Program-made: the position numbers and the translations under genes
Notes under the pieces: generated by a model
What the model was told of the DNA's origin: nothing
Seen by the model: only the letters and a program-made list of their open reading frames with translations
Database searches by the model: none
Assembly: GCA_020072815.1 (NCBI GenBank)
Contig: JAIQGE010000009.1
Location: 1-64,000, forward strand
Source of the DNA: Terriglobia bacterium
Lineage (GTDB): Bacteria; Acidobacteriota; Terriglobia; Terriglobales; Acidobacteriaceae
Reading direction: 5' to 3'
DNA: 64,000 nucleotides
Shown here: positions 1 to 64,000 of the stretch, one piece after another
How positions within the stretch are numbered: position 1 is the first letter of the stretch
Layout: each line of letters begins with the position of its first letter

Positions 1-26
1 AATGGGTGTTTAGCCCTTTCTCTCGA

Positions 27-316
27 TTGTGTCGCGCCCTCCCCACCCCAACGCACGAAGCGTGCGTCGGGGACCCCGGCTTCGGGGCTCACCATCATAC
101 TCTTCGCTTTTCCCGACCTCACGGTCGGGGCTAGGCTGTATCGCGCCTTCGGCGCTTTGGGTAATGCCGAACCGCAGACCCTCGGGTATTTTAGGGAACG
201 GAAGAGATGAGATCCGGTGTGTCGCTCCCTTGTGTCGCGCCCTCCCCACCCCAACGCACGAAGCTTACCCCGACCTCACGGTCGGGGCTAGGCTGTGTCG
301 CGCCTTCGGCGCTTTG
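27..316. repeat. two interleaved direct repeats in a non-coding stretch
   Basis: A 35-base unit beginning TTGTGTCGCGCC occurs at 27-61 and again at 230-264. A second unit of about 48 bases, around CGACCTCACGGTCGGG, occurs at 112-159 and 269-316 with one visible mismatch. The second unit contains a short hairpin, CCCGACctcacGGTCGGG. No gene with a convincing start or known family covers 1-815. This looks like intergenic repeat sequence, possibly a tandemly duplicated segment. I see nothing else recognisable in 317-815. Confidence 0.7.
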
Positions 317-815
317 AGTAATCTCGCCGGAGAATCCAGAACATGGAATCGGTCGGCAACCGAAAAGAGGCGCAGCCGAAGGCGCAGCGGTCCACTCGCT
401 TCTAGAAAACAGAGACAGTTTTTAGGACGATGAACTATTTCGCGCTTGATATAGCGAATAAAATACGATATGCTAGCGACTAGCGTCTAGCTGCTGGCAA
501 CTAGCTTGAAGCAAAACCGCAAGAAAAACCGCGCCGCCCAGGCGGATGCTTGGTTTGAGGCTCTTTGAAAACCAGTGATTTCGCTCAAGAGGACCCAAGC
601 GTCTGTGCCTGAAAGAGTTAGCAGTAGATATTACTACTAAGGCAACAGTTGGGTCACCGTTGGGTCGAATGGAATAAAGCCCTGTGTTTGCAACACGCAT
701 CTTAGGGGAGGGGTGGGGGTGGGAGTAACCGAGTGGTGATTGACAAGGTGGTTAATGGATCGCCAAAATCGGAAAAACCCTTAACCGCAGAGGACGCAGA
801 GGTCGCAAAGGAAGA

Positions 816-835
816 CACCGGCAGGAGTGCCGGTG
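816..835 (-). terminator. perfect hairpin just downstream of mgtA
   Basis: CACCGGCA-GGAG-TGCCGGTG is a perfect 8-bp stem with a 4-base loop. It lies 15 bases past the mgtA stop. Read in the mgtA direction it is followed by a short T-rich stretch (TCTTCCTTTG), so it could end that transcript. The U-tract is weak, so a dispersed intergenic palindrome is an alternative. Confidence 0.5.
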
Positions 836-849
836 CCACACGGGCATCG

Positions 850-3366
850 TTAGTCCACCTTCTCCCTTCCCATCAACCACCTCTTCGCCACTTCCACCAT
901 CGCCAGATACAGAATCGCGGCGATCGCCAGGAAGCCGAAATACATGGCGGGCAGCGGGGTGAAGCCCAGGTCGCGAGCCAGCGGCGTATAAGGAAGGACC
1001 ATCCCGATGATGACGATGGCCAGCGTGGTGATGGTAAGCGCGCCACTGGGACGGCTACGCAGCGGGTTTCCGGCGGTGCGAATCACGAACAGCACCAGGG
1101 TCTGCGTCGCCAGCGATTCGACGAACCATCCGGTATGGAACTCGGCTTCAGGGGCGTGCAGAAAATGCAGAAGCACGTAAAAGGTGAGAAAGTCGAAGAG
1201 CGAACTGATGGGCCCGATGAAGATCATGAAGTTGCGGACCAGGCTGATGTCCCAGCGCTGCGGCTTGCGCACGTAACTTTCGTCCACGTTGTCCGTGGGG
1301 ATAGTGACTTGCGCCATGTCATACATAAAATTGTTGAGCAGGATCTGCGTGGGCAGCATGGGCAGGAACGGCAGAAACAATGACGCGCCGGCCATGCTGA
1401 GCATGTTGCCGAAATTGGAACTGGTGCCCATGAGCAGATACTTCATCACGTTGCCGAAAGCTTTGCGGCCTTCCAGGATGCCGTCATGCAGAACGCGAAG
1501 GCCGGGCTGCAGCAGGATGATGTCGGCGGCGTCGCGGGCCACGTCCACAGCGGTGGAGACGGAGATGCCGACGTCGGCCGAATGCAGCGAAGGCGCGTCA
1601 TTGATGCCGTCACCCATGTATCCCACAACGTGGCTGCGGCGCTTGAGCGCCAGGATGATACGGTTCTTCTGCGCCGGCGAAACGCGCGCGAACACCGTAG
1701 TCTGCTCCGCAACGTGCGCCAGCGCCAGGTCGGTCATGCGGTCCAGGTCGTCGCCCAGCACGATCTCGCCGGCGTCCACGCCAACTTCTTTGCAGATGTG
1801 GCCGGTGACCAGGTCGCTGTCGCCGGTGATGATCTTTACTTCCACGCCGTCGCGTTTCAGGTCGGCGATGGCATCGGCCGCTTCGGTCAACGGCGGATCG
1901 CCAAACGCGAGAAAGCCAGCCAGCGTGAGATCGCGTTCGTCAGCGACGGAGTACGCCGCCTCGACCGGCGGTTTGGCATACGCCAAGGCCAGCACGCGGA
2001 AACCCTGCCCGCTCAGCGTTTCATAGGTTTTGTGGCAGCCAGCAAGAACAGCTGCGTCAGCGGGAACGGTTTTGCCGCCGATCTCGTACGCTGTAAGCAA
2101 CGGGAAGATTCCTTCGGGCGACCCTTTGGTGATCAGCAGGCGATCCCCGGCTTGGTCTTTGGTTTGCTCCACGACAATGGACAGGCGCCGCCGCTCAAAG
2201 TCGAAAGGAATCTCGTCGCGTTTTTCGTAGCCTGCGGTCCCGGGATCGCCTTTCTGCAGAATCGCCGCATCCAGCGGGCTGCGGATGCCGGTCTCAAATT
2301 TGCTGTTGAGATAGGCCAGCAGGAAAGCCCGTTCTGACGGCGCGCCGTTGGGGTCCACGGAACTTTCCAGCACCATGTTGCCGGTGGTAAGAGTTCCAGT
2401 CTTGTCGCTGCACAGCACGTCAATGCTGCCGAAGTTCTGGATGGCGGAAAGATGCTTGACGATGACTTTCTTGCGGGCCATCACAACGGCGCCCTTGGCC
2501 AGAGTGACGGAGGTGATCATGGGAAGAAATTCCGGCGTAAGGCCAACCGCCAGGGCCACGGCAAACAGCAGCGACTGAAAAGGATTGTGATGAAGAACGA
2601 TACTGACCACGATCAGGAAAAGCACCAGAAAGATGATGGCGCGCATGATCAACATGCCAAAGCGGCGCAGCCCCTGGTCGAAGGGCGTCTCCGCGGGCCG
2701 TTGCGCCAGGCGCTCAGCAATATCGCCGAACGCCGTCCGCGGGCCAGTGGCCACCACCACGGCCGTGGCCGTACCGCTCACAATGGACGTGCCCAGAAAG
2801 ACCATGTTTCTGGCGTCGGGAGAGGACGATGCCGCGTCGCCGGTGGCGTCCTTCTCAGAAGGAAGGGACTCCCCGGTGAGCGAGGCCTGCTGCGCGTACA
2901 AATCGCGCTCTTCCAGGAGCCGGGCGTCGGCGGGAACCAGGTCGCCGGCGGCAAGCCGGATGATGTCGTCGGGCACAACGTCACGCCGCGGGATGTCCTG
3001 CCAGCGGCCGTCGCGCAGAACGGTGGCCGTGGGCGCCACCCGCGCGTTCAGGTCCTCAATGGCCCGTTGCGATTTGTAGGTCTGATAGAAGTTTACGGCA
3101 ATGCCAACCAGCACCATCACTACGATGATGACGGCATCCACCAACTGGCCGAGAAAACCGGACAGCACCGCGGCCAGCAGCAGAATTATGACGAGAGGAT
3201 TGAGAAACAGGAGCAGCAGCTCAGCGAGCGGAGACCGGCGCAACTGTGGCTTGGGATCGTTCGGCCCAAATTGTTTGAGCCGTTCCGCGGCTTGTTGCGA
3301 TGTCAGGCCCGGTTTGGGTTGCCCGGACGCCCGGGCCGGCACCGGCATTTCAGAGACTTCTGGCAT
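850..3366 (-). CDS. mgtA: magnesium-translocating P-type ATPase (MgtA type)
   Basis: An 838-residue inner-membrane P-type ATPase, predicted to import Mg2+ using ATP. It has an N-terminal cation-ATPase domain, the actuator motif TGES, the phosphorylation motif DKTGT with the acceptor Asp at residue 321, and the hinge GDGINDAPS. The run SAIQNFGSIDVLCSDKTGT is characteristic of the MgtA/MgtB branch rather than Ca2+ or heavy-metal pumps. Six C-terminal membrane helices follow. At 838 residues it is somewhat shorter than enteric MgtA (about 900). A GGAG lies just before the ATG. The Usp gene upstream on the same strand ends 35 bases away, so the two are probably co-transcribed from the promoter near 4370. 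P-ATPases beside Usp genes are typical of hypoxia-type stress clusters, so a stress role rather than simple Mg2+ starvation is my inference. Confidence 0.88.
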   Translation of the reverse strand: MPEVSEMPVPARASGQPKPGLTSQQAAERLKQFGPNDPKPQLRRSPLAELLLLFLNPLVIILLLAAVLSGFLGQLVDAVIIVVMVLVGIAVNFYQTYKSQRAIEDLNARVAPTATVLRDGRWQDIPRRDVVPDDIIRLAAGDLVPADARLLEERDLYAQQASLTGESLPSEKDATGDAASSSPDARNMVFLGTSIVSGTATAVVVATGPRTAFGDIAERLAQRPAETPFDQGLRRFGMLIMRAIIFLVLFLIVVSIVLHHNPFQSLLFAVALAVGLTPEFLPMITSVTLAKGAVVMARKKVIVKHLSAIQNFGSIDVLCSDKTGTLTTGNMVLESSVDPNGAPSERAFLLAYLNSKFETGIRSPLDAAILQKGDPGTAGYEKRDEIPFDFERRRLSIVVEQTKDQAGDRLLITKGSPEGIFPLLTAYEIGGKTVPADAAVLAGCHKTYETLSGQGFRVLALAYAKPPVEAAYSVADERDLTLAGFLAFGDPPLTEAADAIADLKRDGVEVKIITGDSDLVTGHICKEVGVDAGEIVLGDDLDRMTDLALAHVAEQTTVFARVSPAQKNRIILALKRRSHVVGYMGDGINDAPSLHSADVGISVSTAVDVARDAADIILLQPGLRVLHDGILEGRKAFGNVMKYLLMGTSSNFGNMLSMAGASLFLPFLPMLPTQILLNNFMYDMAQVTIPTDNVDESYVRKPQRWDISLVRNFMIFIGPISSLFDFLTFYVLLHFLHAPEAEFHTGWFVESLATQTLVLFVIRTAGNPLRSRPSGALTITTLAIVIIGMVLPYTPLARDLGFTPLPAMYFGFLAIAAILYLAMVEVAKRWLMGREKVD

Positions 3367-3401
3367 CCACTCCGCTCAGGAGAGCCGTCAGCCGCAAACT
3401 C

Positions 3402-4310
3402 TCACCGGCAGGTTAGCACAGGACAATGCGCCGCCGATATCACCCGATATGCCACGCTGGACCGCAACTGGAACCCCGGCAAGAACGCGCTCCTGATGCC
3501 CAGGGCGATCAGGTCTGTGCTGTGCTTGCGCGCATGCGTCAGGACGGTCTGCACGGTATCGCCAAACTCGATCACAAATTCCGGTTTGACGTCGCCAAAG
3601 AGCGGCTGGTACATGTGCATCATGCTTCTGCGCACCGGCTCGGCGAGCATTTTAGCGTCAGGGTTGGTGGCGGCATCTTCCGGCATCACATGCAGAACGG
3701 TAACTGTGGCGCCATAAGCCTTGGCGAGCTGCACCACGTACGGCAACGAACGCGTGCTCTCTTCGGACAAATCCGTAGGGACCAGAATGCGCTTGAATCC
3801 CAGGTCCGTACGGACCGCCACATCAGGCCCCACGGTCAATACCGGGCAAGTGGCGACGCGGCAGATCTCTTCCACGGCGGAGCCCAGCAGCAAGCGGCGG
3901 ACCCCGGTTCGGCCATGCGTCCCGGCCACCACCAGGTTGATCTTGTTGTCGGCGATCTCGCGGCTGAGTTCGTCAGCCAGCAGGCCTGAAGGCATCAGCG
4001 ACTTGGCAGTAATGCCGCCGAGTGTGGGCGAGCCGAGCAGGTTCTTGAGTTCTCGCGCCGAGCTTTCATTCTCCGACTGGTAGAGATAAGGCGCGGCTTC
4101 CGGCGCGCCGATCGCCAGTGACGAAGGCGTGATGATGTGACAAACGAACACGCGTGACCCGAATTTGCGGGCCAGGCCGGCGGCCCAGGGCAGCGCTTTC
4201 ATGGAAAACGCGGAGAAATCGGTGGCCAGCAGAATATTGTCGAATGTTGAAGCCTTGGTGGTTTCAGCCGCTGGAGCCGGGCTGGGGGCGATAACACTGG
4301 GAGTGGACAT
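3402..4310 (-). CDS. tandem universal stress protein (two Usp domains)
   Basis: This 302-residue protein has two UspA-like domains, about residues 25-155 and 165-300. The first carries the ATP-binding signature G-2X-G-9X-G-S (GTHG ... GS). The second has lost that spacing and is probably degenerate. Usp proteins are cytoplasmic stress-survival factors without a defined reaction. The start is well supported by GGAGG before the ATG at 4310. Its promoter region contains the palindrome at 4366-4381. A second protein of the same architecture lies at 6631-7527. It probably forms an operon with mgtA. Confidence 0.88.
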   Translation of the reverse strand: MSTPSVIAPSPAPAAETTKASTFDNILLATDFSAFSMKALPWAAGLARKFGSRVFVCHIITPSSLAIGAPEAAPYLYQSENESSARELKNLLGSPTLGGITAKSLMPSGLLADELSREIADNKINLVVAGTHGRTGVRRLLLGSAVEEICRVATCPVLTVGPDVAVRTDLGFKRILVPTDLSEESTRSLPYVVQLAKAYGATVTVLHVMPEDAATNPDAKMLAEPVRRSMMHMYQPLFGDVKPEFVIEFGDTVQTVLTHARKHSTDLIALGIRSAFLPGFQLRSSVAYRVISAAHCPVLTCR

Positions 4311-4365
4311 ATTCCCTCCTCTCCTATTTAACTTTCAACTGTATCCCCGCCGGTGTCCCATTCGA

Positions 4366-4381
4366 TGTGACTCTAATCACA
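4366..4381. promoter_or_regulatory. Crp/Fnr-type operator, TGTGA-N6-TCACA
   Basis: TGTGA-CTCTAA-TCACA is an exact Crp-family palindrome. It is centred about 63 bases upstream of the Usp ATG at 4310 and also lies upstream of the membrane-protein gene on the other strand. It is one of five related sites in this window (see 5265, 7880, 9062, 34151). The likely binder is the Crp/Fnr regulator encoded at 34176-34874. Confidence 0.75.
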
Positions 4382-4419
4382 TCTTGCGCGAGAGGCCAAA
4401 ATAGTGCCGCCCGCAGATT

Positions 4420-4728
4420 TTGCGAAATCTACAGAGCGAAACCGGCATCTTAACCAATGAGATCTTTCACTTGAAACGCATCGCGCTCATCGTCGTAGGC
4501 TGGGGGTTCCTGCTGCTCGGGATCGCCGGCTTGTTTCTCCCAATTCTGCAGGGGATTCTGTTCATTCTGGTCGGCCTGACCATCCTGGCCACCGAGTATC
4601 ATTGGGCCCGCCGCTGGATTACCAAACTTCGGCAGCGCTACCCGGCAATGGACGGCAAGCTCCGCAAGTTCCTGGGCAAGAAAGCCAAATACATCCCCGG
4701 CCATGAACCGGCCGTGGACGATCAATAA
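4420..4728 (+). CDS. small membrane protein, PGPGW-like
   Basis: Up to 102 residues with two closely spaced hydrophobic helices (about residues 19-55), then a basic tail. The pattern Gly-rich helix, LFLPILQG, then GLTILATEYHWARRW resembles PGPGW/DUF454-like small membrane proteins of unknown function. No ATG opens the frame. TTG at 4420 gives the longest form. TTG at 4471, just before KRIALIVVGWGF, gives a more typical N-terminus. The gene is divergent from the Usp gene across the Crp-type site at 4366, so it may share that control. Confidence 0.6.
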   Translation: MRNLQSETGILTNEIFHLKRIALIVVGWGFLLLGIAGLFLPILQGILFILVGLTILATEYHWARRWITKLRQRYPAMDGKLRKFLGKKAKYIPGHEPAVDDQ

Positions 4729-4741
4729 TTCGCTTGGTCCT

Positions 4742-5212
4742 TTACCCCGCCAGCGCTGGCTCCAGCGTTATGACTTCTTCAGAGAACGGATTCTGCAGGT
4801 CGCGAATGCTATACGTGGTCCGGATCTCAGCGCCGCTTTTCTGGACCATGGCTCCCACCGAACAGTACTTGTTCTCAGACAGGTGGATCGCGTCCTCTAC
4901 GGCGCGGGCATCAATGTTGCGCCCAGTGACGGTGTGATGGATGTGCACCGTCGTAAACACCTGCGGCGGCGACTGCCGCTGTTCAGCGTCCACGGAAACC
5001 TCGTAAGCCGATACATCCTGGTGCTTCTTGTTGGTCAGCACGGTGATGACATCAAACGCGGTGCATCCCGCCAGGGCGCCGGCCAGCAATTCAATGGGCT
5101 TGGGGCCGGTGTGTCCAACGGCATCGTCAATGATCAAATGATGCCCTGAGCCAGTTTCCATGGTGAATTGGCGTGTCGCCGGGAAATTGAGCCTTACTTT
5201 GGCTTGTACCAT
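4742..5212 (-). CDS. OsmC/Ohr-family peroxiredoxin-like protein
   Basis: This 156-residue protein carries the OsmC fold signature. It has both conserved cysteines: Cys50 in LLAGALAGCTAFD and Cys117 in SENKYCSVGAM. OsmC/Ohr proteins reduce organic hydroperoxides with this Cys pair in the cytoplasm. The N-terminal strand pattern and GHTGPKPIELLAGALAGC fit the OsmC rather than the Ohr side. The start has a strong GGAGG 6 bases before the ATG. A Crp-type palindrome (5265-5280) lies about 60 bases upstream. It converges with the gene ending at 4728. Confidence 0.85.
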   Translation of the reverse strand: MVQAKVRLNFPATRQFTMETGSGHHLIIDDAVGHTGPKPIELLAGALAGCTAFDVITVLTNKKHQDVSAYEVSVDAEQRQSPPQVFTTVHIHHTVTGRNIDARAVEDAIHLSENKYCSVGAMVQKSGAEIRTTYSIRDLQNPFSEEVITLEPALAG

Positions 5213-5264
5213 TGGCCACCTCCATGAATTCTCTCCAAGGATCGCTCACAACTTGCACGAACAC

Positions 5265-5280
5265 AGTGATTTGGATCACT
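5265..5280. promoter_or_regulatory. Crp/Fnr-type operator, AGTGA-N6-TCACT
   Basis: AGTGA-TTTGGA-TCACT is a perfect inverted repeat with the GTGA/TCAC core and 6-base spacer. It is placed between the divergent osmC-like gene (ATG at 5212) and the sigma-factor gene (ATG at 5396). It belongs to the same site family as 4366-4381. Confidence 0.65.
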
Positions 5281-5395
5281 CACGTCCCAGCTTTTGCGGC
5301 CGCGCTCTCATTCAGGCTTGTGACATGCATCACGGACGCCGGGCAGGCGTAGGGCGAATAATCGCTTTTTGAATAGTGGCGAGCAGGAGAACGCG

Positions 5396-6022
5396 ATGCC
5401 AAAATGTTTGTCAAACCAGAAAGAGCGGCAGAAGGAACAGCGGGCCATAGTGGGCGCACAGCGGGGTGAGCCGGGCGGCTTCCAATATCTTTACGAGAAG
5501 TACAGAACCTATGTTTACAGCCTCTGCCTGCGGATGACGCACGATCCCGCCCTGGCGGAAGACCTCACCCAGGACATCTTTCTCCACGTGTGGCGCAAAA
5601 TCTCATCGTTCAAAGGGACCGCCCTGTTCCGGACCTGGCTGTATCGCGTTGCGGCCAACATGGTGCTGCTCTATTTCCGCCGCCACAAGATGAACACTTT
5701 TTCGCTGGACAATGAAACCCTGGCGTTTACTGAAATCCACATGGCGGAAAGCACTCCTCAGCCGGACATGGAAGAAAACATCTCTCTCCGCCGCACGCTG
5801 GGCGAATTGGCGCCGCGTTACCGCCGCGTCCTGATGCTGCACGACGTGCACGGGTACAGGCATGAGGACATCTCCCACCTGCTGGGCATCACTTCCGGGG
5901 CCAGCCGTTCTCAGCTGCACAAAGCGCGGGTGAAGCTTCGCGTCGCCTTGGGTCCGCGTACCAAGATCAAAGTAGGGAAACTTCATTCCATTGAGCCGGC
6001 GATTGGCGCCGTGGCGGCCTGA
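5396..6022 (+). CDS. ECF-type RNA polymerase sigma factor
   Basis: About 208 residues. Region 2 is clear (YEKYRTYVYSLCLRM ... AEDLTQDIFLHVWRKI). Region 4 includes a helix-turn-helix (LGITSGASRSQLHKARVKLR). The linker with AEST is typical of ECF sigma factors. I start at ATG 5396 because CAGGAGA precedes it at a good distance; a TTG at 5369 would add nine residues. No anti-sigma gene is next to it, so how it is held inactive is unknown. The Crp-type site at 5265 lies about 120 bases upstream. Confidence 0.85.
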   Translation: MPKCLSNQKERQKEQRAIVGAQRGEPGGFQYLYEKYRTYVYSLCLRMTHDPALAEDLTQDIFLHVWRKISSFKGTALFRTWLYRVAANMVLLYFRRHKMNTFSLDNETLAFTEIHMAESTPQPDMEENISLRRTLGELAPRYRRVLMLHDVHGYRHEDISHLLGITSGASRSQLHKARVKLRVALGPRTKIKVGKLHSIEPAIGAVAA

Positions 6023-6125
6023 CTCCGCGACCGCCGGCGCGCACGGGGCTCACTTCCTTTCGACTCAACTTGATCTGAAAATCACGCAGGGGTTCGCACC
6101 AAAGCTCCAGGCTTGTCACCCCGGC

Positions 6126-6608
6126 CTATTCTCCCCAGCTGCTCCCGCTAAAGATCGGGGCGGTAACCGCCGCGCTGCTGCAGTGCAAGACCAGCTTGCC
6201 TTCTTCGTAACCGATCTCCAGAGCGAGGGGCCATCCGGCGGCGTTGCAATGGAGACGCAGCGAATTCGGGCCGGCAACTTCGAACACGCGCCGCTTTCCA
6301 CCTATGTCCACGGCAACGTCAATGGCCGTGACTCCGTTCTTAAGTTCGCGGGCGGCAATTTGTTCCAGTGGGCGTTGCAAACATTCCGCCACGCACAGGC
6401 CTTTGCCGGTGTCACGTTCGATGTCCACCACCATGCCACGCAACATTTCCGTGCACCAATGACAGAATTCCTGCCATCGCGCCGCGGCAATCTCGTGCGC
6501 GACAATAGGCTCCGGACGAGAAGCCGGTGCAGAGGGGCTTGCCGAGCGGTGTGAGGCTGGAATAAAAACGTCCATTGGCCGTGGGTCCATGAGCTTGGCT
6601 GACTTCAT
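6126..6608 (-). CDS. DUF5335-like protein
   Basis: About 160 residues, soluble. The core (RWQEFCHWCTEMLRG ... RPLEQIAAREL ... LRLHCNAAGWPLALEI) follows the layout I associate with DUF5335, a small alpha/beta family without a known reaction. The N-terminal 35 residues are Pro/Ser-rich and probably disordered. ATG 6608 has AAAGGG 8 bases upstream; a GTG at 6617 is the alternative. Only about 20 bases separate it from the Usp gene before it on the same strand, so the two are likely one operon and it may be a stress accessory. Confidence 0.55.
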   Translation of the reverse strand: MKSAKLMDPRPMDVFIPASHRSASPSAPASRPEPIVAHEIAAARWQEFCHWCTEMLRGMVVDIERDTGKGLCVAECLQRPLEQIAARELKNGVTAIDVAVDIGGKRRVFEVAGPNSLRLHCNAAGWPLALEIGYEEGKLVLHCSSAAVTAPIFSGSSWGE

Positions 6609-6630
6609 AACATTCACCCTTTCAATTTTT

Positions 6631-7527
6631 CTAGGCCGTGCGTTGGGTCAGGACCGGGCACTCGGCTTCCTGCACCACTTTGTAAGCTACGGTATTGCGG
6701 AAATGCGTGCTGGCTTCGCCCGCGTGACGGACCCCCAGCGCCAGCACGTCCGCCTGATGTTCGTGAATGGCATGCAGAATTCTTTCCGCCGGATCGCCAA
6801 AATCCACCACCAGCTCGTAGCCGCATCGCGGGTCCATTTCACGGCAGAACAGCTTTTCCATCTGGGTCCGGGCGCGCGCCGCGAGTTCCATGGCCGCGGA
6901 ACTCAGCGCGTCGCTGGAGGAAATCACGTGCAGTACGACAATCTTGGATTGGTACTCCGCCGCCAACGAAGCCACCAGAGGAAATGCCGCTCGCGATTCC
7001 ACGGAAAGGTCCGTAGGAAAGACAATCGTCTTGATACCCTGCATATCGGCGAAGCGCGGAGAAAGGTGAGGCCCCACGGTCAGCACCGGGATGTGGAGGC
7101 TGCGGAACAATTCTTCGGCAAGTGAGCCCATCAGCAGCCGCATCAGGCCGGAATGGCCATGCGTCCCCACTACGATCAGGTCAATATCGTGTTCGGTGAC
7201 CATACGCCGCAGTTCTTCCGCGGGATCGCCGGTCTCCACGATCACGGAAGCGGCCACGCCGGCCATCTCTTCGGCGTGGAGAAGTTTGTCCATCGCCTCG
7301 CGTGAATCGCGCTCATGCTTGTTGTCCATCACAACAACTGCGTCCGGGGAATACATGGTGTAAGGCAGCGGCGGACGGATGTGCGCCGCAAAGACTTGGG
7401 AGTGATAACGGCGGGCGATGGCGGCGACGATGGGCAGCGCCGCGCGGGAAGCCTCAGAGAAATCAATCGCGTACAGGACCCGCTTGATCTGGATGGCAGG
7501 GACAATGGGAATCACGGCGGAATGCAT
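6631..7527 (-). CDS. tandem universal stress protein (two Usp domains)
   Basis: A 298-residue paralogue of the protein at 3402-4310. Domain 1 carries G-2X-G-9X-G-S (GTHG ... MGS). Domain 2 ends in ALGVRHAGEASTHFRNT and lacks a complete nucleotide-binding loop. I start at ATG 7527 because GGAGG sits 5 bases upstream and the resulting length matches the sister protein; a longer frame reaches 7590. It is followed closely by the DUF5335-like gene and preceded on the same strand by the small Cys-motif protein, so the three may be co-transcribed from the promoter near 7880. Confidence 0.86.
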   Translation of the reverse strand: MHSAVIPIVPAIQIKRVLYAIDFSEASRAALPIVAAIARRYHSQVFAAHIRPPLPYTMYSPDAVVVMDNKHERDSREAMDKLLHAEEMAGVAASVIVETGDPAEELRRMVTEHDIDLIVVGTHGHSGLMRLLMGSLAEELFRSLHIPVLTVGPHLSPRFADMQGIKTIVFPTDLSVESRAAFPLVASLAAEYQSKIVVLHVISSSDALSSAAMELAARARTQMEKLFCREMDPRCGYELVVDFGDPAERILHAIHEHQADVLALGVRHAGEASTHFRNTVAYKVVQEAECPVLTQRTA

Positions 7528-7613
7528 GGCATCCTCCAGCACATTCCATGCTCCCGCAAATGACGAGGCCCTGGCAGTGACCAGGCTCACACGTCAAATC
7601 TGCAAGGCGGACG

Positions 7614-7841
7614 TCAGAACGTTTCCAGGAACTGCTGCGGGGAAAGCTTGGGGACCAGGGCAGGCAGGTGATCGTCCAGACTGAAGTGCAGGTCCATCTC
7701 CAGGGCGCAGCTTCCGCAAAGCCAGAAGTATTCAATGGACGTGCGCGCGTTCCGCCGCGGTACCGCGAAGAGCTTGCCGTCCCTTAGATAAAGGAAGGGC
7801 GCACGACAGCAGGGATTGGCGCACTGTGAGACCACGTTCAC
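7614..7841 (-). CDS. small zinc-ribbon-like protein
   Basis: This 75-residue protein has the pattern CANPCC near its start and LCGSCAL near residue 43, consistent with a small zinc-binding knuckle. The rest is hydrophilic. The start is GTG 7841 with AGGA upstream. I know of no function; similar short proteins are common in Acidobacteriota (recollection, not checked). It is divergent from the alcohol dehydrogenase across the Crp-type site at 7880-7895. Confidence 0.65.
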   Translation of the reverse strand: MNVVSQCANPCCRAPFLYLRDGKLFAVPRRNARTSIEYFWLCGSCALEMDLHFSLDDHLPALVPKLSPQQFLETF

Positions 7842-7879
7842 CTCGTTGTCCTACCTTAGTCGGCGCCAGCAATTTGTGA

Positions 7880-7895
7880 TGTGATCGTAGTCACA
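7880..7895. promoter_or_regulatory. Crp/Fnr-type operator, TGTGA-N6-TCACA
   Basis: TGTGA-TCGTAG-TCACA is an exact palindrome. Its centre is about 51 bases upstream of the alcohol dehydrogenase ATG and 46 bases upstream of the divergent small-protein GTG. It can therefore serve both promoters. Confidence 0.75.
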
Positions 7896-7938
7896 CAAGT
7901 TATGATCTTTAGCTTGAAGCCTTTTATAGGCCCTGTTT

Positions 7939-8934
7939 ATGAAAGCTCTTGTTTTGAACAGTCCGGCGCCGGTGGAGACCAATCCGTTGGTCCTGCGTGA
8001 TGTTGCTGTGCCCGTTCCGGGCGAAGGCCAGGTGCTGGTGCGGGTGACCGCTTGCGGCATCTGCCGCACGGACCTGCACGTGGTGGAAGGCGAACTGACG
8101 CCCCGCAAGGCTCCCGTCATCCCCGGGCACCAGATCGTGGGGGTCATCGAAGGGTCGGGTAGCGCAAGAGGAAAGTTTCCCCTGGGCGCCCGCGTGGGAA
8201 TCCCCTGGCTGCACAAAACCTGCGGGACCTGCTTCTACTGCCGCGCTGACCGCGAAAATCTCTGTGACGCCCCCCAGTTCACCGGCTACTCCGCGGATGG
8301 CGGTTTCGCCCAATACACGCTGGCCCATGAAGACTTTGTTTACCCGCTACCCACGGGCTTTGACGATCTGCAAGCGGCTCCGCTGTTGTGCGCGGGAATC
8401 ATCGGCTTCCGTTGCCTGCGCGTCTCCGGCCTGCCCCCGCGCGGCAACCTGGGCATTTACGGATTCGGGGCCGCTGGCCACGTCTGCATACAGGTGGCAC
8501 GCCATTGGGGCGCGAAGGTCTTTGTTTGCACCCGCGAAGAGAAGCACCGCCGGCTGGCGCTCGAATTGGGCGCCGCCTGGGCCGGAGGGGCCATGGCCGA
8601 ACCGCCGGAGAAGCTCGACGCCTCCATAATTTTTGCCCCCGCCGGTGAACTGGTGCCTCCCGCGCTGCAAGCCTTGCGCAAGGGCGGCACGCTGGTGCTG
8701 GGTGGAATCCACATGAGCCCGGTGCCAAGTTTTCCCTACCAGCTTATCTATCAGGAACGGTCCATCCGCAGCGTGGCCAACAATACCCGCAGTGACGGCC
8801 ACGACTTTCTGCGCCTGGCGCCGGAGATTCCCATTCACACGGAGACCCAGGTCTTCCCGCTGGAAGCAGCCAACCAGGCGTTGAACGCACTCAAGCACGA
8901 CGGCATTCGCGGCGCCGCGGTACTTCAAATCTAG
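7939..8934 (+). CDS. zinc-dependent alcohol dehydrogenase (MDR superfamily)
   Basis: A 331-residue medium-chain dehydrogenase that interconverts alcohols and aldehydes with NAD(P). Zinc ligands visible are Cys42 in CGICRTDLH and His64 in GHQ for the catalytic site, and Cys95, Cys98, Cys101 and Cys109 for the structural site. The usual GHE is GHQ here. A Rossmann segment follows ([10 protein letters not shown]). The layout fits the AdhA/AdhP group used for fermentative or detoxifying aldehyde reduction. Its promoter carries an exact Crp-type site, which fits induction when respiration is limited (inference). Confidence 0.88.
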
Positions 8935-9061
8935 TTTTACCGGTAGTCGATAGTTTGAGTTTTCTCACACATCGGTCAATTGGCCACGCTTGTCTCCTAG
9001 GTCCTGCACAAAACTATCTGCCTGATCCACGCTGCAAAAAGCGGAAGCCGTTGGTTTCTCT

Positions 9062-9077
9062 GGTGACGCGCGTCACA
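9062..9077. promoter_or_regulatory. Crp/Fnr-type operator, GGTGA-N6-TCACA
   Basis: GGTGA-CGCGCG-TCACA keeps the GTGA/TCAC core with a 6-base spacer. It is centred about 63 bases before the cytochrome c ATG at 9133. The rest of the gap 8935-9132 shows no gene. Confidence 0.6.
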
Positions 9078-9132
9078 GCGCTCTTGGGCAATTTAAGAGG
9101 ACGATTGCATGTGGGGTGCTAGGAGTAAATCC

Positions 9133-9594
9133 ATGAAGCCGCTCAAGCCCAACGGTTATGTGCTGATATTGTTCGCTGCAATCGTAACAGGCATTTTTCT
9201 GGTTGGCGCCGCCCGCCCAAATTTTGACGACCCAGTCAAATCGGCCGCCGACAAGAAAATCGAGAAGCTAATTCCCTCGCTCAACGGCGCGGATTTATAC
9301 CGCTATCATTGCGCTACTTGCCACGGAGTGGACGGCAGGGGCCACGGCCCAGTGGTTCCGGCCCTGAGCGTGAAAGTTCCTGACCTCACCACCATTGCGA
9401 AACGCAACCACGGCGAGTTCCCTGCCGACCGAATCCGCAACATCATTTCCGGCGATGAGGTTTTCTTCGCGCATGGCTCTCGCGACATGCCCATCTGGGG
9501 CCCAATTTTCCACCAGATTGAGAATGATCGCGACTACGGCAACATCAGGCTGCAGAACGTCACCGAACATTTGCGGTCTATCCAGCAAAAGTAG
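9133..9594 (+). CDS. monoheme cytochrome c, membrane-anchored or exported
   Basis: A 153-residue protein with one N-terminal hydrophobic segment (about residues 9-27) that serves as signal or anchor. It has a single heme site CATCH at residues 60-64 and a likely axial Met119 in SRDMPIWG. It is a class I cytochrome c acting in the periplasm as an electron carrier. Start chosen at ATG 9133 because AGGAG precedes it by 7 bases; an ATG at 9109 would lengthen it by 8. It is preceded by a Crp-type operator. The partner oxidase is not in the window. Confidence 0.85.
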   Translation: MKPLKPNGYVLILFAAIVTGIFLVGAARPNFDDPVKSAADKKIEKLIPSLNGADLYRYHCATCHGVDGRGHGPVVPALSVKVPDLTTIAKRNHGEFPADRIRNIISGDEVFFAHGSRDMPIWGPIFHQIENDRDYGNIRLQNVTEHLRSIQQK

Positions 9595-9611
9595 CGCCGT
9601 CGCGTGGCACA

Positions 9612-10628
9612 ATGAAGGGCGTGAATCCCCCAGGAGATCAGCAACCTCTCATGCCCGCAGCTTCTTCCTCTGCGGCGGACGAACTCGCCCGCATGGTGAC
9701 CGCCGCGCACGCGAGAATCCGTTCTTCTGTTCTGGAGACGCCCGCTGAACTGGTTTCCGATCTGTTTCCGGGAAAGCTCGCCCATGTCTATTTCAAACGT
9801 GAAGACCTGCAGGACACCGGCTCGTTCAAACTTCGCGGCGCGACCAACAAAATTCTCTCGCTAACCGCGCAGCAGTCAGCCCGCGGGGTGATCGCCGCTT
9901 CCAACGGCAACCATGGGTTGGGCGTGGCCGCGGCTGCCAGGCGCGCGGGCGTCACGGCTGAAGTCTACGTCTCCGCGCAAGTCTCGCCGGCCAAGGCCCA
10001 GCGCATTGAGCAACTCGGCGCGACCATTCAACGTGCTGGATCGAATCCGCTCGACGCCGAACTCGCCGCACGCGCGGCCGCGGAGCAATCCGGTAAAGTC
10101 TTTATCTCACCGTATAACGACCTGGAAGTCATGGCCGGCCAGGGCACGATTGCCGTGGAACTGTTGAACCAGGTGCCCGACATGGACGCAATCTTTGTCG
10201 CCGTGGGCGGAGGCGGATTGATTGGCGGCATCGGAGCTTTTCTGAAGCACGCATCGCCGAAGATCGAAGTCGTGGGCTGCTGGCCGCAGAATTCGCGCGT
10301 GCTCTACGAGTCCATCAAGGCCGGCCGAATCCTGGATGTCCCCGAAGACTACACTCTGTCTGAGAGTACGGCAGGCGGCTTGGAGCCGGGTTCGGTTACG
10401 CTCGGCGTCTGCCGCAACGTGATTGACCGCTCGGTGCTGGTTTCCGAGGATGAAATTCTCGCGACAATTCGCCGCGTGCGCGATGCTCAAGGCTGGATCA
10501 TGGAGGGCGCCGCTGCGGTGGCGGTGGCAGCGTTTGAGAAGGAAGCCGGCCGCTATGCGGGCAAGACCGTGGTGGTGGTGATCTGCGGCGGCAACGTCTC
10601 GCCTGAGGTTGCCAAGAAAATCGGATAG
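9612..10628 (+). CDS. threonine/serine dehydratase (PLP-dependent)
   Basis: A 338-residue fold-type II PLP enzyme predicted to deaminate threonine to 2-oxobutanoate or serine to pyruvate. The PLP lysine is Lys73 in GSFKLRGA. SNGNHG and the phosphate-binding loop VGGGGLIGG are both present. There is no C-terminal ACT regulatory domain, so it resembles catabolic, single-domain dehydratases rather than full-length biosynthetic IlvA. No clear ribosome site precedes ATG 9612; ATG 9651 is possible. It follows the cytochrome gene by 17 bases and may be co-transcribed. Confidence 0.85.
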   Translation: MKGVNPPGDQQPLMPAASSSAADELARMVTAAHARIRSSVLETPAELVSDLFPGKLAHVYFKREDLQDTGSFKLRGATNKILSLTAQQSARGVIAASNGNHGLGVAAAARRAGVTAEVYVSAQVSPAKAQRIEQLGATIQRAGSNPLDAELAARAAAEQSGKVFISPYNDLEVMAGQGTIAVELLNQVPDMDAIFVAVGGGGLIGGIGAFLKHASPKIEVVGCWPQNSRVLYESIKAGRILDVPEDYTLSESTAGGLEPGSVTLGVCRNVIDRSVLVSEDEILATIRRVRDAQGWIMEGAAAVAVAAFEKEAGRYAGKTVVVVICGGNVSPEVAKKIG

Positions 10629-10638
10629 AGCTGCGTCC

Positions 10639-13600
10639 TTACGGCTTCCCTCCCGGTTCGGGCACTTGAACATTCACAGCGACCGGCGGCGCAGATTCTT
10701 CCAACGCTTCCACGCGATATCCGGCTGCGGATATCCGGGTTAGAAGCGCGCTGATCTCGCTCTGCAACCCGGTCAAAGGCTTGGGGTCCGGCAGTTGCCG
10801 GCCGGACAGATCGAGAAGCGTGCGCAATGACATCCACCACAGCAGCCGCTCGAAGTGTTCCTTCACCAGGTACGCCGAACCTTCAAACTGATGCACGCCC
10901 ATGGCCCAGGCAACGTCAGGATCGCGAATCCATTTCCACGCGGCCGTAGTGTCCGTAGCGTGGGCAAATGAAGCGCGCAGCCGAGCCGCGGCCCGCCAGT
11001 GCGAGTCGCCTTCCATGCCGCACGCCGCAAAAGCTTCAGCCAGCGGCTCGCGCAGACGCATGGCGTCGAAAAGTTGCGTGGCGGCAGCTTCAGGCGCCGA
11101 CGCATCCCGCAGAGAGCCGATCGCTTCCACCGCGCACCACGCCAGCACGGAAGCCCACAATGCAGGCGAAGGCTTTTCCACGGGAAGCACCGCGACAGCT
11201 TCCGCGGGCCACGGACTGGCGGCCTTAGAGCACAGCGCCGGCAATTTCTGCGCCGCCCTGATTCTTGCGGCCAGCAATTCCTGCGCAGCGTTGGCGTCCG
11301 GACGCCATCCCGGCGGCGCATGGATTCCCGCGGCCCCGCCGGCGCCACTGGCAACATAGTTTTGCACTTCCGACAGCACGACAGCCATTCGTTCGCGAAT
11401 CACCGCCAACGCCTTTTCCCGCGACCCGCCATCAGAAGCTGTTTCGACCGCCAGCTGCGGCGGGCTCCCGGCAGTTCTTTCCTCCACATGCGCAGACGTC
11501 GCCAACAACGCCAAGACGTCTGAATCCAGCAGCGCCCGCAATGCAAGGTGCACCGGTTGGAGTTGAAGACTCCGCAGCGCGTCTTCCAGGCTGGCCACGC
11601 CGTGGCCCGCAAGGGCATCGCAGAGCCGCCCCCAGGGATGCGCACTGTCTTCGCGCAAGTCACGCCAGTCGAGAAAAACGTGGCACTGATACGCGTGCAA
11701 CTCCAGGCTTAGCCCGCGTCCGGCCAGATCGCGTGCGCGATAGAGGAACTCCAGACCGCTCAGGGCGTCGCGGCACGCAGCGAACATCGCGCGGTCATCG
11801 GACAAACCAAACGACTCGGCCAGCGTCTTCTGCTTCAGCGGCTTGCTGCCGTCCGCCTGCTTCTCCGCGTACGAACAAGAGATGCGCACCCAGCCGCGGG
11901 CGCTGGAATAACGATTGTTGAACACCACCAGAGCGCGCTCACTGCCAAAGCGGTTGGTGTAGGCGAACACGTCTTCATTCACCGTACCCTGGTCGGTGAA
12001 AAAATCGTAGAGCAGAAAATTTTCCACCTCGGCAAATTGATAACGCCGCCGCAACAGCGGCGAGATTTCCCGCTCATGGCGCGCCACCAGCCAGGAGTCT
12101 GGCGCTTCGTCGTGGTAGGCGCGGCGATATTCCATCCCGTAGCGCTCAGTGTAGCCTTCAATTTGACCGTGGCCGAACATAGGCAGGCCGGGCAGAGTTG
12201 CCATCAGCGTGCACACGCCGAAATATTTGTCGCCTTTGCCGAACTGGTCCACCGCGGTGCGCTCGTCAGGATTGTTCATGAAGTTGACGTAGCGCTTGAG
12301 CACGTCAGGATCAAAGCTGAGCGTGTTCTTGATGACCGCGCGGTAGTTGGCGTTCTCTTCGTCGCGCATCATGTTCATAAAAGCGCTGTTGTAAACGCGA
12401 TGCATGCCCAGCGTCCGCACGAAGTAGCCCTCCATCAGCCAGAAAGCTTCGGCCAGCAGCAGCGTGCTGGGGGCTTCCGCTGCCACGCGGTCCACCACCT
12501 CACGCCAGAACTCGAGCGGCATGGCGGCATCAAACTGCGCTTTGGTCAGCCCGTGCTCCGCGCGCGAAGGGATGGCGCCGCCCATTCCCGGCTCGGGAAA
12601 CCACAAGCGCTGGTAGTGGCGCTTGGCCAAGGTCATGGCGGCATCAAAGCGGATGATGGGGAACTTGCGCGCCACGTGCAAAATGGCCTGGATCACCGCT
12701 TCGCGCACTTCAGATTTCAGGTAATTCAACTGTGCGGTGTCATTCCAGGGATAGCTGGTGCCGTCATTGCCGTGATAGATGTAGCGTGTGTCGCCGGTCG
12801 CGCGGTCCACGCGGCGGAAGACAACGGCGGCATCCGTCTTATCGAAGTAATGGTCTTCTATCTTTATTTCTACGCGATCGTCGGTGGAGACGTCCGGCCC
12901 GGTAAAACTGTACGCGGGATAAGGAGCGTGCGGCAGGGACAGGAACCAGTCAGGATGCTCAACCACCCATCGCGAATCAATGCCCATATGGTTCGGGACC
13001 ATATCACTGGCCAGGCGGATGCCGCGGGCCCACGCGCGATTGCGCAAATCGTTGTAAGCCCGCTCGCCGCCCAGGTCGTCCGCGATGATGTAATCGTGCA
13101 GCGAGTACGCGGATGCAGCGGCCTCAGGATTGCCGCACAACTGCTTGATCTTCTGCGACGCGTGGCTGCGCTCCCACAAGCCGATCAGCCACAGCCCGTT
13201 GAAACCGCGGCGGGCCATTACGTCCAGCTCTTCATCGGGGACCTGGTCCAGCGTGCGGATAGGGCGTTTGTAGGTCTTGGCCAACTGGTCTAGCCACACA
13301 TAAGCGCTCTTGGCCATCATGACCGTGCGCGGCATCCACTCCAGGTCAGGGCTGAAGCGTTCGTACTCGTGTTCCTGCTGCCGGAACTGCGGGACCGCGG
13401 CCACGCTGGAGTCGCCCCAGGTTTGCGCATCGCCAAAGTGCTGTGCCGGCGGATGGAAGCGCATCCACACCGCTGTCTGTTCTTCTTTGAGCACGTCCAG
13501 CGCGGTGAGCATGCGCTGGACCAAATCGCCCAGGATGATGGGCCATTTTTCGCGAATGAAAACCAGTTGTCCGTCCAGCGAATCCGGCGACGCCAGCGCC

Positions 13601-14223
13601 GGGGCGCGCAACATGTCCACCAGGTTCTGGTTCTCCGGGCCGAAGCGGGGACGCGTGGAAAAATATTCGCGCCACGCATTGGCCACCTGCGGATAGGCGG
13701 TGGTGCGGGAAAGATCGCCATCATCAAATAATTCCCGGAAGGGGCGAAACGCCGGATTCACATTGGCCAGCCACAGCAGCAACAATTCTTCCAGCGCCAC
13801 GGCGCGGTGCGTGACGCCTTGCGTGGATCCGGCCAGCCAATGATCAGCTCGCAGTTCTCCGCGATAGACCGCGGCCACGGGAAAGCTTTCAGCAAAGCCT
13901 AGCAGCACACGGTCCAGTGCATCGCCGCCTAAGCGCGCGGCAAACCAATCCAGGGCATCGAGTATCACGCGGGGATCAAGCTGTTCGCGGAACTGCGCCA
14001 CTACCGCGTGCAGAGCCTCATCAATCAGGCCCATGGCATTCAACTGTCCGGGATGGACCGCGCGCTCCGGATGGTTGGCCGCATCGCGGACAGTGTTCAT
14101 GCGCTGGCTGAGGTCGCGGGCGGCCGTCAAGTTGGCAAATACTACGTTGCCGCTGAACGCAAACAGAACGTCCTCAAGAAGGTAGCGGTCGCGCGCCTGC
14201 CGCGAGATGTGGAATTCAAACAA
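10639..14223 (-). CDS. large alpha-amylase-family (GH13-like) protein
   Basis: 1194 residues with a central GH13-type barrel. A likely nucleophile Asp lies in IRFDAAMTLAKRH, a general acid Glu in LLLAEAFWLMEG, and the third acidic site in FMNNPDERT. DMVPNHMG marks the conserved region after strand 3. The N-terminal 350 residues and C-terminal 400 residues are not barrel sequence and I do not recognise them. No signal peptide is seen, so it probably acts on alpha-glucan in the cytoplasm. The start is TTG 14223 because the conserved-looking segment FEFHISRQARDRYLLED begins there; the next Met is 41 residues in. It converges with the dehydratase gene, leaving 10 bases between stops. Confidence 0.8.
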   Translation of the reverse strand: MFEFHISRQARDRYLLEDVLFAFSGNVVFANLTAARDLSQRMNTVRDAANHPERAVHPGQLNAMGLIDEALHAVVAQFREQLDPRVILDALDWFAARLGGDALDRVLLGFAESFPVAAVYRGELRADHWLAGSTQGVTHRAVALEELLLLWLANVNPAFRPFRELFDDGDLSRTTAYPQVANAWREYFSTRPRFGPENQNLVDMLRAPALASPDSLDGQLVFIREKWPIILGDLVQRMLTALDVLKEEQTAVWMRFHPPAQHFGDAQTWGDSSVAAVPQFRQQEHEYERFSPDLEWMPRTVMMAKSAYVWLDQLAKTYKRPIRTLDQVPDEELDVMARRGFNGLWLIGLWERSHASQKIKQLCGNPEAAASAYSLHDYIIADDLGGERAYNDLRNRAWARGIRLASDMVPNHMGIDSRWVVEHPDWFLSLPHAPYPAYSFTGPDVSTDDRVEIKIEDHYFDKTDAAVVFRRVDRATGDTRYIYHGNDGTSYPWNDTAQLNYLKSEVREAVIQAILHVARKFPIIRFDAAMTLAKRHYQRLWFPEPGMGGAIPSRAEHGLTKAQFDAAMPLEFWREVVDRVAAEAPSTLLLAEAFWLMEGYFVRTLGMHRVYNSAFMNMMRDEENANYRAVIKNTLSFDPDVLKRYVNFMNNPDERTAVDQFGKGDKYFGVCTLMATLPGLPMFGHGQIEGYTERYGMEYRRAYHDEAPDSWLVARHEREISPLLRRRYQFAEVENFLLYDFFTDQGTVNEDVFAYTNRFGSERALVVFNNRYSSARGWVRISCSYAEKQADGSKPLKQKTLAESFGLSDDRAMFAACRDALSGLEFLYRARDLAGRGLSLELHAYQCHVFLDWRDLREDSAHPWGRLCDALAGHGVASLEDALRSLQLQPVHLALRALLDSDVLALLATSAHVEERTAGSPPQLAVETASDGGSREKALAVIRERMAVVLSEVQNYVASGAGGAAGIHAPPGWRPDANAAQELLAARIRAAQKLPALCSKAASPWPAEAVAVLPVEKPSPALWASVLAWCAVEAIGSLRDASAPEAAATQLFDAMRLREPLAEAFAACGMEGDSHWRAAARLRASFAHATDTTAAWKWIRDPDVAWAMGVHQFEGSAYLVKEHFERLLWWMSLRTLLDLSGRQLPDPKPLTGLQSEISALLTRISAAGYRVEALEESAPPVAVNVQVPEPGGKP

Positions 14224-14360
14224 GACCGGGCAAATGCCCCCTCTTCACTATATCAATGGCCACGGGGATTGTCGGGAGATGTTTGCTGCGGCGCACATGG
14301 CTCTGGCCTGCATCAGCCGGGCGCATTTTGCTGTGTTATAGTACGTTCAGGAAAAGGCCA

Positions 14361-14834
14361 TTGGAAATTGAAATGCGAATTCGCGGCCTGATGGTGGATG
14401 GCGCTACCAACTCGCCCATTGTTCTGCTGGAAGACTTGGCGAGCAACCGCGTACTGCCCATCTGGGTGGGCCCTTATGAAGCCCAGGCCATTGCTTTTGA
14501 AATTGAAAAGCACGCGCCGCCCCGGCCCATGACCCACGATCTGATCAAAAATCTTTTGCTCGGGTTGAACATGCCGCTGCGCAAAGTTGTGGTCAGTGAG
14601 TTGAAGGACGATACGTTTCACGCCGTCCTCTGGCTGGACAATCACGGCGAGTTCATCGCCATGGATTCCCGCACCAGTGACGCTCTGGCCCTCGCGCTTC
14701 GCCTTGACTGCCCAATCTTTGTCGAAGAAAGCGTTTTGAAATCAGCATCGGTTTCCCGCTCAGAACGTGAAGAGGAGATTCGGCGCTGGCTCGGCGGCCT
14801 CAGTGACGAAGACTTCGGCCGTTATCGCATGTAA
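14361..14834 (+). CDS. bifunctional nuclease (BFN/DUF151) domain protein
   Basis: About 157 residues of the DUF151 fold: IRGLMVDGATNSPIVLLED ... LPIWVGPYEAQAIAFEIE ... RPMTHDLIKNLL ... SRTSDALALALR. The family is annotated as DNase/RNase from a plant member; its bacterial role is not settled. I prefer TTG 14361 because AGGAAAAGG precedes it and family members often begin xEIEM. ATG 14373 is the alternative. The C-terminal 25 residues form a charged tail. Confidence 0.83.
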   Translation: MEIEMRIRGLMVDGATNSPIVLLEDLASNRVLPIWVGPYEAQAIAFEIEKHAPPRPMTHDLIKNLLLGLNMPLRKVVVSELKDDTFHAVLWLDNHGEFIAMDSRTSDALALALRLDCPIFVEESVLKSASVSRSEREEEIRRWLGGLSDEDFGRYRM

Positions 14835-14896
14835 CAGCCCGCCTTCGCGCACCAGCCAAATCTCAACTTCACGTCCTTCAACATCTGCAGCTTCGG

Positions 14897-17800
14897 TTAC
14901 CGCTGCCGGACCTCCATTTGCACCGGCCGCGCTACCGAGTTCACGTCGGGATCGTAGTATTCATAGACGCGCGACTGAAACGTGCGGGCGCGTATCGGAT
15001 ACTTGGCGCGCAAGCGGAAGCGCAGTGTGACCGTGTCATGCGGGGCGAAGGAGTCGAAGTAGAGAATCGCCTGCGTTGCGGTCTGGGTGAATTTTTCCAG
15101 ACGGCCGCTCTTCAATCCCGCGCTCGTCTCCTGGTATGCCTGCAGGTCTTCGCTGAGCAGATCAAAGCCCGGCGGAATTCCCAGATCAACCATCACCATA
15201 TTGGCTGGCTTGCCCAGGTTGTTTTTGATGGTGGCCGTGGCCGTGGCGATGTCATCCTGCGCAAGCCGCGTGCGATCGTACGCAACTTCAATGGAGAGCG
15301 GCTCGCTGTCAGGCTGCTTGTCCCAAGGCAGGAAGTAGCGACCGACCACCTGGTACGCCAAGCCACCTTTGCCCTCAAACCGGACTTCCACCGTGTTCGC
15401 GCCACTGGACTCTCCCTTAAAGGCGAACTGGTGGAGTAGATCGTTGTTCTCCGGCGTCAGCGTGAGTTTCTGCACCGGCTTGCCGTTGAGCAACACTTCC
15501 AGCGTTCCGCGAACGTCGGCCGCACCCTTCTCCGTCGCCAGTAGCAGCGCCCGCAGCGCCATGATGGTTGCTTGCGTTGTGCCCCACGTGCCTGAAGCAT
15601 CTTTCTTCGCGGCAATGTACGCAAGGGCCTTGCGGGCGGTGTTTGAAGATTGTCCCCACTTGAGCAAGGCCTGCACGGCCAAGCCGGTGGTCTCCACGCT
15701 GGCGCTGGCGCCGGTCGCGTACACGCCGGTTTCTTCTGACGTCCACCAGGCTTGCTCGTCTTTCTCCGTGCGCGCGTCCAGCAGGAGTTGCATGGCCTGG
15801 CGCGTGAAGTCGCGGTCTTTGCCGTAGTCGGCGGCAAAGTTGGCGACCACAGCCAGCGTATAGGAATCCGGCTTGGCTTTGGATCCCATATTGTTGGCGA
15901 TGAACTGCTTGGCTTTCTCCACCGCCGGACCCTGGAACCCGGTGTTCTCCAGCGACCACGCGATGTAGGCGGTGATGCGCAACACATCATTGTTATAACG
16001 GTTTGTCGCGCCTTCATTGATGAACTGCGTGTCCGGCTTCCAACTGCCGTCAGCCTGCTGCTGGGCGGCCAGCCATTGCTGCGTTCGCGGTATCAGCTTG
16101 GGGTCAACGTCATGCACCTTGGACATGTCAGAGAATTCCATCAAGCCATATGACGTAAGGATTTTGTTGGCGGGCGCATTGCCAAACCATGAGAACCCGC
16201 CGCCGGCCACTTCAAAGGTCAGCAGGCGCTGGTACCCATTGGCGATGAACCCTTCGGCTTTCGCATGCACTTCAGGCGTCAACTTCTTGGTGCGCTTCAT
16301 GTAGTCGAGCGCCAGCACGTTGGGATAGGTGCTGGACGAAGTCTGCTCGAAGCAGCCACCCGGCATGCGCAGCAGGCTGTCCATGCCTTCGATCACCTGG
16401 CTGAGCGGCCCCGGATACAGCCGGACAAAGATCTTGCTGGCGTCCGGGACGGATGTTGCGGGGAAATTCACTTCATGCCGAACAGATGTTTCCAGACGCC
16501 CGTTGAAGACCAGGTTCTGCTCGCGGCCGTTGGGAATGATTTCAATCTCGCGCACCACGATGTCCGCGCGGCCTGCGCCGCCTTTCATGCGGGCGGAGAG
16601 CGTCAGCTTGAACTTGCCAATGCGCTTGGCTTCCAGCGTGAACTGCGATCCGCCCACGCGATCAGACTCCACCGCAACGTTCTTCTCCGCTACGTCATCT
16701 ACCAGACCAAACCAGTCATCGGCTTGCAGTTGCAAGTGGACGTCACCGCGCGCGCCTGAGTAGTTGTACACGGCCACGGGTATCGAAACGCGGTCGCCCT
16801 GGGTGAGCGTGACCGGCAGGTCCAGGTCAACGAAGAAATCCTGGAACACCTTGATGCTGGAGGTGGCGCTGCCCAGCGCGCCGTGCTGCGTGGACGCGAT
16901 CATCGCCATGCGCCAGGTGGTGATGGAGTCTGCCATGGGTATCACGATGCTGGCGCGGCCGTCGTCATCCGTGATGATTTCCGGATTGATGTACAGCGCC
17001 TCTGGGAAGTACGAACGCGCGCGCGCGCCGCCCGAGGCGGGTTCATCCTTGGCGACCGTCACAGTACTAACCGCCGCGTTGACCGCGACCTGCTCACGGG
17101 GAGCGTTTGCCGCCATGGGGGCCGGCATGGCCTTCATGACCGCGAAATCCATGCGATCACGCTCTCCTCCTCCTCTTGCGTCAAACACGCCGCCAAACCC
17201 GCGGCCGTTGCCCGGCCTGATCTCGGTGAGCATCCCCATTTCCTTGTTGACCGTCACCGCGATCCCGTCACTTTCCTGACGGATGCAGACAGCCAGCACA
17301 GCGCGGTCACGCGCTTCGAGCTTGAAATTCTTCGTCACGGTTCCCGACGGCGAAACTACTTCCACCTGATACTCGCCGGGCGGCAACCCCGTCACCGAGA
17401 AACGCCCTTCCGCATTGGCAAAGGCCATACGGATTCTGCCGGTGGCGCCTTCGCGGACTTTGACACCGGCCCTTTCCAATGCGCCTCCCCACTGGTCAAC
17501 CGCTGTGCCGGAAATTTCTGCGCGGCCATTGAACGGGCCCCGATCATGCTCAATGTTCAGGTCCATCGCGCTGGCGCCTGAGCTCTTATGTCCCACCACT
17601 TTCCTGCGGCGGACCTCCAGGTACATCCCAAAATCATCTCCCGTGTCGAATTGTTTGTCCGGACCTGCGCTGCGCGCGGTGAAATAGCTTTCCCGTGCCC
17701 AGGAAACAGGCTCGATGCGCACTGGTGTGTTCCATGCGTCGCGCAGTTCTGCGCCACCGCTGCGGGCGACTGAGTTGATGATCTTGGCCGTATCTTTCTC

Positions 17801-20266
17801 GCCGGGATTGGCGGCATACGCCCGGCTGAAGCTTTCGGTAAGCTGGCCCATCTGCGCGATGAAGCGCTTCTGGTAGCGCTGGGCATACTCCGCGTACTTG
17901 GTCTGGGGCACGCTCCGGCCAAACTCGGTTTCAAACTTGTTGGCAGAAACGATTTCCGTGGCGGAGAACAGCGCGCGGGCGGCACGGTCATGCTGGTCAG
18001 CTTTTTCCTTTTCCACCGGCTCCACGATCTCCGACATGCCAATGGAGTGGATCTCATAGCGCGGTTTCAATACTTCCTGTTCCAGATAAAAGAACACTTT
18101 GGCGAAACCCGGCTGCTTTTCCGCCAGCGCGAACACGGCTTCATCCACCACCTGCAATCCCAGCGCCGCATGGACGCCTTCCCCTTTCGCATTGGTTACG
18201 CGGAAGCGAATGCGAGCGTCCGCACCCGGCTTGTAGACCGGAGCATCGGACACGGCTTCAATCTTCAGTTCGTCCGCGGGTTGCACGAACACCAGCCGGT
18301 GGTCGCCCACGGGGCGCGCGTCGCGGCCAAAGAGGTAAGCGCTGAAGTCCACCGTGCCGGCCATCTCCGGCGTCGCCGCCAGCGTGAGCTCGGCCTGGCC
18401 GTTTTCAATGTCCAGGTCGCGAGTGAGTACGGTTTGCCCGTCTTTCACAATGTCCACGTAGGCCGTGCCGCGCTTTTTGGTGGAAAAGACCTTGAGATCA
18501 ATACGGTCGCCGGCGCGATAGACCGCGCGCTCCGTACGCAAGAGAATCTGGTCTTCGCCCGTGCGGGTCTGCAGCGCGACTTTGCTCTGCGCCTGGTTCC
18601 CTTCCTTGTCCGATGCTTCCACTTCGATCTTGTCCGTTCCCGCGCCGGGTGTAATGCGGACCACCGCAACTCCGCCTTCGTCCGTGGTTGCGCGCACGCT
18701 GACGTTCCCCGCCGCATGGACTCTCACGTCAGCGACGGCGGGCGTGCCGTCAGCATAAGAAGTAAGGATGAAAACCTGGTTTTCCAGGTTGGGAACCAGC
18801 GTTCCGCCTTCGGGAATCGCCGTGACCAGCAAAGGCGAGTCGCTCACCGTGATGGGTTCGCCGCGGCTCTCCGAGTGGGCCGCTGAGTCCTTCACCGTGG
18901 CTTCCACCAGCACGCGCGCCAGACCGTTGTTGAGCGGGCGTCCGGCAAAATAGCTAGGCAGCCGCAGGTCGAAATGGTATGCGCCCTCGGCATCGGTCTT
19001 GCCCTGCACGGACCCGACTTCGAACTGCGCAACGTCCATGCCGGAGGCTTTCACCGTGACTTCAGCGCCATCCACCGGCTTGCCAAAGAAGTAGTTGGCG
19101 CGAACGGTCCCGGTCACGTGGTCGCCGGGACGGTAGCCGCGCTTGGCTTTCTTGTCCTTACCGGCGGAATCTTTGCCGCCGAAGTCAATTGCCACTTTGA
19201 ATTTCGGAAGAACGTATTTCTCAACGTTGATGGCGATCTCCGCCGTGTTCGCGGGACCGGCTTCCGATTCGCCCATGATGGCGCGGAGATGATAAGTCCC
19301 CAGGTTGACTTCGTCGGCCAGCGCGAACTCCGCCGATGCAACGCCAAACTTGCTGGTCGCTGTGGCTTTCTTGAAGACCTTGTTGCCGCGAGAATCTTCC
19401 ACCTCAAAGGTCAGTTTGCGCGTGGCCGCAGCGTCATGATTGCTCCGGTCCAGCGCCAGCGCGCGCGCGTGGATGATCTGGCCCGGCTGGTAGATGGGCT
19501 TTTCCGTGGTGAGAAGAATTGAAACCTTATCTTCCAGACGCACCTGCTGGGTGAATTCGGTGGAACCGATCGGGGTGTCCACGGCGTAGCGCAGTTGGTA
19601 GGTGCCGACGAGTCCGGCGGGAAAACGGAATTGTGCTTCCGTGGTCCCGCGCCGGTTCAGCGGCCCGGTAAAGAGCACTTGCGGTTTCTGCGAGGACGCG
19701 AGCAACTCAACCCGCACCGCGCCCCGGCCGCCGATGAGTTCATTCTTCGAATCGGTAACAATGACGCGCACCGCCGCCGGGCCCCCGGTCAAGTAAGACT
19801 GCTGGCCAAGAATGTGGACCACCGGCGTCCTCAGGATTTGCGAAATGGACTCGGTGCCTTCCATCGTCGCAGTTTGCTTGTTGTCGCTGCCGTCAGTGTA
19901 GGTAAAGCTGTAGCGCATGCGGTCCCAGACCAGATCATCCAGAGGCAGAGGCTTCTCCAGCTTGATCTCCTGCTGCCAGCGTCCCTTGCCTTCGAAGACT
20001 TCCACGCTGCGCTCGGCGCGTCCCAGCACGGCGTCTTCGGGGTCCAGGACTTCCAGCGTCAGCCGGCCGGCGCCGGGGTGCGCGGCCTGGTAAGGAATGG
20101 TCACGCGCAGAATGCCGTGCGAGTAGGTGGCCACGGCGGAGGGGCCGCTGGCTGCGTAAAAAGGCTCCACCAGCATGAAGGCCGCGGCCGTGGCGGCGAT
20201 GATGATCACTGCGGTCAAAGGAAGCCAAAAACTTGTTGAGCGTTTGCGTTGTTCGGTCACTTTCAT
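14897..20266 (-). CDS. alpha-2-macroglobulin family protein with thioester motif
   Basis: 1789 residues. An N-terminal hydrophobic segment (residues 13-32) should anchor or export it. Several macroglobulin-type beta domains follow. About residues 930-1010 form an inserted carboxypeptidase-regulatory-like fold (GTAVDQWGGALERAGVKV ... GLPPGEYQVEV). The alpha-2-macroglobulin core carries the thioester PGGCFEQ with Cys1305 and Gln1308. The C-terminus ends in an alpha/alpha toroid and a receptor-like domain. Such proteins trap proteases in the periplasm by covalent thioester capture. The usual neighbour PbpC is absent here, so it belongs to the stand-alone group. Confidence 0.87.
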   Translation of the reverse strand: MKVTEQRKRSTSFWLPLTAVIIIAATAAAFMLVEPFYAASGPSAVATYSHGILRVTIPYQAAHPGAGRLTLEVLDPEDAVLGRAERSVEVFEGKGRWQQEIKLEKPLPLDDLVWDRMRYSFTYTDGSDNKQTATMEGTESISQILRTPVVHILGQQSYLTGGPAAVRVIVTDSKNELIGGRGAVRVELLASSQKPQVLFTGPLNRRGTTEAQFRFPAGLVGTYQLRYAVDTPIGSTEFTQQVRLEDKVSILLTTEKPIYQPGQIIHARALALDRSNHDAAATRKLTFEVEDSRGNKVFKKATATSKFGVASAEFALADEVNLGTYHLRAIMGESEAGPANTAEIAINVEKYVLPKFKVAIDFGGKDSAGKDKKAKRGYRPGDHVTGTVRANYFFGKPVDGAEVTVKASGMDVAQFEVGSVQGKTDAEGAYHFDLRLPSYFAGRPLNNGLARVLVEATVKDSAAHSESRGEPITVSDSPLLVTAIPEGGTLVPNLENQVFILTSYADGTPAVADVRVHAAGNVSVRATTDEGGVAVVRITPGAGTDKIEVEASDKEGNQAQSKVALQTRTGEDQILLRTERAVYRAGDRIDLKVFSTKKRGTAYVDIVKDGQTVLTRDLDIENGQAELTLAATPEMAGTVDFSAYLFGRDARPVGDHRLVFVQPADELKIEAVSDAPVYKPGADARIRFRVTNAKGEGVHAALGLQVVDEAVFALAEKQPGFAKVFFYLEQEVLKPRYEIHSIGMSEIVEPVEKEKADQHDRAARALFSATEIVSANKFETEFGRSVPQTKYAEYAQRYQKRFIAQMGQLTESFSRAYAANPGEKDTAKIINSVARSGGAELRDAWNTPVRIEPVSWARESYFTARSAGPDKQFDTGDDFGMYLEVRRRKVVGHKSSGASAMDLNIEHDRGPFNGRAEISGTAVDQWGGALERAGVKVREGATGRIRMAFANAEGRFSVTGLPPGEYQVEVVSPSGTVTKNFKLEARDRAVLAVCIRQESDGIAVTVNKEMGMLTEIRPGNGRGFGGVFDARGGGERDRMDFAVMKAMPAPMAANAPREQVAVNAAVSTVTVAKDEPASGGARARSYFPEALYINPEIITDDDGRASIVIPMADSITTWRMAMIASTQHGALGSATSSIKVFQDFFVDLDLPVTLTQGDRVSIPVAVYNYSGARGDVHLQLQADDWFGLVDDVAEKNVAVESDRVGGSQFTLEAKRIGKFKLTLSARMKGGAGRADIVVREIEIIPNGREQNLVFNGRLETSVRHEVNFPATSVPDASKIFVRLYPGPLSQVIEGMDSLLRMPGGCFEQTSSSTYPNVLALDYMKRTKKLTPEVHAKAEGFIANGYQRLLTFEVAGGGFSWFGNAPANKILTSYGLMEFSDMSKVHDVDPKLIPRTQQWLAAQQQADGSWKPDTQFINEGATNRYNNDVLRITAYIAWSLENTGFQGPAVEKAKQFIANNMGSKAKPDSYTLAVVANFAADYGKDRDFTRQAMQLLLDARTEKDEQAWWTSEETGVYATGASASVETTGLAVQALLKWGQSSNTARKALAYIAAKKDASGTWGTTQATIMALRALLLATEKGAADVRGTLEVLLNGKPVQKLTLTPENNDLLHQFAFKGESSGANTVEVRFEGKGGLAYQVVGRYFLPWDKQPDSEPLSIEVAYDRTRLAQDDIATATATIKNNLGKPANMVMVDLGIPPGFDLLSEDLQAYQETSAGLKSGRLEKFTQTATQAILYFDSFAPHDTVTLRFRLRAKYPIRARTFQSRVYEYYDPDVNSVARPVQMEVRQR

Positions 20267-20690
20267 CTGTCATCTCCACTGACGCTGCTTGCTTGAACTC
20301 GTGTGGAGAACGTGGCGATGAAGGCTTCTTGCGGGCACGTGCACGCAGTCCAACGCAAATAAATAAATTAATTCGGCGGAACTTTTTTCGCGTGTCGGGA
20401 TTGTGAATTCGGCGGGTTTGTATCCGCTACAAGCATCATGGGAAATGCGCCTTGACGCCGCGTCGTCTCGAGTGACGGATGTTCGGTTCCACGACATCAT
20501 TCTCCACGACCGGGTTGCGAGAGTTGGATTGTCAAAGGAACACGTCCCGCTGCGGAGTCAGCGACGGCTTGGAGCGCTTGGTCGAATCGTGTAAGGGCTC
20601 TTCCTTAATCTCTTACTTTTACAAGAGAAGTTGCGTCAACAGAATGAAGAGTTTGAGGCGGCTCCAGAGGCGACAATAGGGCCCTCGCAT
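20267..20690. other. intergenic region between divergent genes
   Basis: This gap separates the alpha-2-macroglobulin gene from the small secreted protein. It holds an AT-rich patch (20358-20395) that could contain the macroglobulin promoter. I see no gene or RNA family in it. Confidence 0.5.
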
Positions 20691-20723
20691 TAATTGCGGC
20701 TTAATCTGGTTCTAATCTGCTGC
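20691..20723 (+). promoter_or_regulatory. three TAAT direct repeats with 11-bp period
   Basis: TAATTGCGGCT, TAATCTGGTTC and TAATCTGCTGC start at 20691, 20702 and 20713, exactly 11 bases apart. A matching triplet precedes the paralogous gene at 30533. Direct repeats at 11-bp spacing are how PhoB/OmpR-type response regulators bind one face of DNA (established). That this is such a site is inference. It ends about 65 bases before the ATG. Confidence 0.65.
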
Positions 20724-20787
20724 TGCGATCCTTATGCATCTGCCAGACACCGGCGAAAGCTGTGGCTGGCCAAAGCAAACAACGCCA

Positions 20788-21099
20788 ATGTTTACTTTTC
20801 GCCAAAAATCGTTCTTGAACGCCATCCTCGGGCTCGCCCTCCTGTTCGCCGGCGGGGCGAATTTCTTCACCGTATCCGTGGATGCCGATGATGATGAAGA
20901 CACTCCGCCGATTGTTGTAGAACTGAGCTTAGATACCCACAAGAAAATACCGTCGGTGGTCAAAGCCGATCCGCAGCACCGGCAGACCGAGTGTACCTGC
21001 ACCGAATCATCGCAGCACATGATGAAGTCGCTAGACTGCCAGCCCGTCCCCGGACCTGGCAAGGGCTCGCCTGAGCTCCTGGTACCTCTCCGAACGTAA
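20788..21099 (+). CDS. small exported protein, paralogue A
   Basis: A 103-residue protein with a hydrophobic export segment (FLNAILGLALLFAGGANFF). A conserved acidic/Pro block, DADDDEDTPPIVVEL, follows, and it ends in ELLVPLRT. The protein at 30533-30853 has the same three parts in the same order, so both are real and start at the equivalent ATG. No family is known to me. A CTCTESSQH motif in the variable middle contains two Cys. Together with its paralogue it brackets the peroxidase cluster. No strong ribosome site is visible. Confidence 0.68.
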   Translation: MFTFRQKSFLNAILGLALLFAGGANFFTVSVDADDDEDTPPIVVELSLDTHKKIPSVVKADPQHRQTECTCTESSQHMMKSLDCQPVPGPGKGSPELLVPLRT

Positions 21100-21396
21100 G
21101 TCTCCAACCTAACTCTCTCTTAATCTTGCCGAATTCTATTGCTGGTGCAGGACTTTGTGTTCTGGCACCTGCCAATGAGTTTGGGCGACTCCGGTTCAGC
21201 TTGCGCCTGTGTGCGCCGGCCAAACCTTGCGCGGCCAAAGCCGCGCCGGAAAATCAGCAACTTTCGCTTGGTTCGAATTCGTCTCTCGCTTCCGCGCGTG
21301 TGTGCCCGCGCGGGTAGCTGAGCCGTGTCCGCGCCGAGCCTCACAAAAAACACCACACCCACTCGCGCCACAGTGGCTTGAAGGAGCTTGAAAACA

Positions 21397-24168
21397 ATGA
21401 CGCGGTATGAGCATGCACAAAAAACTTCCGTAACAGGCGCAACTTCCAGGAGCAGTAGCAAGACGTCTGCGTCCGGAACCAGCCTGCGCTTTTCCCGGCC
21501 CCTGGTCGTTCTGCGGATCTCCGCTTTGGTCGTCACGATTGTTGTCGCGCTGGGTTATTACAGTCACGTGCGGGCGCAGGAGGGCAACCGTCCCGGCCTC
21601 ATCGTACTGCCATTGCGCCCCGTTGCTCCGCTTTCAACCGTCACAGTGCCTCCGGTCTTTGGCATTGAAGGCATCGTCGCGGACAAGACTGCGGCCATCC
21701 AACTGGGCAAAGCTTTGTTCTGGGACATGCAGGCAGGCAGCGACGATGCCCAGGCCTGCGCCAGTTGCCATTTCAACGCCGGCGCTGACAGCCGTCCTGC
21801 CAACCAGATCAATCCCGGGCAGGCCGGCGGCGATAACGCTTTTCAAATGGGTCCGCAAGTGGGCGGCGTCACCGGCCCGAACTACATTCCCAACCCTGGC
21901 TCACCGGGAGCGGGCTTCGGCGGATATCACGACGGCGATTTCCCTTTTCACAAGCTGTCCAATGCCGACAATCGGATGACCGTACTCTCCGACCTGAACG
22001 ATGTGGCCGGCTCACAGGGCGTATTCCCCACGCGCATGGACCAGGTGGTGGTTTCGGTGACGAATCCTCCCGCTCCCTCGCCCACACCCACGCCGTCGCC
22101 TACGCCGGTACCCGGCGCGGGTGGCCGCGACGGCGCGTGCAACGAGATGGAGCGCGATGACCACGATGGTCCGGGAATGACGCGCACTCCCACCGGAGTG
22201 GGATCGCCCGGACGCCAGCTGAAAGGTGCCGGCAGCAACAACAGTGGCAGCTCACGATGCTCCGGCGGCAGCTTGGCGGTTTCATCGCGCGGCGCCCAGG
22301 CGCCCAGTGTGAGGCCGTCCAGCGTTACTTCGAAATCCCAGGTGGTTGGAAGCTCCACCAGCGTGGAGATGAGCACCTCAGTACCCGATCCGGTGTTTTC
22401 TTATCCTGACCCCGCCAACCCCGGCGCCCGCATCAACACGCGCCGGACCACAGGACGCAACACGCCCAGTGTGGTCAACGCGGCTTTCAACTTCAGAAAC
22501 TTCTGGGACGGCCGCGCGCAGAACCTCTGCAATGGAATCAATCCTTTCGGCGCCCGGGAAAAGAACTCCCATCTGGTGGTGGTCGGCCTGGACGGCAAGC
22601 TTTCCAACGCGCTTGTCGCCATGAAGAACTCGGCGCTTTGCTCGCAGGCGCTCGGTCCCATTCTCAATGGAGTGGAAATGTCCCCTGACGGACGCGATTT
22701 CCATCAAGTTGGCAGGAAGTTGCTCAATCGCACTCCGCTGGCCAAGCAGATGGTGGACGCCACGGACAGCGTTCTCGGAGCGATGTCCAGCGCGCCGCAG
22801 CCAGGGCTCAACACTTCTTACCAGGCGCTGATCCAGAAGGCCTTCGCGCCGGAATGGTGGCAGTTCGCTGACCAACTATGCATCGCCGGCGATGGCAGCA
22901 TCGCGGCAACGCTGACCGCCGCGAGCAGTTCCTGTCCTGCGGGCAGCCAGGCGTACAGCCAGATGGAAAACAATTTCTCGCTGTTTTGGGGAGTCGCCAT
23001 CCAGATGTACGAAAGCACGCTGATCGCTGACCAGACTCCGCTGGACAAGTATCTGGAACAGCAGAAGACGTACTCGCTGGTGGGCGACAGCAAGACCCAG
23101 CAATTCACCATCCAGCTTGCACCCAATGTTGATCCGAACACCGTCTCGGTCATCGAACTGAACCCGCACAACGACTTCAGCGACTCGGACGTTTACGCGT
23201 TCGACGACGGCTACGGCGGCGTGTTGGGAGAAGGTCTCACGCAGGCCAGCATCAACTACTCCACCGGCGTGCTGACCGTGTTCTTTGACGTTCCGCCCAA
23301 GGCGGCGTTCCCCATCAAGATCAACTACTCGGTGGGACCCACGCCGCTCACTCCGGCACAGCTGCGCGGCTTCCTGCTCTTCCAGACCAAAGGCCGTTGC
23401 GTGGTTTGTCACGGCGGTCCGGAGCTTTCCAACGCCGCGGTGGACACGGTTGGCCCCAACCCGCTGGAGCGCATGGTCATGGGCGACCTGGGCGTCCGGG
23501 TGTATGACACCGGTTACTACCACATCGGCGTGCGTCCGGGCGTGGAGGACGCGGGCCTGGCCGGCTCTGATCCGGTGGCCGGTCTCCCGCTCTCGCATGG
23601 TGAATTCACGCGGCAGCGCGTTTGCAACGATCCTTCGTTGACGCTGATGATCCCCGGCCGTCCCGGTGACGGCATCACGCAAGCGCCGCTCACTTGCAAC
23701 GACGACATTGCGCGTACCGGGTTCTTCAAGGCGCCGCAGTTACGCAACGTCGCGCTCACCGCGCCTTACTTCCACAACGGCAGCCAGCTCACGCTGGAAC
23801 AAGTGGTGGAGTTCTACAACCGCGGCGGCGACTTCAACCAAGGCGCCGAGCTTTCCATCATGGACCCGGACATTGATCGCATCGGACTCACCTTGCAAGA
23901 GAAACAAGACCTGGTGGACTTCCTGCGCAATGGCTTGACCGACCCGCGAACGGTTGCTCAGTCCGCGCCGTTCGACCACCCGGCCTTGGTCCTGCCTAAC
24001 GGCCACGCGATGGCTTCCAACGGATACCCCGTGGTGAACGATCCACAGCGTCCGGGCCAGGCCGTTGACAACCACATGCAGCTTCCGGCGACCGGAGCAC
24101 AGGGCGGCCAGCCCATGAAAACTTTCCTGGAGAACCTGGTGGGGGTGAGAAATGCACGGCCCAACTGA
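21397..24168 (+). CDS. MauG/cytochrome-c-peroxidase-like diheme protein
   Basis: About 923 residues, exported through an N-terminal hydrophobic helix (near residues 36-55). There are two heme sites: CASCH at residues 121-125 and CVVCH at 668-672. The C-terminal half shows the peroxidase-family phrases FFKAPQLRNVALTAPYFHNGS and a distal YNRGGDFN. The two hemes are separated by about 540 residues, much more than in ordinary diheme peroxidases. The extra sequence includes a Pro/Thr-rich spacer and a Gly/Ser-rich low-complexity stretch. Start taken at ATG 21397 with AAGGAG 10 bases before it. Members either reduce H2O2 or oxidise partner proteins (MauG, MbnH); which applies here is unknown. Confidence 0.82.
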   Translation: MTRYEHAQKTSVTGATSRSSSKTSASGTSLRFSRPLVVLRISALVVTIVVALGYYSHVRAQEGNRPGLIVLPLRPVAPLSTVTVPPVFGIEGIVADKTAAIQLGKALFWDMQAGSDDAQACASCHFNAGADSRPANQINPGQAGGDNAFQMGPQVGGVTGPNYIPNPGSPGAGFGGYHDGDFPFHKLSNADNRMTVLSDLNDVAGSQGVFPTRMDQVVVSVTNPPAPSPTPTPSPTPVPGAGGRDGACNEMERDDHDGPGMTRTPTGVGSPGRQLKGAGSNNSGSSRCSGGSLAVSSRGAQAPSVRPSSVTSKSQVVGSSTSVEMSTSVPDPVFSYPDPANPGARINTRRTTGRNTPSVVNAAFNFRNFWDGRAQNLCNGINPFGAREKNSHLVVVGLDGKLSNALVAMKNSALCSQALGPILNGVEMSPDGRDFHQVGRKLLNRTPLAKQMVDATDSVLGAMSSAPQPGLNTSYQALIQKAFAPEWWQFADQLCIAGDGSIAATLTAASSSCPAGSQAYSQMENNFSLFWGVAIQMYESTLIADQTPLDKYLEQQKTYSLVGDSKTQQFTIQLAPNVDPNTVSVIELNPHNDFSDSDVYAFDDGYGGVLGEGLTQASINYSTGVLTVFFDVPPKAAFPIKINYSVGPTPLTPAQLRGFLLFQTKGRCVVCHGGPELSNAAVDTVGPNPLERMVMGDLGVRVYDTGYYHIGVRPGVEDAGLAGSDPVAGLPLSHGEFTRQRVCNDPSLTLMIPGRPGDGITQAPLTCNDDIARTGFFKAPQLRNVALTAPYFHNGSQLTLEQVVEFYNRGGDFNQGAELSIMDPDIDRIGLTLQEKQDLVDFLRNGLTDPRTVAQSAPFDHPALVLPNGHAMASNGYPVVNDPQRPGQAVDNHMQLPATGAQGGQPMKTFLENLVGVRNARPN

Positions 24169-24259
24169 CCCGCACGCAGCGAAACAGGAGCGCAAGACCA
24201 CGAAATCAGAGCAGCACAAACCTTGGGAAACCAGCAGTACGACGGAAGGAGTCTTTAAC

Positions 24260-26833
24260 ATGAGGGCGTTTCAAAAAAGCAAAGGTATCTTCAGTTTTGC
24301 AGGTGTTGTAGTGCTGCTGATGCTCGCTGTAACGGCGACGTCGTGGGCGCAATTCACTGCACCGACGGTCCCCCCAACACCGGCGGTGGTACCTGCACGG
24401 CAAACCATCCCGGCCGGATTCGAGATGACCGGGTTCATCCAGTACGCTTCGGTGGACCAGCTATGTATCCCGAATCCGAACCCCACCCCGGCCAACCCGC
24501 CGAAGCCTGACGGCTGCAAGACGTCCGGCGGCTGGATCCAGGTGAACGGCATGGTCATCCGGGTCCCGGCGAACACCATCGTTCAATTTCCCGCCAACAC
24601 TATTACGTGGGAAGAAGTTTTTGAGTTCAACTCCACCGGAGTTCCCGGCGAAACCGGCATGGCCCTGGCCGACACCGTGCGCTTGCCTGGGACCTATGAA
24701 GCTTCCGTCCAGGGAAACATCGTCAACGGCCAGTACATCTCCGGGTTGGTTTTCCTCTCACAGCAGTCGTTGATGGGCTTCCAGGGCTTCATCGAAGGCT
24801 TTGACTACACCAACGGCATCGCCATCGTGAACGGCTATCGCGTACAGATCAACGATCCTGCGGACAAGTTCAGCGCCGGGTACGACGGCTGGAGCAATGC
24901 GGTCACTCCTACGAATCCAACTGGAGCTTCTTTCCTGCAGGATTCGCGTTTCTCGATTGACGAGAACAACCCGACCATCAAGACAGAGACCGCGTATCCG
25001 CTGTGCATACCGCGCGTTGACCCGCTGGTTGGGCCCGACGATCCGCTCTGCCCGCAGAAGAACCGTCCGCGTGACGCTGCCGGCATTCCGCTCAGCATTT
25101 TCACCATGGACCCGGTGATTGATCCGGCCACGGGCTTGCCTCCTGTCAGCTTCAACAGCGATCCGCTGCAACCTCCCACCGATCCCAGGGTGTTTGCTCC
25201 GCTGGAAGTGGGTGACTGGATTGACATCGGCGGCGAACTGCTGCTGGATTCCAAGGGAGCGCCGTACATTCTGGCGCACACCATCACGGCCAACGTGGGC
25301 ATCTTTACTTTCCCTGGAACCGATCCAGCATACGTAGCCATTGACGTGCTGTTGCAAGGCACGGGCGGTGTCGCCAACGCGGCGTTCCCGCAGGAAGCCG
25401 GCATCCGCACTCGCGTGGAAGGCTTCACCACGGACGACTCGCGCGGCGTAGACGTATACGGGATTGACATTGACTGCAATGGCAAACAGACTCCCCGCAT
25501 TCCCTTTTGGGCAGCCAACTTCCCGGTTGATCCCGGACCGCCGAATGGTGCGGTGCGCGGCCGGTGGCGTTGGCGCCCGAACGGCGGCAACTTCCTGCCG
25601 CCGGTCATGGTGATGGGAGCTGCTGTTTCTGGCGGCGTCCAGGCCATTGCTGACCCCACGCTCAACATTTTGACTGAGCAATATCAGGCTCCGAACTTCG
25701 AATTCATCTTCGCGGAAGGTCTGGGCATCGGCGCGGCGCCGGTCACCTTCAACTTCCGCGACATCCCGTTCCTGGTGAATGGCATTGGACCGTGGCCGCC
25801 CGCGGACAATATTCAGCAAGGCGCCATCAGCAACCCCAACGGGTTCTCCAACCAGGTGATCGGCCAGTTGAATCCCTTCCCGGATGCTGACGTGTTGCCC
25901 ACCAGTTGTGTAACCGGCGGCGTAACTGCCACGGCAACCGCGATCGGCAGCTTCTCACCTGCCCCCGGCCCCGTGGCCACTGGAACTCTGGTGACTCTGA
26001 GCTCGGCCGGCAGCAGCCCAGTCAACGGCCCGTTCCTCTGGCAGCAGATCGTCAATCCTGGCGATCCGCTGGTGACCATCACGGGCAAGAACCAGGCAAC
26101 CGCGACGTTCATTGCGCCGGTGGTGGCCTCACCCACCACGCTGACCTTCCAGCTCACGGTTGGAGGCAACAACACGACGATTCCGGCAACCGCCAACGTG
26201 TTTGTGCCGGTCAATACCGCTCCGGCAGGAACACCTCCAGCGGTGACTGCAACCTCAGCTCCGGCGAACCCCGTGGCCAGCGGAGCAGCGGTTACGCTCA
26301 CCGCCAGTTCGATTGATCCTGCGGGCGGTCCGGTCACCTACGTGTTCACCCCGGATGCGGCGGCTGTTGCTGCCGGAATCGTCCTGGGACCGCAGGTGGT
26401 GAATGGCGATGGTTCGGTCAGCGCTTCCTTCACCGCGCCGATCATTCCCACTCTCGCCGGCCCGACGCCGTTTGTCTTCACCGTAGCGGGGACCAGCACC
26501 GCTTCCGGCCTTACCGGCACAACAACCGTCACTGTGATTGTCAATCCGGCAACGGATGTAGTGACGATTACTTCGGTCGTCTACCGCCAGGCCAAAGCGC
26601 GGCTGATCATCAACGTGACTGACGTGACGCCAGGCATCGTGCTGACGGTGACTCTGGACACCATCAATCAGGCCACGGGAGCGCCGTGGACTGGCGTGAT
26701 GGGACCGGCGATTCCAGCGGCGCCGGGAACGTACTCCATCACGTTCTCCAACGTTGACGCGCCGAACCTGGTGACGGTCACCTCCAGCGGAGGTGGCACG
26801 GCTTCATCAGGCATAACCCTGTTACGGCAATAA
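24260..26833 (+). CDS. secreted protein with Ig-like C-terminal repeats
   Basis: About 857 residues. It has a signal peptide (FSFAGVVVLLMLAVTATSWA), a Pro-rich junction, a roughly 500-residue N-terminal part I do not recognise, and then beta-rich Ig-like repeats (from about residue 570) with the signature VTLSSAGSSPVNG and VTLTASSIDPAGGPVTY. I start at ATG 24260 because GGAAGGA precedes it; a longer frame would overlap the peroxidase gene. It lies directly behind the diheme protein, followed by a strong terminator, so it is a plausible partner or substrate of that enzyme. Function unknown. Confidence 0.72.
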   Translation: MRAFQKSKGIFSFAGVVVLLMLAVTATSWAQFTAPTVPPTPAVVPARQTIPAGFEMTGFIQYASVDQLCIPNPNPTPANPPKPDGCKTSGGWIQVNGMVIRVPANTIVQFPANTITWEEVFEFNSTGVPGETGMALADTVRLPGTYEASVQGNIVNGQYISGLVFLSQQSLMGFQGFIEGFDYTNGIAIVNGYRVQINDPADKFSAGYDGWSNAVTPTNPTGASFLQDSRFSIDENNPTIKTETAYPLCIPRVDPLVGPDDPLCPQKNRPRDAAGIPLSIFTMDPVIDPATGLPPVSFNSDPLQPPTDPRVFAPLEVGDWIDIGGELLLDSKGAPYILAHTITANVGIFTFPGTDPAYVAIDVLLQGTGGVANAAFPQEAGIRTRVEGFTTDDSRGVDVYGIDIDCNGKQTPRIPFWAANFPVDPGPPNGAVRGRWRWRPNGGNFLPPVMVMGAAVSGGVQAIADPTLNILTEQYQAPNFEFIFAEGLGIGAAPVTFNFRDIPFLVNGIGPWPPADNIQQGAISNPNGFSNQVIGQLNPFPDADVLPTSCVTGGVTATATAIGSFSPAPGPVATGTLVTLSSAGSSPVNGPFLWQQIVNPGDPLVTITGKNQATATFIAPVVASPTTLTFQLTVGGNNTTIPATANVFVPVNTAPAGTPPAVTATSAPANPVASGAAVTLTASSIDPAGGPVTYVFTPDAAAVAAGIVLGPQVVNGDGSVSASFTAPIIPTLAGPTPFVFTVAGTSTASGLTGTTTVTVIVNPATDVVTITSVVYRQAKARLIINVTDVTPGIVLTVTLDTINQATGAPWTGVMGPAIPAAPGTYSITFSNVDAPNLVTVTSSGGGTASSGITLLRQ

Positions 26834-26841
26834 ACCAACCC

Positions 26842-26874
26842 GGCTGCCGGGCATTTGCCCGGCAGCCTTTTTTT
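26842..26874 (+). terminator. strong intrinsic terminator
   Basis: GGCTGCCGGG-CATTTG-CCCGGCAGCC is a perfect 10-bp stem followed by seven T. It lies 8 bases past the stop at 26833 and should end the diheme/Ig-like transcript. Confidence 0.88.
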
Positions 26875-26953
26875 ACCATCCGCTTCGCGCCACCTTACTC
26901 CGGGTACGGAGGCCAGGAGCGGGACGGCACCAAAAAGAAAAGAGGAACTAAAA

Positions 26954-28915
26954 ATGAACTGTGCACCTTCCCGGTCCCCCAGCAAGAGCATATTTTCACC
27001 GTTTGCCGGAAGGACCTTTCCGAATTACCGATCATGGACGCGGCTTCTGGCCGTCGCCGTGATCGGGCTGCTTTGCGTTAGCAATGCGTTGGCCTCTCCG
27101 GGTACGCTGGTCGCCAACGGGCTCAACCAGCCGCGCGGCGCCATTCGTTGGAATGGCAGCGTGTGGGTGGCTGACATCGCCAACGGATTCTGCCGCATTG
27201 ACGGCGGAGTCATCAACCTGGCCACGTGCTTTACACCGGGCAATGCCCAGCCTGAGCTGGACGGCAACCTGGTTTACGTGGCGGGCAATACCGGCGTGTT
27301 TCGCCTGACCATGAACGCCGTCACTTCAACCATTGACTCGGCGGTTACGCTGGCGCCCAACGCGGGACTGGCGGGCAACCTGCCGCAATCAGCATCGCTG
27401 GGACCGGACGGCAAACTCTACGTTTCTTTCACCACCACCGGCGACATCAGGCGCATCACCAATCCGGCCGGCGATCCAAACACTCAGGCCGTGGAATCCG
27501 TTGGCAAAGCCGCCAGCGGAGGCGGGCCGGTCAACTCTCTGGCCTTCGTGAACAACGATCTTTATTTGGCGGATACGGGTCTCATCGGGCTGGAACGCAT
27601 TGCCAGTGCAGCCGGATGCCACGGCAACTGCAATGCTGTCTCCATGTTCGGAGTTCTCGGTATTTCCAATTCCGTTTCATCCGACCGCGTCAGGTATCTG
27701 TACATGGAGAACGGCACCCGCGTTCTCCGCTATGACGCTACCACCACCAACGTTGTAGACCTCTATTCGCAAAACGGAATCCAGAACGGACAGACGTTCG
27801 GCTACGGACAGGTTTGGGGCGTCACTATTGACGTGGCGACCGGGGACGTGTTCATCGGCGGCGATCCGACCCCGCCCGGCGCAGCCACCACCAACATTGG
27901 CTCGTTGTACGTAGTGACCGCGCCGGCGACAACAGAAGGCCTGGTGAATACTCAATTCGGACCGCCCGCTCCGGTGCCTTCACCCACGCCGGGTCCCACG
28001 CCGGTCAAGACTGGTTCGCTCTACGCCGCCGGAATCACCCAGCCGGGAGGCATGAATTGGATAGCCACTCATGCCTGGGTTTCCGATGCCACCCAGGGCT
28101 TCTGCCGCATTGATCCCAGCAGCCCCGGCGTTGCCGCGCTTTCAAATTGCTTCAAGCCGTCGCCCACGTTCGTGGCGGGCCAGGCATCTTTCGATAGCGT
28201 TCGCAACTTCATCTACATTCCTGACGCAGCCACGGCCAGTACGGGAATATTCCGAGTCGCCTTCATCCCGGGCACCGAATCTTTGGGTGCGTCGGTCAAT
28301 CTGGGCAACGGCAACTTGGGACCGACCGCGGTGGCGGTGGCTCCGGACGGCTCGCTGTTTATCGGCGGCAGGCCGAATGGCAACATCAACAAGATCACCA
28401 CGCCGGCCACCACGCCATCAGCGCCGGTGCGAATCGCAACCACTTCCAACGGTCTGGGCGTAAGGGCCTTGCTGTTCATCGCCAACGACCTTTACCTGGC
28501 TGAGACCGTAAATGTGACGGTGATCATTCGCGCCTCTCCCAGCTTGACCAAGGGTAAGGCAGTAATCGTCGGTCCGGCTGCGGACAGGACCTCTCCGCCA
28601 CGGCTCAACGTCACCACTCCGCTGTCGCTGGCGGCTGACACTACCAATCCCTCGCACGTGCTGCTCTACATCGGCAGCGATCCGCTTGGTCTTGGCAACT
28701 TTGGGCAAGTGGACCAGTGGGACATCCTGCTGCAGAAAGACACGATCTGGGCCGACTCAGGAACCATCGGCGCGGTCTTGACTTCATTCGCGAACCCCTC
28801 AGGGTTGGCGTTTGCGCCAGGCGGCATCCTGTATGTGGCCGATGATCCCAGCGTCACCAGCGCCGGGACCACGGCAACACCGGGCCAGGGACACGTGTAC
28901 AGCGTAGGACCATAA
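26954..28915 (+). CDS. secreted beta-propeller-like protein, duplicated
   Basis: About 653 residues. A signal segment near residue 35 (LLAVAVIGLLCVSNALA) exports it. The mature part is two homologous halves. Each has a phrase like QPRGAIRWNGSVWVADIANG or QPGGMNWIATHAWVSDATQG, then GFCRID and a conserved Cys about 15 residues later. NHL/SMP-like strands (SLGPDGKLYVSF, AVAPDGSLFIGG) suggest two propellers joined by a PSPTPGPTP linker. Start ATG 26954 has AGAGGA upstream. The Cys pair in each half could form a disulfide. No function is assigned. Confidence 0.68.
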   Translation: MNCAPSRSPSKSIFSPFAGRTFPNYRSWTRLLAVAVIGLLCVSNALASPGTLVANGLNQPRGAIRWNGSVWVADIANGFCRIDGGVINLATCFTPGNAQPELDGNLVYVAGNTGVFRLTMNAVTSTIDSAVTLAPNAGLAGNLPQSASLGPDGKLYVSFTTTGDIRRITNPAGDPNTQAVESVGKAASGGGPVNSLAFVNNDLYLADTGLIGLERIASAAGCHGNCNAVSMFGVLGISNSVSSDRVRYLYMENGTRVLRYDATTTNVVDLYSQNGIQNGQTFGYGQVWGVTIDVATGDVFIGGDPTPPGAATTNIGSLYVVTAPATTEGLVNTQFGPPAPVPSPTPGPTPVKTGSLYAAGITQPGGMNWIATHAWVSDATQGFCRIDPSSPGVAALSNCFKPSPTFVAGQASFDSVRNFIYIPDAATASTGIFRVAFIPGTESLGASVNLGNGNLGPTAVAVAPDGSLFIGGRPNGNINKITTPATTPSAPVRIATTSNGLGVRALLFIANDLYLAETVNVTVIIRASPSLTKGKAVIVGPAADRTSPPRLNVTTPLSLAADTTNPSHVLLYIGSDPLGLGNFGQVDQWDILLQKDTIWADSGTIGAVLTSFANPSGLAFAPGGILYVADDPSVTSAGTTATPGQGHVYSVGP

Positions 28916-29064
28916 ACGAAACGCCTGGACGGCTCGCGTTCAACCGGACAGAAAGCCGGCAGCAAATCGCCGGCTTGCTGTTCAACCAACAAGCTTTCGC
29001 TCAATCGGGACCCGACGCGCTGCGCCAAAGCCAGAAGGGTGCGAGAGTGAAAGAGCAATAAGAA

Positions 29065-29105
29065 GGGGCCAGCCCGTAGCCTCCCCGCTCATCCGGGTTG
29101 GCCCC
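29065..29105 (+). terminator. long imperfect hairpin after the propeller gene
   Basis: GGGGCCAGCCCG (29065-29076) pairs with CGGGTTGGCCCC (29094-29105) with one G-T wobble. The loop of 17 bases is C-rich. A smaller stem, AAGCCGGC/GCCGGCTT, lies at 28953-28976. Neither has a good U-tract. They may end transcription or form a 5' structure for the isomerase gene. Confidence 0.45.
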
Positions 29106-29206
29106 TGAAAACTGTGATGCTACGATGAATTCAACCTCCCCGTAGCCACCACCAATTGTTGAATGTCCGTAATGAACGCAACTTGTTTCTGCAGAAAGGT
29201 GTGCTT

Positions 29207-30340
29207 ATGATGAGCCGATTTGTTCCGATTGTTGTTCTGTTGATGGTCACTCTGGGCAACGCTCAGCACGGCAGTTTGCCGTCTTCATCCAATCCCAAGC
29301 AGCCCAGAAGTTCACACGCTGATTCAGCGACGGCCACGGTACCGGCTGGCCAGCTCCAGGCCAAACTGCCTGCGGGCGAAATTGGCCCAGACTTCCCGGT
29401 GATCACCCTGCACGGACTGTGTCCGGCCGGCAAAGCGGCGGAATCCGGTTCTTGCACTACCACATTGACGCGCGACCAGTTTGAGGACGTGCTCTCCGCC
29501 GTAAGTCTGAGCGGGCAGGCCTTCACCGCCGGGGCCATCCGCAACGTGGCCGATACATACGTTCAGAACATGATCCTGGCGGACGCTGCCGAAAAGGCCG
29601 GCGTTGATAAAGATCCCCGGATCCAGGAGCTGTTGAAGATTGTTCGCATGCGCACATTGGCTGACGCCTACCGTCATGCGATGGAAGAGAAGTATCGCAA
29701 CCCGTCTGCCGATGAGATCGAGAGGTATTACCAGGCCAACATTGCCAAGTTTGAGACCGCCAGAGCGGACCGGCTGCTGGTCCCCAAGTTTGATCCCAAA
29801 TCGCCCAAAGAGGGTGTTGAGGAATTCCAGAGGAAAGCGGCCACAATCGCGCAAGAGATTCGTGATCGCGCCGCCAAGGGCGAATCCATGGACCGGCTGC
29901 AAAATGAGGCCTTCATGAAATTGGGGATCACGCCCCCCGCGCTGGTCCCGGAGACCGGTTTGCGACGCCGGGCTAGTTTTCCTCCAGACATTGAGAAGGA
30001 CGTTTTCGCTCTCAAGCCCGGCGAGGTCACCAAAGTTGAGAGTGAAGCCGGCGGGTTTGTGATCTATCGCATGATTGATAAGAGCGTTTATTCCCTGGAG
30101 CAGGCTAAAGGAGAGATCGTCCGCGATATCTACCGGCAAAAGATGGAAGTCTCCGTCAAAGGCGCGCTGCAGGCGGTGGAGACGGAGTTCAATGAGCAAT
30201 ACTTTGCTCCGCCCACTGCGCCTCAGCCCATCGTGAAACCGCGCGCGGGAAGCGCGAAAACACCGTCGTCGCGCAGCACCGTGGTGCCTCCGATTTCAGG
30301 TAAAAAGCCGGTGCCGCCGAGCGCTCCGGCCCCCAAGTAA
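29207..30340 (+). CDS. exported PpiC/SurA-like peptidyl-prolyl isomerase
   Basis: About 377 residues with a signal peptide (MMSRFVPIVVLLMVTLGNA). A SurA-like helical chaperone part follows (residues about 85-190, with ADRLLVPKFDPK). The parvulin-like region near residues 255-300 keeps PPDIEKDVFALKPGEVTKVES and GGFVIYRM. The tail is Pro/Lys-rich. Such proteins aid folding of exported proteins in the periplasm. ATG 29207 has AGAAAGG upstream. Its position after large exported proteins suggests a chaperone for them, which is inference. Confidence 0.75.
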   Translation: MMSRFVPIVVLLMVTLGNAQHGSLPSSSNPKQPRSSHADSATATVPAGQLQAKLPAGEIGPDFPVITLHGLCPAGKAAESGSCTTTLTRDQFEDVLSAVSLSGQAFTAGAIRNVADTYVQNMILADAAEKAGVDKDPRIQELLKIVRMRTLADAYRHAMEEKYRNPSADEIERYYQANIAKFETARADRLLVPKFDPKSPKEGVEEFQRKAATIAQEIRDRAAKGESMDRLQNEAFMKLGITPPALVPETGLRRRASFPPDIEKDVFALKPGEVTKVESEAGGFVIYRMIDKSVYSLEQAKGEIVRDIYRQKMEVSVKGALQAVETEFNEQYFAPPTAPQPIVKPRAGSAKTPSSRSTVVPPISGKKPVPPSAPAPK

Positions 30341-30427
30341 GACGTTAGAGGAAGTGTCTCAAGTCCGAAAAGCACAAGACTAACAGTTATATTTTTCAAT
30401 CGTTTAGCAAAGAAATTTTGGCTGTTC

Positions 30428-30460
30428 TAATGTGTTTTTAATCTGTTTCTAATGCGGATC
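30428..30460 (+). promoter_or_regulatory. three TAAT direct repeats with 11-bp period
   Basis: TAATGTGTTTT, TAATCTGTTTC and TAATGCGGATC start at 30428, 30439 and 30450. Period and core match the triplet at 20691-20723. It lies about 73 bases before the ATG at 30533. Confidence 0.65.
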
Positions 30461-30532
30461 GGGGAGACTAAATCCAACATCAAGTTTCGCCAAAGGTTCA
30501 GGCGGATGGATTTCCCGAACCTAAACTTGTAT

Positions 30533-30853
30533 ATGACTAACTTCTGGTACAAACGTTTTCGCGGGCTCGTCCTGGGCGTCATGCTTCTGCTGGCTGGGGC
30601 GGCCAACCTCGTTTGCATCTCCTACGATGCGGACGGCGACGAAGACACTCCTCCCGTCACAGTTGAACTCAATGTAGTCGCTCCCAGCCGTAAGACGGTC
30701 CCGACACCTCATAAGCATTTGGTGCGGTCGAATCTCCATTCTCAGTCTCAAGTCCAGCAGGTTGCTCCGCAACTTCTGGCTTCTGTAGACCGGGGATCGG
30801 CTTCACGACTCGACCAGGGCTCCCAGCAACTTGTAGTTCCTCTTCGGCGCTAA
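30533..30853 (+). CDS. small exported protein, paralogue B
   Basis: A 106-residue protein aligned end to end with the one at 20788-21099: export helix (LVLGVMLLLAGAANL), DADGDEDTPPVTVEL, a variable Gln/Ser-rich middle and the end QLVVPLRR. The start at ATG 30533 is fixed by that alignment; an ATG at 30452 would fall inside the TAAT repeats. Function unknown. It closes the exported cluster. Confidence 0.68.
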   Translation: MTNFWYKRFRGLVLGVMLLLAGAANLVCISYDADGDEDTPPVTVELNVVAPSRKTVPTPHKHLVRSNLHSQSQVQQVAPQLLASVDRGSASRLDQGSQQLVVPLRR

Positions 30854-31358
30854 CCGCCGGCCCTTCTCTCTTTTCGTCAGCGATCCAAAGGAAGAACCGG
30901 GGATTTGCCCGCGCACCCGCAAGAAAACGCAGGCCATCAAACTGGGGCAACAGCAGGCATCCTTGAAGCTTTCCTGATCACTGGCCGGCCATGCCAGTCC
31001 ATGCTTCCGCGGAACTTGATTCCGAGGAACATGATCCTGAGGAAATGGTCGCGACGAAATTCTGCAAGCAAAACTAGATCAACCGAGGGAGTAGCGGTTT
31101 GCTTCCTGTGAGCGACGCCCGTGCGGTCTTCAAGTGCTTTCAGGGGACGGCTGCCAACATCAGCCTTGCCCTGGTAGCGCAGGAGGCCTGGGCACAGGCG
31201 CCGGTTACTGACGGTCCGCAAGCAGTTTGCGGACGAAAACTAACAGAGCGAAGCCCCGGGTATCGCCAAGATCGCGGGACTTGGAAGGAGGCATCCACTA
31301 AAAATTGATGTTTAAAATTTCTTCCTAAAATTTTTGCCTTCTAAAATTGCCTTTTGGC
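30854..31358. other. non-coding stretch after paralogue B
   Basis: No gene or known RNA family is recognised in these 505 bases. A short GC-rich part around 31185-31260 could form small stems, but I can name nothing specific. Confidence 0.45.
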
Positions 31359-31385
31359 AAGCCGGACTTTTAGTCCGGCTTTTTT
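31359..31385 (+). terminator. intrinsic terminator
   Basis: AAGCCGGACT-TTT-AGTCCGGCTT is a perfect 10-bp stem ending in T5. It works for + strand transcripts. The A-rich left side gives it some strength for the Lys-rich protein gene on the other strand as well. Confidence 0.82.
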
Positions 31386-31420
31386 GCATCCTGCGCTCGC
31401 CTGATAACGCAGGTTTCAGA

Positions 31421-31873
31421 CTAATCCTTGTCCAGATACTCGCCGGGAACATCGTCTTCCAGCACCTCGTGCGTGTGAACTTCCTCCTCGTCGCGCGCGC
31501 TCTCGACACCTGATACGGCCCCAGCTTCAAATGCGTTTCCTTCCTCAAGCAACTCGTCCACACTCTCCGAGTCCGCGCTTTGGGCGTTGGACAATCCTTG
31601 CAAGTCTCCCGATTGCCCGCCTGAATCTGCTCTCATCGGCTCCTGGACAAAGATTTTCGCAATCCGGCTCTGGACTTTCCTTCGAACTTGTTTTTTGCGC
31701 GCGCCCGCAGCTTTTCTGCCGACTATCTTGTGGCCGACCGTTTTCGCCAACTTCTTCTTGGGAGTTACGCGCTTTGTGGCCGATTTCTTCTTCACCGACT
31801 TCATCGTCGTCTTCGTGCCCACAGCTCGCTTCGACTTTGTCTGCTTGGTTTTGGTTTTCTTCTTGGTAGCCAT
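31421..31873 (-). CDS. Lys-rich histone-H1-like protein with acidic tail
   Basis: 150 residues in two opposite parts. Residues 1-75 are Lys/Arg-rich (KKKTKTKQTKSKR and similar), like histone-H1-type nucleoid proteins. Residues 80-150 are strongly acidic (SADSESVDELLEEGNAFEAG ... DDVPGEYLDKD). The basic part should bind DNA or RNA. The acidic part looks like a conserved domain of its own and could modulate binding. I recall similar two-part proteins from Acidobacteriota, unverified here. No operon partner. Confidence 0.7.
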   Translation of the reverse strand: MATKKKTKTKQTKSKRAVGTKTTMKSVKKKSATKRVTPKKKLAKTVGHKIVGRKAAGARKKQVRRKVQSRIAKIFVQEPMRADSGGQSGDLQGLSNAQSADSESVDELLEEGNAFEAGAVSGVESARDEEEVHTHEVLEDDVPGEYLDKD

Positions 31874-32012
31874 ACGTGCAGTCTACCACTCAGACCATAG
31901 GGTCCACCGCGCGCGAGCACGGCCCTGACATTTCTGGAAGACAGCGGCGCGGAGGTCTCTGCGTTGAATAGACTGCGAGCCGCGCGCGGCGATTGTTAGC
32001 GTTTTGCGATGA

Positions 32013-33338
32013 CTATTGCGCAGGAGTTCGCAAGTGCGCTGGCGGTTGCTTGAATGTTAGAAGCAGGTTGGCGGCGAAGACGGTCACAGCCGTCATCTCA
32101 ACGATGGCCGATATGGGCAATGCCTTCCAGGCGGGCGGCCAGTAGTTTTCATACGCCAGGATTTCACTGCTGACGCGCAATGCGCATCCCAGGTTGAGCA
32201 ACAGCAAGCAGGCCAGCATGAATCGCGGACTGTAGAGTACGCGCATTCCGGCAAAGGCCGGCATCACCCGTTGACCGATGGCAAACACCATGGTCGAAAC
32301 GAAGCCGACGGTGAGCGCATGGCGCGAAGCGCCAACCCAACCGTTGGCGCGATCAAGATACGCGGCACAGATGCTCAAACCAGCTGCCAGCAAGAGCCAA
32401 ACGTAAGCGATTCGGACAAAAACAGGAAATGATCCATGCACTCCCGTGGTCTTGGCAGGCCGTTCAGCCGTCCCGAAAAGATGGAAGGCAAAGACGGACG
32501 TGGCCGCCGCCAGCGCAATCACCCATGGCGCAACTTGAAAGAATCCGCCCTCCGCCAGGCCCACTCCAGTAAGGCTGAACACCAAGGCGAAAAGGAGCGC
32601 CGTTTCATTCACCGCTTTGAGGCCGAGGAAGACCGGCAGCCATCGCGCACTGAAGCCCCAGACGGTTGGAACAATGAACGCATACGCCAGCAGAGTGAGG
32701 AATCGCGATTCAAAGGCCGCTGGAAATGCCGGACCTGTGTTTTGCACGCTCACATAGATGGCGGCTGCCAGGTTCATCACCAATCCGACGCCAAAGCCGG
32801 TGGTGCCAATCAAGACTGATACGATCCAGACAGGTTTGCGTTCGACGGACCCGGAGTCAGCAGGACGATGGCTTCTCACGGAAAAAAGAAAGATGACGAA
32901 GCCGCAAAACTCCAGCACGGCTGAAAGCGGCAGCGACACACGCCAATACAAATGATAGAAACCTGAAGCCCAGCGCAGCAGAACGCCCGACGTCCAAAGC
33001 GCCCAGGCGGTCCAGCCTCGCACTGCCGGCTGCGCGGCCCGGCTGGTCATCTTGGGAATGGAATAGAAACCGATGCCCAGAATGAATGTCCCGATCCAGC
33101 CAAAAATCTGGGCATGTCCGTGGGCTTGGATCCAGCTCGCTGAAATCGTGGCGCCATGGCGTCCGCTGATCGAAATCAGGTTCCACACCCCCAGGAAGGT
33201 GCCGGGCAAAAGCATGAAGAACAGGCCGGTGATCGCGTACACCATCATCAGCCGCTGGGCGCTCTCGTCGCGCGACTTGAGCAGTATGGCCGGCGCCTCT
33301 TGTATCCTGTTCTCTTCCATGTTGCGCGCCGAAGACAT
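32013..33338 (-). CDS. NnrS-family membrane protein
   Basis: 441 residues with about 12 membrane helices. Family-like signals are HGHAQIFGWIGTFILG near the start and SRHALTVGFVSTMVFAIGQR near residue 340. NnrS is a heme/copper membrane protein that protects against nitric oxide. Its ATG overlaps the stop of the upstream ric gene as TAATG, indicating coupled translation. With ric and the Crp/Fnr gene it forms a nitrosative-stress unit. Confidence 0.78.
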   Translation of the reverse strand: MSSARNMEENRIQEAPAILLKSRDESAQRLMMVYAITGLFFMLLPGTFLGVWNLISISGRHGATISASWIQAHGHAQIFGWIGTFILGIGFYSIPKMTSRAAQPAVRGWTAWALWTSGVLLRWASGFYHLYWRVSLPLSAVLEFCGFVIFLFSVRSHRPADSGSVERKPVWIVSVLIGTTGFGVGLVMNLAAAIYVSVQNTGPAFPAAFESRFLTLLAYAFIVPTVWGFSARWLPVFLGLKAVNETALLFALVFSLTGVGLAEGGFFQVAPWVIALAAATSVFAFHLFGTAERPAKTTGVHGSFPVFVRIAYVWLLLAAGLSICAAYLDRANGWVGASRHALTVGFVSTMVFAIGQRVMPAFAGMRVLYSPRFMLACLLLLNLGCALRVSSEILAYENYWPPAWKALPISAIVEMTAVTVFAANLLLTFKQPPAHLRTPAQ

Positions 33339-34078
33339 TATAGGGCGCTCGCCGCTCCGCCCTCCATTGCGATGGCGCGCGGAAAGAGGATGTTGTTTTC
33401 CAGGTGAATGTGCTGATGCAGGTCGGTCTCAAACTCCTGCAGAGCTGTGTAGAGCGTTCTGTAGCTGAAACAAGCATCTTCCGGAGGCGTGTAGTCCGCG
33501 CTGAGTGCGCTGATTTCCTTGAGAGCTGCGCCGGCCGAATCATGTTCCAGTTCCATCATGCGCACCGGGTTGCTGACGGTGCCAAACGCGGGCCGAGGTT
33601 GCGGGCGGCCGTGGCTGACGGCTTCTTCCATCGCAATGATGTAAGGAAAGAGAATGTGCTCTTCTTTCATCATGTGGGAGGTAAGTTCGGCGGACATCCC
33701 TTCGAATGACTGCTGGATCTTGCCCAGCTCCGGGTGATTTTTCCCGTGCACTGACACCACCTTGTTCAGGAGCTGGTGAAGGCGCTGAAGCTCCTGCTTC
33801 ACGTAGACGTGGTGCTTGGTGAGGATATGTTCGATCAAAGCGCCCAGGCTTCCAGCGGCAAAATCCGGCTGAGCAGCCGCTCGCGCCGGGCCGAAGCTAA
33901 CGCCCTGTTCCAGGGCGCCGAGCACATCTTCCACCGGCACATGGGCATTCGCGCAAGCGTCGCTCAGTGATCTTGATCCGCCGCAGCAATAGTCAATGCC
34001 CAGCTTCTCAAAAGTCCGGGTGGCATTGGGGATTTCAATGGCTAACTCTCGCACGGTCCTGGTGGCATCAAGATTCAT
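33338..34078 (-). CDS. ric: iron-sulfur cluster repair di-iron protein (RIC/YtfE/ScdA)
   Basis: 246 residues. The N-terminal ScdA-type domain has the Cys pair in IDYCCGG. It is followed by a hemerythrin-like four-helix domain with metal ligands in HHVYVKQEL, HMMKEEHILFPYI, LEHDSAG and HQHIHLENNILFPRA. It restores Fe-S clusters damaged by NO or H2O2 in the cytoplasm. AAAGGAG precedes the ATG by 6 bases. The site at 34151-34166 lies about 80 bases upstream. Confidence 0.9.
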   Translation of the reverse strand: MNLDATRTVRELAIEIPNATRTFEKLGIDYCCGGSRSLSDACANAHVPVEDVLGALEQGVSFGPARAAAQPDFAAGSLGALIEHILTKHHVYVKQELQRLHQLLNKVVSVHGKNHPELGKIQQSFEGMSAELTSHMMKEEHILFPYIIAMEEAVSHGRPQPRPAFGTVSNPVRMMELEHDSAGAALKEISALSADYTPPEDACFSYRTLYTALQEFETDLHQHIHLENNILFPRAIAMEGGAASAL

Positions 34079-34150
34079 AATCTCTCCTTTAAGGCTGTTC
34101 GTTAAATCGAAGTCTCAAGTGCGAGTCTAGGAGAGGGAACGGACCGGGGG

Positions 34151-34166
34151 TATGACTTTTGTCACA
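34151..34166. promoter_or_regulatory. Crp/Fnr-type site upstream of ric
   Basis: TATGA-CTTTTG-TCACA matches the window's other sites in core and spacing, with one change in the left half. It contains the perfect inner palindrome TGAC-TTTT-GTCA. It sits between the regulator gene's stop and ric, so it probably controls ric-nnrS. Confidence 0.6.
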
Positions 34167-34175
34167 GGGAGCCGA

Positions 34176-34874
34176 TTATTCTGGGGCTTCGAGTTCAGCC
34201 TGCAAACGCTGCAGATCAGGGATGATCACGGTCTTGGCGTCCATGCGTATGAGGTCTTCCGCCTGCAGGCGGCTCAAGTTGCGGGACACCAGTTCCCGCA
34301 CGGTGCCAATCTCAGACGCCAGCTCCTGATTGCTGGGAGGCAGTTGGATTTCAATTCCCGCCGCGGTCTTCTTCCCGGCCTTCGCCATACGAACCAGTAC
34401 CGAAATGAGCCTGGAGCGGACGGTGGTGAAAGAAAGCTCTTCGATGATCCCCACCAGCTTGCGCAGGCGTCCTCCAACCACTTTTAGGACTTTCAGCGGG
34501 ACCTGGGGGTGGACCAGGCAGAGGGAGTGAAAATCCTGCTTGCTGATGAAGTGGATTCGCGCGTCGCCGACGGCCGCCGTGGATGCCGGATAGGTGCCGC
34601 CATCGAACAAAGGCAGTTCAGCGACCGAACTGCCCGGCCCCTCAACCGCCAGCACTTGCTCCCGGCCATTCGGGGAACTCTTGAAGATGCGCACACGTCC
34701 GCTTTCGATCACAAACAGGCCGGTGCACGGGTCACCTTCAGCAAAAAGCAGTTCGCCCTTGCTGTAGTTGCGCGGCACGGCGCGCTCGGCCAGAAACTGG
34801 AGTTCCGTTTCGGTCAGCCCGTTGAAGATGGGGACTCGTCGAAGGATCTCAAGAGCATGCGGCGCGCGAGGCAT
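34176..34874 (-). CDS. Crp/Fnr-family transcription regulator
   Basis: About 232 residues: an N-terminal cyclic-nucleotide-type beta barrel (residues 12-120), a long dimer helix, and a winged helix-turn-helix (175-215). The recognition helix reads TVRELVSRNLSRL, with Arg193, Glu194 and Arg198 at the positions Crp uses to read GTGA. The FNR Cys cluster is absent (only Cys50 and Cys119), and the Arg of the cAMP pocket motif RSA is not present, so neither an oxygen-labile Fe-S cluster nor cAMP is likely. A heme/NO-type sensor like DNR is possible. Start ATG 34874; a longer frame reaches 34958. Confidence 0.85.
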   Translation of the reverse strand: MPRAPHALEILRRVPIFNGLTETELQFLAERAVPRNYSKGELLFAEGDPCTGLFVIESGRVRIFKSSPNGREQVLAVEGPGSSVAELPLFDGGTYPASTAAVGDARIHFISKQDFHSLCLVHPQVPLKVLKVVGGRLRKLVGIIEELSFTTVRSRLISVLVRMAKAGKKTAAGIEIQLPPSNQELASEIGTVRELVSRNLSRLQAEDLIRMDAKTVIIPDLQRLQAELEAPE

Positions 34875-35009
34875 TGGCGGGTATTGTAAACCGGTAAAGG
34901 GTTGCGCCCCTCGCGCTGGGTGCGGTGAACCCGCTTTGACACCGGCTGAACGGGACAAACAGCGACAAAGTTCCGAACCATGCCCAACGCCTCTATCCTG
35001 CCTGGCTGC

Positions 35010-35327
35010 CTACTTCCTCTGTCGCGGGCTGGTGGACGCCGTGACCCCAGCGGCCCCGTCGGCGTTGATGGCGTTGGCCAGGTGCAGCGCCACCGAACTG
35101 GCGTTATCACCCTGGCCGTAAGCAGTGGACGTGGTGTGTCCGCTGACCGTGACTGAGACGGTACCCGAGTCGTAGACGCTCTCAGGAGTCTGGTCGCAGA
35201 TCTGCCGCGGAGGACACGGCGGCGCGGGATTGACCACGATCTGCTCGCTGCCGCCGATGCTGACCACGGCCGTGGCCTGGCTTTTGAGACGCCGAAATAA
35301 GCTAGGTGCCTGTTGGGCAAATTCCAA
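35010..35327 (-). pseudogene. remnant of a larger secreted-repeat protein
   Basis: 105 codons. The part VYDSGTVSVTVSGHTTSTAYGQGDNASSVALHLANAI reads like one internal module of large extracellular proteins, without signal peptide, ends or ribosome site. It is most simply a gene fragment at the edge of the accessory region. An intact small protein is less likely. Confidence 0.5.
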
Positions 35328-35420
35328 GCCACCCCAGCTTTATTTGGGCGGTTGTGGAGGGAATCCAAGGTTAGAGAGTTCTAAGATATTGCGCCGCTGC
35401 GGCTAGGAACCACGAACTTA

Positions 35421-36095
35421 ATGAAAACGAAATATTGGTACTCAATCCTTGGTCAGCATAGAATCTCGTCGAACCATATTCTGTCTATGAACTGGCCAGA
35501 ACTCCCAGACCGGAAGTTGGTCGAACTGTGTCTTGAACGTAATGAGGACGCATGGGTCGAGTTGCAGCGCAGATATCACCGCATGATTGTCGGAGTTCTG
35601 GCCAGGACAATCCGTCCATGGTTCCCGCCAACCCCCAGCGTGCTGGAAGACCTCTACCAGGACGTTCTTCTCAAGATCTACGGCAACGAATGCAGGGCGT
35701 TGAGCGAGCTTGAATGGCGTCATGAAGGTGCTCTTCGAGGATTGTTGCAAGTAACCGCGTCCACAGTCGCCCAAGACTACGTGCGCTATTGGCTTGCCCA
35801 AAGGCGAGACCCTAGAAAGGTAGATTCGCTGGAGGATCCGGGCGTAATAGTACCGGACCAGAAAGGGTCTGGCGAAGATGTCGAGCAGAAGGTCCTTCTG
35901 CAACAGTTGATGCACTGCCTGAAAAAAGTGATTCAAAGCGAACCGGATTGCGCGCGCGATATTGCTATGTTTCTGCTTTTTTATGGGTGCAGGGTTACTG
36001 CGGCGGATCTTGCTCGAATTTACAAGCTAAATGTCAGGAAAGTGGAAAATATCGTGGCTAGACTTGGCCGTTTGGCTCGGTCCCATTGTCTCTGA
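35421..36095 (+). CDS. ECF-like sigma factor paired with CHAT protein
   Basis: Up to 224 residues. Region 2 is seen in AWVELQRRYHRMIVGVLA ... LEDLYQDVLLKIY, and region 4 in VTAADLARIYKLNVRKVENIVARLGRL. It is a divergent ECF member. ATG 35487 (MNWPELPDRKLVELCLERN) may be the true start since the 22 residues before it are atypical. Base use is visibly less GC-rich than the resident genes. The next gene encodes anti-sigma-type zinc motifs, so the pair likely forms a sigma/anti-sigma switch. Confidence 0.78.
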   Translation: MKTKYWYSILGQHRISSNHILSMNWPELPDRKLVELCLERNEDAWVELQRRYHRMIVGVLARTIRPWFPPTPSVLEDLYQDVLLKIYGNECRALSELEWRHEGALRGLLQVTASTVAQDYVRYWLAQRRDPRKVDSLEDPGVIVPDQKGSGEDVEQKVLLQQLMHCLKKVIQSEPDCARDIAMFLLFYGCRVTAADLARIYKLNVRKVENIVARLGRLARSHCL

Positions 36096-36157
36096 AGTCA
36101 ATCAGATGAAGGGGGCCTGCATTTTGAAGGATAGGGTTTATTGCATTTCTTACGTCT

Positions 36158-39100
36158 ATGACTAACGAGGGAAGCGTGAATCATCATCTAAGTGATGGTC
36201 AGATCAAGGAATGCGCAGGCAAGAGCCCAGACGGCTGCCTGGACGAGATCGAAACGCATCTCTCCGGTTGTGGGTTCTGCTTGGATCGCCTACTCCAATG
36301 GCAGCGTACCCATCTCAAGAACCTGGAGTCGAACGGTATGAGGCTGGAGCCATATCAGGATTGCCCCCCCGACAGCATCCTGCAAGAAGTTGCTGCTGAG
36401 GTATCTGCTCCTGAAACCGCCGCTCACATACTGCAACACGCAGCCCAGTGCGACCATTGCGGCCCCCGGTTGAGCAGATACCTGCGCGAATTCTCTGAAG
36501 AACTCTCTCCCGAAATCGAAGCGCTCATAGAACAGTTGCCTACCTCACAACCCAATTGGCAGAGACAGAAGGCGCGGGAGATTGTTCGTAGCTTGCGCCC
36601 GCCTGGCACGAGTCCATCATTTATTCAACAGATCCGGGCCTTGGTACAACGCCTTGCCTGGGCGGTTGCCGCGGCCGCAGTAGCGGTTGCGACGATGGTT
36701 TGCTTCGTTTGGGGTCCGGTGCTGATTGCCGAAGTGCAACTCCACAAAGAGCAAAAGCGGGTCGCGGCAGCTTACGCTGAGCGCCGAACTATCGAGCCAC
36801 GCATCACCGGGGTCGGCTATGGCTCGTATCAGGAGCCCATCCACACGCTGGGACAGGAAGACGAATCGGACGATCTGACTCGGCCTGCGCTCCTTGAAGC
36901 GCGGAGCAAGCTGGCCGACATGCTGAAATCCGACGGCAACCGCGATCCGCACTTGCAGCAGATTGAAGGTCGTCTTCGTCTCCTGAGAAACCCTGCTGAC
37001 GCCATAAAGGCAGAGGAGGCTTTCCAACGGGCACAATCAAAGGGGCTGAACGACCTCAGCTTAGAAATTGACTTGGCGGTCAGCTACTTCGAACGCGAGA
37101 TCAGGTCCGACAGCCCCAACATGTCAAAGCCAATCAATCTCCTCAGGAAAGTCCTTGAGGCCAATAACCCAAAACCAACACGGGAAGAGCAAGCGGTTGC
37201 GCTGTTTGATCTTGCCCTTGCTTACGAAAAGACCAAGGTTTGGAGCTCAGCGATTACGACGTGGAAGGACTACCTTAAAATCGATTCTTCTGGTCCCTGG
37301 GCCGACGAAGCCCATAAACACTTGGCTGAAGCTGAGGCAATCGTTTCAAAGCAGCAAAGCTACAAGGATCCGGCCGACCTCGTTCGGCACTCTTCCGATC
37401 CTGAGGTGCAGAATGACATTGAATATTATCAGGAGCGTGTGCTGGGAGAATGGTGGCTGAAGGCGGTTGACCAGCCATTGAGCGATTCAGGGCGGGCCGT
37501 GCGCAAGGTTGCTGAGCTGCTCAAGCAACAGCATTCTGATACCCTTTGGACAGACTTGGTCAATTCCACCAGCAGGGCAGATTTGCCCGCCGTGAAGGCA
37601 CTAAGCGATGCGTTTGCGGCCAATCAGAAAGATTGGCATCAAGAGGCGCTCGACAAATCTCGCGAAGCAGCACGGATTTTCAAGAAGCAACACAATACGC
37701 CGGGCGAGTTGCTGGCCCGCTTTCAGGAAGTCTATGCGCTTCAGAGGAGGCTTGCCGGCGATGACTGCTTGACGCGAGCGGCCGATCTCTCGCCAAGAGT
37801 TGCCGCGACGGGGTACCACTGGTTGTACGGGCAACTAGCTCTCGAAAAAGCCATCTGCGCGAACTTGGTATTCAAGTTTCAGACGGCTGACGCCAATCTG
37901 GAGATCAGCCGTGCGGTGGCCTCCGAGGCTGGTTCTAACTTCCCGGAGCTTCGGCTGCGAATAGCCGGAATAGAAGCCGGAATGAAACGGCTTAATTTCG
38001 AGTATGACGGAGCTTGGATCGAGTCAGTCAAAGGCCTTGACGACTATTGGCAGCATTCGTATTCAGCAGAGCGGCTCTACCAGTTCATTACCGTGATGCG
38101 CCAATCGGCTGCGGAAACTGGTTTCTCCTATACAGCAGAAGCCCTCTTGCGAACGTCCATCGAGATTCTTCAGGACATTGCTCCCGACGACAATCTTTTG
38201 AAGGCCCTACTCCACATGAGGCTGGCTAGCCTGTTGTGGGAACAGGACCAAGACTCGTTAGCGGAAGCCGAGGCCCTCCATGCGCGGTTGTTACTCCGTA
38301 AAATCTCTCCCACAGACCCTACGGCTCAGACATATACCGCAATGGCCAGGATTGAACTGGCCGACTTCGAGTTGCGGCGCCGCAAAACAGCGCTTGCCCT
38401 CTCTGCGATTCAACCGATTGGAGAAAACATTGCGTCTCAAGATAACTTCGTCAAGCTGGACTTTTATCGCGTGCTGGGAGACGCAAAGCTGCAGTTGAAT
38501 TGGCTGGACCAAGCCTTGGCGGACTATCGCCAGGGCATTGGCGTGGCCGCGCGTTCTCTTCCTGATATCCGGGATGAAGAAAAACGTTTACGCTGGATCG
38601 CTGCGACCGGCAACATCTATCGTGGTGTCGTCCAAGTTTTCCTGGCAAAAGGGCAAAGCGATAAAGCACTAGCCATTTGGGAGAGGTCTAGTGGCCGATT
38701 TCTAGTTTACGGAGGCAGTATTCAGATACTAGACGTCGCAAAAGAACTTGGGGAAATACGCCTTCCGGTGGCTGTCCACCCACATGTTGTCTATGCCAGC
38801 TTTGCGGATCGGATGCAAGTCTGGATCGTTGAAGGTACCAAGAGCCAAAGCCAATCAATCCCGTTGACTCAGATCGAGCTGTTAAGAATGATCCGGGAGT
38901 TTAACCAGAATTGCAAGAACCCTAATTCTTCCAGAAGTGAACTCGATGGGCAGGCTGCAAGGCTGTACGAATTACTCTTGAAGCCGGTAATTGCCGGTCT
39001 GCCCTCAACTGAAACCGTAGCGATTGAGTTTGACCAGTTGATTCCACAATTTGCAATTGAGGCGTTGAGAAGCCCGCAAGGCCGGTATTTTGGGGCAGAC

Positions 39101-39769
39101 TACGCGGTGTTGCGGTCGCCCGGGATCCTCGCCGAAGGCGCTCTTCGGCAACCTTTGCCGCTCAAAATTCGGGATACGTTTCTGGTTGTTGATGCTTCTC
39201 CGGTGAGCGGACCAGGCCGTCTGCCTGGCCATCAGATGCCAACAGAAGCTATAACTCAGATTCATCCCCAAAGAACGGTTTTCACAGGTGAAGATCTAAC
39301 CCTTGGAAAAGTGAAGCAGGCGTTACGAAACAGCATTGCGCTTCAGATCATGGGCCATGGACGGCGAAGCAGCAAAGGAATGGCTCTGGAGTTAGGTTCC
39401 GATATGTTCTTGCGATCGAAGGACCTTTCTCCAGAACTTCTGCGGCGTATGCGCCTCGCCGTATTGGCGGCATGTTCCAGTGGTTCAGCCGAAAATGGGC
39501 TTCTTGATGCTGATAATTTGGTGCGTTCCTTGCTTGCCGGAGGGGTGCCCAATGTCATCGCCAGCCACTGGGCTGTAGATTCTACGAGCACGGGCGCGCT
39601 TTTTGAAAGCTTTTACCTTAACCTAGGCAAGGGAGAGACCCCTGCCGAGGCGCTTCGCGATGCCCGCAGAGAGATGCTCTCTGGAAAACTAGACTCGAAG
39701 TGCCACAACTGCGACCTGTCTCACCCTTATCGCTGGGCTGCTTTTAACCTGACCGGCCGATCCAACTGA
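36158..39769 (+). CDS. anti-sigma zinc motifs - TM - TPR-like - CHAT protease fusion
   Basis: 1203 residues. The N-terminus has two H-X3-C-X2-C motifs of the zinc-anti-sigma kind: His34/Cys38/Cys41 and His94/Cys98/Cys101. One membrane helix follows (about 163-188). Residues about 250-850 are helical repeats with TPR character (AVALFDLALAYEKTKVWSSA). The C-terminal 270 residues are a CHAT (caspase-like) domain with the catalytic pair His1067 (IMGHGRR) and Cys1106 (LAACSSG) both intact. The parts should sit as anti-sigma region in the cytoplasm, one membrane pass, and repeats plus protease on the other side, unless the helix is not spanning. GTG 36176 behind GAGGGAAG is an alternative start. 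It probably controls the sigma factor encoded 62 bases upstream. Confidence 0.82.
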   Translation: MTNEGSVNHHLSDGQIKECAGKSPDGCLDEIETHLSGCGFCLDRLLQWQRTHLKNLESNGMRLEPYQDCPPDSILQEVAAEVSAPETAAHILQHAAQCDHCGPRLSRYLREFSEELSPEIEALIEQLPTSQPNWQRQKAREIVRSLRPPGTSPSFIQQIRALVQRLAWAVAAAAVAVATMVCFVWGPVLIAEVQLHKEQKRVAAAYAERRTIEPRITGVGYGSYQEPIHTLGQEDESDDLTRPALLEARSKLADMLKSDGNRDPHLQQIEGRLRLLRNPADAIKAEEAFQRAQSKGLNDLSLEIDLAVSYFEREIRSDSPNMSKPINLLRKVLEANNPKPTREEQAVALFDLALAYEKTKVWSSAITTWKDYLKIDSSGPWADEAHKHLAEAEAIVSKQQSYKDPADLVRHSSDPEVQNDIEYYQERVLGEWWLKAVDQPLSDSGRAVRKVAELLKQQHSDTLWTDLVNSTSRADLPAVKALSDAFAANQKDWHQEALDKSREAARIFKKQHNTPGELLARFQEVYALQRRLAGDDCLTRAADLSPRVAATGYHWLYGQLALEKAICANLVFKFQTADANLEISRAVASEAGSNFPELRLRIAGIEAGMKRLNFEYDGAWIESVKGLDDYWQHSYSAERLYQFITVMRQSAAETGFSYTAEALLRTSIEILQDIAPDDNLLKALLHMRLASLLWEQDQDSLAEAEALHARLLLRKISPTDPTAQTYTAMARIELADFELRRRKTALALSAIQPIGENIASQDNFVKLDFYRVLGDAKLQLNWLDQALADYRQGIGVAARSLPDIRDEEKRLRWIAATGNIYRGVVQVFLAKGQSDKALAIWERSSGRFLVYGGSIQILDVAKELGEIRLPVAVHPHVVYASFADRMQVWIVEGTKSQSQSIPLTQIELLRMIREFNQNCKNPNSSRSELDGQAARLYELLLKPVIAGLPSTETVAIEFDQLIPQFAIEALRSPQGRYFGADYAVLRSPGILAEGALRQPLPLKIRDTFLVVDASPVSGPGRLPGHQMPTEAITQIHPQRTVFTGEDLTLGKVKQALRNSIALQIMGHGRRSSKGMALELGSDMFLRSKDLSPELLRRMRLAVLAACSSGSAENGLLDADNLVRSLLAGGVPNVIASHWAVDSTSTGALFESFYLNLGKGETPAEALRDARREMLSGKLDSKCHNCDLSHPYRWAAFNLTGRSN

Positions 39770-39878
39770 TTTTGACCACCGCAAAATCAAGACTTCTTCC
39801 TTAGGGAAAGCCCTGACGTTTCCGTTACTACTGTGCAGAGTCTTTCACTCAACAGGTGCTTTACCGTAAGGAGAGGTT

Positions 39879-40910
39879 ATGAATCGACGCGACTTGTTAC
39901 AAGCCATGCTTGCCGTGCCCGTAGTTGGCGCCCTGGGCGGCTGCCGGCACCAGCATAATGATCATCGCCCCAACCCTCCCGCACGAGGCGGAACCTTGAA
40001 GGTGATTCTGCAGGGCCCGTTTGCCCTGGTGGTAGATACAAAGAACCACAACAGGATCAAGGCGTTTGCTCCATTCGATGGCGATGGGAAACATGAATTT
40101 CGCTTCGGGGACCCTCACCATGATCCCGTCAGCGGCGAGGGAGATCCCGGTAAGCGAAACCGTTATGACTTCACGCTGCTCGATGACAATTTGGAAATCA
40201 GCGAGCGGCCACCGCATATTGACGCTGGTTTTGCCGACTTCACGTTGCATACCGGCGACTGGAAGCCGAGCCTCAACGAGTACTTTGTTGCGGTAGATCT
40301 TCCGGCGCCAGACCGCGTTACCTTTACTCCACCGGCCATCCCCGTACTAATGCCGGGATTCAAGCCGGAGCCTGAATCCAGGCTGGCAATGATGCCAACA
40401 AACCATGTTCTTGAATACAGTGTGCATGAGGTTGACGACAAAGTCATACTGCACTCCCCACAACTCGGAGACACGAAGCCACTGTCGTGTTTGGACTTGC
40501 TTGGCCGCTATCAGGAACACTGGGCTGAGATGGAAAAAGAGCATCGAAACACATGTCAGCGCAGGTACACAGAAGCGGAGCTCAATGGCTGTGCAAATTC
40601 CCATGTCAGAGTGTTCTTCCTCGGAGTTGGGTTGCCGCCTAAGAGCCCGACGTTCGATATGGATGCTGCAACGCACGCTCGCGAATTCTACAACAACAGG
40701 TTGCTGCCTTCGTTTCCTAACTCTCCTGACCTAGAGAGCAAGAAGCTGCTGGAGGTGGACGTAAAACCCTGCCCGGCGGTCGGGAACGGCAGGAATTCGC
40801 CCACGCTGATTCCTGCTGCGCAGAGGTACCCTGTGCCGCAAGCCCGTATGGTCCCGGTCTCTTCTGCCGACGATTGCCGAGCGGGCGGGACCATTGGAAT
40901 TCGGCCCTAG
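39879..40910 (+). CDS. Tat-like lipoprotein of unknown function
   Basis: 343 residues beginning MNRRDLLQAMLAVPVVGALGG. It has a twin-arginine-like NRRD, a hydrophobic stretch and a lipobox GGC with Cys22. The mature part has no family I know. It contains several His/Asp-rich segments (GKHEFRFGDPHHDP) and a late Cys-rich area. TAAGGAG precedes the ATG. It is the first gene after the CHAT protein on the same strand (109-base gap) and is likely in the same regulon. Confidence 0.65.
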   Translation: MNRRDLLQAMLAVPVVGALGGCRHQHNDHRPNPPARGGTLKVILQGPFALVVDTKNHNRIKAFAPFDGDGKHEFRFGDPHHDPVSGEGDPGKRNRYDFTLLDDNLEISERPPHIDAGFADFTLHTGDWKPSLNEYFVAVDLPAPDRVTFTPPAIPVLMPGFKPEPESRLAMMPTNHVLEYSVHEVDDKVILHSPQLGDTKPLSCLDLLGRYQEHWAEMEKEHRNTCQRRYTEAELNGCANSHVRVFFLGVGLPPKSPTFDMDAATHAREFYNNRLLPSFPNSPDLESKKLLEVDVKPCPAVGNGRNSPTLIPAAQRYPVPQARMVPVSSADDCRAGGTIGIRP

Positions 40911-40926
40911 TGCGTTTTGGTTACTA

Positions 40927-40949
40927 GCGGTGGGCCCTTGGCCCACCGC
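40927..40949 (+). terminator. perfect 10-bp hairpin without U-tract
   Basis: GCGGTGGGCC-CTT-GGCCCACCGC lies 16 bases past the lipoprotein stop. The following bases are not T-rich, so termination would be weak. Positions 40950-41160 hold no other feature that I can see. Confidence 0.5.
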
Positions 40950-41160
40950 GTTCCCAGCCACGGCGTCACTGCTGCGTACGGACTAAGGCTCTTCTTGAAA
41001 ATATCCCCCTGCCAGCTAGTTTCCTTACCTCCGCAGAACCCATGCGCCAACAGATATTTTTTCTATCTTCATTAGGGAAAAGGGAATGATCTCCGTCTTC
41101 ATGAACAGCCATAGAAATAAAGAAAGGGAGTATTAGGTTAGCGGCCGTTTTGGAGAAGTT

Positions 41161-41736
41161 ATGGGTGACGTGCTTAAAGTTCTAATTGAGTGCAGCTTCG
41201 ATAACCTGTTTGTGCTTGCCGGCCTGGCTTTCATGGGAATCGCGGTCGTCGGCGACATATGGAAGATCCAGCCTGGAAAGTGGGGAAGGCTCGGTTCCGC
41301 GACACTGAGCCCCATTTTGATCAGCGCCGGCCTTTGGATGCACACGCATCAACACGTGGCCCAGTTCAAGGTTGTCCGGTCTGACCTTCAGGCTGCAATT
41401 GCTGCATCTGAAGGCGCCTGTCCCATAGAACTCAAATTTCTAGGACAGATTGAGGCAAACGGCCCTGGCACGATTCGCTATGAAATCGAGTATAGCGATG
41501 GAACCAAGCCCCCTCCCCTGCAGATCGAGTTTGATCACGCCGAGACCAAGCGTTTCAAGATAAGCCGTGAGTTTCATCAATCTCGGGCTGATGCCTGGGC
41601 CAGGCTAAAGATTCTTTCTCCCGATATTGCAGAATCAGGAAAAGCATCTTTTAGGGTGACGTGCCAAAGCATCGTCCCAACCAAAGCGAGGTCAAAGGAG
41701 GCAAGGCTGGTGAAGGAATCCACGGCAACGCCCTGA
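41161..41736 (+). CDS. membrane-anchored protein of unknown function
   Basis: 191 residues. Two hydrophobic helices (about 15-33 and 42-58) are followed by a soluble beta-rich part of 120 residues (LKFLGQIEANGPGTIRYEIE) that may be an Ig-like fold. GGAGAAG precedes the ATG. It shares strand and spacing with the CHAT-associated genes. Confidence 0.62.
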   Translation: MGDVLKVLIECSFDNLFVLAGLAFMGIAVVGDIWKIQPGKWGRLGSATLSPILISAGLWMHTHQHVAQFKVVRSDLQAAIAASEGACPIELKFLGQIEANGPGTIRYEIEYSDGTKPPPLQIEFDHAETKRFKISREFHQSRADAWARLKILSPDIAESGKASFRVTCQSIVPTKARSKEARLVKESTATP

Positions 41737-41812
41737 AAGCTTCAGGACCGCGCACAAGAGAGAGTTCGCACAAACACGAGATTTGTCTTGACGCAGTGAA
41801 AGGAGATTGAAA

Positions 41813-44164
41813 ATGGCCGAGAAAGACAAAAACAGACAGCCGCAGAAGGACACTGGAGCGACTGGCAGACCTGAATTGAACGACCCAGACTTTCAGTTTG
41901 CGGTGAAAACTCTTCTTGCCGCATATCAGCCAATCTTCGAGCAGCAGCTCAGCCTGGCTAAGAATCCACCTGAGCTGCAGAAACAGGCGGAAGTGACGGC
42001 ATCGCGCACTTGCGAGGACGAATTCCGCGAAGCTTACCAGTTGGTCGAGAAATTCTTTACCGATGAGTTTGCAATTCGAATATTGCCTGCTCAGGCGAAG
42101 GAATTGCTAGGGCCCATCGAAGAGTGGCGCTGGTGCTTGCGGCACATCTTGTGCTGCGTTGTATTCGGGTTGCTTGTCTGCCGCTGGCCACGCACCTTCC
42201 GGGGATTCGCCTACTATCTGTATGAATACTGGAGATGCGTCCGCCAGGTCATCGACGCCCCTATAAGCGATCTCCCGACTGCCGAGCAACGAGAAGACTT
42301 CCAAACGCTAGTCAAGATTCTTGCCGAGGCATTCAAGCCTTACCTGTTGGACCAGCTTGCGACCGTCGAATTCTCCGAGGGCATTCCGGACGAGATCATC
42401 TCCGGGAAGATCGACTGCTTCATCGATGAACGGGAAACCTGCATCATCTTTGAACGGCTATTGACGACCGAGGCGGCGAGGGCCCTTCTGGGACGTGCCG
42501 TGTTCGAGAAGATGAGCCAACAAAGGTTCTTCTGGTTCTGCCGTTGCTGGTGCCTGTGTTCAATTTGCTTTGGATGCTGCCTCGCGCGCGCACGGAACAT
42601 TCAACAGTATCTATTGTGCTTGCACGCATATTGGCGCTGCTTGCGCGACTGTTTTCGGCCTTTGACGTGCGATGTAACCGATCCGCACGACTGCATTGAA
42701 GAAGAGGAATTCCCCGCCCTCGGCATTCTACGAGGGGTCGAAATCAAGGGTACAGCCGCGGGCGCCTTCTGCGATCATTACACTCTGCAATGGCGTCAGG
42801 GCGGCGGCCCTTGGCAGAGTGCAGGCATCATTTATCCCGGCGGTGCTGCGCAAGGCGCGTGCGGAGTCGTTAATGGCACGCTCGGTTATTTGCAGACCCT
42901 TCCCCTCGTTTCCCCAGGACCGGCAATCGCCGAAATCCAGCTCTGTGTGTTTTCCACTCAGGGCGGAGCACCGCACTGTTGCACCACCCAGTTCATCCTG
43001 CAGCGCAATGCAGTCTGGATCCGCGGCCTGGAGTATGTGAACGCACCCGACATTTTCGATCCCACCTCGCAGATTGTGAGTGGGGCCGGCGTGGTGCAGT
43101 CTTTCGGGAATGCGTCACTCATCAACGGCAGTGCCGTCATCGGTGGGTGTCAGGGCCAGGACATCAAGCGTTATACGCTCGCCTACTACCCCGACTTCGT
43201 CACCGACCCTACCTTGCCTGGCTTCGTGCAATTCTGGCAGGTGGACTACATCACTCCTCTGCAGATCGACGATGGCTTGAACCGCGTTTTCGAAAACGCT
43301 CTCACCAGCTTCTGGACGGAGTTCAATTTCCCATTCCCCGGTCATCCCTGCAACCCCGCCTTCGATTCTCTGCAACCCACTCGGTGGCCACAGTTGTCTC
43401 CTGAAGCACTGCCGCAGCAGTTTCCGCCTGCTCCGCCGCAACCTGCCCCTTGTTTGCCGCCTCCATCATGGACCACAACTCCGCTGCCACTGCCGAACTG
43501 CCAGAGTGGCAAATTTACGTTGCGGTTGAAGGTGGAGGGTCAGGGCGGAGCGGTCAAGACCAGCTTGCGCCAGGTCTGGTTTGATAATAAGCAGATCAAA
43601 TTCAGCCATTGCCACATCACACAAATCGCGGGCATCGACCCGTGCTCCACGGTCGATCTAAGGCAGTTTGCTCCGCCTGGAGGAGACTGCTCCGTACCGT
43701 GGAAGGCCAACCTCTTGGGCGTGGCCTACGATGAGTACATTTTCCCTGGCGATACATCGGTACCAAGCGACAATTTTGGAGGTTATAGCCTCTGGATCAA
43801 GAAGGATGGGGCTCCGGACCCGGGACATCCCATTCCAATTCCCGGGCCCGGCAATCCGCCTTGGCCGGGTCCATTCGCGGGCACGGGGCGGGTAGGAGAT
43901 CCTGGCGGTGATGTTTGCCCGTATACCACTATCATTCCGCCGCCGATCGACGGGATTCTTGCTGTCCTGGATATGCGTCGCCTCGACGCACAATGTAACC
44001 CAGCCGAGCCAGACTTGACCCTGAAGCGTGGTGAATGCTGCGGTTTCATTATCACGTTGAAGGTGTGGGACAACACAATCTGCCCCGGTCTGGCTGGAGG
44101 CCATCACGAGAGCGAGCATCACTTCCCCATATGCATCTGCAATCATGTAGATGGGGGTCACTAG
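41813..44164 (+). CDS. Cys-rich protein with internal duplication, unknown function
   Basis: About 783 residues. Residues about 25-150 and 158-285 are two copies of one helical unit. Each ends in a Trp/Cys-rich stretch (EEWRWCLRHILCC ... YYLYEYWRCVRQ and FFWFCRCWCLCSICFGCC ... CLHAYWRCLRDCF). The remaining 500 residues are beta-rich and Pro-rich, with phrases such as GVEIKGTAAGAFCDHYTLQW. No signal peptide is seen. AAAGGAG precedes ATG 41813. The Cys-dense helices could bind metal or sit in a membrane. It is the largest unexplained gene of this island. Confidence 0.62.
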   Translation: MAEKDKNRQPQKDTGATGRPELNDPDFQFAVKTLLAAYQPIFEQQLSLAKNPPELQKQAEVTASRTCEDEFREAYQLVEKFFTDEFAIRILPAQAKELLGPIEEWRWCLRHILCCVVFGLLVCRWPRTFRGFAYYLYEYWRCVRQVIDAPISDLPTAEQREDFQTLVKILAEAFKPYLLDQLATVEFSEGIPDEIISGKIDCFIDERETCIIFERLLTTEAARALLGRAVFEKMSQQRFFWFCRCWCLCSICFGCCLARARNIQQYLLCLHAYWRCLRDCFRPLTCDVTDPHDCIEEEEFPALGILRGVEIKGTAAGAFCDHYTLQWRQGGGPWQSAGIIYPGGAAQGACGVVNGTLGYLQTLPLVSPGPAIAEIQLCVFSTQGGAPHCCTTQFILQRNAVWIRGLEYVNAPDIFDPTSQIVSGAGVVQSFGNASLINGSAVIGGCQGQDIKRYTLAYYPDFVTDPTLPGFVQFWQVDYITPLQIDDGLNRVFENALTSFWTEFNFPFPGHPCNPAFDSLQPTRWPQLSPEALPQQFPPAPPQPAPCLPPPSWTTTPLPLPNCQSGKFTLRLKVEGQGGAVKTSLRQVWFDNKQIKFSHCHITQIAGIDPCSTVDLRQFAPPGGDCSVPWKANLLGVAYDEYIFPGDTSVPSDNFGGYSLWIKKDGAPDPGHPIPIPGPGNPPWPGPFAGTGRVGDPGGDVCPYTTIIPPPIDGILAVLDMRRLDAQCNPAEPDLTLKRGECCGFIITLKVWDNTICPGLAGGHHESEHHFPICICNHVDGGH

Positions 44165-44179
44165 CGGAGCTGCGACTCA

Positions 44180-44602
44180 TTGAGCGAAATGAGTTACATG
44201 TTACGGTTCGTTCTGGCCGTCCTCGCGACCTGGCGGGTCACGCACCTGCTGGCGTACGAGGACGGCCCGGCCGACCTGATTTTCCGGTTGCGGGCACGTC
44301 TCGGCCAAAGCCTGGCAGGAAAGCTGATGGACTGCTTCAAATGCCTCAGTCTCTGGATTGCAGCTCCTGCGGCACTGTTCATTTCTCTCAGGCCGATGGA
44401 CTGGCTGCTTTGCTGGCTGGCGCTTTCCGGTGGCGCTTGCCTGCTTGAACGGATGGTAAAGGAGCCGGTACTCATTCAACCTGTCTCGCAAGCGGCAGAA
44501 GGAGATCCCCACGATGTGTTGCGGTCAGAAACGCTCACAATTCCAGAACAGTCAAACGCGGATGGCAGCGCCGAGCGTACATCAACAGGTGTCCGGCCAT
44601 AG
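44180..44602 (+). CDS. DUF1360-like small membrane protein
   Basis: 140 residues. FVLAVLATWRVTHLLAYEDGPADLIFRLR, then a Cys pair in DCFKCLSLWIAAP and a second helix, match the layout of DUF1360, a small membrane family with unknown role. It starts 15 bases behind the Cys-rich gene. TTG 44180 or ATG 44189 may start it. It overlaps the next gene by 89 bases in another frame. Confidence 0.65.
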   Translation: MSEMSYMLRFVLAVLATWRVTHLLAYEDGPADLIFRLRARLGQSLAGKLMDCFKCLSLWIAAPAALFISLRPMDWLLCWLALSGGACLLERMVKEPVLIQPVSQAAEGDPHDVLRSETLTIPEQSNADGSAERTSTGVRP

Positions 44603-44879
44603 TCAAGGTCAGGCTGTCCGAACCCAATCCTCGCCGGCGGCGAGCGCGACCATTGCGCCGCGCCCTGGCAGCGGTTCGCAGCCTGGAGGCGTGCAGTCGA
44701 CGAAGACTTCCGCGCCCAATCTTTCCGTAGTCATTCGCTATTTGGAGACCTCCCCGATTCGAGTTAAAGGTCTCATCACGGGACGCGCGTACGAGTTCTC
44801 CGGCGCCCAGGCGGTTCAAAGCATTGATGCGCGAGATGCTTCGTCTCTGTTGAACACACGGTTCTTTAGGCGCGTTTAA
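44514..44879 (+). CDS. small protein beginning MCCGQKR
   Basis: 121 residues. It has a Cys-Cys start, a Gln/Ser/Ala-rich low-complexity middle, and an ordered end (LSVVIRYLETSPIRVKGLI ... YEFSGAQAVQSIDARDAS). AAGGAG lies 9 bases before the ATG, which supports it despite the overlap with the preceding gene. I do not recognise a function. The end resembles short accessory proteins of phage or secretion clusters (weak recollection). Confidence 0.55.
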   Translation: MCCGQKRSQFQNSQTRMAAPSVHQQVSGHSQGQAVRTQSSPAASATIAPRPGSGSQPGGVQSTKTSAPNLSVVIRYLETSPIRVKGLITGRAYEFSGAQAVQSIDARDASSLLNTRFFRRV

Positions 44880-45215
44880 CGCCGCGAGCCAGGTTCGCTC
44901 GATAAAAGCGACCAAATAATGTGATTCATCAAAGCGATTAAGCCGACATGACAAACCCGGCCTTGTCGGCTGTCGAACAACATCGGCAATTCTCCGAATC
45001 CCGAGCCGCTGTGAGCCGCAAAACTGCACTTCCTGACTAGCAAGCTTTCGGCACAGAAGTGAACGTCGCCGAACTCTTTTAGGTTGGGGCACACTCTTTT
45101 GCGGACGTGTCGTCGGCAACGCGGAAACTATCCAGAAACGGGCATCTGGGAAAGGCTAACTCGATAGAGTTGAGCCTTCTACTCGTCTGAACGACGTTCG
45201 GAGTTCCAAAATCAC

Positions 45216-45398
45216 ATGCGCCATTCGAAAGCCAGCACAACGTTCGACATCTACATGCAAGTCGGGGACAACAGCCAGAGGGAGGCTCTGGCCAAACTGG
45301 AGTCCATTGTGGCTCTAATATGGGGCACTGATGGTTGCAGGGCAGGCTTATTGGGACCAATTGGGACCAAGTCGAGAGTTTAATGGTGTGTAAGTGAT
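45216..45398 (+). pseudogene. C-terminal fragment of a tyrosine recombinase
   Basis: The reading starting MRHSKASTTFDIYMQVGD keeps the end of a phage-type integrase: the His of MRHS, the TT pair and the catalytic Tyr of IYMQ. It stops at TGA 45396. All upstream catalytic regions are missing. It ends 10 bases from the tRNA-Phe fragment, as integrase genes usually do relative to att sites. It is the remnant of an element integrated here. Confidence 0.7.
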
Positions 45399-45407
45399 TG
45401 AAAGAAT

Positions 45408-45452
45408 GGTGGCCAGGGACGGAATCGAACCGCCGACGCCAGCCTTTTCAGA
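45408..45452 (-). other. tRNA-Phe 3' half, probable attachment site
   Basis: On the minus strand this reads from the anticodon loop CTGAAAA (anticodon GAA) through stem GGCTG, T-arm GGCGGTTCGATTCCGTC and acceptor CCTGGCC to ACCA. The 5' partner CAGCC for the anticodon stem is absent upstream of the loop, so identity stops exactly in that loop. Tyrosine recombinases commonly integrate there and leave a 3' half at the far end of an element. Confidence 0.8.
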
Positions 45453-45659
45453 GTAGCGGTATTAGGTTTTACAACAACTTACAAATACGCGGGGACTGCC
45501 AAAGTACGCGTAAGTCGCACAAGACACCGGATGCTGTGGGTTGGGCTGTGGGTTGGATAATCCCACCCCCAGGCCCCTGCCCTCTCCCTGCAGCGGCGGC
45601 ACTGTGACCGTCTCCTACCAAACGGGCGGCCTCCCTGCCCTTCTCTTCCACGGAACCTT

Positions 45660-46170
45660 AGCGTGGTGAATCTGCCGCCGTAATGCTGAACCGCTACGGT
45701 GTTATGCCGCCACGATGTCGTGACACGACGGCGCTGTGCCATTGCGACATGACACCATCGCAATGCTATGACACTACAGAATGACGCCATGACGACGGCG
45801 CGACGCCGGAGCGGCATGACATCGCAGTGCTGAAACCACACAGCGCCACGATGGCGCGATATTGCGCATGCGAAACACTGTGGCGACATGAAATCAGAGC
45901 ATCGTGATGCTGTGATGGCGGGGCGGTATGACAGCGTAATAGCACGATGGCGCAACAGCACAGCGGCGCAAAAGCATAACACCATGGCATTGTAGTGCCG
46001 AAACGGTTCAACATTGAAACATCGAGCCGCTGCACGATTGCGGTGTCGTAATATTGCAACGCTGCGACAGCAAAATGCTGCGATGTCGCACACTCGTGGC
46101 GGCGTGATGTTGCAATGTTCTGCAATCGCGGTATTGTGACGCCACACAATCGCACCATCACGACACAGGT
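45660..46170. repeat. degenerate short-word repeat tract before parA
   Basis: About 500 bases built from variants of GCGACATGAC, CGATG and GCAATGC, with many small inverted repeats, for example CATTGCGA (45740-45747) and TCGCAATG (45758-45765). It is not codon-like. It sits directly upstream of the partition genes, where plasmids often carry their centromere. A parS-like role is inference. Confidence 0.55.
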
Positions 46171-46176
46171 CCTCGT

Positions 46177-46509
46177 ATGAAGAAAAATCGCGACTCCAGC
46201 GAATTGGCTGCCCGAATTGCGGCTGCGGCCAGCCAGCCGGCCGGAACGAAATCTGCGCCCGCAGCCGCCGCGCCTGCGCCGGTGTTGGTATCTTCGACGC
46301 CTGCGGCCAAGATGCCGGTTGCCGCGCCCGCGCGCTCAAAGCCCAAGAAGACCAAACCGGAGCAGGACACGGTCCCCATAACCCTTCGCCCCAGCAGTGC
46401 ACTGTTGAGCAAGTTCGTTCTGAAGGCCTCCGAACGCACGCGGGAAGAGGGGAGGGTGATTTCAGCCCAGCAAATCATGCTTGAAGCCCTAGAGCGGAGC
46501 GTTTTATGA
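46177..46509 (+). CDS. RHH-like partition accessory protein
   Basis: 110 residues. An Ala/Pro/Lys-rich flexible N-terminus (residues 1-68) leads into TVPITLRPSSALLSKFVLKASERTREEG, a ribbon-helix-helix-like end. Such proteins bind the centromere and stimulate the ParA ATPase. Its stop overlaps the ParA start as ATGA. Confidence 0.62.
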   Translation: MKKNRDSSELAARIAAAASQPAGTKSAPAAAAPAPVLVSSTPAAKMPVAAPARSKPKKTKPEQDTVPITLRPSSALLSKFVLKASERTREEGRVISAQQIMLEALERSVL

Positions 46510-47147
46510 GCCGGACCAAACTCGTTTTCTTCGGAGGCAGCAAGGGTGGCGTGGGCAAGTCCGCGACCTCTCATTTGGCATGCCTTGGAGCTATCTTGTG
46601 CAATCAACCGGCAGCCTATGTATTGACCGATCCAGACCGAGAGATACGCGAGAAGGGGAGACCGTACGACGTACTCGACGGCAGACAGCCAAAGCAGTTG
46701 GCGAACATCTTAAGCGCGAGCCAGAGTACCCCCGACGGGTGGCTGGTCATCGACGGAGGAGGCAACCGTCCGGCCTTCGATTCAGCCATTGCAGAGGAAG
46801 TGGACCTCTGCATACTCCCGTTCCGTCCGTCCCACGAGGACATGGATACCGTGTCCAGAGACATGGACAGAATCGGAAACGCATTGGCGTGGCCTACGGC
46901 ATGGCCGACCAATATCTTTGCGATACCGGCTGCCCAGTCGTTCATCAACCGTCTCTCGAAAAAGTATCCTTCACGAGTAATTACTAAGCCAATTCCCTTT
47001 GTAAACTCAGCCTCAGACTTGCTCGCCGAGTCGCTCGAATCGCCATCGCCGCCAGTGCGGCGTTTGGCTCGAAAAGTATTCAGCGTCATGGAGCAGCAAT
47101 TCGAGCGTCGTAGCGAGAAGTCTGCCAAGCGAAGGGCGGCAGGGTAG
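46506..47147 (+). CDS. ParA-family ATPase
   Basis: 213 residues with the deviant Walker A GGSKGGVGKS at the N-terminus. WLVIDGGGNRP takes the place of Walker B and ILPFRPSHED follows. It is a short type Ib ParA without an N-terminal helix-turn-helix. It segregates plasmids with its partner encoded just upstream. It converges with the rep gene. Confidence 0.85.
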   Translation: MSRTKLVFFGGSKGGVGKSATSHLACLGAILCNQPAAYVLTDPDREIREKGRPYDVLDGRQPKQLANILSASQSTPDGWLVIDGGGNRPAFDSAIAEEVDLCILPFRPSHEDMDTVSRDMDRIGNALAWPTAWPTNIFAIPAAQSFINRLSKKYPSRVITKPIPFVNSASDLLAESLESPSPPVRRLARKVFSVMEQQFERRSEKSAKRRAAG

Positions 47148-47155
47148 GGGCCTTG

Positions 47156-48100
47156 TTACGCTGCCTGTTCCTTGATGAAAGCCTCAATGTCTGCCTCAGG
47201 AGCGCCCGACGCTCGCATCGCTTCAACGGTCTTATCAATCTTGTCCTGCAAGGGTAGGGGGAGCAACTCCGGTAGAGCCTCTGCCGTCTCGACCTGTCCG
47301 CGCAACCGCGCCATGCGCCCCACCTTGCTCCTATTCCGCTCATTCAGAGCTGCCCGATATTCGTCCCCAGATTTTCTCCACCATGAAATCGCCACCTCAT
47401 GAATCGGTGCGCGCGCGTGCCGGCGGCGCAAGTCGATATTCACTCCCAAATCCGAAAGACCGTTTACTTCAAGGAGGGCAGGGGCCACAACTTTCCGCTG
47501 CAAATCCAGCCCGCGCTCATATGTGCCAGGCGGCACGCCGAGCAAATCCCGGAATTGCTCATACGACAGAACCTCGATGCAGTGTTCCCGGTTCGCGCGA
47601 AGACACACCAACTCATATAGCGCAATCGCGTACTTGCTTGTCATCGCGTAGGCGATCTCGCAGCGGATGCGTCCCCAGCGGTTCGATTTTGCAAGCACGA
47701 CGCGGAGCCGCTTTGGTATCCCGAATTGCACTGTTGCGTCGCTCGATTCCTCTTCATCGGTGTCGGTAAACTCAAGGAGGTGTGTTTCCATCACACGTTG
47801 CTTGCCCGTGCGCGCTGAGAGATACGTCACCTTGACTTCGGTGCGCCGCAGCCGCCTGAGACTTTCCCTGACGCGGTCGTTGCTTTCATGTTTGGAGGAA
47901 GCACGACGAAGAGAGCTCAACGTAATTTCCCACTCCGCGTCAGGTTCTACGAGCTTGTCGCTATCGTGTGCGATTTGTAGCAGCTGATTAAATATTGCGC
48001 GGTCCGAAGCCTCAAGGGCATGGGCGCCGGTGATCTCAATCAGCTCGGCTGCTTTGGGAAACCCATTAATGTTGGTAAATTGATTGACGGTCAGACTCAT
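47156..48100 (-). CDS. plasmid replication initiator, Rep_3-like
   Basis: 314 residues with two winged-helix parts. Signals include YAMTSKYAIALYELVCLRAN and LSYEQFRDLLGVPPGTYERG, which match the RepB/Rep_3 group that binds iterons to open theta-type origins. The origin lies immediately upstream on its 5' side. A partial inverted iteron (TAATGCGAC, 48113-48121) overlaps its presumed promoter, suggesting autoregulation. The C-terminal 70 residues are charged. Confidence 0.8.
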   Translation of the reverse strand: MSLTVNQFTNINGFPKAAELIEITGAHALEASDRAIFNQLLQIAHDSDKLVEPDAEWEITLSSLRRASSKHESNDRVRESLRRLRRTEVKVTYLSARTGKQRVMETHLLEFTDTDEEESSDATVQFGIPKRLRVVLAKSNRWGRIRCEIAYAMTSKYAIALYELVCLRANREHCIEVLSYEQFRDLLGVPPGTYERGLDLQRKVVAPALLEVNGLSDLGVNIDLRRRHARAPIHEVAISWWRKSGDEYRAALNERNRSKVGRMARLRGQVETAEALPELLPLPLQDKIDKTVEAMRASGAPEADIEAFIKEQAA

Positions 48101-48167
48101 CCTGCTGACCTATAATGCGACGCGTCCTAATAGGCAAGTCGTTTCGTGAAATACCAGCGACTTGCAT

Positions 48168-48633
48168 CCGCCCGTTTTGTCGCATTGTGGGACGCTCCTC
48201 AATCCGCTCTCGAAAAGCCGCCCGCTTTGTCGCATTTACTGCGAATTCAGCATCTGCGCGATACCCGACTTTAGGAAGTCCGCCCATTTAGTCACATTGA
48301 GACTGCCAACGGCTATGGTCACGGCCAACGGAGAACGTCGAGTCCGCCCACTTGGTCGCATTTGCGAGGCTCCATACCGAAAAATGTCCGCTCCACTTTT
48401 GCGACCTACCCCCTTAGCGCAAGCACTCATAGCCGGTTTTTCAAAAAACACAACCCTCATCCGCCCGGTTAATCACATCTTTTTTAAAGCGCAGACCGTG
48501 CTGTCCCGCCCATTTGGTCGCATTTTCCGCGCGGCCTAAAGCCTCTGCCGCCCGCTTTGTCGTATTTCCTTGCCCATTTAGTCGCAATTGTCCGCCCGTT
48601 TAGTCCTTGATAGTCGCCCGTTTAGTCACATCT
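48168..48633 (+). repeat. iteron array, plasmid-type replication origin
   Basis: Ten copies of a 20-base unit with consensus CCGCCCRTTTRGTCGCATTT start at 48168, 48218, 48280, 48344, 48461, 48506, 48548, 48570, 48592 and 48614. The last four are exactly 22 bases apart. A further degenerate copy may lie at 48388. All face the same way. The array sits next to the Rep_3-type gene. Confidence 0.88.
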
Positions 48634-49001
48634 CGCCACCCTAACTCACTGATTCGCAAATTGTTTTTATCCCTGAATCTGAACTTAAGAGAACTTGAAT
48701 TTTTACGCAGCAGACAAATTCGAGGACTCTCATCTGGAAGCTCAAGCCCATACCAGGGCTTTCGCTTCCCAAGAAAGGGACACCCTTTCTCGACTATCCC
48801 GTGAAACACGGGCGGGCGGCTGAGTCTATTAGTAGTTTGGACTCATGCGCTGGCTGCATATCTTTTTTCCCGAAGATCCACCGCAGGCGGTTCACCATCA
48901 GGAGTACAGGCGAGGGTAGGCACATTCAAACACGCGGCATCGGCGTTGCTCGATGCGGCCAGTCCCCGCGTCGGACTCTGACCTGAGACGCGTGTACAAC
49001 A
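48634..49001. other. gap between origin and defence operon
   Basis: No gene family is seen here. It is moderately AT-rich after 48655 and could be the DNA-unwinding part of the origin. No clear terminator is visible for the operon ending at 49002. Confidence 0.4.
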
Positions 49002-50252
49002 CTATGCGGTTTTCTTTGGAGGGTCAGGCAGCTTGAGATGAGTAGCCACACTGCCGGGCTCGACCATCGCGCGCCAGTCCTGAGTCAGCTTTGTTCTATC
49101 TTCGCCTAGTCCCAGCAAATGCCTCCATAAACGGCGAGCCAGCTTTTCCGCTTCGACCGTAACCGTCATTTTCTTGGTGGCGGAATTCCACAGCACACCC
49201 TTCCACGGAGCGCCGTTCAGATCCTGAAAGTTTTCTACCACCGCCTTGATATGCTTAATTGTCATATTGCCGGGTGCAGTGGCCATCGCGCCCACGAAAG
49301 CCGTGATCCCAATGGGCCGCACCAGAATATGCCCGCCCGCGACTGTGCGGTAGTCCTCAACGGTCGCCTGTGGTTTCAAGAGCTCCTTCCAGGGATCTAC
49401 CGCTTTGATCATCTTGTCCCAAGAATCCGAGAGAGAAGAGAACGCTTCTTCAAGGCTCTCGAAGCTCGGAATTTGTTGCTCCTTCTTGAACTCCGCAATA
49501 AGATGGGACGGCAAGAGATCCTTGTTGCACTTACGGAAGGTCTCAATGGCCATCAGGTAAGGACGGTCGGCTGCAGAAGTGGCGGACATGGCATTGCCCG
49601 TGGCGAGCTTCTGCTTTCCGTCCCGCCCACTAACCTTCACCTTTATTCTCTGCTTGAAAAGCTCGTGCTCGCGAATCAGCCGACGGGTAACGAGTGCCAC
49701 GCCATCGTCTTCACTCATAGCAGTGTGCGTTGCGGGAGAGGTTTTCTTCGCGTACCGATTTACAGTCGTAAAGAGACGTCGCGCGCGACTGCGGCCTTCC
49801 TTATCGTCGTTATGACAGATGACAATCGTTGAGACCTGATCGTCTTTGTAACGCTCTGGTTCTCTTTTGAGTTCGATCTGGAATGCCGCGAGGCGATGCT
49901 GTCCATCGAGCGCGTAATATTGCTCCGTGCCGTCGAATTGTAAAACGCCAACTCGGCTTTCACCGGCTAGGAGTGATTCGTCGAACGCAATCGGCCTAAA
50001 CCTCGGCTGGCCATCGAGTGCGGCGATGATCAGCGAACCAAAGAACCGTTGCTCGTTCATACTAAGGTAGTCAGCTATGTCCTTGGCACGATTCGTGAGC
50101 TCGCGCTGAATCATACTGTCGAGGTCCGGATTTGGCGACAGTTCTTCAGCAAAGCGGACGTACCGCACTAAATCGCCCACTCCCATAACGGTTACGTAGT
50201 AAGTCCAGTCGCCCATAGTGCCCCGAACACAGGGGAAATACGTTGTTTTCAT
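49002..50252 (-). CDS. DndB-like DGQHR-domain protein
   Basis: 416 residues with the signature DGQHR at 116-120, preceded by a DndB-type N-terminal part (MIQRELTNRAKDIADYL). In dnd systems DndB represses the modification operon and its family binds DNA. This is the last gene of the operon. Its ATG overlaps the GIY-YIG stop as ATGA. It is likely a regulator of this cassette. Confidence 0.75.
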   Translation of the reverse strand: MKTTYFPCVRGTMGDWTYYVTVMGVGDLVRYVRFAEELSPNPDLDSMIQRELTNRAKDIADYLSMNEQRFFGSLIIAALDGQPRFRPIAFDESLLAGESRVGVLQFDGTEQYYALDGQHRLAAFQIELKREPERYKDDQVSTIVICHNDDKEGRSRARRLFTTVNRYAKKTSPATHTAMSEDDGVALVTRRLIREHELFKQRIKVKVSGRDGKQKLATGNAMSATSAADRPYLMAIETFRKCNKDLLPSHLIAEFKKEQQIPSFESLEEAFSSLSDSWDKMIKAVDPWKELLKPQATVEDYRTVAGGHILVRPIGITAFVGAMATAPGNMTIKHIKAVVENFQDLNGAPWKGVLWNSATKKMTVTVEAEKLARRLWRHLLGLGEDRTKLTQDWRAMVEPGSVATHLKLPDPPKKTA

Positions 50253-50746
50253 GCGGTGAGTCTCCCTTTGAGTTCGAGTTGCGTGTTGCCATAGGGGGTC
50301 AGGTTGTCTTTCAAAAGGGCTTCCGCCCGTTTCAGCTCTTCTTTGGGTACCAATGTGTAGTGGAATTGAAGGTAGCCATCAAAATGATTGAGAAATAACA
50401 CGACGTGCTCGCGGGGATTTGTTCCGCGCCCTGCTTTTTCGGCCAGGTATTTTGGGTAACGTTTTTTGAGGCTCGTGGCTTTGCCTACATAAAAAATGTA
50501 GGAGTGATCTGTCAGCCCGCCGCAATAGGGTCCGGCCACGAACATGTAAATGCCCGGCTTGTCCGGCAAGACAGGAGCAGGGTCCGTAAACGGGACGACG
50601 TACCATTTGCGGCCTTTATAGTAAGAGTTTAATTCCTTGGTGTCCCACAGTCGGGGATACAGTTTGAATGGAAAAATACCTTCTTTCCTTGCCCTGAAGT
50701 CGGCCAGAACGCGATTCGTGACAGGAGCTTCTCCATAGCGAACCAT
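50249..50746 (-). CDS. GIY-YIG superfamily nuclease-like protein
   Basis: 165 residues. It has GIY at 65-67 and YVG at 86-88 followed by KATSLKKRY with the conserved Arg. A Glu lies in the helix EELKRAEALLKDN, and Asn154 in PYGN. All positions expected of a GIY-YIG active site are present. An additional 60-residue N-terminus is of unknown type. It starts directly after the cysteine desulfurase stop (TAG then ATG). Its presence inside a DndA/DndB-like pair is unusual and it could be the cleaving effector. Confidence 0.75.
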   Translation of the reverse strand: MVRYGEAPVTNRVLADFRARKEGIFPFKLYPRLWDTKELNSYYKGRKWYVVPFTDPAPVLPDKPGIYMFVAGPYCGGLTDHSYIFYVGKATSLKKRYPKYLAEKAGRGTNPREHVVLFLNHFDGYLQFHYTLVPKEELKRAEALLKDNLTPYGNTQLELKGRLTA

Positions 50747-51916
50747 CTATGCAGTTTCCAGTTTCTGGGCCGGAGCGGTAACGGAAGCAGCCACCACCTC
50801 GGTAAACACCTGAAGGAAGAGGTCAACTTCCTGCTCCGTCGATTCGACCGAAAGGCTTACCCGCACGCAACTCTTAGCCTGCTCATAGGACAGGCCGTGA
50901 GCGAGCGCAACATAGGACGGCTTCCGGGCTCCATATGAACAGGCTGATCCGGCTGAGATCGCGATGTCTTTCGACGCCATCCAATCCACCAATTCCTCCG
51001 CATCAATCTCAGGCAGGCAGACATTCACGGTGGTCGGGAGGCGACTTACCGAAGCGCCAAGCACAAACGCGTTGGGGCAGATCCCGAGAATCCCTGATTC
51101 AAGCCGTGACCGCAGCCGTCCCACTGCGGTCATAGCCTGCTCAGCGTCAAGCAGGGTTACCAGAGCGGCGATCATACCCACCACGCCAGCAGGATTCTCC
51201 GTCCCTGCGCGCAGCCCGAGCTGCTGTCTTCCACCATGCAGGATGGGTGTCAGCATGTCGGAATCGCGCACGAATAGCGCGCCCGTGCCTTTGGGGCCAT
51301 GAAATTTGTGAGCCGACAAGGAGAGCAGGTCTACGTCTGCCAGGTCGCCTGACAGATCGATGGGAATCTTGCCGACAGCCTGCGTCGCATCCGTGTGAAA
51401 GAGGATCGAGGGATCATGCCGTTTCACGACTCCTGACAGCGCTTTCAGTGGCTGAAGTACGCCGGTTTCATTGTTCGCCATCATGACCGAGACCAGCAGC
51501 GTCTCGGCCGACAAGGCATCCACGAGCGCCTGCTCACTCACAATCCCGTCGGGAGTTACCTGCACGGTGCTGATTCGCCAACCGTCAGCCCGAAGCACCT
51601 CACAAACCTCCATCACGGACGGATGCTCTATCGAGGAGATAACTATATGCCGTTTCTGACGATTGGCCCGCGCCGCGCCAAAAAGGGCCAGATTGTTGCT
51701 CTCGGTGGCACCCGAGGTAGTAACGAACTGGCTTCCGCTGTCCGCACTTAATGACTTGCACAGGCGCGCCTTTTCGTTCTGGATGGTTTGCGCAATTCCG
51801 TCGAACTGGGCAATAGCTGACGCCGGATTCGCAAAGCGTTCGGTCAGGAACGGACGCATAGCATCGACGGTGCTCTCAAAGACCCGCGTGGTCGAATTAT
51901 TGTCGAAGTAGATCAT
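50747..51916 (-). CDS. cysteine desulfurase (DndA/IscS type)
   Basis: A 389-residue class V aminotransferase-fold enzyme that takes sulfur from cysteine as a persulfide. His98 stacks on PLP, Lys204 in SAHKFHGPKG forms the Schiff base, and Cys326 in SAGSACSYG carries the sulfur. In dnd clusters this enzyme (DndA) feeds DndC. No DndC is in the window. Its ATG overlaps the FtsK-like gene's stop as ATGA. Confidence 0.88.
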   Translation of the reverse strand: MIYFDNNSTTRVFESTVDAMRPFLTERFANPASAIAQFDGIAQTIQNEKARLCKSLSADSGSQFVTTSGATESNNLALFGAARANRQKRHIVISSIEHPSVMEVCEVLRADGWRISTVQVTPDGIVSEQALVDALSAETLLVSVMMANNETGVLQPLKALSGVVKRHDPSILFHTDATQAVGKIPIDLSGDLADVDLLSLSAHKFHGPKGTGALFVRDSDMLTPILHGGRQQLGLRAGTENPAGVVGMIAALVTLLDAEQAMTAVGRLRSRLESGILGICPNAFVLGASVSRLPTTVNVCLPEIDAEELVDWMASKDIAISAGSACSYGARKPSYVALAHGLSYEQAKSCVRVSLSVESTEQEVDLFLQVFTEVVAASVTAPAQKLETA

Positions 51917-54900
51917 CGGGGCACATCCGCCGGCCGCCCGTGCTCAACGCGGATCAGGCGCACCAATTGTGGAATCGTGCGTTCTATGTCGATGAACGGA
52001 ACCTGGGCAAAGACGGCTTCGGGTGTATCCCCGGTCTTCGCCAGCATGTGCCCTCGTCCGAGCAGCCTTTCCGCGCCGGAATTCTTGCTTCCCATTGCAA
52101 TCTCGGCGGTAGCAGCATTGTCGACCTTGAGGATCAAGCGGTTGCCGAGCTGAGAGCGAAGCTGCATGGGCATAACATCCTTGTCAGGCCGCTGGGCCGC
52201 AAAGAGCAGGAAGATGCCCGCGGCCCGGGCCTTCACGCTCAGCCGCCCGACGATGTTGGGGACCGCATCGCGATAGTGGTCAGTTTGCATCCAATCGGCG
52301 AATTCATCGTGGACGATCCACAGTATAGGCAACTGTTGGCCGGTACTGCGTCGATAGGCATGGACGTTGGGCACCTTGGAGGCCTTGAACAGTTCATACC
52401 GCCGGTTCATCTCGTCTACCAGTCCCTCAAGCACTTTTACCGCGGCATGCGGATCGTCAATAATCCCTCCCGATCCTACTTCCACGTGAGGTAATTCGTC
52501 CAGTGGACGGTAGTCCACGCCGAATTTGGGATCTATCAGGTAAATGTGCGCCTCGGAGGGGGTGCGCGTAGCGGCGATGCTCAGAATTAGGTTCTGCATT
52601 AGAACCGACTTCCCGCTTCCGGTGATTCCCGCGATTAGCGTGTGCGGCTGATTGAGCGGATCGAGCAACAGGGCCTGGCCGTCCTCTTCGCGTGTGCCCA
52701 CGCATAGTTTCTCTCCCATTCCGTGCTGGCGGTAACTGCGCATGTATGCTAACAAGACCGGCTCCGTATGCAGTATCTGGCGATTGGGCCGCTCAACAGC
52801 AATGGACACCCTGCCGGATTCGGGGGTGGCGTGAATGATTTTGATCCCTTCCGATGTATATATCTCATCCGCGCGGGATTCAACGGCCTGAACAGTGAGA
52901 TCCTTGGAGCCCTGGAGCTTGATAATGCCTGAATTCGGAGTAAGGATAGGCGGAGTTCCATCGATCAACCGCGCCGGCAGCCCGCGGCTTATGAGGGATT
53001 GACGCACTTGAGTAGTAATGCCTGCGAGCCACGCTTGACCCGCTTCTTCGGAGCTATGGTGCAAAGCAGATTGCTCCTGAAGGTACGCTTCCACCGGAGA
53101 CAGGTCGTCGACGCTGTCGGGGACGGCGCTTGGTGCGGCGGCCGAGCCGCGAGTCGGCTCGTCGCCGGCATTGGGTTCGGGAGTCATGGGCCGCTCTATG
53201 ACCGGTTCAGACTCGCGTTCCCGGTTCGTGTCGCCCAGGATGGGCGTCGATTCGCCCTGGGGCGCGGCGGCTTTTACCCCGCCCTTGCTCGTAAGACTAT
53301 AGAGCTTTGATTTTCCGAAGGCCGGATGACCGTTGCGTAGCCGAAGTTCGGCCGTAGCCTGGAAGGCCGATTCGAAATAGTGATTAATCAATTCCCGGAC
53401 GTGACCTGGGCCGAAGACTTCTTGTAAAGCGTCGAGCTTCGTCGTCCCCTTTGTATTCGCGATTCCCTTCACCGTGGACACCTGCGCCGTCAGATCTTGC
53501 GGCTCGTGCACGAAGATATGGGAGTACCCCCAAATGCTGACCGAGCATTGACGCTGCCGGATTGCGCGGCGCCATGCCACAGAATCCAATTGCGGCCGAC
53601 CCGGCGCCACGACCGTCTGAGAAGCCACCAAATCCGACAAGCGGGCAAGCCAGATGTCCTGATCGATCGTTTTTATGTCTCCATCCATCGCCTCCGTCAT
53701 CTGCGACAGCGTATCGATGAGTTGTTTGGCGGACGTGCTTGCCGCTCCGCCCATCCCGTCGTGCGTGACGAACTTCGCTTCGGTCACGATGATGTCCAGA
53801 TGCATCGTCCCGTCGTCGCGCACCGTGGGGGCAAGCACGAGCAGATCCGCAATGTTGGCTCCCTCCTTCTTGCCCAGCCACTCGCTGTAATCATCCAGAA
53901 AGCACCACGCAATTGGCCGTTCCACGCCGATCTCCGACTGAACCAGGTATCGCGAGAGAACCATGCCGAGCAGCTCGTTGGTATTGTTCGCTCGCCGGGC
54001 GGCTCTCAGGACAAGCCCGCCAGACACCTTGTTGGCGTCGCGAATGAAATGCTGCCATAGCGTTTCGATAACGTGATCCGGCGTATCGGACGCCAGCAGC
54101 AGCCTCAGCTTTTCCTTCAGCGTATTGACTAGCAGGGTCTCGCGGGCCGAGGAGGAGATGATGAGATTGCGCCCGTGCGTCGCAGACTGGACGTACCGAA
54201 TGACCTTCACCTGGCGCGCTTCAAGCAGCTTCCGGTCGAGGAGTTCATCCTGGTTAACGACCCAGGTTGCCAATTCATGAGTTTCACGGAAAATGCGATC
54301 CACACTTAAGTCGTCAAAATCCAGGGAGCGCATGAGAACCGGGCACTTGCCGATGGCCCAGGCATCGTCGGCCCCGTGGGCGCACAGCGCGGCCACGGAG
54401 TAAAGATAGGCCCAACCCGCTTCCGTCTGAGCCGGGCAGGTGAGCTGCAATCGCACTTTCCGGTCGCCTTCGCTTACCGGTAGGCGCCTGCTCCACTGGT
54501 GCGGTTGCAGATCGACCGGCTCCGCCGTCTCACGCGGCAGCCATTCCCAGGCCGGTTTGGATTCCCGCGAAATAAGATCCCGGCAATAGGCAATATCCAC
54601 GGGTTGCGATCGGCCTTCCCGGCGAAGGCGGTTTGCTGCGGTGATATTGACGCGAACTTTGGCGAGAAAATCGCCTGATCCTTCGGTCGGATCGGCCTCG
54701 GCATCGACACCCCGCGCCACGAGATCGCGATAAATCTGACGCAAGTGAACTTCGTCGCGGTGCATCAACAGCACCTGGCAGGTTATCTTGTTATCCTCAC
54801 GCTTCGCGTTGATACGGTTAATGGTCTCCACCACCGCCGTCGGCAGATCCGGAGAATCGCAGTTGTACAAAAGGATAGAGAAATTGTCCCGTTCATGCGG

Positions 54901-57342
54901 CTGGAGCCTGAGATACTCAATCATCTCGCGCTCGATCGTCGCAGCCGCGGGCTTTGATTCGTCGTCCAGCGACGGCATGGCTGCGTCGCTTGCAGGTTCG
55001 GGCGGTTGGTGAAGGGTGTAGCCATCAAAGGCCTGCGTTACGATGCGGGGCATCGCTTGCGTGCCTTCCCACACCACTGACATCTCGGGGTAGAGGGGAT
55101 GACTGAGAAGCTGCTCCACTTCGCGGAAAAAGAGGGCACCACTGGTGCCATCGGAAAAGGGAGGGCGATCTTTGCCGAGCAGCTGCTCGACGAGACCCAG
55201 CACCTGTTGCTGGCGCGCAGCGGACGCTTCCATCCTCAAGGGATGCCAGGGGCAAATCACCGCCATTGGGGGGCGCCGGCCCGAACGTGGAACCTGCGCA
55301 AGTCCCACGCGCATCACGATCCGAAGAAACTGCCGGCGGGCATCCTGGTGCCTTAGGAGATTGATCTTCAGAAGAAGGGATCGGTACGCCGCCGCTGCGC
55401 CGGTGACGTTCTCCGAGGCAAGCACCGACTTGCGGAGGGAGAGCAGGGCGGTGTTATATGCAGATTCGAACCCGCTAAACGCATCTGAAAGCTCCGATAT
55501 GTCAGCCGGTGGGAGCCATTGCTGCGTTTGCGCGTTCGAGAGGGTCTGCCGCCACGTGGCGGTCAACGACTCGATACGGTCCTGAGCAGGAACGAACGCT
55601 CCACGCCCGCCGCCTCTGGCTACGTCGGCGAAGCCTTCGACGTTTTGGAGGGACAACGATACAGGAGTACCCTTTCGGCCGACTGCTTCATATTCCGCCA
55701 CGCACCCCACCAGCGCAGTTCCGCGATGGGCATGATAGCGGGCGATTGCATCGAAATCCGCCACTTCCTGCGCGAGAACGGACGCCACGGGAAAGCGCCA
55801 TGTCAAGGAAAGGGCCGCGACTTTCCGCTCGCTGCCTCCCCGGTTCTTCTGGAAGATGGAAACAAGGAAATTGAGCGTGGTGGCGCGCCCGGTTTTGCTT
55901 GCACCCTTGAACTTCGGCTTGTCCTTGATCTTTGGCAGAACTGCCTGAGAGTAGTTGCAGATAAGGGTTTGTTTAAACTGGATTTTATTTTTTGTGCTCG
56001 CCTCAAGCGAACCGTAGGCGCGTTCAAAATATTCGCATGCCCGCTGACTCATGTCGATGAAGCTGTTTGGCTTCGCCTGCTGCTTTCCTTCCAGGACGAC
56101 ATAAGCAGGTTCGTTAGGTGACAGCCCTCGAATGCACCGATGCAGGCACTCAAAAATTCCCTGGAAGATATCCGTGCATTCCACGCGCCTGCCATGAACG
56201 AACTCCTCCCATTCCAGAAAGAGGCTGACATCGGTTTCGAGCTGCTCTGCGCGCCTTTCGAAGAACTCACGGAATTCGTCAGGCGCCGATCCCGCCTTGC
56301 GTGCGACTTTAGACAGCGCCTGAATGACAAGCATGTCGTCGTCGCTCGGAACGATGCCTTCATTCTCAAGCGCACTCCTCGTGCGTTCCGCGAAGTCCTT
56401 GGAGGTAGACTTCTTGGCCTTGTCAAAACAGTGGGTTGTGTAGTTCCAGTCAAACGTGAACAGCAGCCGCTCGGTGGAAGGGTTACGAGCCCCGTCCGAG
56501 TCGATGTAATCCTGAAACGCGTTCAGCAGGTCGTCCTGCAGCGGTGGCTTCTGTTCGTCCGACCGAAGCAGCGCGAGACGTTTGCGCAGCACTTCCGGGT
56601 CGAGCATCTCCTGCGACAGACCGCGCTTGTCGAGATAGCACTCCAATGCGTAATGAGACCTGAATTTGGCTGCCCATTGCGACGCTTGCACCATCTTCGA
56701 TTCGTTCAAGGAACTGAAGCAATCTTCAAATAAGGGAAGGCCGATAATCGGAAGCGCTTTCCCGGCTGCCCGTATGAGGGGTTCCCCGCTCTTGAAGTTC
56801 AGAAGTGCCGCTGTGAGAAATTCGCCAGCCTTAGAGGTGGGACAACGTCCCGTCTCAAACAACCCCTTGACCATTGCCTCAGCCTTCCGGCGGTCCTCCG
56901 GAAGGAGATTGATCCCCACTCTGTTCGCTACAAAATCCACCCAGATGTGGGCGATATTCTTATCTTTGAGATCGGAGGCGTCGGTCCGATCACTATCGGC
57001 AAGTGAAGCCTCGGCATCCGCTTCAACCTCGGCTGTGAGCGTCACAGACCCGTTACGCTCGCGGTTGCGAACGTTTACGGAGGAATCGGATGTGGTGTAC
57101 CGCGCATCCACTCCGAACGGTCGTAGCTCGAACTCAGGAAACTGAATGGATAGGCGCGAAGCGCGCGAACCCGCGGCGGCCGTAGCTTCGATGAATCCGG
57201 CCAACTGTTCGGCGGAAAAGCCGGAGAGCACATGGAATGCCCCCCTGAAATCGGGATCGTCCTCCATCTGCGGCTTGAGCTTGAGCAAGATGAATTCCAG
57301 CGCTACCGCGCCTACGAGGGCATCCGGGGGACTAATGCTCAT
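51913..57342 (-). CDS. giant FtsK/HerA-like ATPase, DptH-like
   Basis: 1809 residues. Only the C-terminal 300 are recognisable: GITGSGKSVL with Walker Lys near residue 1578, IYLIDPKFG, WIVHDEFADWM as Walker B, and a sensor-like FAAQRPDK, all as in FtsK/SpoIIIE motors. The first 1500 residues have no family I know. DptH of dnd restriction systems has a similar size and C-terminal motor, so a DNA-translocating effector is likely. It has ATGA overlaps with both neighbours. Confidence 0.7.
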   Translation of the reverse strand: MSISPPDALVGAVALEFILLKLKPQMEDDPDFRGAFHVLSGFSAEQLAGFIEATAAAGSRASRLSIQFPEFELRPFGVDARYTTSDSSVNVRNRERNGSVTLTAEVEADAEASLADSDRTDASDLKDKNIAHIWVDFVANRVGINLLPEDRRKAEAMVKGLFETGRCPTSKAGEFLTAALLNFKSGEPLIRAAGKALPIIGLPLFEDCFSSLNESKMVQASQWAAKFRSHYALECYLDKRGLSQEMLDPEVLRKRLALLRSDEQKPPLQDDLLNAFQDYIDSDGARNPSTERLLFTFDWNYTTHCFDKAKKSTSKDFAERTRSALENEGIVPSDDDMLVIQALSKVARKAGSAPDEFREFFERRAEQLETDVSLFLEWEEFVHGRRVECTDIFQGIFECLHRCIRGLSPNEPAYVVLEGKQQAKPNSFIDMSQRACEYFERAYGSLEASTKNKIQFKQTLICNYSQAVLPKIKDKPKFKGASKTGRATTLNFLVSIFQKNRGGSERKVAALSLTWRFPVASVLAQEVADFDAIARYHAHRGTALVGCVAEYEAVGRKGTPVSLSLQNVEGFADVARGGGRGAFVPAQDRIESLTATWRQTLSNAQTQQWLPPADISELSDAFSGFESAYNTALLSLRKSVLASENVTGAAAAYRSLLLKINLLRHQDARRQFLRIVMRVGLAQVPRSGRRPPMAVICPWHPLRMEASAARQQQVLGLVEQLLGKDRPPFSDGTSGALFFREVEQLLSHPLYPEMSVVWEGTQAMPRIVTQAFDGYTLHQPPEPASDAAMPSLDDESKPAAATIEREMIEYLRLQPHERDNFSILLYNCDSPDLPTAVVETINRINAKREDNKITCQVLLMHRDEVHLRQIYRDLVARGVDAEADPTEGSGDFLAKVRVNITAANRLRREGRSQPVDIAYCRDLISRESKPAWEWLPRETAEPVDLQPHQWSRRLPVSEGDRKVRLQLTCPAQTEAGWAYLYSVAALCAHGADDAWAIGKCPVLMRSLDFDDLSVDRIFRETHELATWVVNQDELLDRKLLEARQVKVIRYVQSATHGRNLIISSSARETLLVNTLKEKLRLLLASDTPDHVIETLWQHFIRDANKVSGGLVLRAARRANNTNELLGMVLSRYLVQSEIGVERPIAWCFLDDYSEWLGKKEGANIADLLVLAPTVRDDGTMHLDIIVTEAKFVTHDGMGGAASTSAKQLIDTLSQMTEAMDGDIKTIDQDIWLARLSDLVASQTVVAPGRPQLDSVAWRRAIRQRQCSVSIWGYSHIFVHEPQDLTAQVSTVKGIANTKGTTKLDALQEVFGPGHVRELINHYFESAFQATAELRLRNGHPAFGKSKLYSLTSKGGVKAAAPQGESTPILGDTNRERESEPVIERPMTPEPNAGDEPTRGSAAAPSAVPDSVDDLSPVEAYLQEQSALHHSSEEAGQAWLAGITTQVRQSLISRGLPARLIDGTPPILTPNSGIIKLQGSKDLTVQAVESRADEIYTSEGIKIIHATPESGRVSIAVERPNRQILHTEPVLLAYMRSYRQHGMGEKLCVGTREEDGQALLLDPLNQPHTLIAGITGSGKSVLMQNLILSIAATRTPSEAHIYLIDPKFGVDYRPLDELPHVEVGSGGIIDDPHAAVKVLEGLVDEMNRRYELFKASKVPNVHAYRRSTGQQLPILWIVHDEFADWMQTDHYRDAVPNIVGRLSVKARAAGIFLLFAAQRPDKDVMPMQLRSQLGNRLILKVDNAATAEIAMGSKNSGAERLLGRGHMLAKTGDTPEAVFAQVPFIDIERTIPQLVRLIRVEHGRPADVPR

Positions 57343-58901
57343 GCAGCCGACTCCATAGGATTGATGACGTAGGTACAGGCGTCGCTCTTGCGCTGGGCCA
57401 AGCCCATTCCTACGAGATGCTGGCCGAACCGGTCCCTGTTTTTCTTGAAGTCCGTCTCATCGAACTGATAGCTAAGCACCTCGTTCTTTGCCTCTGTCGG
57501 ACCAATGCTGATGCGATAACGGCGATGGAGGTGGCGCAAGAATGCACTCTCTTCCGTCGGCGCACTGACGTTCGCCAGAACCAGAGCCCTTAGTAATTCG
57601 TCGGTGGGAGCATAACGGTAGCGGTTTGTGCCGCGTTTGGAAACGAGACCGCAACCGGTGGCAAGGCCGGTGAGGCCGTCGGCAGTACCACCCCGGTACA
57701 GTTTCCGGGCGAAGGCATAGAACAACTCGGTCATCTTGCGCGGGTCGGCCGTATCCGGCCTTTTCTTCAGCGAAACGCTTCGGGCCAGGTGTTCTGCGAG
57801 ATAATCCGTCTTCGCCACGTCGTCCAGTGTGCCGTCCTGGAGTATATTCTTCAGTTGTGGATCTGAGAAGACGTTCAAGTCGACGAACTTGCGTACCGCC
57901 AGCTCACCTATGCCGTCGTTGTGAAGATAAGACCCCACGGCAGCTTTCCTGACGAGATCGCTTCGCGGTGCCAGGATCTCGCAGATGATTGGCGGCAGCC
58001 CTTGATTGCCCAGCCACGCAAACGCCGTCTCGATGCCATAGAGGTACAGGTGAAACCCCAGCAGCGGCTGCACATACTGGAATGCATCCTGGTCTGGTAG
58101 GTTCAGACTCAAGACTGCCGCTACATCCTCAGCCATCCGATCGAACGCCGGATGAGTTTTATAGGGCAGATAAGTCCCGCCCTTCATTTCCCCGCGATCC
58201 GGTTCGGGGGAGGAGATGAGCCGCATCACAAGGCGATCGCGCGACGTATTTGCCTCGAAGGACGGTGCCAGCCGCTGTCGGATCTTAGCTCGCAGTGGCT
58301 CTGAGGCGCGCGTCAGCATGAGGTAGGCGATTTCGCCTGTTCTCGTAAAGACCCGGCGGGTGCGTTCGAAGCCATCGCCTTTTTCCAGAATTGCCTCATA
58401 GAGCGCGGCCGGCCCGATGGGATAGAGAAACTGAGTAGTCCAGCCGCGCTCACTGCCTGGGTCGACGGTTATCCGGCGAAGCAGCCGCACGACGCTAACC
58501 AGTTCGGCAAACGTGTCGAATCGCCCCCGAAGATAGGAGAAATCAGCCGCGAGACGTTCTCCGAGGGATGCCGTATCCTTCATCACCTGCAGCCAGACTG
58601 CCCAACCCTCTTCGTTACTGCCCTGGGCGTTGCGCAGGATCTCCTCCATCCTCGGATTGTTAAAAAGCAGATTTCGAAGCTGGAGGCACCTGCTGGCAAC
58701 ATATTCGGGATTATCCCCCGGGCGCGTCGCCTCCAATAACCTTCCTTGGCGATACATGCCTTCAGCCATACCCAAAAACTCAAGCAACAGCGCGGAAAAC
58801 GGCTGGCGTTCCAGGCGGTGTCCCCAGATGGCCTCTGCGATCCACGCCTCGTTGCGGTCTTTCGAGCCGTAGTACGGTTCTGTGTTTTCGGGAGAAATCA
58901 T
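57339..58901 (-). CDS. defence-operon protein of unknown function (520 aa)
   Basis: 520 residues, soluble and helical. I see no catalytic motif. The C-terminal part (LRHLHRRYRISIGPTEAKNE ... FGQHLVGMGLAQRKSDACTYVI) looks like a winged-helix end. It occupies the place that DptG-like or Pbe proteins have in phosphorothioation-linked cassettes, but I cannot show homology. Stops and starts overlap on both sides. Confidence 0.6.
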   Translation of the reverse strand: MISPENTEPYYGSKDRNEAWIAEAIWGHRLERQPFSALLLEFLGMAEGMYRQGRLLEATRPGDNPEYVASRCLQLRNLLFNNPRMEEILRNAQGSNEEGWAVWLQVMKDTASLGERLAADFSYLRGRFDTFAELVSVVRLLRRITVDPGSERGWTTQFLYPIGPAALYEAILEKGDGFERTRRVFTRTGEIAYLMLTRASEPLRAKIRQRLAPSFEANTSRDRLVMRLISSPEPDRGEMKGGTYLPYKTHPAFDRMAEDVAAVLSLNLPDQDAFQYVQPLLGFHLYLYGIETAFAWLGNQGLPPIICEILAPRSDLVRKAAVGSYLHNDGIGELAVRKFVDLNVFSDPQLKNILQDGTLDDVAKTDYLAEHLARSVSLKKRPDTADPRKMTELFYAFARKLYRGGTADGLTGLATGCGLVSKRGTNRYRYAPTDELLRALVLANVSAPTEESAFLRHLHRRYRISIGPTEAKNEVLSYQFDETDFKKNRDRFGQHLVGMGLAQRKSDACTYVINPMESAA

Positions 58902-59542
58902 TGTTCGACCAAATGTATGGGAAGCCTTTGGATTGTCCCGTTGCCCTGCACGTCGATGAGGTGCAATGATCGAGTGCTGGCTCTGAGATTCAAATCACGA
59001 AGGCACCGCTGCTTAAGGGACATGAAGTCCGTACATGATTCCCGCGAAAAGCTCGACGGCATGGCACCGTCGGCGACGCGACATAGAAATTCAAAGCGGG
59101 GCAGGGTGAGGTCGAATCGGAATTCCCTGCCGTTCGCATGGAGCACCGCCGCCGGAACGCTACTGGAGTCTTTGCCGACTATTTCCAACCCTGGGTGCTC
59201 CGCATCCAGTTCTATCTGGGTAAGGTAAATATCGCTTATGGCAGCCGTTGTCAGGTCGAGCCCCGTCGTCAGGTATATCTCGTTCGCGTGCTCCGCCAGA
59301 AGCATGCCTGTCCAGATGCGATTCAGTCCAGACGCGATCTTGCGGAGGTGGAGCCGGGCAGGGGCTCTCCCAGCTTGAATGGGAGCTGCGATTTCATCCA
59401 GAAACTCGCGCGCGTGATGAAAGACCGAGGTCTTCCACAATGCGTAGGTCTGAAACTGTGCCGACGACGCCTGAATGAACACCCTCCGTCTCTCGGAGCC
59501 CAATTCGGCAAGGAAGAGTCTTGTCTCTTCCTCATCGTTCAT
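58898..59542 (-). CDS. defence-operon protein of unknown function (214 aa)
   Basis: I start this gene at ATG 59542, which gives an 11-base overlap with the ATPase. A longer frame to 59743 would overlap by 200 bases. About 214 residues, alpha/beta, with an acidic N-terminus (MNDEEETRLFLAELGSERRR). No recognised motif. It lies between the AAA ATPase and the 520-residue protein in one transcript. Confidence 0.6.
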   Translation of the reverse strand: MNDEEETRLFLAELGSERRRVFIQASSAQFQTYALWKTSVFHHAREFLDEIAAPIQAGRAPARLHLRKIASGLNRIWTGMLLAEHANEIYLTTGLDLTTAAISDIYLTQIELDAEHPGLEIVGKDSSSVPAAVLHANGREFRFDLTLPRFEFLCRVADGAMPSSFSRESCTDFMSLKQRCLRDLNLRASTRSLHLIDVQGNGTIQRLPIHLVEQ

Positions 59543-61397
59543 GTCTCCGCGTATATACCGCGTCAGCAGGCTGTCGAAATCGGGATTGCGCTCCCGCCAG
59601 GGCAGGGGTATTCGCCTGCACCCATTGCCACGTGATGAGGTCAGACAGGGCCGCGAGACTGTTTGTGGGTGGTTGCGCGATAGCGATGAATAGCCCGTCC
59701 GCCAGATCCCGCTGGCGATCGCGAAGAAGCTTGTCAGCTTCACGAAACTGGGGTTGACTTGCTGGCAAGACTACTCGCAGATGGATGTCCGCACCTTTTC
59801 CGCTCAGCACCGGCTGATTGTCGAGCAGGTGCGTGAGTGCCTTTGCCGCGACGAACCTGACTTCTCCATAGCGCAAGGTGCCGGATCGGAAGTAGTGCCC
59901 CCGGGGAACAATCTGCTCAGGCGGCAATTGTTTGCAAAGAACATCGATACTGTCTCCGCTATTGCGCGTCGCCAACTCCCCACGGGCGAAAGCCTCGTCA
60001 AGATTAACGGATGTGTGAGGCCAGAGATAGAGTGCCTTGGTGGAGCCTCGTTCGTAGAGCAGCCCCCGGCTCTTCATTTCGGCGATGGCTTTCGACACTT
60101 CGCGGTGGTTCCCGCCATCATCCAGGGCAAGGTGCACAAACTCGGCCGTAGCAGGAAGGTCGGGGCTATCCAGTAGCGTCAGCAGAGCCACGGTTCTGAA
60201 GACGTTCTCTTCCTCATGATTAGTGAGCGGTGTGCCCGACAATAACGCGTCGACAAAACTCCAATGAATATGCGAGTTGCTTGCATTTATTGCGGGCAGC
60301 AGGTTTTGCCGGACATACTCAAATAGATGATGGAGACGGTAGGGCTCAAGTCGTGGGCCGGTCGACTGAATGTGCTGCTGCAGTCCCATCGGTTCGAATG
60401 CCGACATGAAGCTGAACAGCGAGCGCTCGTTCTGTCCGAACTTGCGCATAGCCCGGACAAGCACCGGCAGGACGGTCGGGTGAAACGGAAAGATTTTCGG
60501 GCCAAACTGGCCCAAACTGGAGGCTGCGGCGGAGCCGTAAACGCCGGCACGGACGGCCACAACCATCGCTTTCCTGGCTTCCTCCGCAGTTGTCCTGGGA
60601 AGGAACTCCTGACGAACGTTCAGTGTCGCGGAAACCAATGTGACGAGCTGTTCCAGGGGTTGCGCATAGACGATTTCCTCGAACCGCCCGGCAACCTTGT
60701 CCCATTCGCGGCGAGCTGTCGTATCCAGCCCGGACGCGTAAGCCGCAACGCTTTGATGCAGCATCACGACAACGACAAAAGGCAGTCCGCCGCTGCGGGC
60801 GGCTTCCTCAGCGAGGCGTTGCAGCAGGAAAATATCGTCGGCTTCCGGGTTCTGGGCCGCAAATTCGAGATTCTTGCCCAGTTCATCCAGGACGAGCAGC
60901 ACACCCTTGAAGCCTTTGCTTCGCGCCGCTTCGACTGCCTTACTCATCCTCGACAGCACTTCGTTTGTCGAAGGCCTTGAACCACGGGGCGTTCGAATAC
61001 CCAGGGCACGGAGAACTGTAACGCCCAATGGCTCGTGATCCCCAGTTGCAAGATGGGGCCGCATCCGATTTCGCCCGCAAAACGCACGCAACTCCTTGGG
61101 CAACACGTTTGTGTAACCTGCCGCGACGCGCGCCATCGCGAGGCCAAAGGCGCTTTTACCCGAGCCGTAATCACCGGCGATTCGGAAAGCCCGCTGTGTC
61201 GAATTGCTGTAGAAGCTTGCGCAGATCCGGGTTAGCGCGTTTTTCGCTACGGGCGTGAGAATGTATCCCTGAGATGACGACGGGTCACTGAGGTCGCGCT
61301 CCAGGTGAACAGACCGCATGAATCGTGGGCGAATCTGGAGCAGATGGTCCATCGCCGTTTTGTGCTCAGACGATGAGCTTTTGGGCATGGCGCTCAT
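59532..61397 (-). CDS. AAA-type ATPase of the defence operon
   Basis: 621 residues. Walker A GDYGSGKS lies at 75-82 and Walker B-like LLVLDELGKNLEFA near 170. The pattern resembles large STAND/BrxC-like ATPases used in defence systems. The C-terminal half has winged-helix-like content. Together with the FtsK-like protein it gives the operon two motors. The start overlaps the DUF4007 stop as ATGA. Confidence 0.75.
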   Translation of the reverse strand: MSAMPKSSSSEHKTAMDHLLQIRPRFMRSVHLERDLSDPSSSQGYILTPVAKNALTRICASFYSNSTQRAFRIAGDYGSGKSAFGLAMARVAAGYTNVLPKELRAFCGRNRMRPHLATGDHEPLGVTVLRALGIRTPRGSRPSTNEVLSRMSKAVEAARSKGFKGVLLVLDELGKNLEFAAQNPEADDIFLLQRLAEEAARSGGLPFVVVVMLHQSVAAYASGLDTTARREWDKVAGRFEEIVYAQPLEQLVTLVSATLNVRQEFLPRTTAEEARKAMVVAVRAGVYGSAAASSLGQFGPKIFPFHPTVLPVLVRAMRKFGQNERSLFSFMSAFEPMGLQQHIQSTGPRLEPYRLHHLFEYVRQNLLPAINASNSHIHWSFVDALLSGTPLTNHEEENVFRTVALLTLLDSPDLPATAEFVHLALDDGGNHREVSKAIAEMKSRGLLYERGSTKALYLWPHTSVNLDEAFARGELATRNSGDSIDVLCKQLPPEQIVPRGHYFRSGTLRYGEVRFVAAKALTHLLDNQPVLSGKGADIHLRVVLPASQPQFREADKLLRDRQRDLADGLFIAIAQPPTNSLAALSDLITWQWVQANTPALAGAQSRFRQPADAVYTRRHER

Positions 61398-62392
61398 ATG
61401 AACCTTGGGGCTCGGTACGCGGCTTTCAAGTCGCTTAATCCGTCACTCCGCTGAAGCCGGTGGAGCTGGCGCAGGTTCGTCGACTCGACGATTTGGAATA
61501 CTTTGGGCTGTCGCGCGGCCAAGTCTATCACGCGCTGAATGATTTCCGATTCTTGCATTTTCAGCATCCGGCCGGGACTATGCTCGCCCATGACTATCTC
61601 GCGCAGGGGCGTGGTCCGTTCATTGGGGAAGTTCCGGTTCCACCAGTCGTGCAGGAAAAAGGCAAACAGCTGTTCAGGAATCGCCTGTTTGCGACTGAGA
61701 TCAAAGGAATAGAGCTTTTCCCACTTTCCGCTCGCATTGGGCCGCTCTCCAAATTCCTGGATGAGTCGGAGAACAGACATCGCGCTGTCCAGATGATCTT
61801 CGCCCTTATCTGCGGGTGGGCGACGGTAGCTGTGCAGGAAAACCTCCCAGTGCTGCCGAACCGTCACAATGGATGCGGGTCTCGGCGTCTTGCTCGTCTC
61901 TTTCTGGAACGCATCGACGACCTGCGAAGCGCTAAATTCGGTCGCTGGCCACCGGTTGAAAAGGCATTCCCATGCGAAGAACGGGGATTCCGTGTTCGTG
62001 CTGATCAGCCAGTGGAGGAGCCACGAAGTTGAAACGTCCTCATGGTACGGGTCGAAACCATCCGCGGGGTCAAAAACCAACGATCCGATGGGCGTGAGCG
62101 CCCACCCTTTCTCGGTTTTCTTTGCGATCTGAAACGCTTCCATCCAGCATCGCAGCGCCTCAACCATATTTTTGCCAAGCCCGAGTTGAGTGATTCCTTC
62201 GTCGATATCGGTCAACGGATCGTGACCGGCAGTTATTTCCGCGACGGCTTTAGGAATCCAGGTGATCCGTAACGGAAACGTTTGGTGACCTGAAAATCGG
62301 AACGGCGGCTCAGCCTGCGCGGGAGGCGGGAGGGCAGCGGAAGACCCCGGTCTGTCTACGTTCAGCTCTTTGACCGTGCTCGCTTTAGCCAT
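61394..62392 (-). CDS. DUF4007 family protein
   Basis: About 332 residues. FRFSGHQTFPLRITWIPKAV followed by ITQLGLGKNMVEALRCWM is the typical opening of DUF4007, a family found beside DndC-type sulfurtransferases in phosphorothioation loci (recollection). A TTG at 62416 is the alternative start. This is the first gene of the eight-gene operon, so the promoter lies in 62393-62560. Confidence 0.78.
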   Translation of the reverse strand: MAKASTVKELNVDRPGSSAALPPPAQAEPPFRFSGHQTFPLRITWIPKAVAEITAGHDPLTDIDEGITQLGLGKNMVEALRCWMEAFQIAKKTEKGWALTPIGSLVFDPADGFDPYHEDVSTSWLLHWLISTNTESPFFAWECLFNRWPATEFSASQVVDAFQKETSKTPRPASIVTVRQHWEVFLHSYRRPPADKGEDHLDSAMSVLRLIQEFGERPNASGKWEKLYSFDLSRKQAIPEQLFAFFLHDWWNRNFPNERTTPLREIVMGEHSPGRMLKMQESEIIQRVIDLAARQPKVFQIVESTNLRQLHRLQRSDGLSDLKAAYRAPRFI

Positions 62393-62467
62393 GTTCTTAA
62401 CGCCAATAATTTTCAACAGTTTGTAGCCACATTCGCCGCAAGCCCCACAGGACTGACAGCTCAGAAA

Positions 62468-62490
62468 ACTGTCGCAAACTACCGGACAGT
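62468..62490. promoter_or_regulatory. inverted repeat upstream of the defence operon
   Basis: ACTGTC-N11-GACAGT, with a further CTGACAG at 62453-62459, lies about 80 bases before the DUF4007 start. It may be the operator for the DndB-like protein or a promoter-proximal repressor. Inference only. Confidence 0.45.
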
Positions 62491-62563
62491 AGACCAGGAG
62501 AAGTGAAGCGTCCAGCCTACATTTTTTTCGCAGTCCTGTGCCAAGCGCACGATGTGGACGATC

Positions 62564-62950
62564 TTAGCAGGTTGCAGAAGCGCTGTCGCGAGCGGTGACC
62601 CGTTCGCGAATCTTGAATTCGAAATCCTGCCGGTAAACCGCAAGCATCTCACGATCCTGAAACGGCCCGCTCACCGGCTTGCGCCGCTCGGGTGGCTGGA
62701 TGTACTTGCCGACCGCTTCGTCGAAGCTCTTGAGGTCCTTCCAGATTCCTATGTTGATATACGTCGTGTATGCGTTGTCGGTGATGCTGAACGTGTTGAA
62801 CTTCGGGTCTTCCGCCTCGACCGGCCGCGTGAGAACCTCTCGATACAACCCCGTATTGGGCTGGATCGTCATTTTCCTCCATGTCGCCTCGAATGCCTCC
62901 TCGTTCTCGATTCATTTTTTGATTAGCCAGTGGACCATGATCACAATCAT
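62564..62950 (-). pseudogene. monooxygenase-like (ABM) gene with in-frame stop
   Basis: From ATG 62950 the frame reads a 12-residue start (MIVIMVHWLIKK), then TGA at 62912-62914, then continues in the same frame through ATG 62872 to the end (FNTFSITDNAYTTYINIGIW ... FEFKIRERV). The whole looks like one antibiotic-biosynthesis-monooxygenase-type protein broken by a stop. Restart at 62872 would give 102 residues. Confidence 0.6.
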
Positions 62951-62986
62951 CTGTTTTCTCCTGTGCTTGATACGTAAGTCCAGTTA

Positions 62987-63274
62987 TCAGTACTTCACAT
63001 GAAACGTGGGGCTGTCCTCCTGCCGCGTCTTGCGCCGGTCGCAGAGGCGGGTGGTGGAGACATTGGCGTGGCCCAGCCATTCCTGCACCTTCGCGATGTC
63101 CGCCCCGTTGGCGAGCGCGTTGGTCGCGGCCGTTGCCCGCATGGAATGCACGCATAACCCGTAGACTTCGGCATTGACGCCGGTTTGCCTGGCATACTTG
63201 CTCACGACGTTACGGTACACCGAGCCAGGCTCCAAGTGTTTCTCCAGCGTGCCTGTAATCTTGATCGCTATTTG
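62987..63274 (-). pseudogene. tyrosine recombinase remnant lacking the catalytic Tyr
   Basis: It keeps the integrase C-terminus: HSMRATAATNAL (box II His and Arg) and VQEWLGHANVSTTRLCDRR. In this family the residue before DRR is the nucleophilic Tyr; here the codon is TGC (Cys) in place of TAC. The frame opens only at 63274 after a stop, so the N-terminal two thirds are gone. It is therefore doubly inactive. Confidence 0.75.
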
Positions 63275-63464
63275 TCACTCTTCGTCGCCGGTATCTGTCA
63301 TCCAGGACATCTGATTCTCGCGGGATAATGCCGAAGGTGACAAATAGCTCGCAAGAAATGGTGACATTTATCGATCAAGATGACATATTTCAGCTCTTCT
63401 TGCCGACCGTTCAGCGCGTGATAATCCGGTTTATCACGCAGCCAGCTCAGGACACGCACCGCAT

Positions 63465-63992
63465 CTACTCGAAGCGCATGCCGCTTTCTTCGGCAAATTG
63501 CAGGAAATAACCAAACGCATCGTCGTAAGAAAGCCCTTTGAAGAACCGAACCGTAGTTCCATAGGATTCCGGTACTTCGAAAAGTTCGTGCTGATACAGG
63601 TGCCCTATGCCCCATTTCGATACCACTCTCCCATTTGCACCAAGCAGGCCGGCGTGTTTGAACCGTTCTTCCTCATTGAAATACAACACAATGTCGCCCT
63701 CGCGTGCATCATCTTGCTTTACTTCGACAACGAGGCCTTTATTCAAGAGCCAATGCGCGAACGCTCCCGCCGCAAAAATTTCACCTCTACCGTGCGTGGC
63801 TATCGTCGCGTAATCGGGTTTTTCTGCGAAATCCAGTACGTGCATCATGCACGTATACCGTCTGATGGGGTGAGGCGAGTCGAGCAACACAATCGTGTTC
63901 GGATATTCCCGAGTTAGAGCGGCGAGGAGGGCAGGGTGCCTCGACACGTCATCTACGCGCGTCATTTCCTCCAATCTTTTCCTCAGCGCCAA
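63465..63992 (-). CDS. NlpC/CHAP-like protein, possibly partial at the window edge
   Basis: 175 residues to a TTG at 63992; the frame stays open to the window edge. YTCMMHVLDF (Cys), GDIVLYFNEEERFKHAGLL (His) and GRVVSKWG follow the order of NlpC/P60-like papain folds (Cys, then GD...HaG). That assignment is weak and I would keep it as hypothetical. ATG 63965 behind GGAGGA is too close for a good start. Confidence 0.45.
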   Translation of the reverse strand: MALRKRLEEMTRVDDVSRHPALLAALTREYPNTIVLLDSPHPIRRYTCMMHVLDFAEKPDYATIATHGRGEIFAAGAFAHWLLNKGLVVEVKQDDAREGDIVLYFNEEERFKHAGLLGANGRVVSKWGIGHLYQHELFEVPESYGTTVRFFKGLSYDDAFGYFLQFAEESGMRFE

Positions 63993-64000
63993 AATGCCCC

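Follow-up and report, generated by a model that had tools for sequence, protein, structure and literature searches.

The pair of genes closest to the one described here is DdvS-DdvA of Myxococcus xanthus (PDB 8rlz, 8rot and 8rw5; Bernal-Bernal 2018 and 2024). DdvA is the transmembrane anti-sigma factor of DdvS, and an antiphage island is under the control of this pair's sigma factor. The PDB title of 8rw5 refers to a dimeric DdvA, and in PMC4374960 DdvA is named the cognate anti-sigma factor of DdvS, its signal being given as unknown. A second TPR-CHAT protein, Csx29, is introduced in PMC10028731 as a separate, RNA-activated partner of Cas7-11. Finally, ECF54 sigma factors have CHAT proteins encoded nearby and are discussed in PMC8999054 as working without an anti-sigma factor.

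Against this background we analysed a stretch of 64,000 nucleotides from a Terriglobia bacterium, called the window in the following, in which an ECF-type sigma factor gene is followed by a gene for a large fusion protein. The features are listed below.

35421..36095, + strand: ECF-type sigma factor, 224 aa (ORF; TIGR02937 in the family; family profile against solved ECF sigma factors)
36158..39769, + strand: DdvA-like transmembrane anti-sigma factor containing a TPR-type solenoid and CHAT, 1203 aa (ORF, Pfam, model, fold match)
36257..36280, + strand: first HX3CX2C motif, residues 34-41 (H34/C38/C41)
36350..36499, + strand: second zinc domain, residues 65-114 (H94/C98/C101), predicted fold like the ChrR sigma-binding domain
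36653..36709, + strand: membrane helix at residues 166-184, predicted to leave the N-terminus inside (hydrophobicity)
36863..38704, + strand: TPR-type helical solenoid, residues ~236-849 (model)
37766-37768 and 37856-37858, + strand: invariant Cys537 and Cys567, within the solenoid (36/36)
38954..39757, + strand: CHAT domain, putative protease, residues 933-1200 (Pfam E 2.4e-36)
39356..39358, + strand: His1067 of the CHAT dyad (36/36)
39473..39475, + strand: Cys1106 of the CHAT dyad (36/36)
39879..40910, + strand: predicted exported lipoprotein, candidate partner of the CHAT half (twin-arginine-like leader, Cys after a hydrophobic stretch)

Both reading frames, with the sigma gene in front of the fusion, are present as the original prediction had them, and so are the six residues of the zinc motifs, the membrane helix, the helical repeats (model pLDDT 89.6) and the CHAT domain with its His and Cys, the domain now being recovered by a profile search. 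The sigma gene ends 62 bp upstream of the 1203-aa ORF, and its start codon is probably Met23 (base 35487), as indicated by the family alignment.

Taken alone, the sigma protein and the zinc region are too weak in Pfam and NCBIfam, so that family alignments were needed for both. For the window sigma factor Pfam gives a single match at E<=1, weak and to an unrelated family; TIGR02937 is found at E 4.3e-5, which is under the curated cut-off, and phmmer gave no meaningful match. In the alignment of 37 sigma proteins, from which one locus (L042) was excluded because its sigma gene contains an in-frame stop, TIGR02937 is found at E<=0.001 in 36, Sigma70_r2 at E<=0.01 in 30 and sigma region 4 (PF08281) in 12 proteins, and the family profile matches solved ECF sigma factors, e.g. 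1or7. The earlier description as ECF-like stands: the window member alone is below curated cut-offs, but by way of the family alignment it is classed as a divergent ECF sigma factor. Comparison by eye of the DNA upstream of the sigma genes, in two small groups, revealed no clear block of an autoregulated promoter.

Two HX3CX2C motifs are observed in the 1203-aa protein where 0.004 would be expected by chance, and both are located near the N-terminus. H94/C98/C101 is invariant in all 38 aligned N-domains. Two motifs are present in 26 of these domains and only one in 12, and for this reason the second motif must be regarded as the essential one, while such a role of the first is ruled out. The zf-HC2 profile matches 19/38 N-domains at E<=0.1 (best 1.5e-7), but not the window member alone. 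In the model of residues 1-200 (pLDDT 87.3, pTM 0.47) residues 65-114 superimpose on the sigma-binding domain of ChrR with Z 8.2 and rmsd 1.8 over 50 residues; the match of this domain to the N-terminal domain of DdvA is weak (Z 2.5, 33% identity), and in a plain Foldseek search all E-values for this small domain were above 1. Judged from the model, the fold of the second zinc domain is of anti-sigma type, and the domain belongs to the HX3CX2C zinc anti-sigma (ZAS/ASD) domains. Of the anti-sigma character predicted for both motifs, that of the second is thus upheld, whereas the first is dispensable.

Pfam CHAT is found in all 36 aligned CHAT halves (the fragments L086 and L113 were not among them), and His and Cys are kept in every one. 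By its sequence this is a CHAT fold with a complete His-Cys dyad, and its proteolytic activity is putative. The label TPR rests on the fold, because Pfam recognises TPRs here only weakly (E 0.018 or higher). For residues 200-1203 the model (pLDDT 89.6, pTM 0.85) has DdvA (8rot) as its first Foldseek match, with E 1e-17 and TM 0.62/0.68, and comparison by VIA aligns 846 residues (Z 24.3, rmsd 5.1), placing model residues 1-1001 on DdvA 98-991. Ranked by VIA Z the DdvA chain is 20th, after chains of Csx29 (8eey, Z 27.8 over 544 residues at rmsd 11.7) and of separases. These fit the C-terminal part better than DdvA does, or align in dispersed stretches; DdvA is the only end-to-end structural match seen. 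At the sequence level, the CHAT family profile matches the 8rot chain with 5.1e-13, the N-terminal zinc profile matches DdvA weakly and at the same stretch in both entries (8rlz E 0.014, 8rot E 0.23), and phmmer with the full 1203-aa protein found no match in the PDB at E<=1. As predicted from sequence and model, the layout is of the DdvA type: a single chain, encoded beside an ECF sigma factor, combines zinc domain, one membrane helix, a TPR-type solenoid and CHAT.

The survey for relatives yielded a match at E<=1e-15 in 8/9 genomes of the genus and at E<=1e-20 in 24 of the 299 genomes of the class sample, for which two candidates per genome were scored. Among the matches listed for the CHAT query (80), acidobacterial proteins come first, followed by generic CHAT proteins from many different phyla. 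A same-strand sigma ORF lies just upstream of the anti-sigma gene in 37/37 other loci with a readable anti-sigma start, at a median gap of 27 nt (range -187 to 336; 62 in the window). This count includes two loci from the window's own genome as well as L042 with its in-frame stop; L053, L086, L112, L113 and L116-L118, in which the anti-sigma start is missing, and the duplicate stretch L115 do not enter it. The original prediction had asked for conserved sigma plus anti-sigma-CHAT pairs, and the two are indeed conserved together. As a control, CHAT genes with at least 1500 nt of upstream sequence were taken: among the matches listed, those with a zinc domain have an upstream sigma gene in 7/7 cases and those without in 4/54. 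The control overlaps the 37 loci, at least three of the seven (L128, L129, L132) being repeats and L127 being the same as L049. Of the four zinc-less CHAT genes with an upstream sigma gene, three (L127, L134, L135) belong to split systems in which the anti-sigma factor has an ORF to itself, and L147 is the fourth. Conversely, in L052 and in L038 from the window's own genome we found a sigma gene plus a zinc anti-sigma gene with no CHAT adjoining; the L038 protein has 183 aa and stops short of the hydrophobic segment. CHAT is therefore not indispensable to such pairs, which speaks against a fixed role of this domain.

The topology was predicted from the N-halves of 37 proteins (L038 was left out). 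In these the most hydrophobic 19-residue stretch within the first 330 residues comes after the zinc domain, its mean being at least 1.6 as printed in 34/37 and weaker in L099 (1.58), L111 (1.43) and L101 (1.27). Lysine plus arginine is commoner before than after the helix in 29/37, equal in 5 and rarer in 3. Where CHAT is encoded by itself and the start of its gene can be read (L134, L135, L101, L040), it has in 4/4 cases an N-terminal hydrophobic segment of its own, with a 15-residue mean of 2.14-2.29. Cys537 and Cys567, invariant in 36/36, are placed by the secondary structure of the model at the open end of a single hairpin (helices 335-350 and 355-371, model numbering), and because these positions suit one, a disulfide between them is plausible in the model. 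The sequence data point to a CHAT domain in the periplasm, across the membrane from the sigma factor. Such an arrangement makes Craspase-like direct cutting on the sigma side unlikely, and with it the Csx29/Csx30-like mode of release that had originally been proposed.

As the best explanation we consider it likely that the two genes encode a sigma/transmembrane anti-sigma pair of the DdvS-DdvA type with a built-in site-1 protease, the CHAT domain. The second zinc domain would clamp the ECF sigma factor in the cytoplasm, as indicated by fold and conservation, and the single membrane helix would lead into a periplasmic TPR-type solenoid that ends in CHAT with its complete His-Cys pair. A periplasmic signal, perhaps passed on by the neighbouring exported lipoprotein, may switch CHAT on, which would then cut the anti-sigma factor outside the membrane near the helix, in cis or trans; degradation would be completed by an intramembrane protease (site-2) together with proteases of the cytoplasm, and the sigma factor would be freed. 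Such two-step regulated intramembrane proteolysis, we infer, fits better than direct cutting of the Csx29/Csx30 kind. For DdvA, autoproteolysis in trans followed by RseP was reportedly proposed in the 2024 study in Sci Adv. Site-2 (M50) proteases are encoded in the genome, but they are near-universal (14/14 control genomes).

Homologues of the lipoprotein gene behind the CHAT gene occupy this place in 10 further loci, every one of them within the genus; blastp at the thresholds used found none in the remaining loci. Its leader was judged by eye, Pfam TAT_signal giving only E 0.03; by the same inspection a twin-arginine-like leader is present in 10/11 lipoproteins (not in L050) and a Cys at the place where a lipobox should end in 9/11 (not in L037 and L049). 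Pairwise distances over the 11 loci give a partial r of 0.81 for sigma versus zinc half, 0.58 for CHAT half versus lipoprotein and 0.09 for zinc half versus CHAT half, values which are only a hint because the 55 pairs are non-independent, and which include the disrupted sigma gene of L042. L047 and L049 present the same division in one pair of loci. Their DNA is ~90% identical across the sigma gene, the zinc domain and a T9 run, drops sharply to ~50% between 196 and 226 nt past this run and is back to ~89% after the lipoprotein gene; at the protein level identity is 91% for sigma, 94% for the N part, 52% for the CHAT half and 43% for the lipoprotein. The simplest reading of these sequences, for this one pair only, is that the CHAT-lipoprotein part was replaced by recombination.

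From these data it could also be argued that CHAT is active in the periplasm on another substrate, e.g. the neighbouring lipoprotein, and that the anti-sigma factor is released by a DegS-like site-1 protease or by a change of conformation. The lipoprotein tracking the CHAT half, the zinc half tracking sigma, the two halves being barely linked and the joint divergence of CHAT half and lipoprotein in L047/L049 would all agree with this. Nevertheless, we regard it as rather unlikely, as the sample is small and non-independent with a disrupted sigma gene among its members, and as the lipoprotein was found in the genus only while the fusion of CHAT to the anti-sigma factor reaches further.

Not all relatives are plain fusions. 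In three of them, L041, L047 and L049, a T9 run interrupts the ORF. It has the same position in the alignment each time, immediately past the first block of helical repeats, and behind it the CHAT half continues as an open frame shifted by -1. L044 has an A10 run at the joint and its CHAT half likewise in the -1 frame. Because L047 and L049 share their shift, these four loci represent at most three independent events. L043 and L048 have the same T9 in frame, coding for Phe-Phe-Leu (the contig of L048 ends shortly beyond), and the window gene, a single uninterrupted ORF, has no run of this kind. At the junction in L086, the record of which ends early, there is no run. Within the genus loci, A/T runs of at least 9 occur 8 times inside these genes (57 kb) and once outside (258 kb; p 8e-6), the true strength being below this p value because five of the eight are one homologous run; two others (L042, L050) are in frame and away from the joint. 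Outside the genus one such run is inside and none outside (p 0.26).

The T9 and A10 runs at the domain junction suggest that two isoforms may be made by slippage. Transcriptional slippage and -1 ribosomal frameshifting would both fit the frameshifted loci, with internal restart as a further option. The Shigella gene mxiE is a case of slippage. Among the papers listed from the open-licence literature, judged by title and abstract start, none deals with slippage or frameshifting in anti-sigma genes, which does not imply absence in print; the main text of PMC3711429 mentions neither CHAT nor anti-sigma factors. The frameshifted relatives could instead be decaying or mis-assembled genes with meaningless runs: homopolymers are hot spots of both mutation and assembly error, all of these loci come from draft genomes, and most of the long runs in the genus go back to a single one. 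We find this somewhat improbable, for the CHAT frames run uninterrupted to their ends and keep their dyads, and the in-frame relatives L043 and L048 have the same T9. Moreover, L047 and L049, whose N parts are 94% identical with dN/dS 0.09 and dS 0.33, should have gained 17-18 stops per lineage in the CHAT frame since their split if it were neutral, and 0 are seen, an expectation that assumes a shift older than the split and a CHAT part that is not a late arrival. Synonymous choice alone would have preserved the run with a chance of 0.009-0.033 per lineage, the synonymous sites being saturated. The -1 CHAT frames lack a membrane segment of their own (over their first 200 residues the 15-residue mean does not exceed 1.10), and given the predicted topology they would therefore need the first ORF.

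Another interpretation takes CHAT as a catalytically idle ligand sensor, the fold of which relays a signal across the membrane. Enzyme folds are frequently reused as sensors, and the 2024 Sci Adv study reportedly places the TPR-CHAT part of DdvA in the periplasm and calls its active site incomplete. Here, in contrast, both catalytic residues are retained in 36/36 diverged CHAT domains, so that an idle sensor appears unlikely. A cytoplasmic, Craspase-like module with CHAT on the sigma factor's side, for which the strong match of Csx29 to the C-terminal part and the frameshifted CHAT frames (which would stay inside if made by an internal start) could be put forward, is very improbable in view of the hydrophobic segment between zinc domain and CHAT, the positive-inside bias, the separate CHAT genes with segments of their own and the predicted export of the neighbour.

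Returning to the built-in site-1 protease, the observations can tentatively be combined, at less than even confidence, for what is apparently an acidobacterial branch. DdvA-type anti-sigma factors would be receptors with a catalytically complete site-1 protease, the dose of which is set by the gene; in some of them slippage at T9 or A10 would give a short anti-sigma factor without and a long one with the protease; and CHAT plus lipoprotein would be an exchangeable sensor cassette on a constant sigma and zinc part. The membrane anti-sigma factors RseA and RsiW depend on a separate site-1 protease; a receptor carrying its own would, if the reading is true, unite sensing and cutting in a single polypeptide. 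The only such example found with a solved structure is DdvA, and this family adds about three dozen relatives with a complete dyad, whose split forms and candidate lipoprotein partner make the idea of autoproteolysis testable. If slippage is real, the ratio of restraint to protease would be set by imperfect transcription or translation.

Comparison with the known systems places the locus as follows. Proteins of CBASS or CRISPR were recognised neither among 28 window proteins by Pfam nor among 8 by PADLOC. An Ssp island is located 9 kb away on the other strand (PADLOC, 8 window proteins). The likeness to the type III-E Csx29/Csx30/CASP-sigma system lies in a TPR-CHAT protease tied to a sigma-factor inhibitor and in a similar TPR-CHAT fold. 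There, however, protease and inhibitor are separate, and here we find no separate TPR-CHAT protein with a separate inhibitor as in Craspase but one fused membrane protein, its two functions predicted on opposite sides. With the zinc anti-sigma factors ChrR, RslA (Z 5.3) and RsiW (Z 4.0) the protein shares the predicted sigma-binding fold, but the matched chains are short (62-185 residues) and without a TPR-CHAT part. ECF54 is similar in having a CHAT protein in the genetic context of an ECF sigma factor; it differs in that no anti-sigma factor figures in that account, whereas here one is fused to CHAT.

The likeness to DdvS-DdvA goes furthest: in both there is an ECF sigma factor and a transmembrane anti-sigma factor with an N-terminal zinc domain, a TPR-type solenoid and CHAT, and the fold matches the window protein from residue 200 to its end. 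The fusion, which the original prediction had set against the type III-E CRISPR systems, is thus not unprecedented, because DdvA has the same layout and a solved structure. Differences are the length (1203 aa here, 991 aa in DdvA), the mostly two zinc domains and full-length Pfam CHAT match, and the occurrence of a lipoprotein neighbour in the genus and of split and frameshifted relatives. The layout is therefore known, the mechanism is in outline probably known as well, and the present family is a variant branch. What is new is this branch itself: its CHAT domains are full-length, most of its members have two zinc domains, its Cys pair is invariant, and within the genus a predicted lipoprotein co-varies with the CHAT half.

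Two further loci in the genome that carries the window contain relatives of the anti-sigma-CHAT system:

L037:9211-12912, + strand, full-length paralogue of the window protein, 36% identical to it
L038:8062-8613 and 8892-9620, both - strand, pair of a sigma gene and a gene for a 183-aa anti-sigma protein

The L037 paralogue is accompanied by its own sigma gene and by a homologue of the lipoprotein-like gene that neighbours the CHAT gene in the window. In L038 the sigma gene is followed by a double-zinc anti-sigma protein, which possesses neither a membrane helix nor a CHAT domain.

Features noted at related loci:

L042:3209-3733, + strand, sigma gene with an in-frame stop within the region 4 part
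L041:8212, L047:9318, L049:9232 (T9) and L044:8375 (A10), coding strand, homopolymer run at the domain junction

Despite the stop in its sigma gene, L042 retains an open anti-sigma-CHAT gene. At the run-bearing junctions of the other four loci the CHAT half lies in the -1 frame. L099, a locus from a different genus, has a T10 run which is in frame and encodes Phe-Phe-Leu at residue 391. When L047 is compared with L049, the CHAT and lipoprotein part appears to have been replaced, while the sigma gene and the zinc domain remain about 90% identical at the DNA level. The middle part of another, nearby CHAT gene has diverged as well.

In the window itself, a large alpha-2-macroglobulin-like protein is encoded at 14897-20266 (- strand). 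Beyond the sigma locus lie:

41807-44164, + strand, ORF of 785 aa
47156-48100, - strand, Rep3-type plasmid initiator protein
49002-62416, - strand, Ssp defence island of the phosphorothioation type, identified by PADLOC matches

At E<=1 the 785-aa ORF matches nothing in Pfam or NCBIfam, and blastp relatives of it are absent from the loci examined. The Rep3-type initiator gene lies in the stretch that separates the sigma locus from the Ssp island and hints at a mobile element. The island begins 9 kb beyond the CHAT gene, on the opposite strand. The PADLOC scan, which left out the ORF 59532-61397, matched DndB, SspA/DndA, SspH, SspG, SspB and SspF, the last being an ORF of 281 aa whose match is confined to the C-terminal part of the SspF model.
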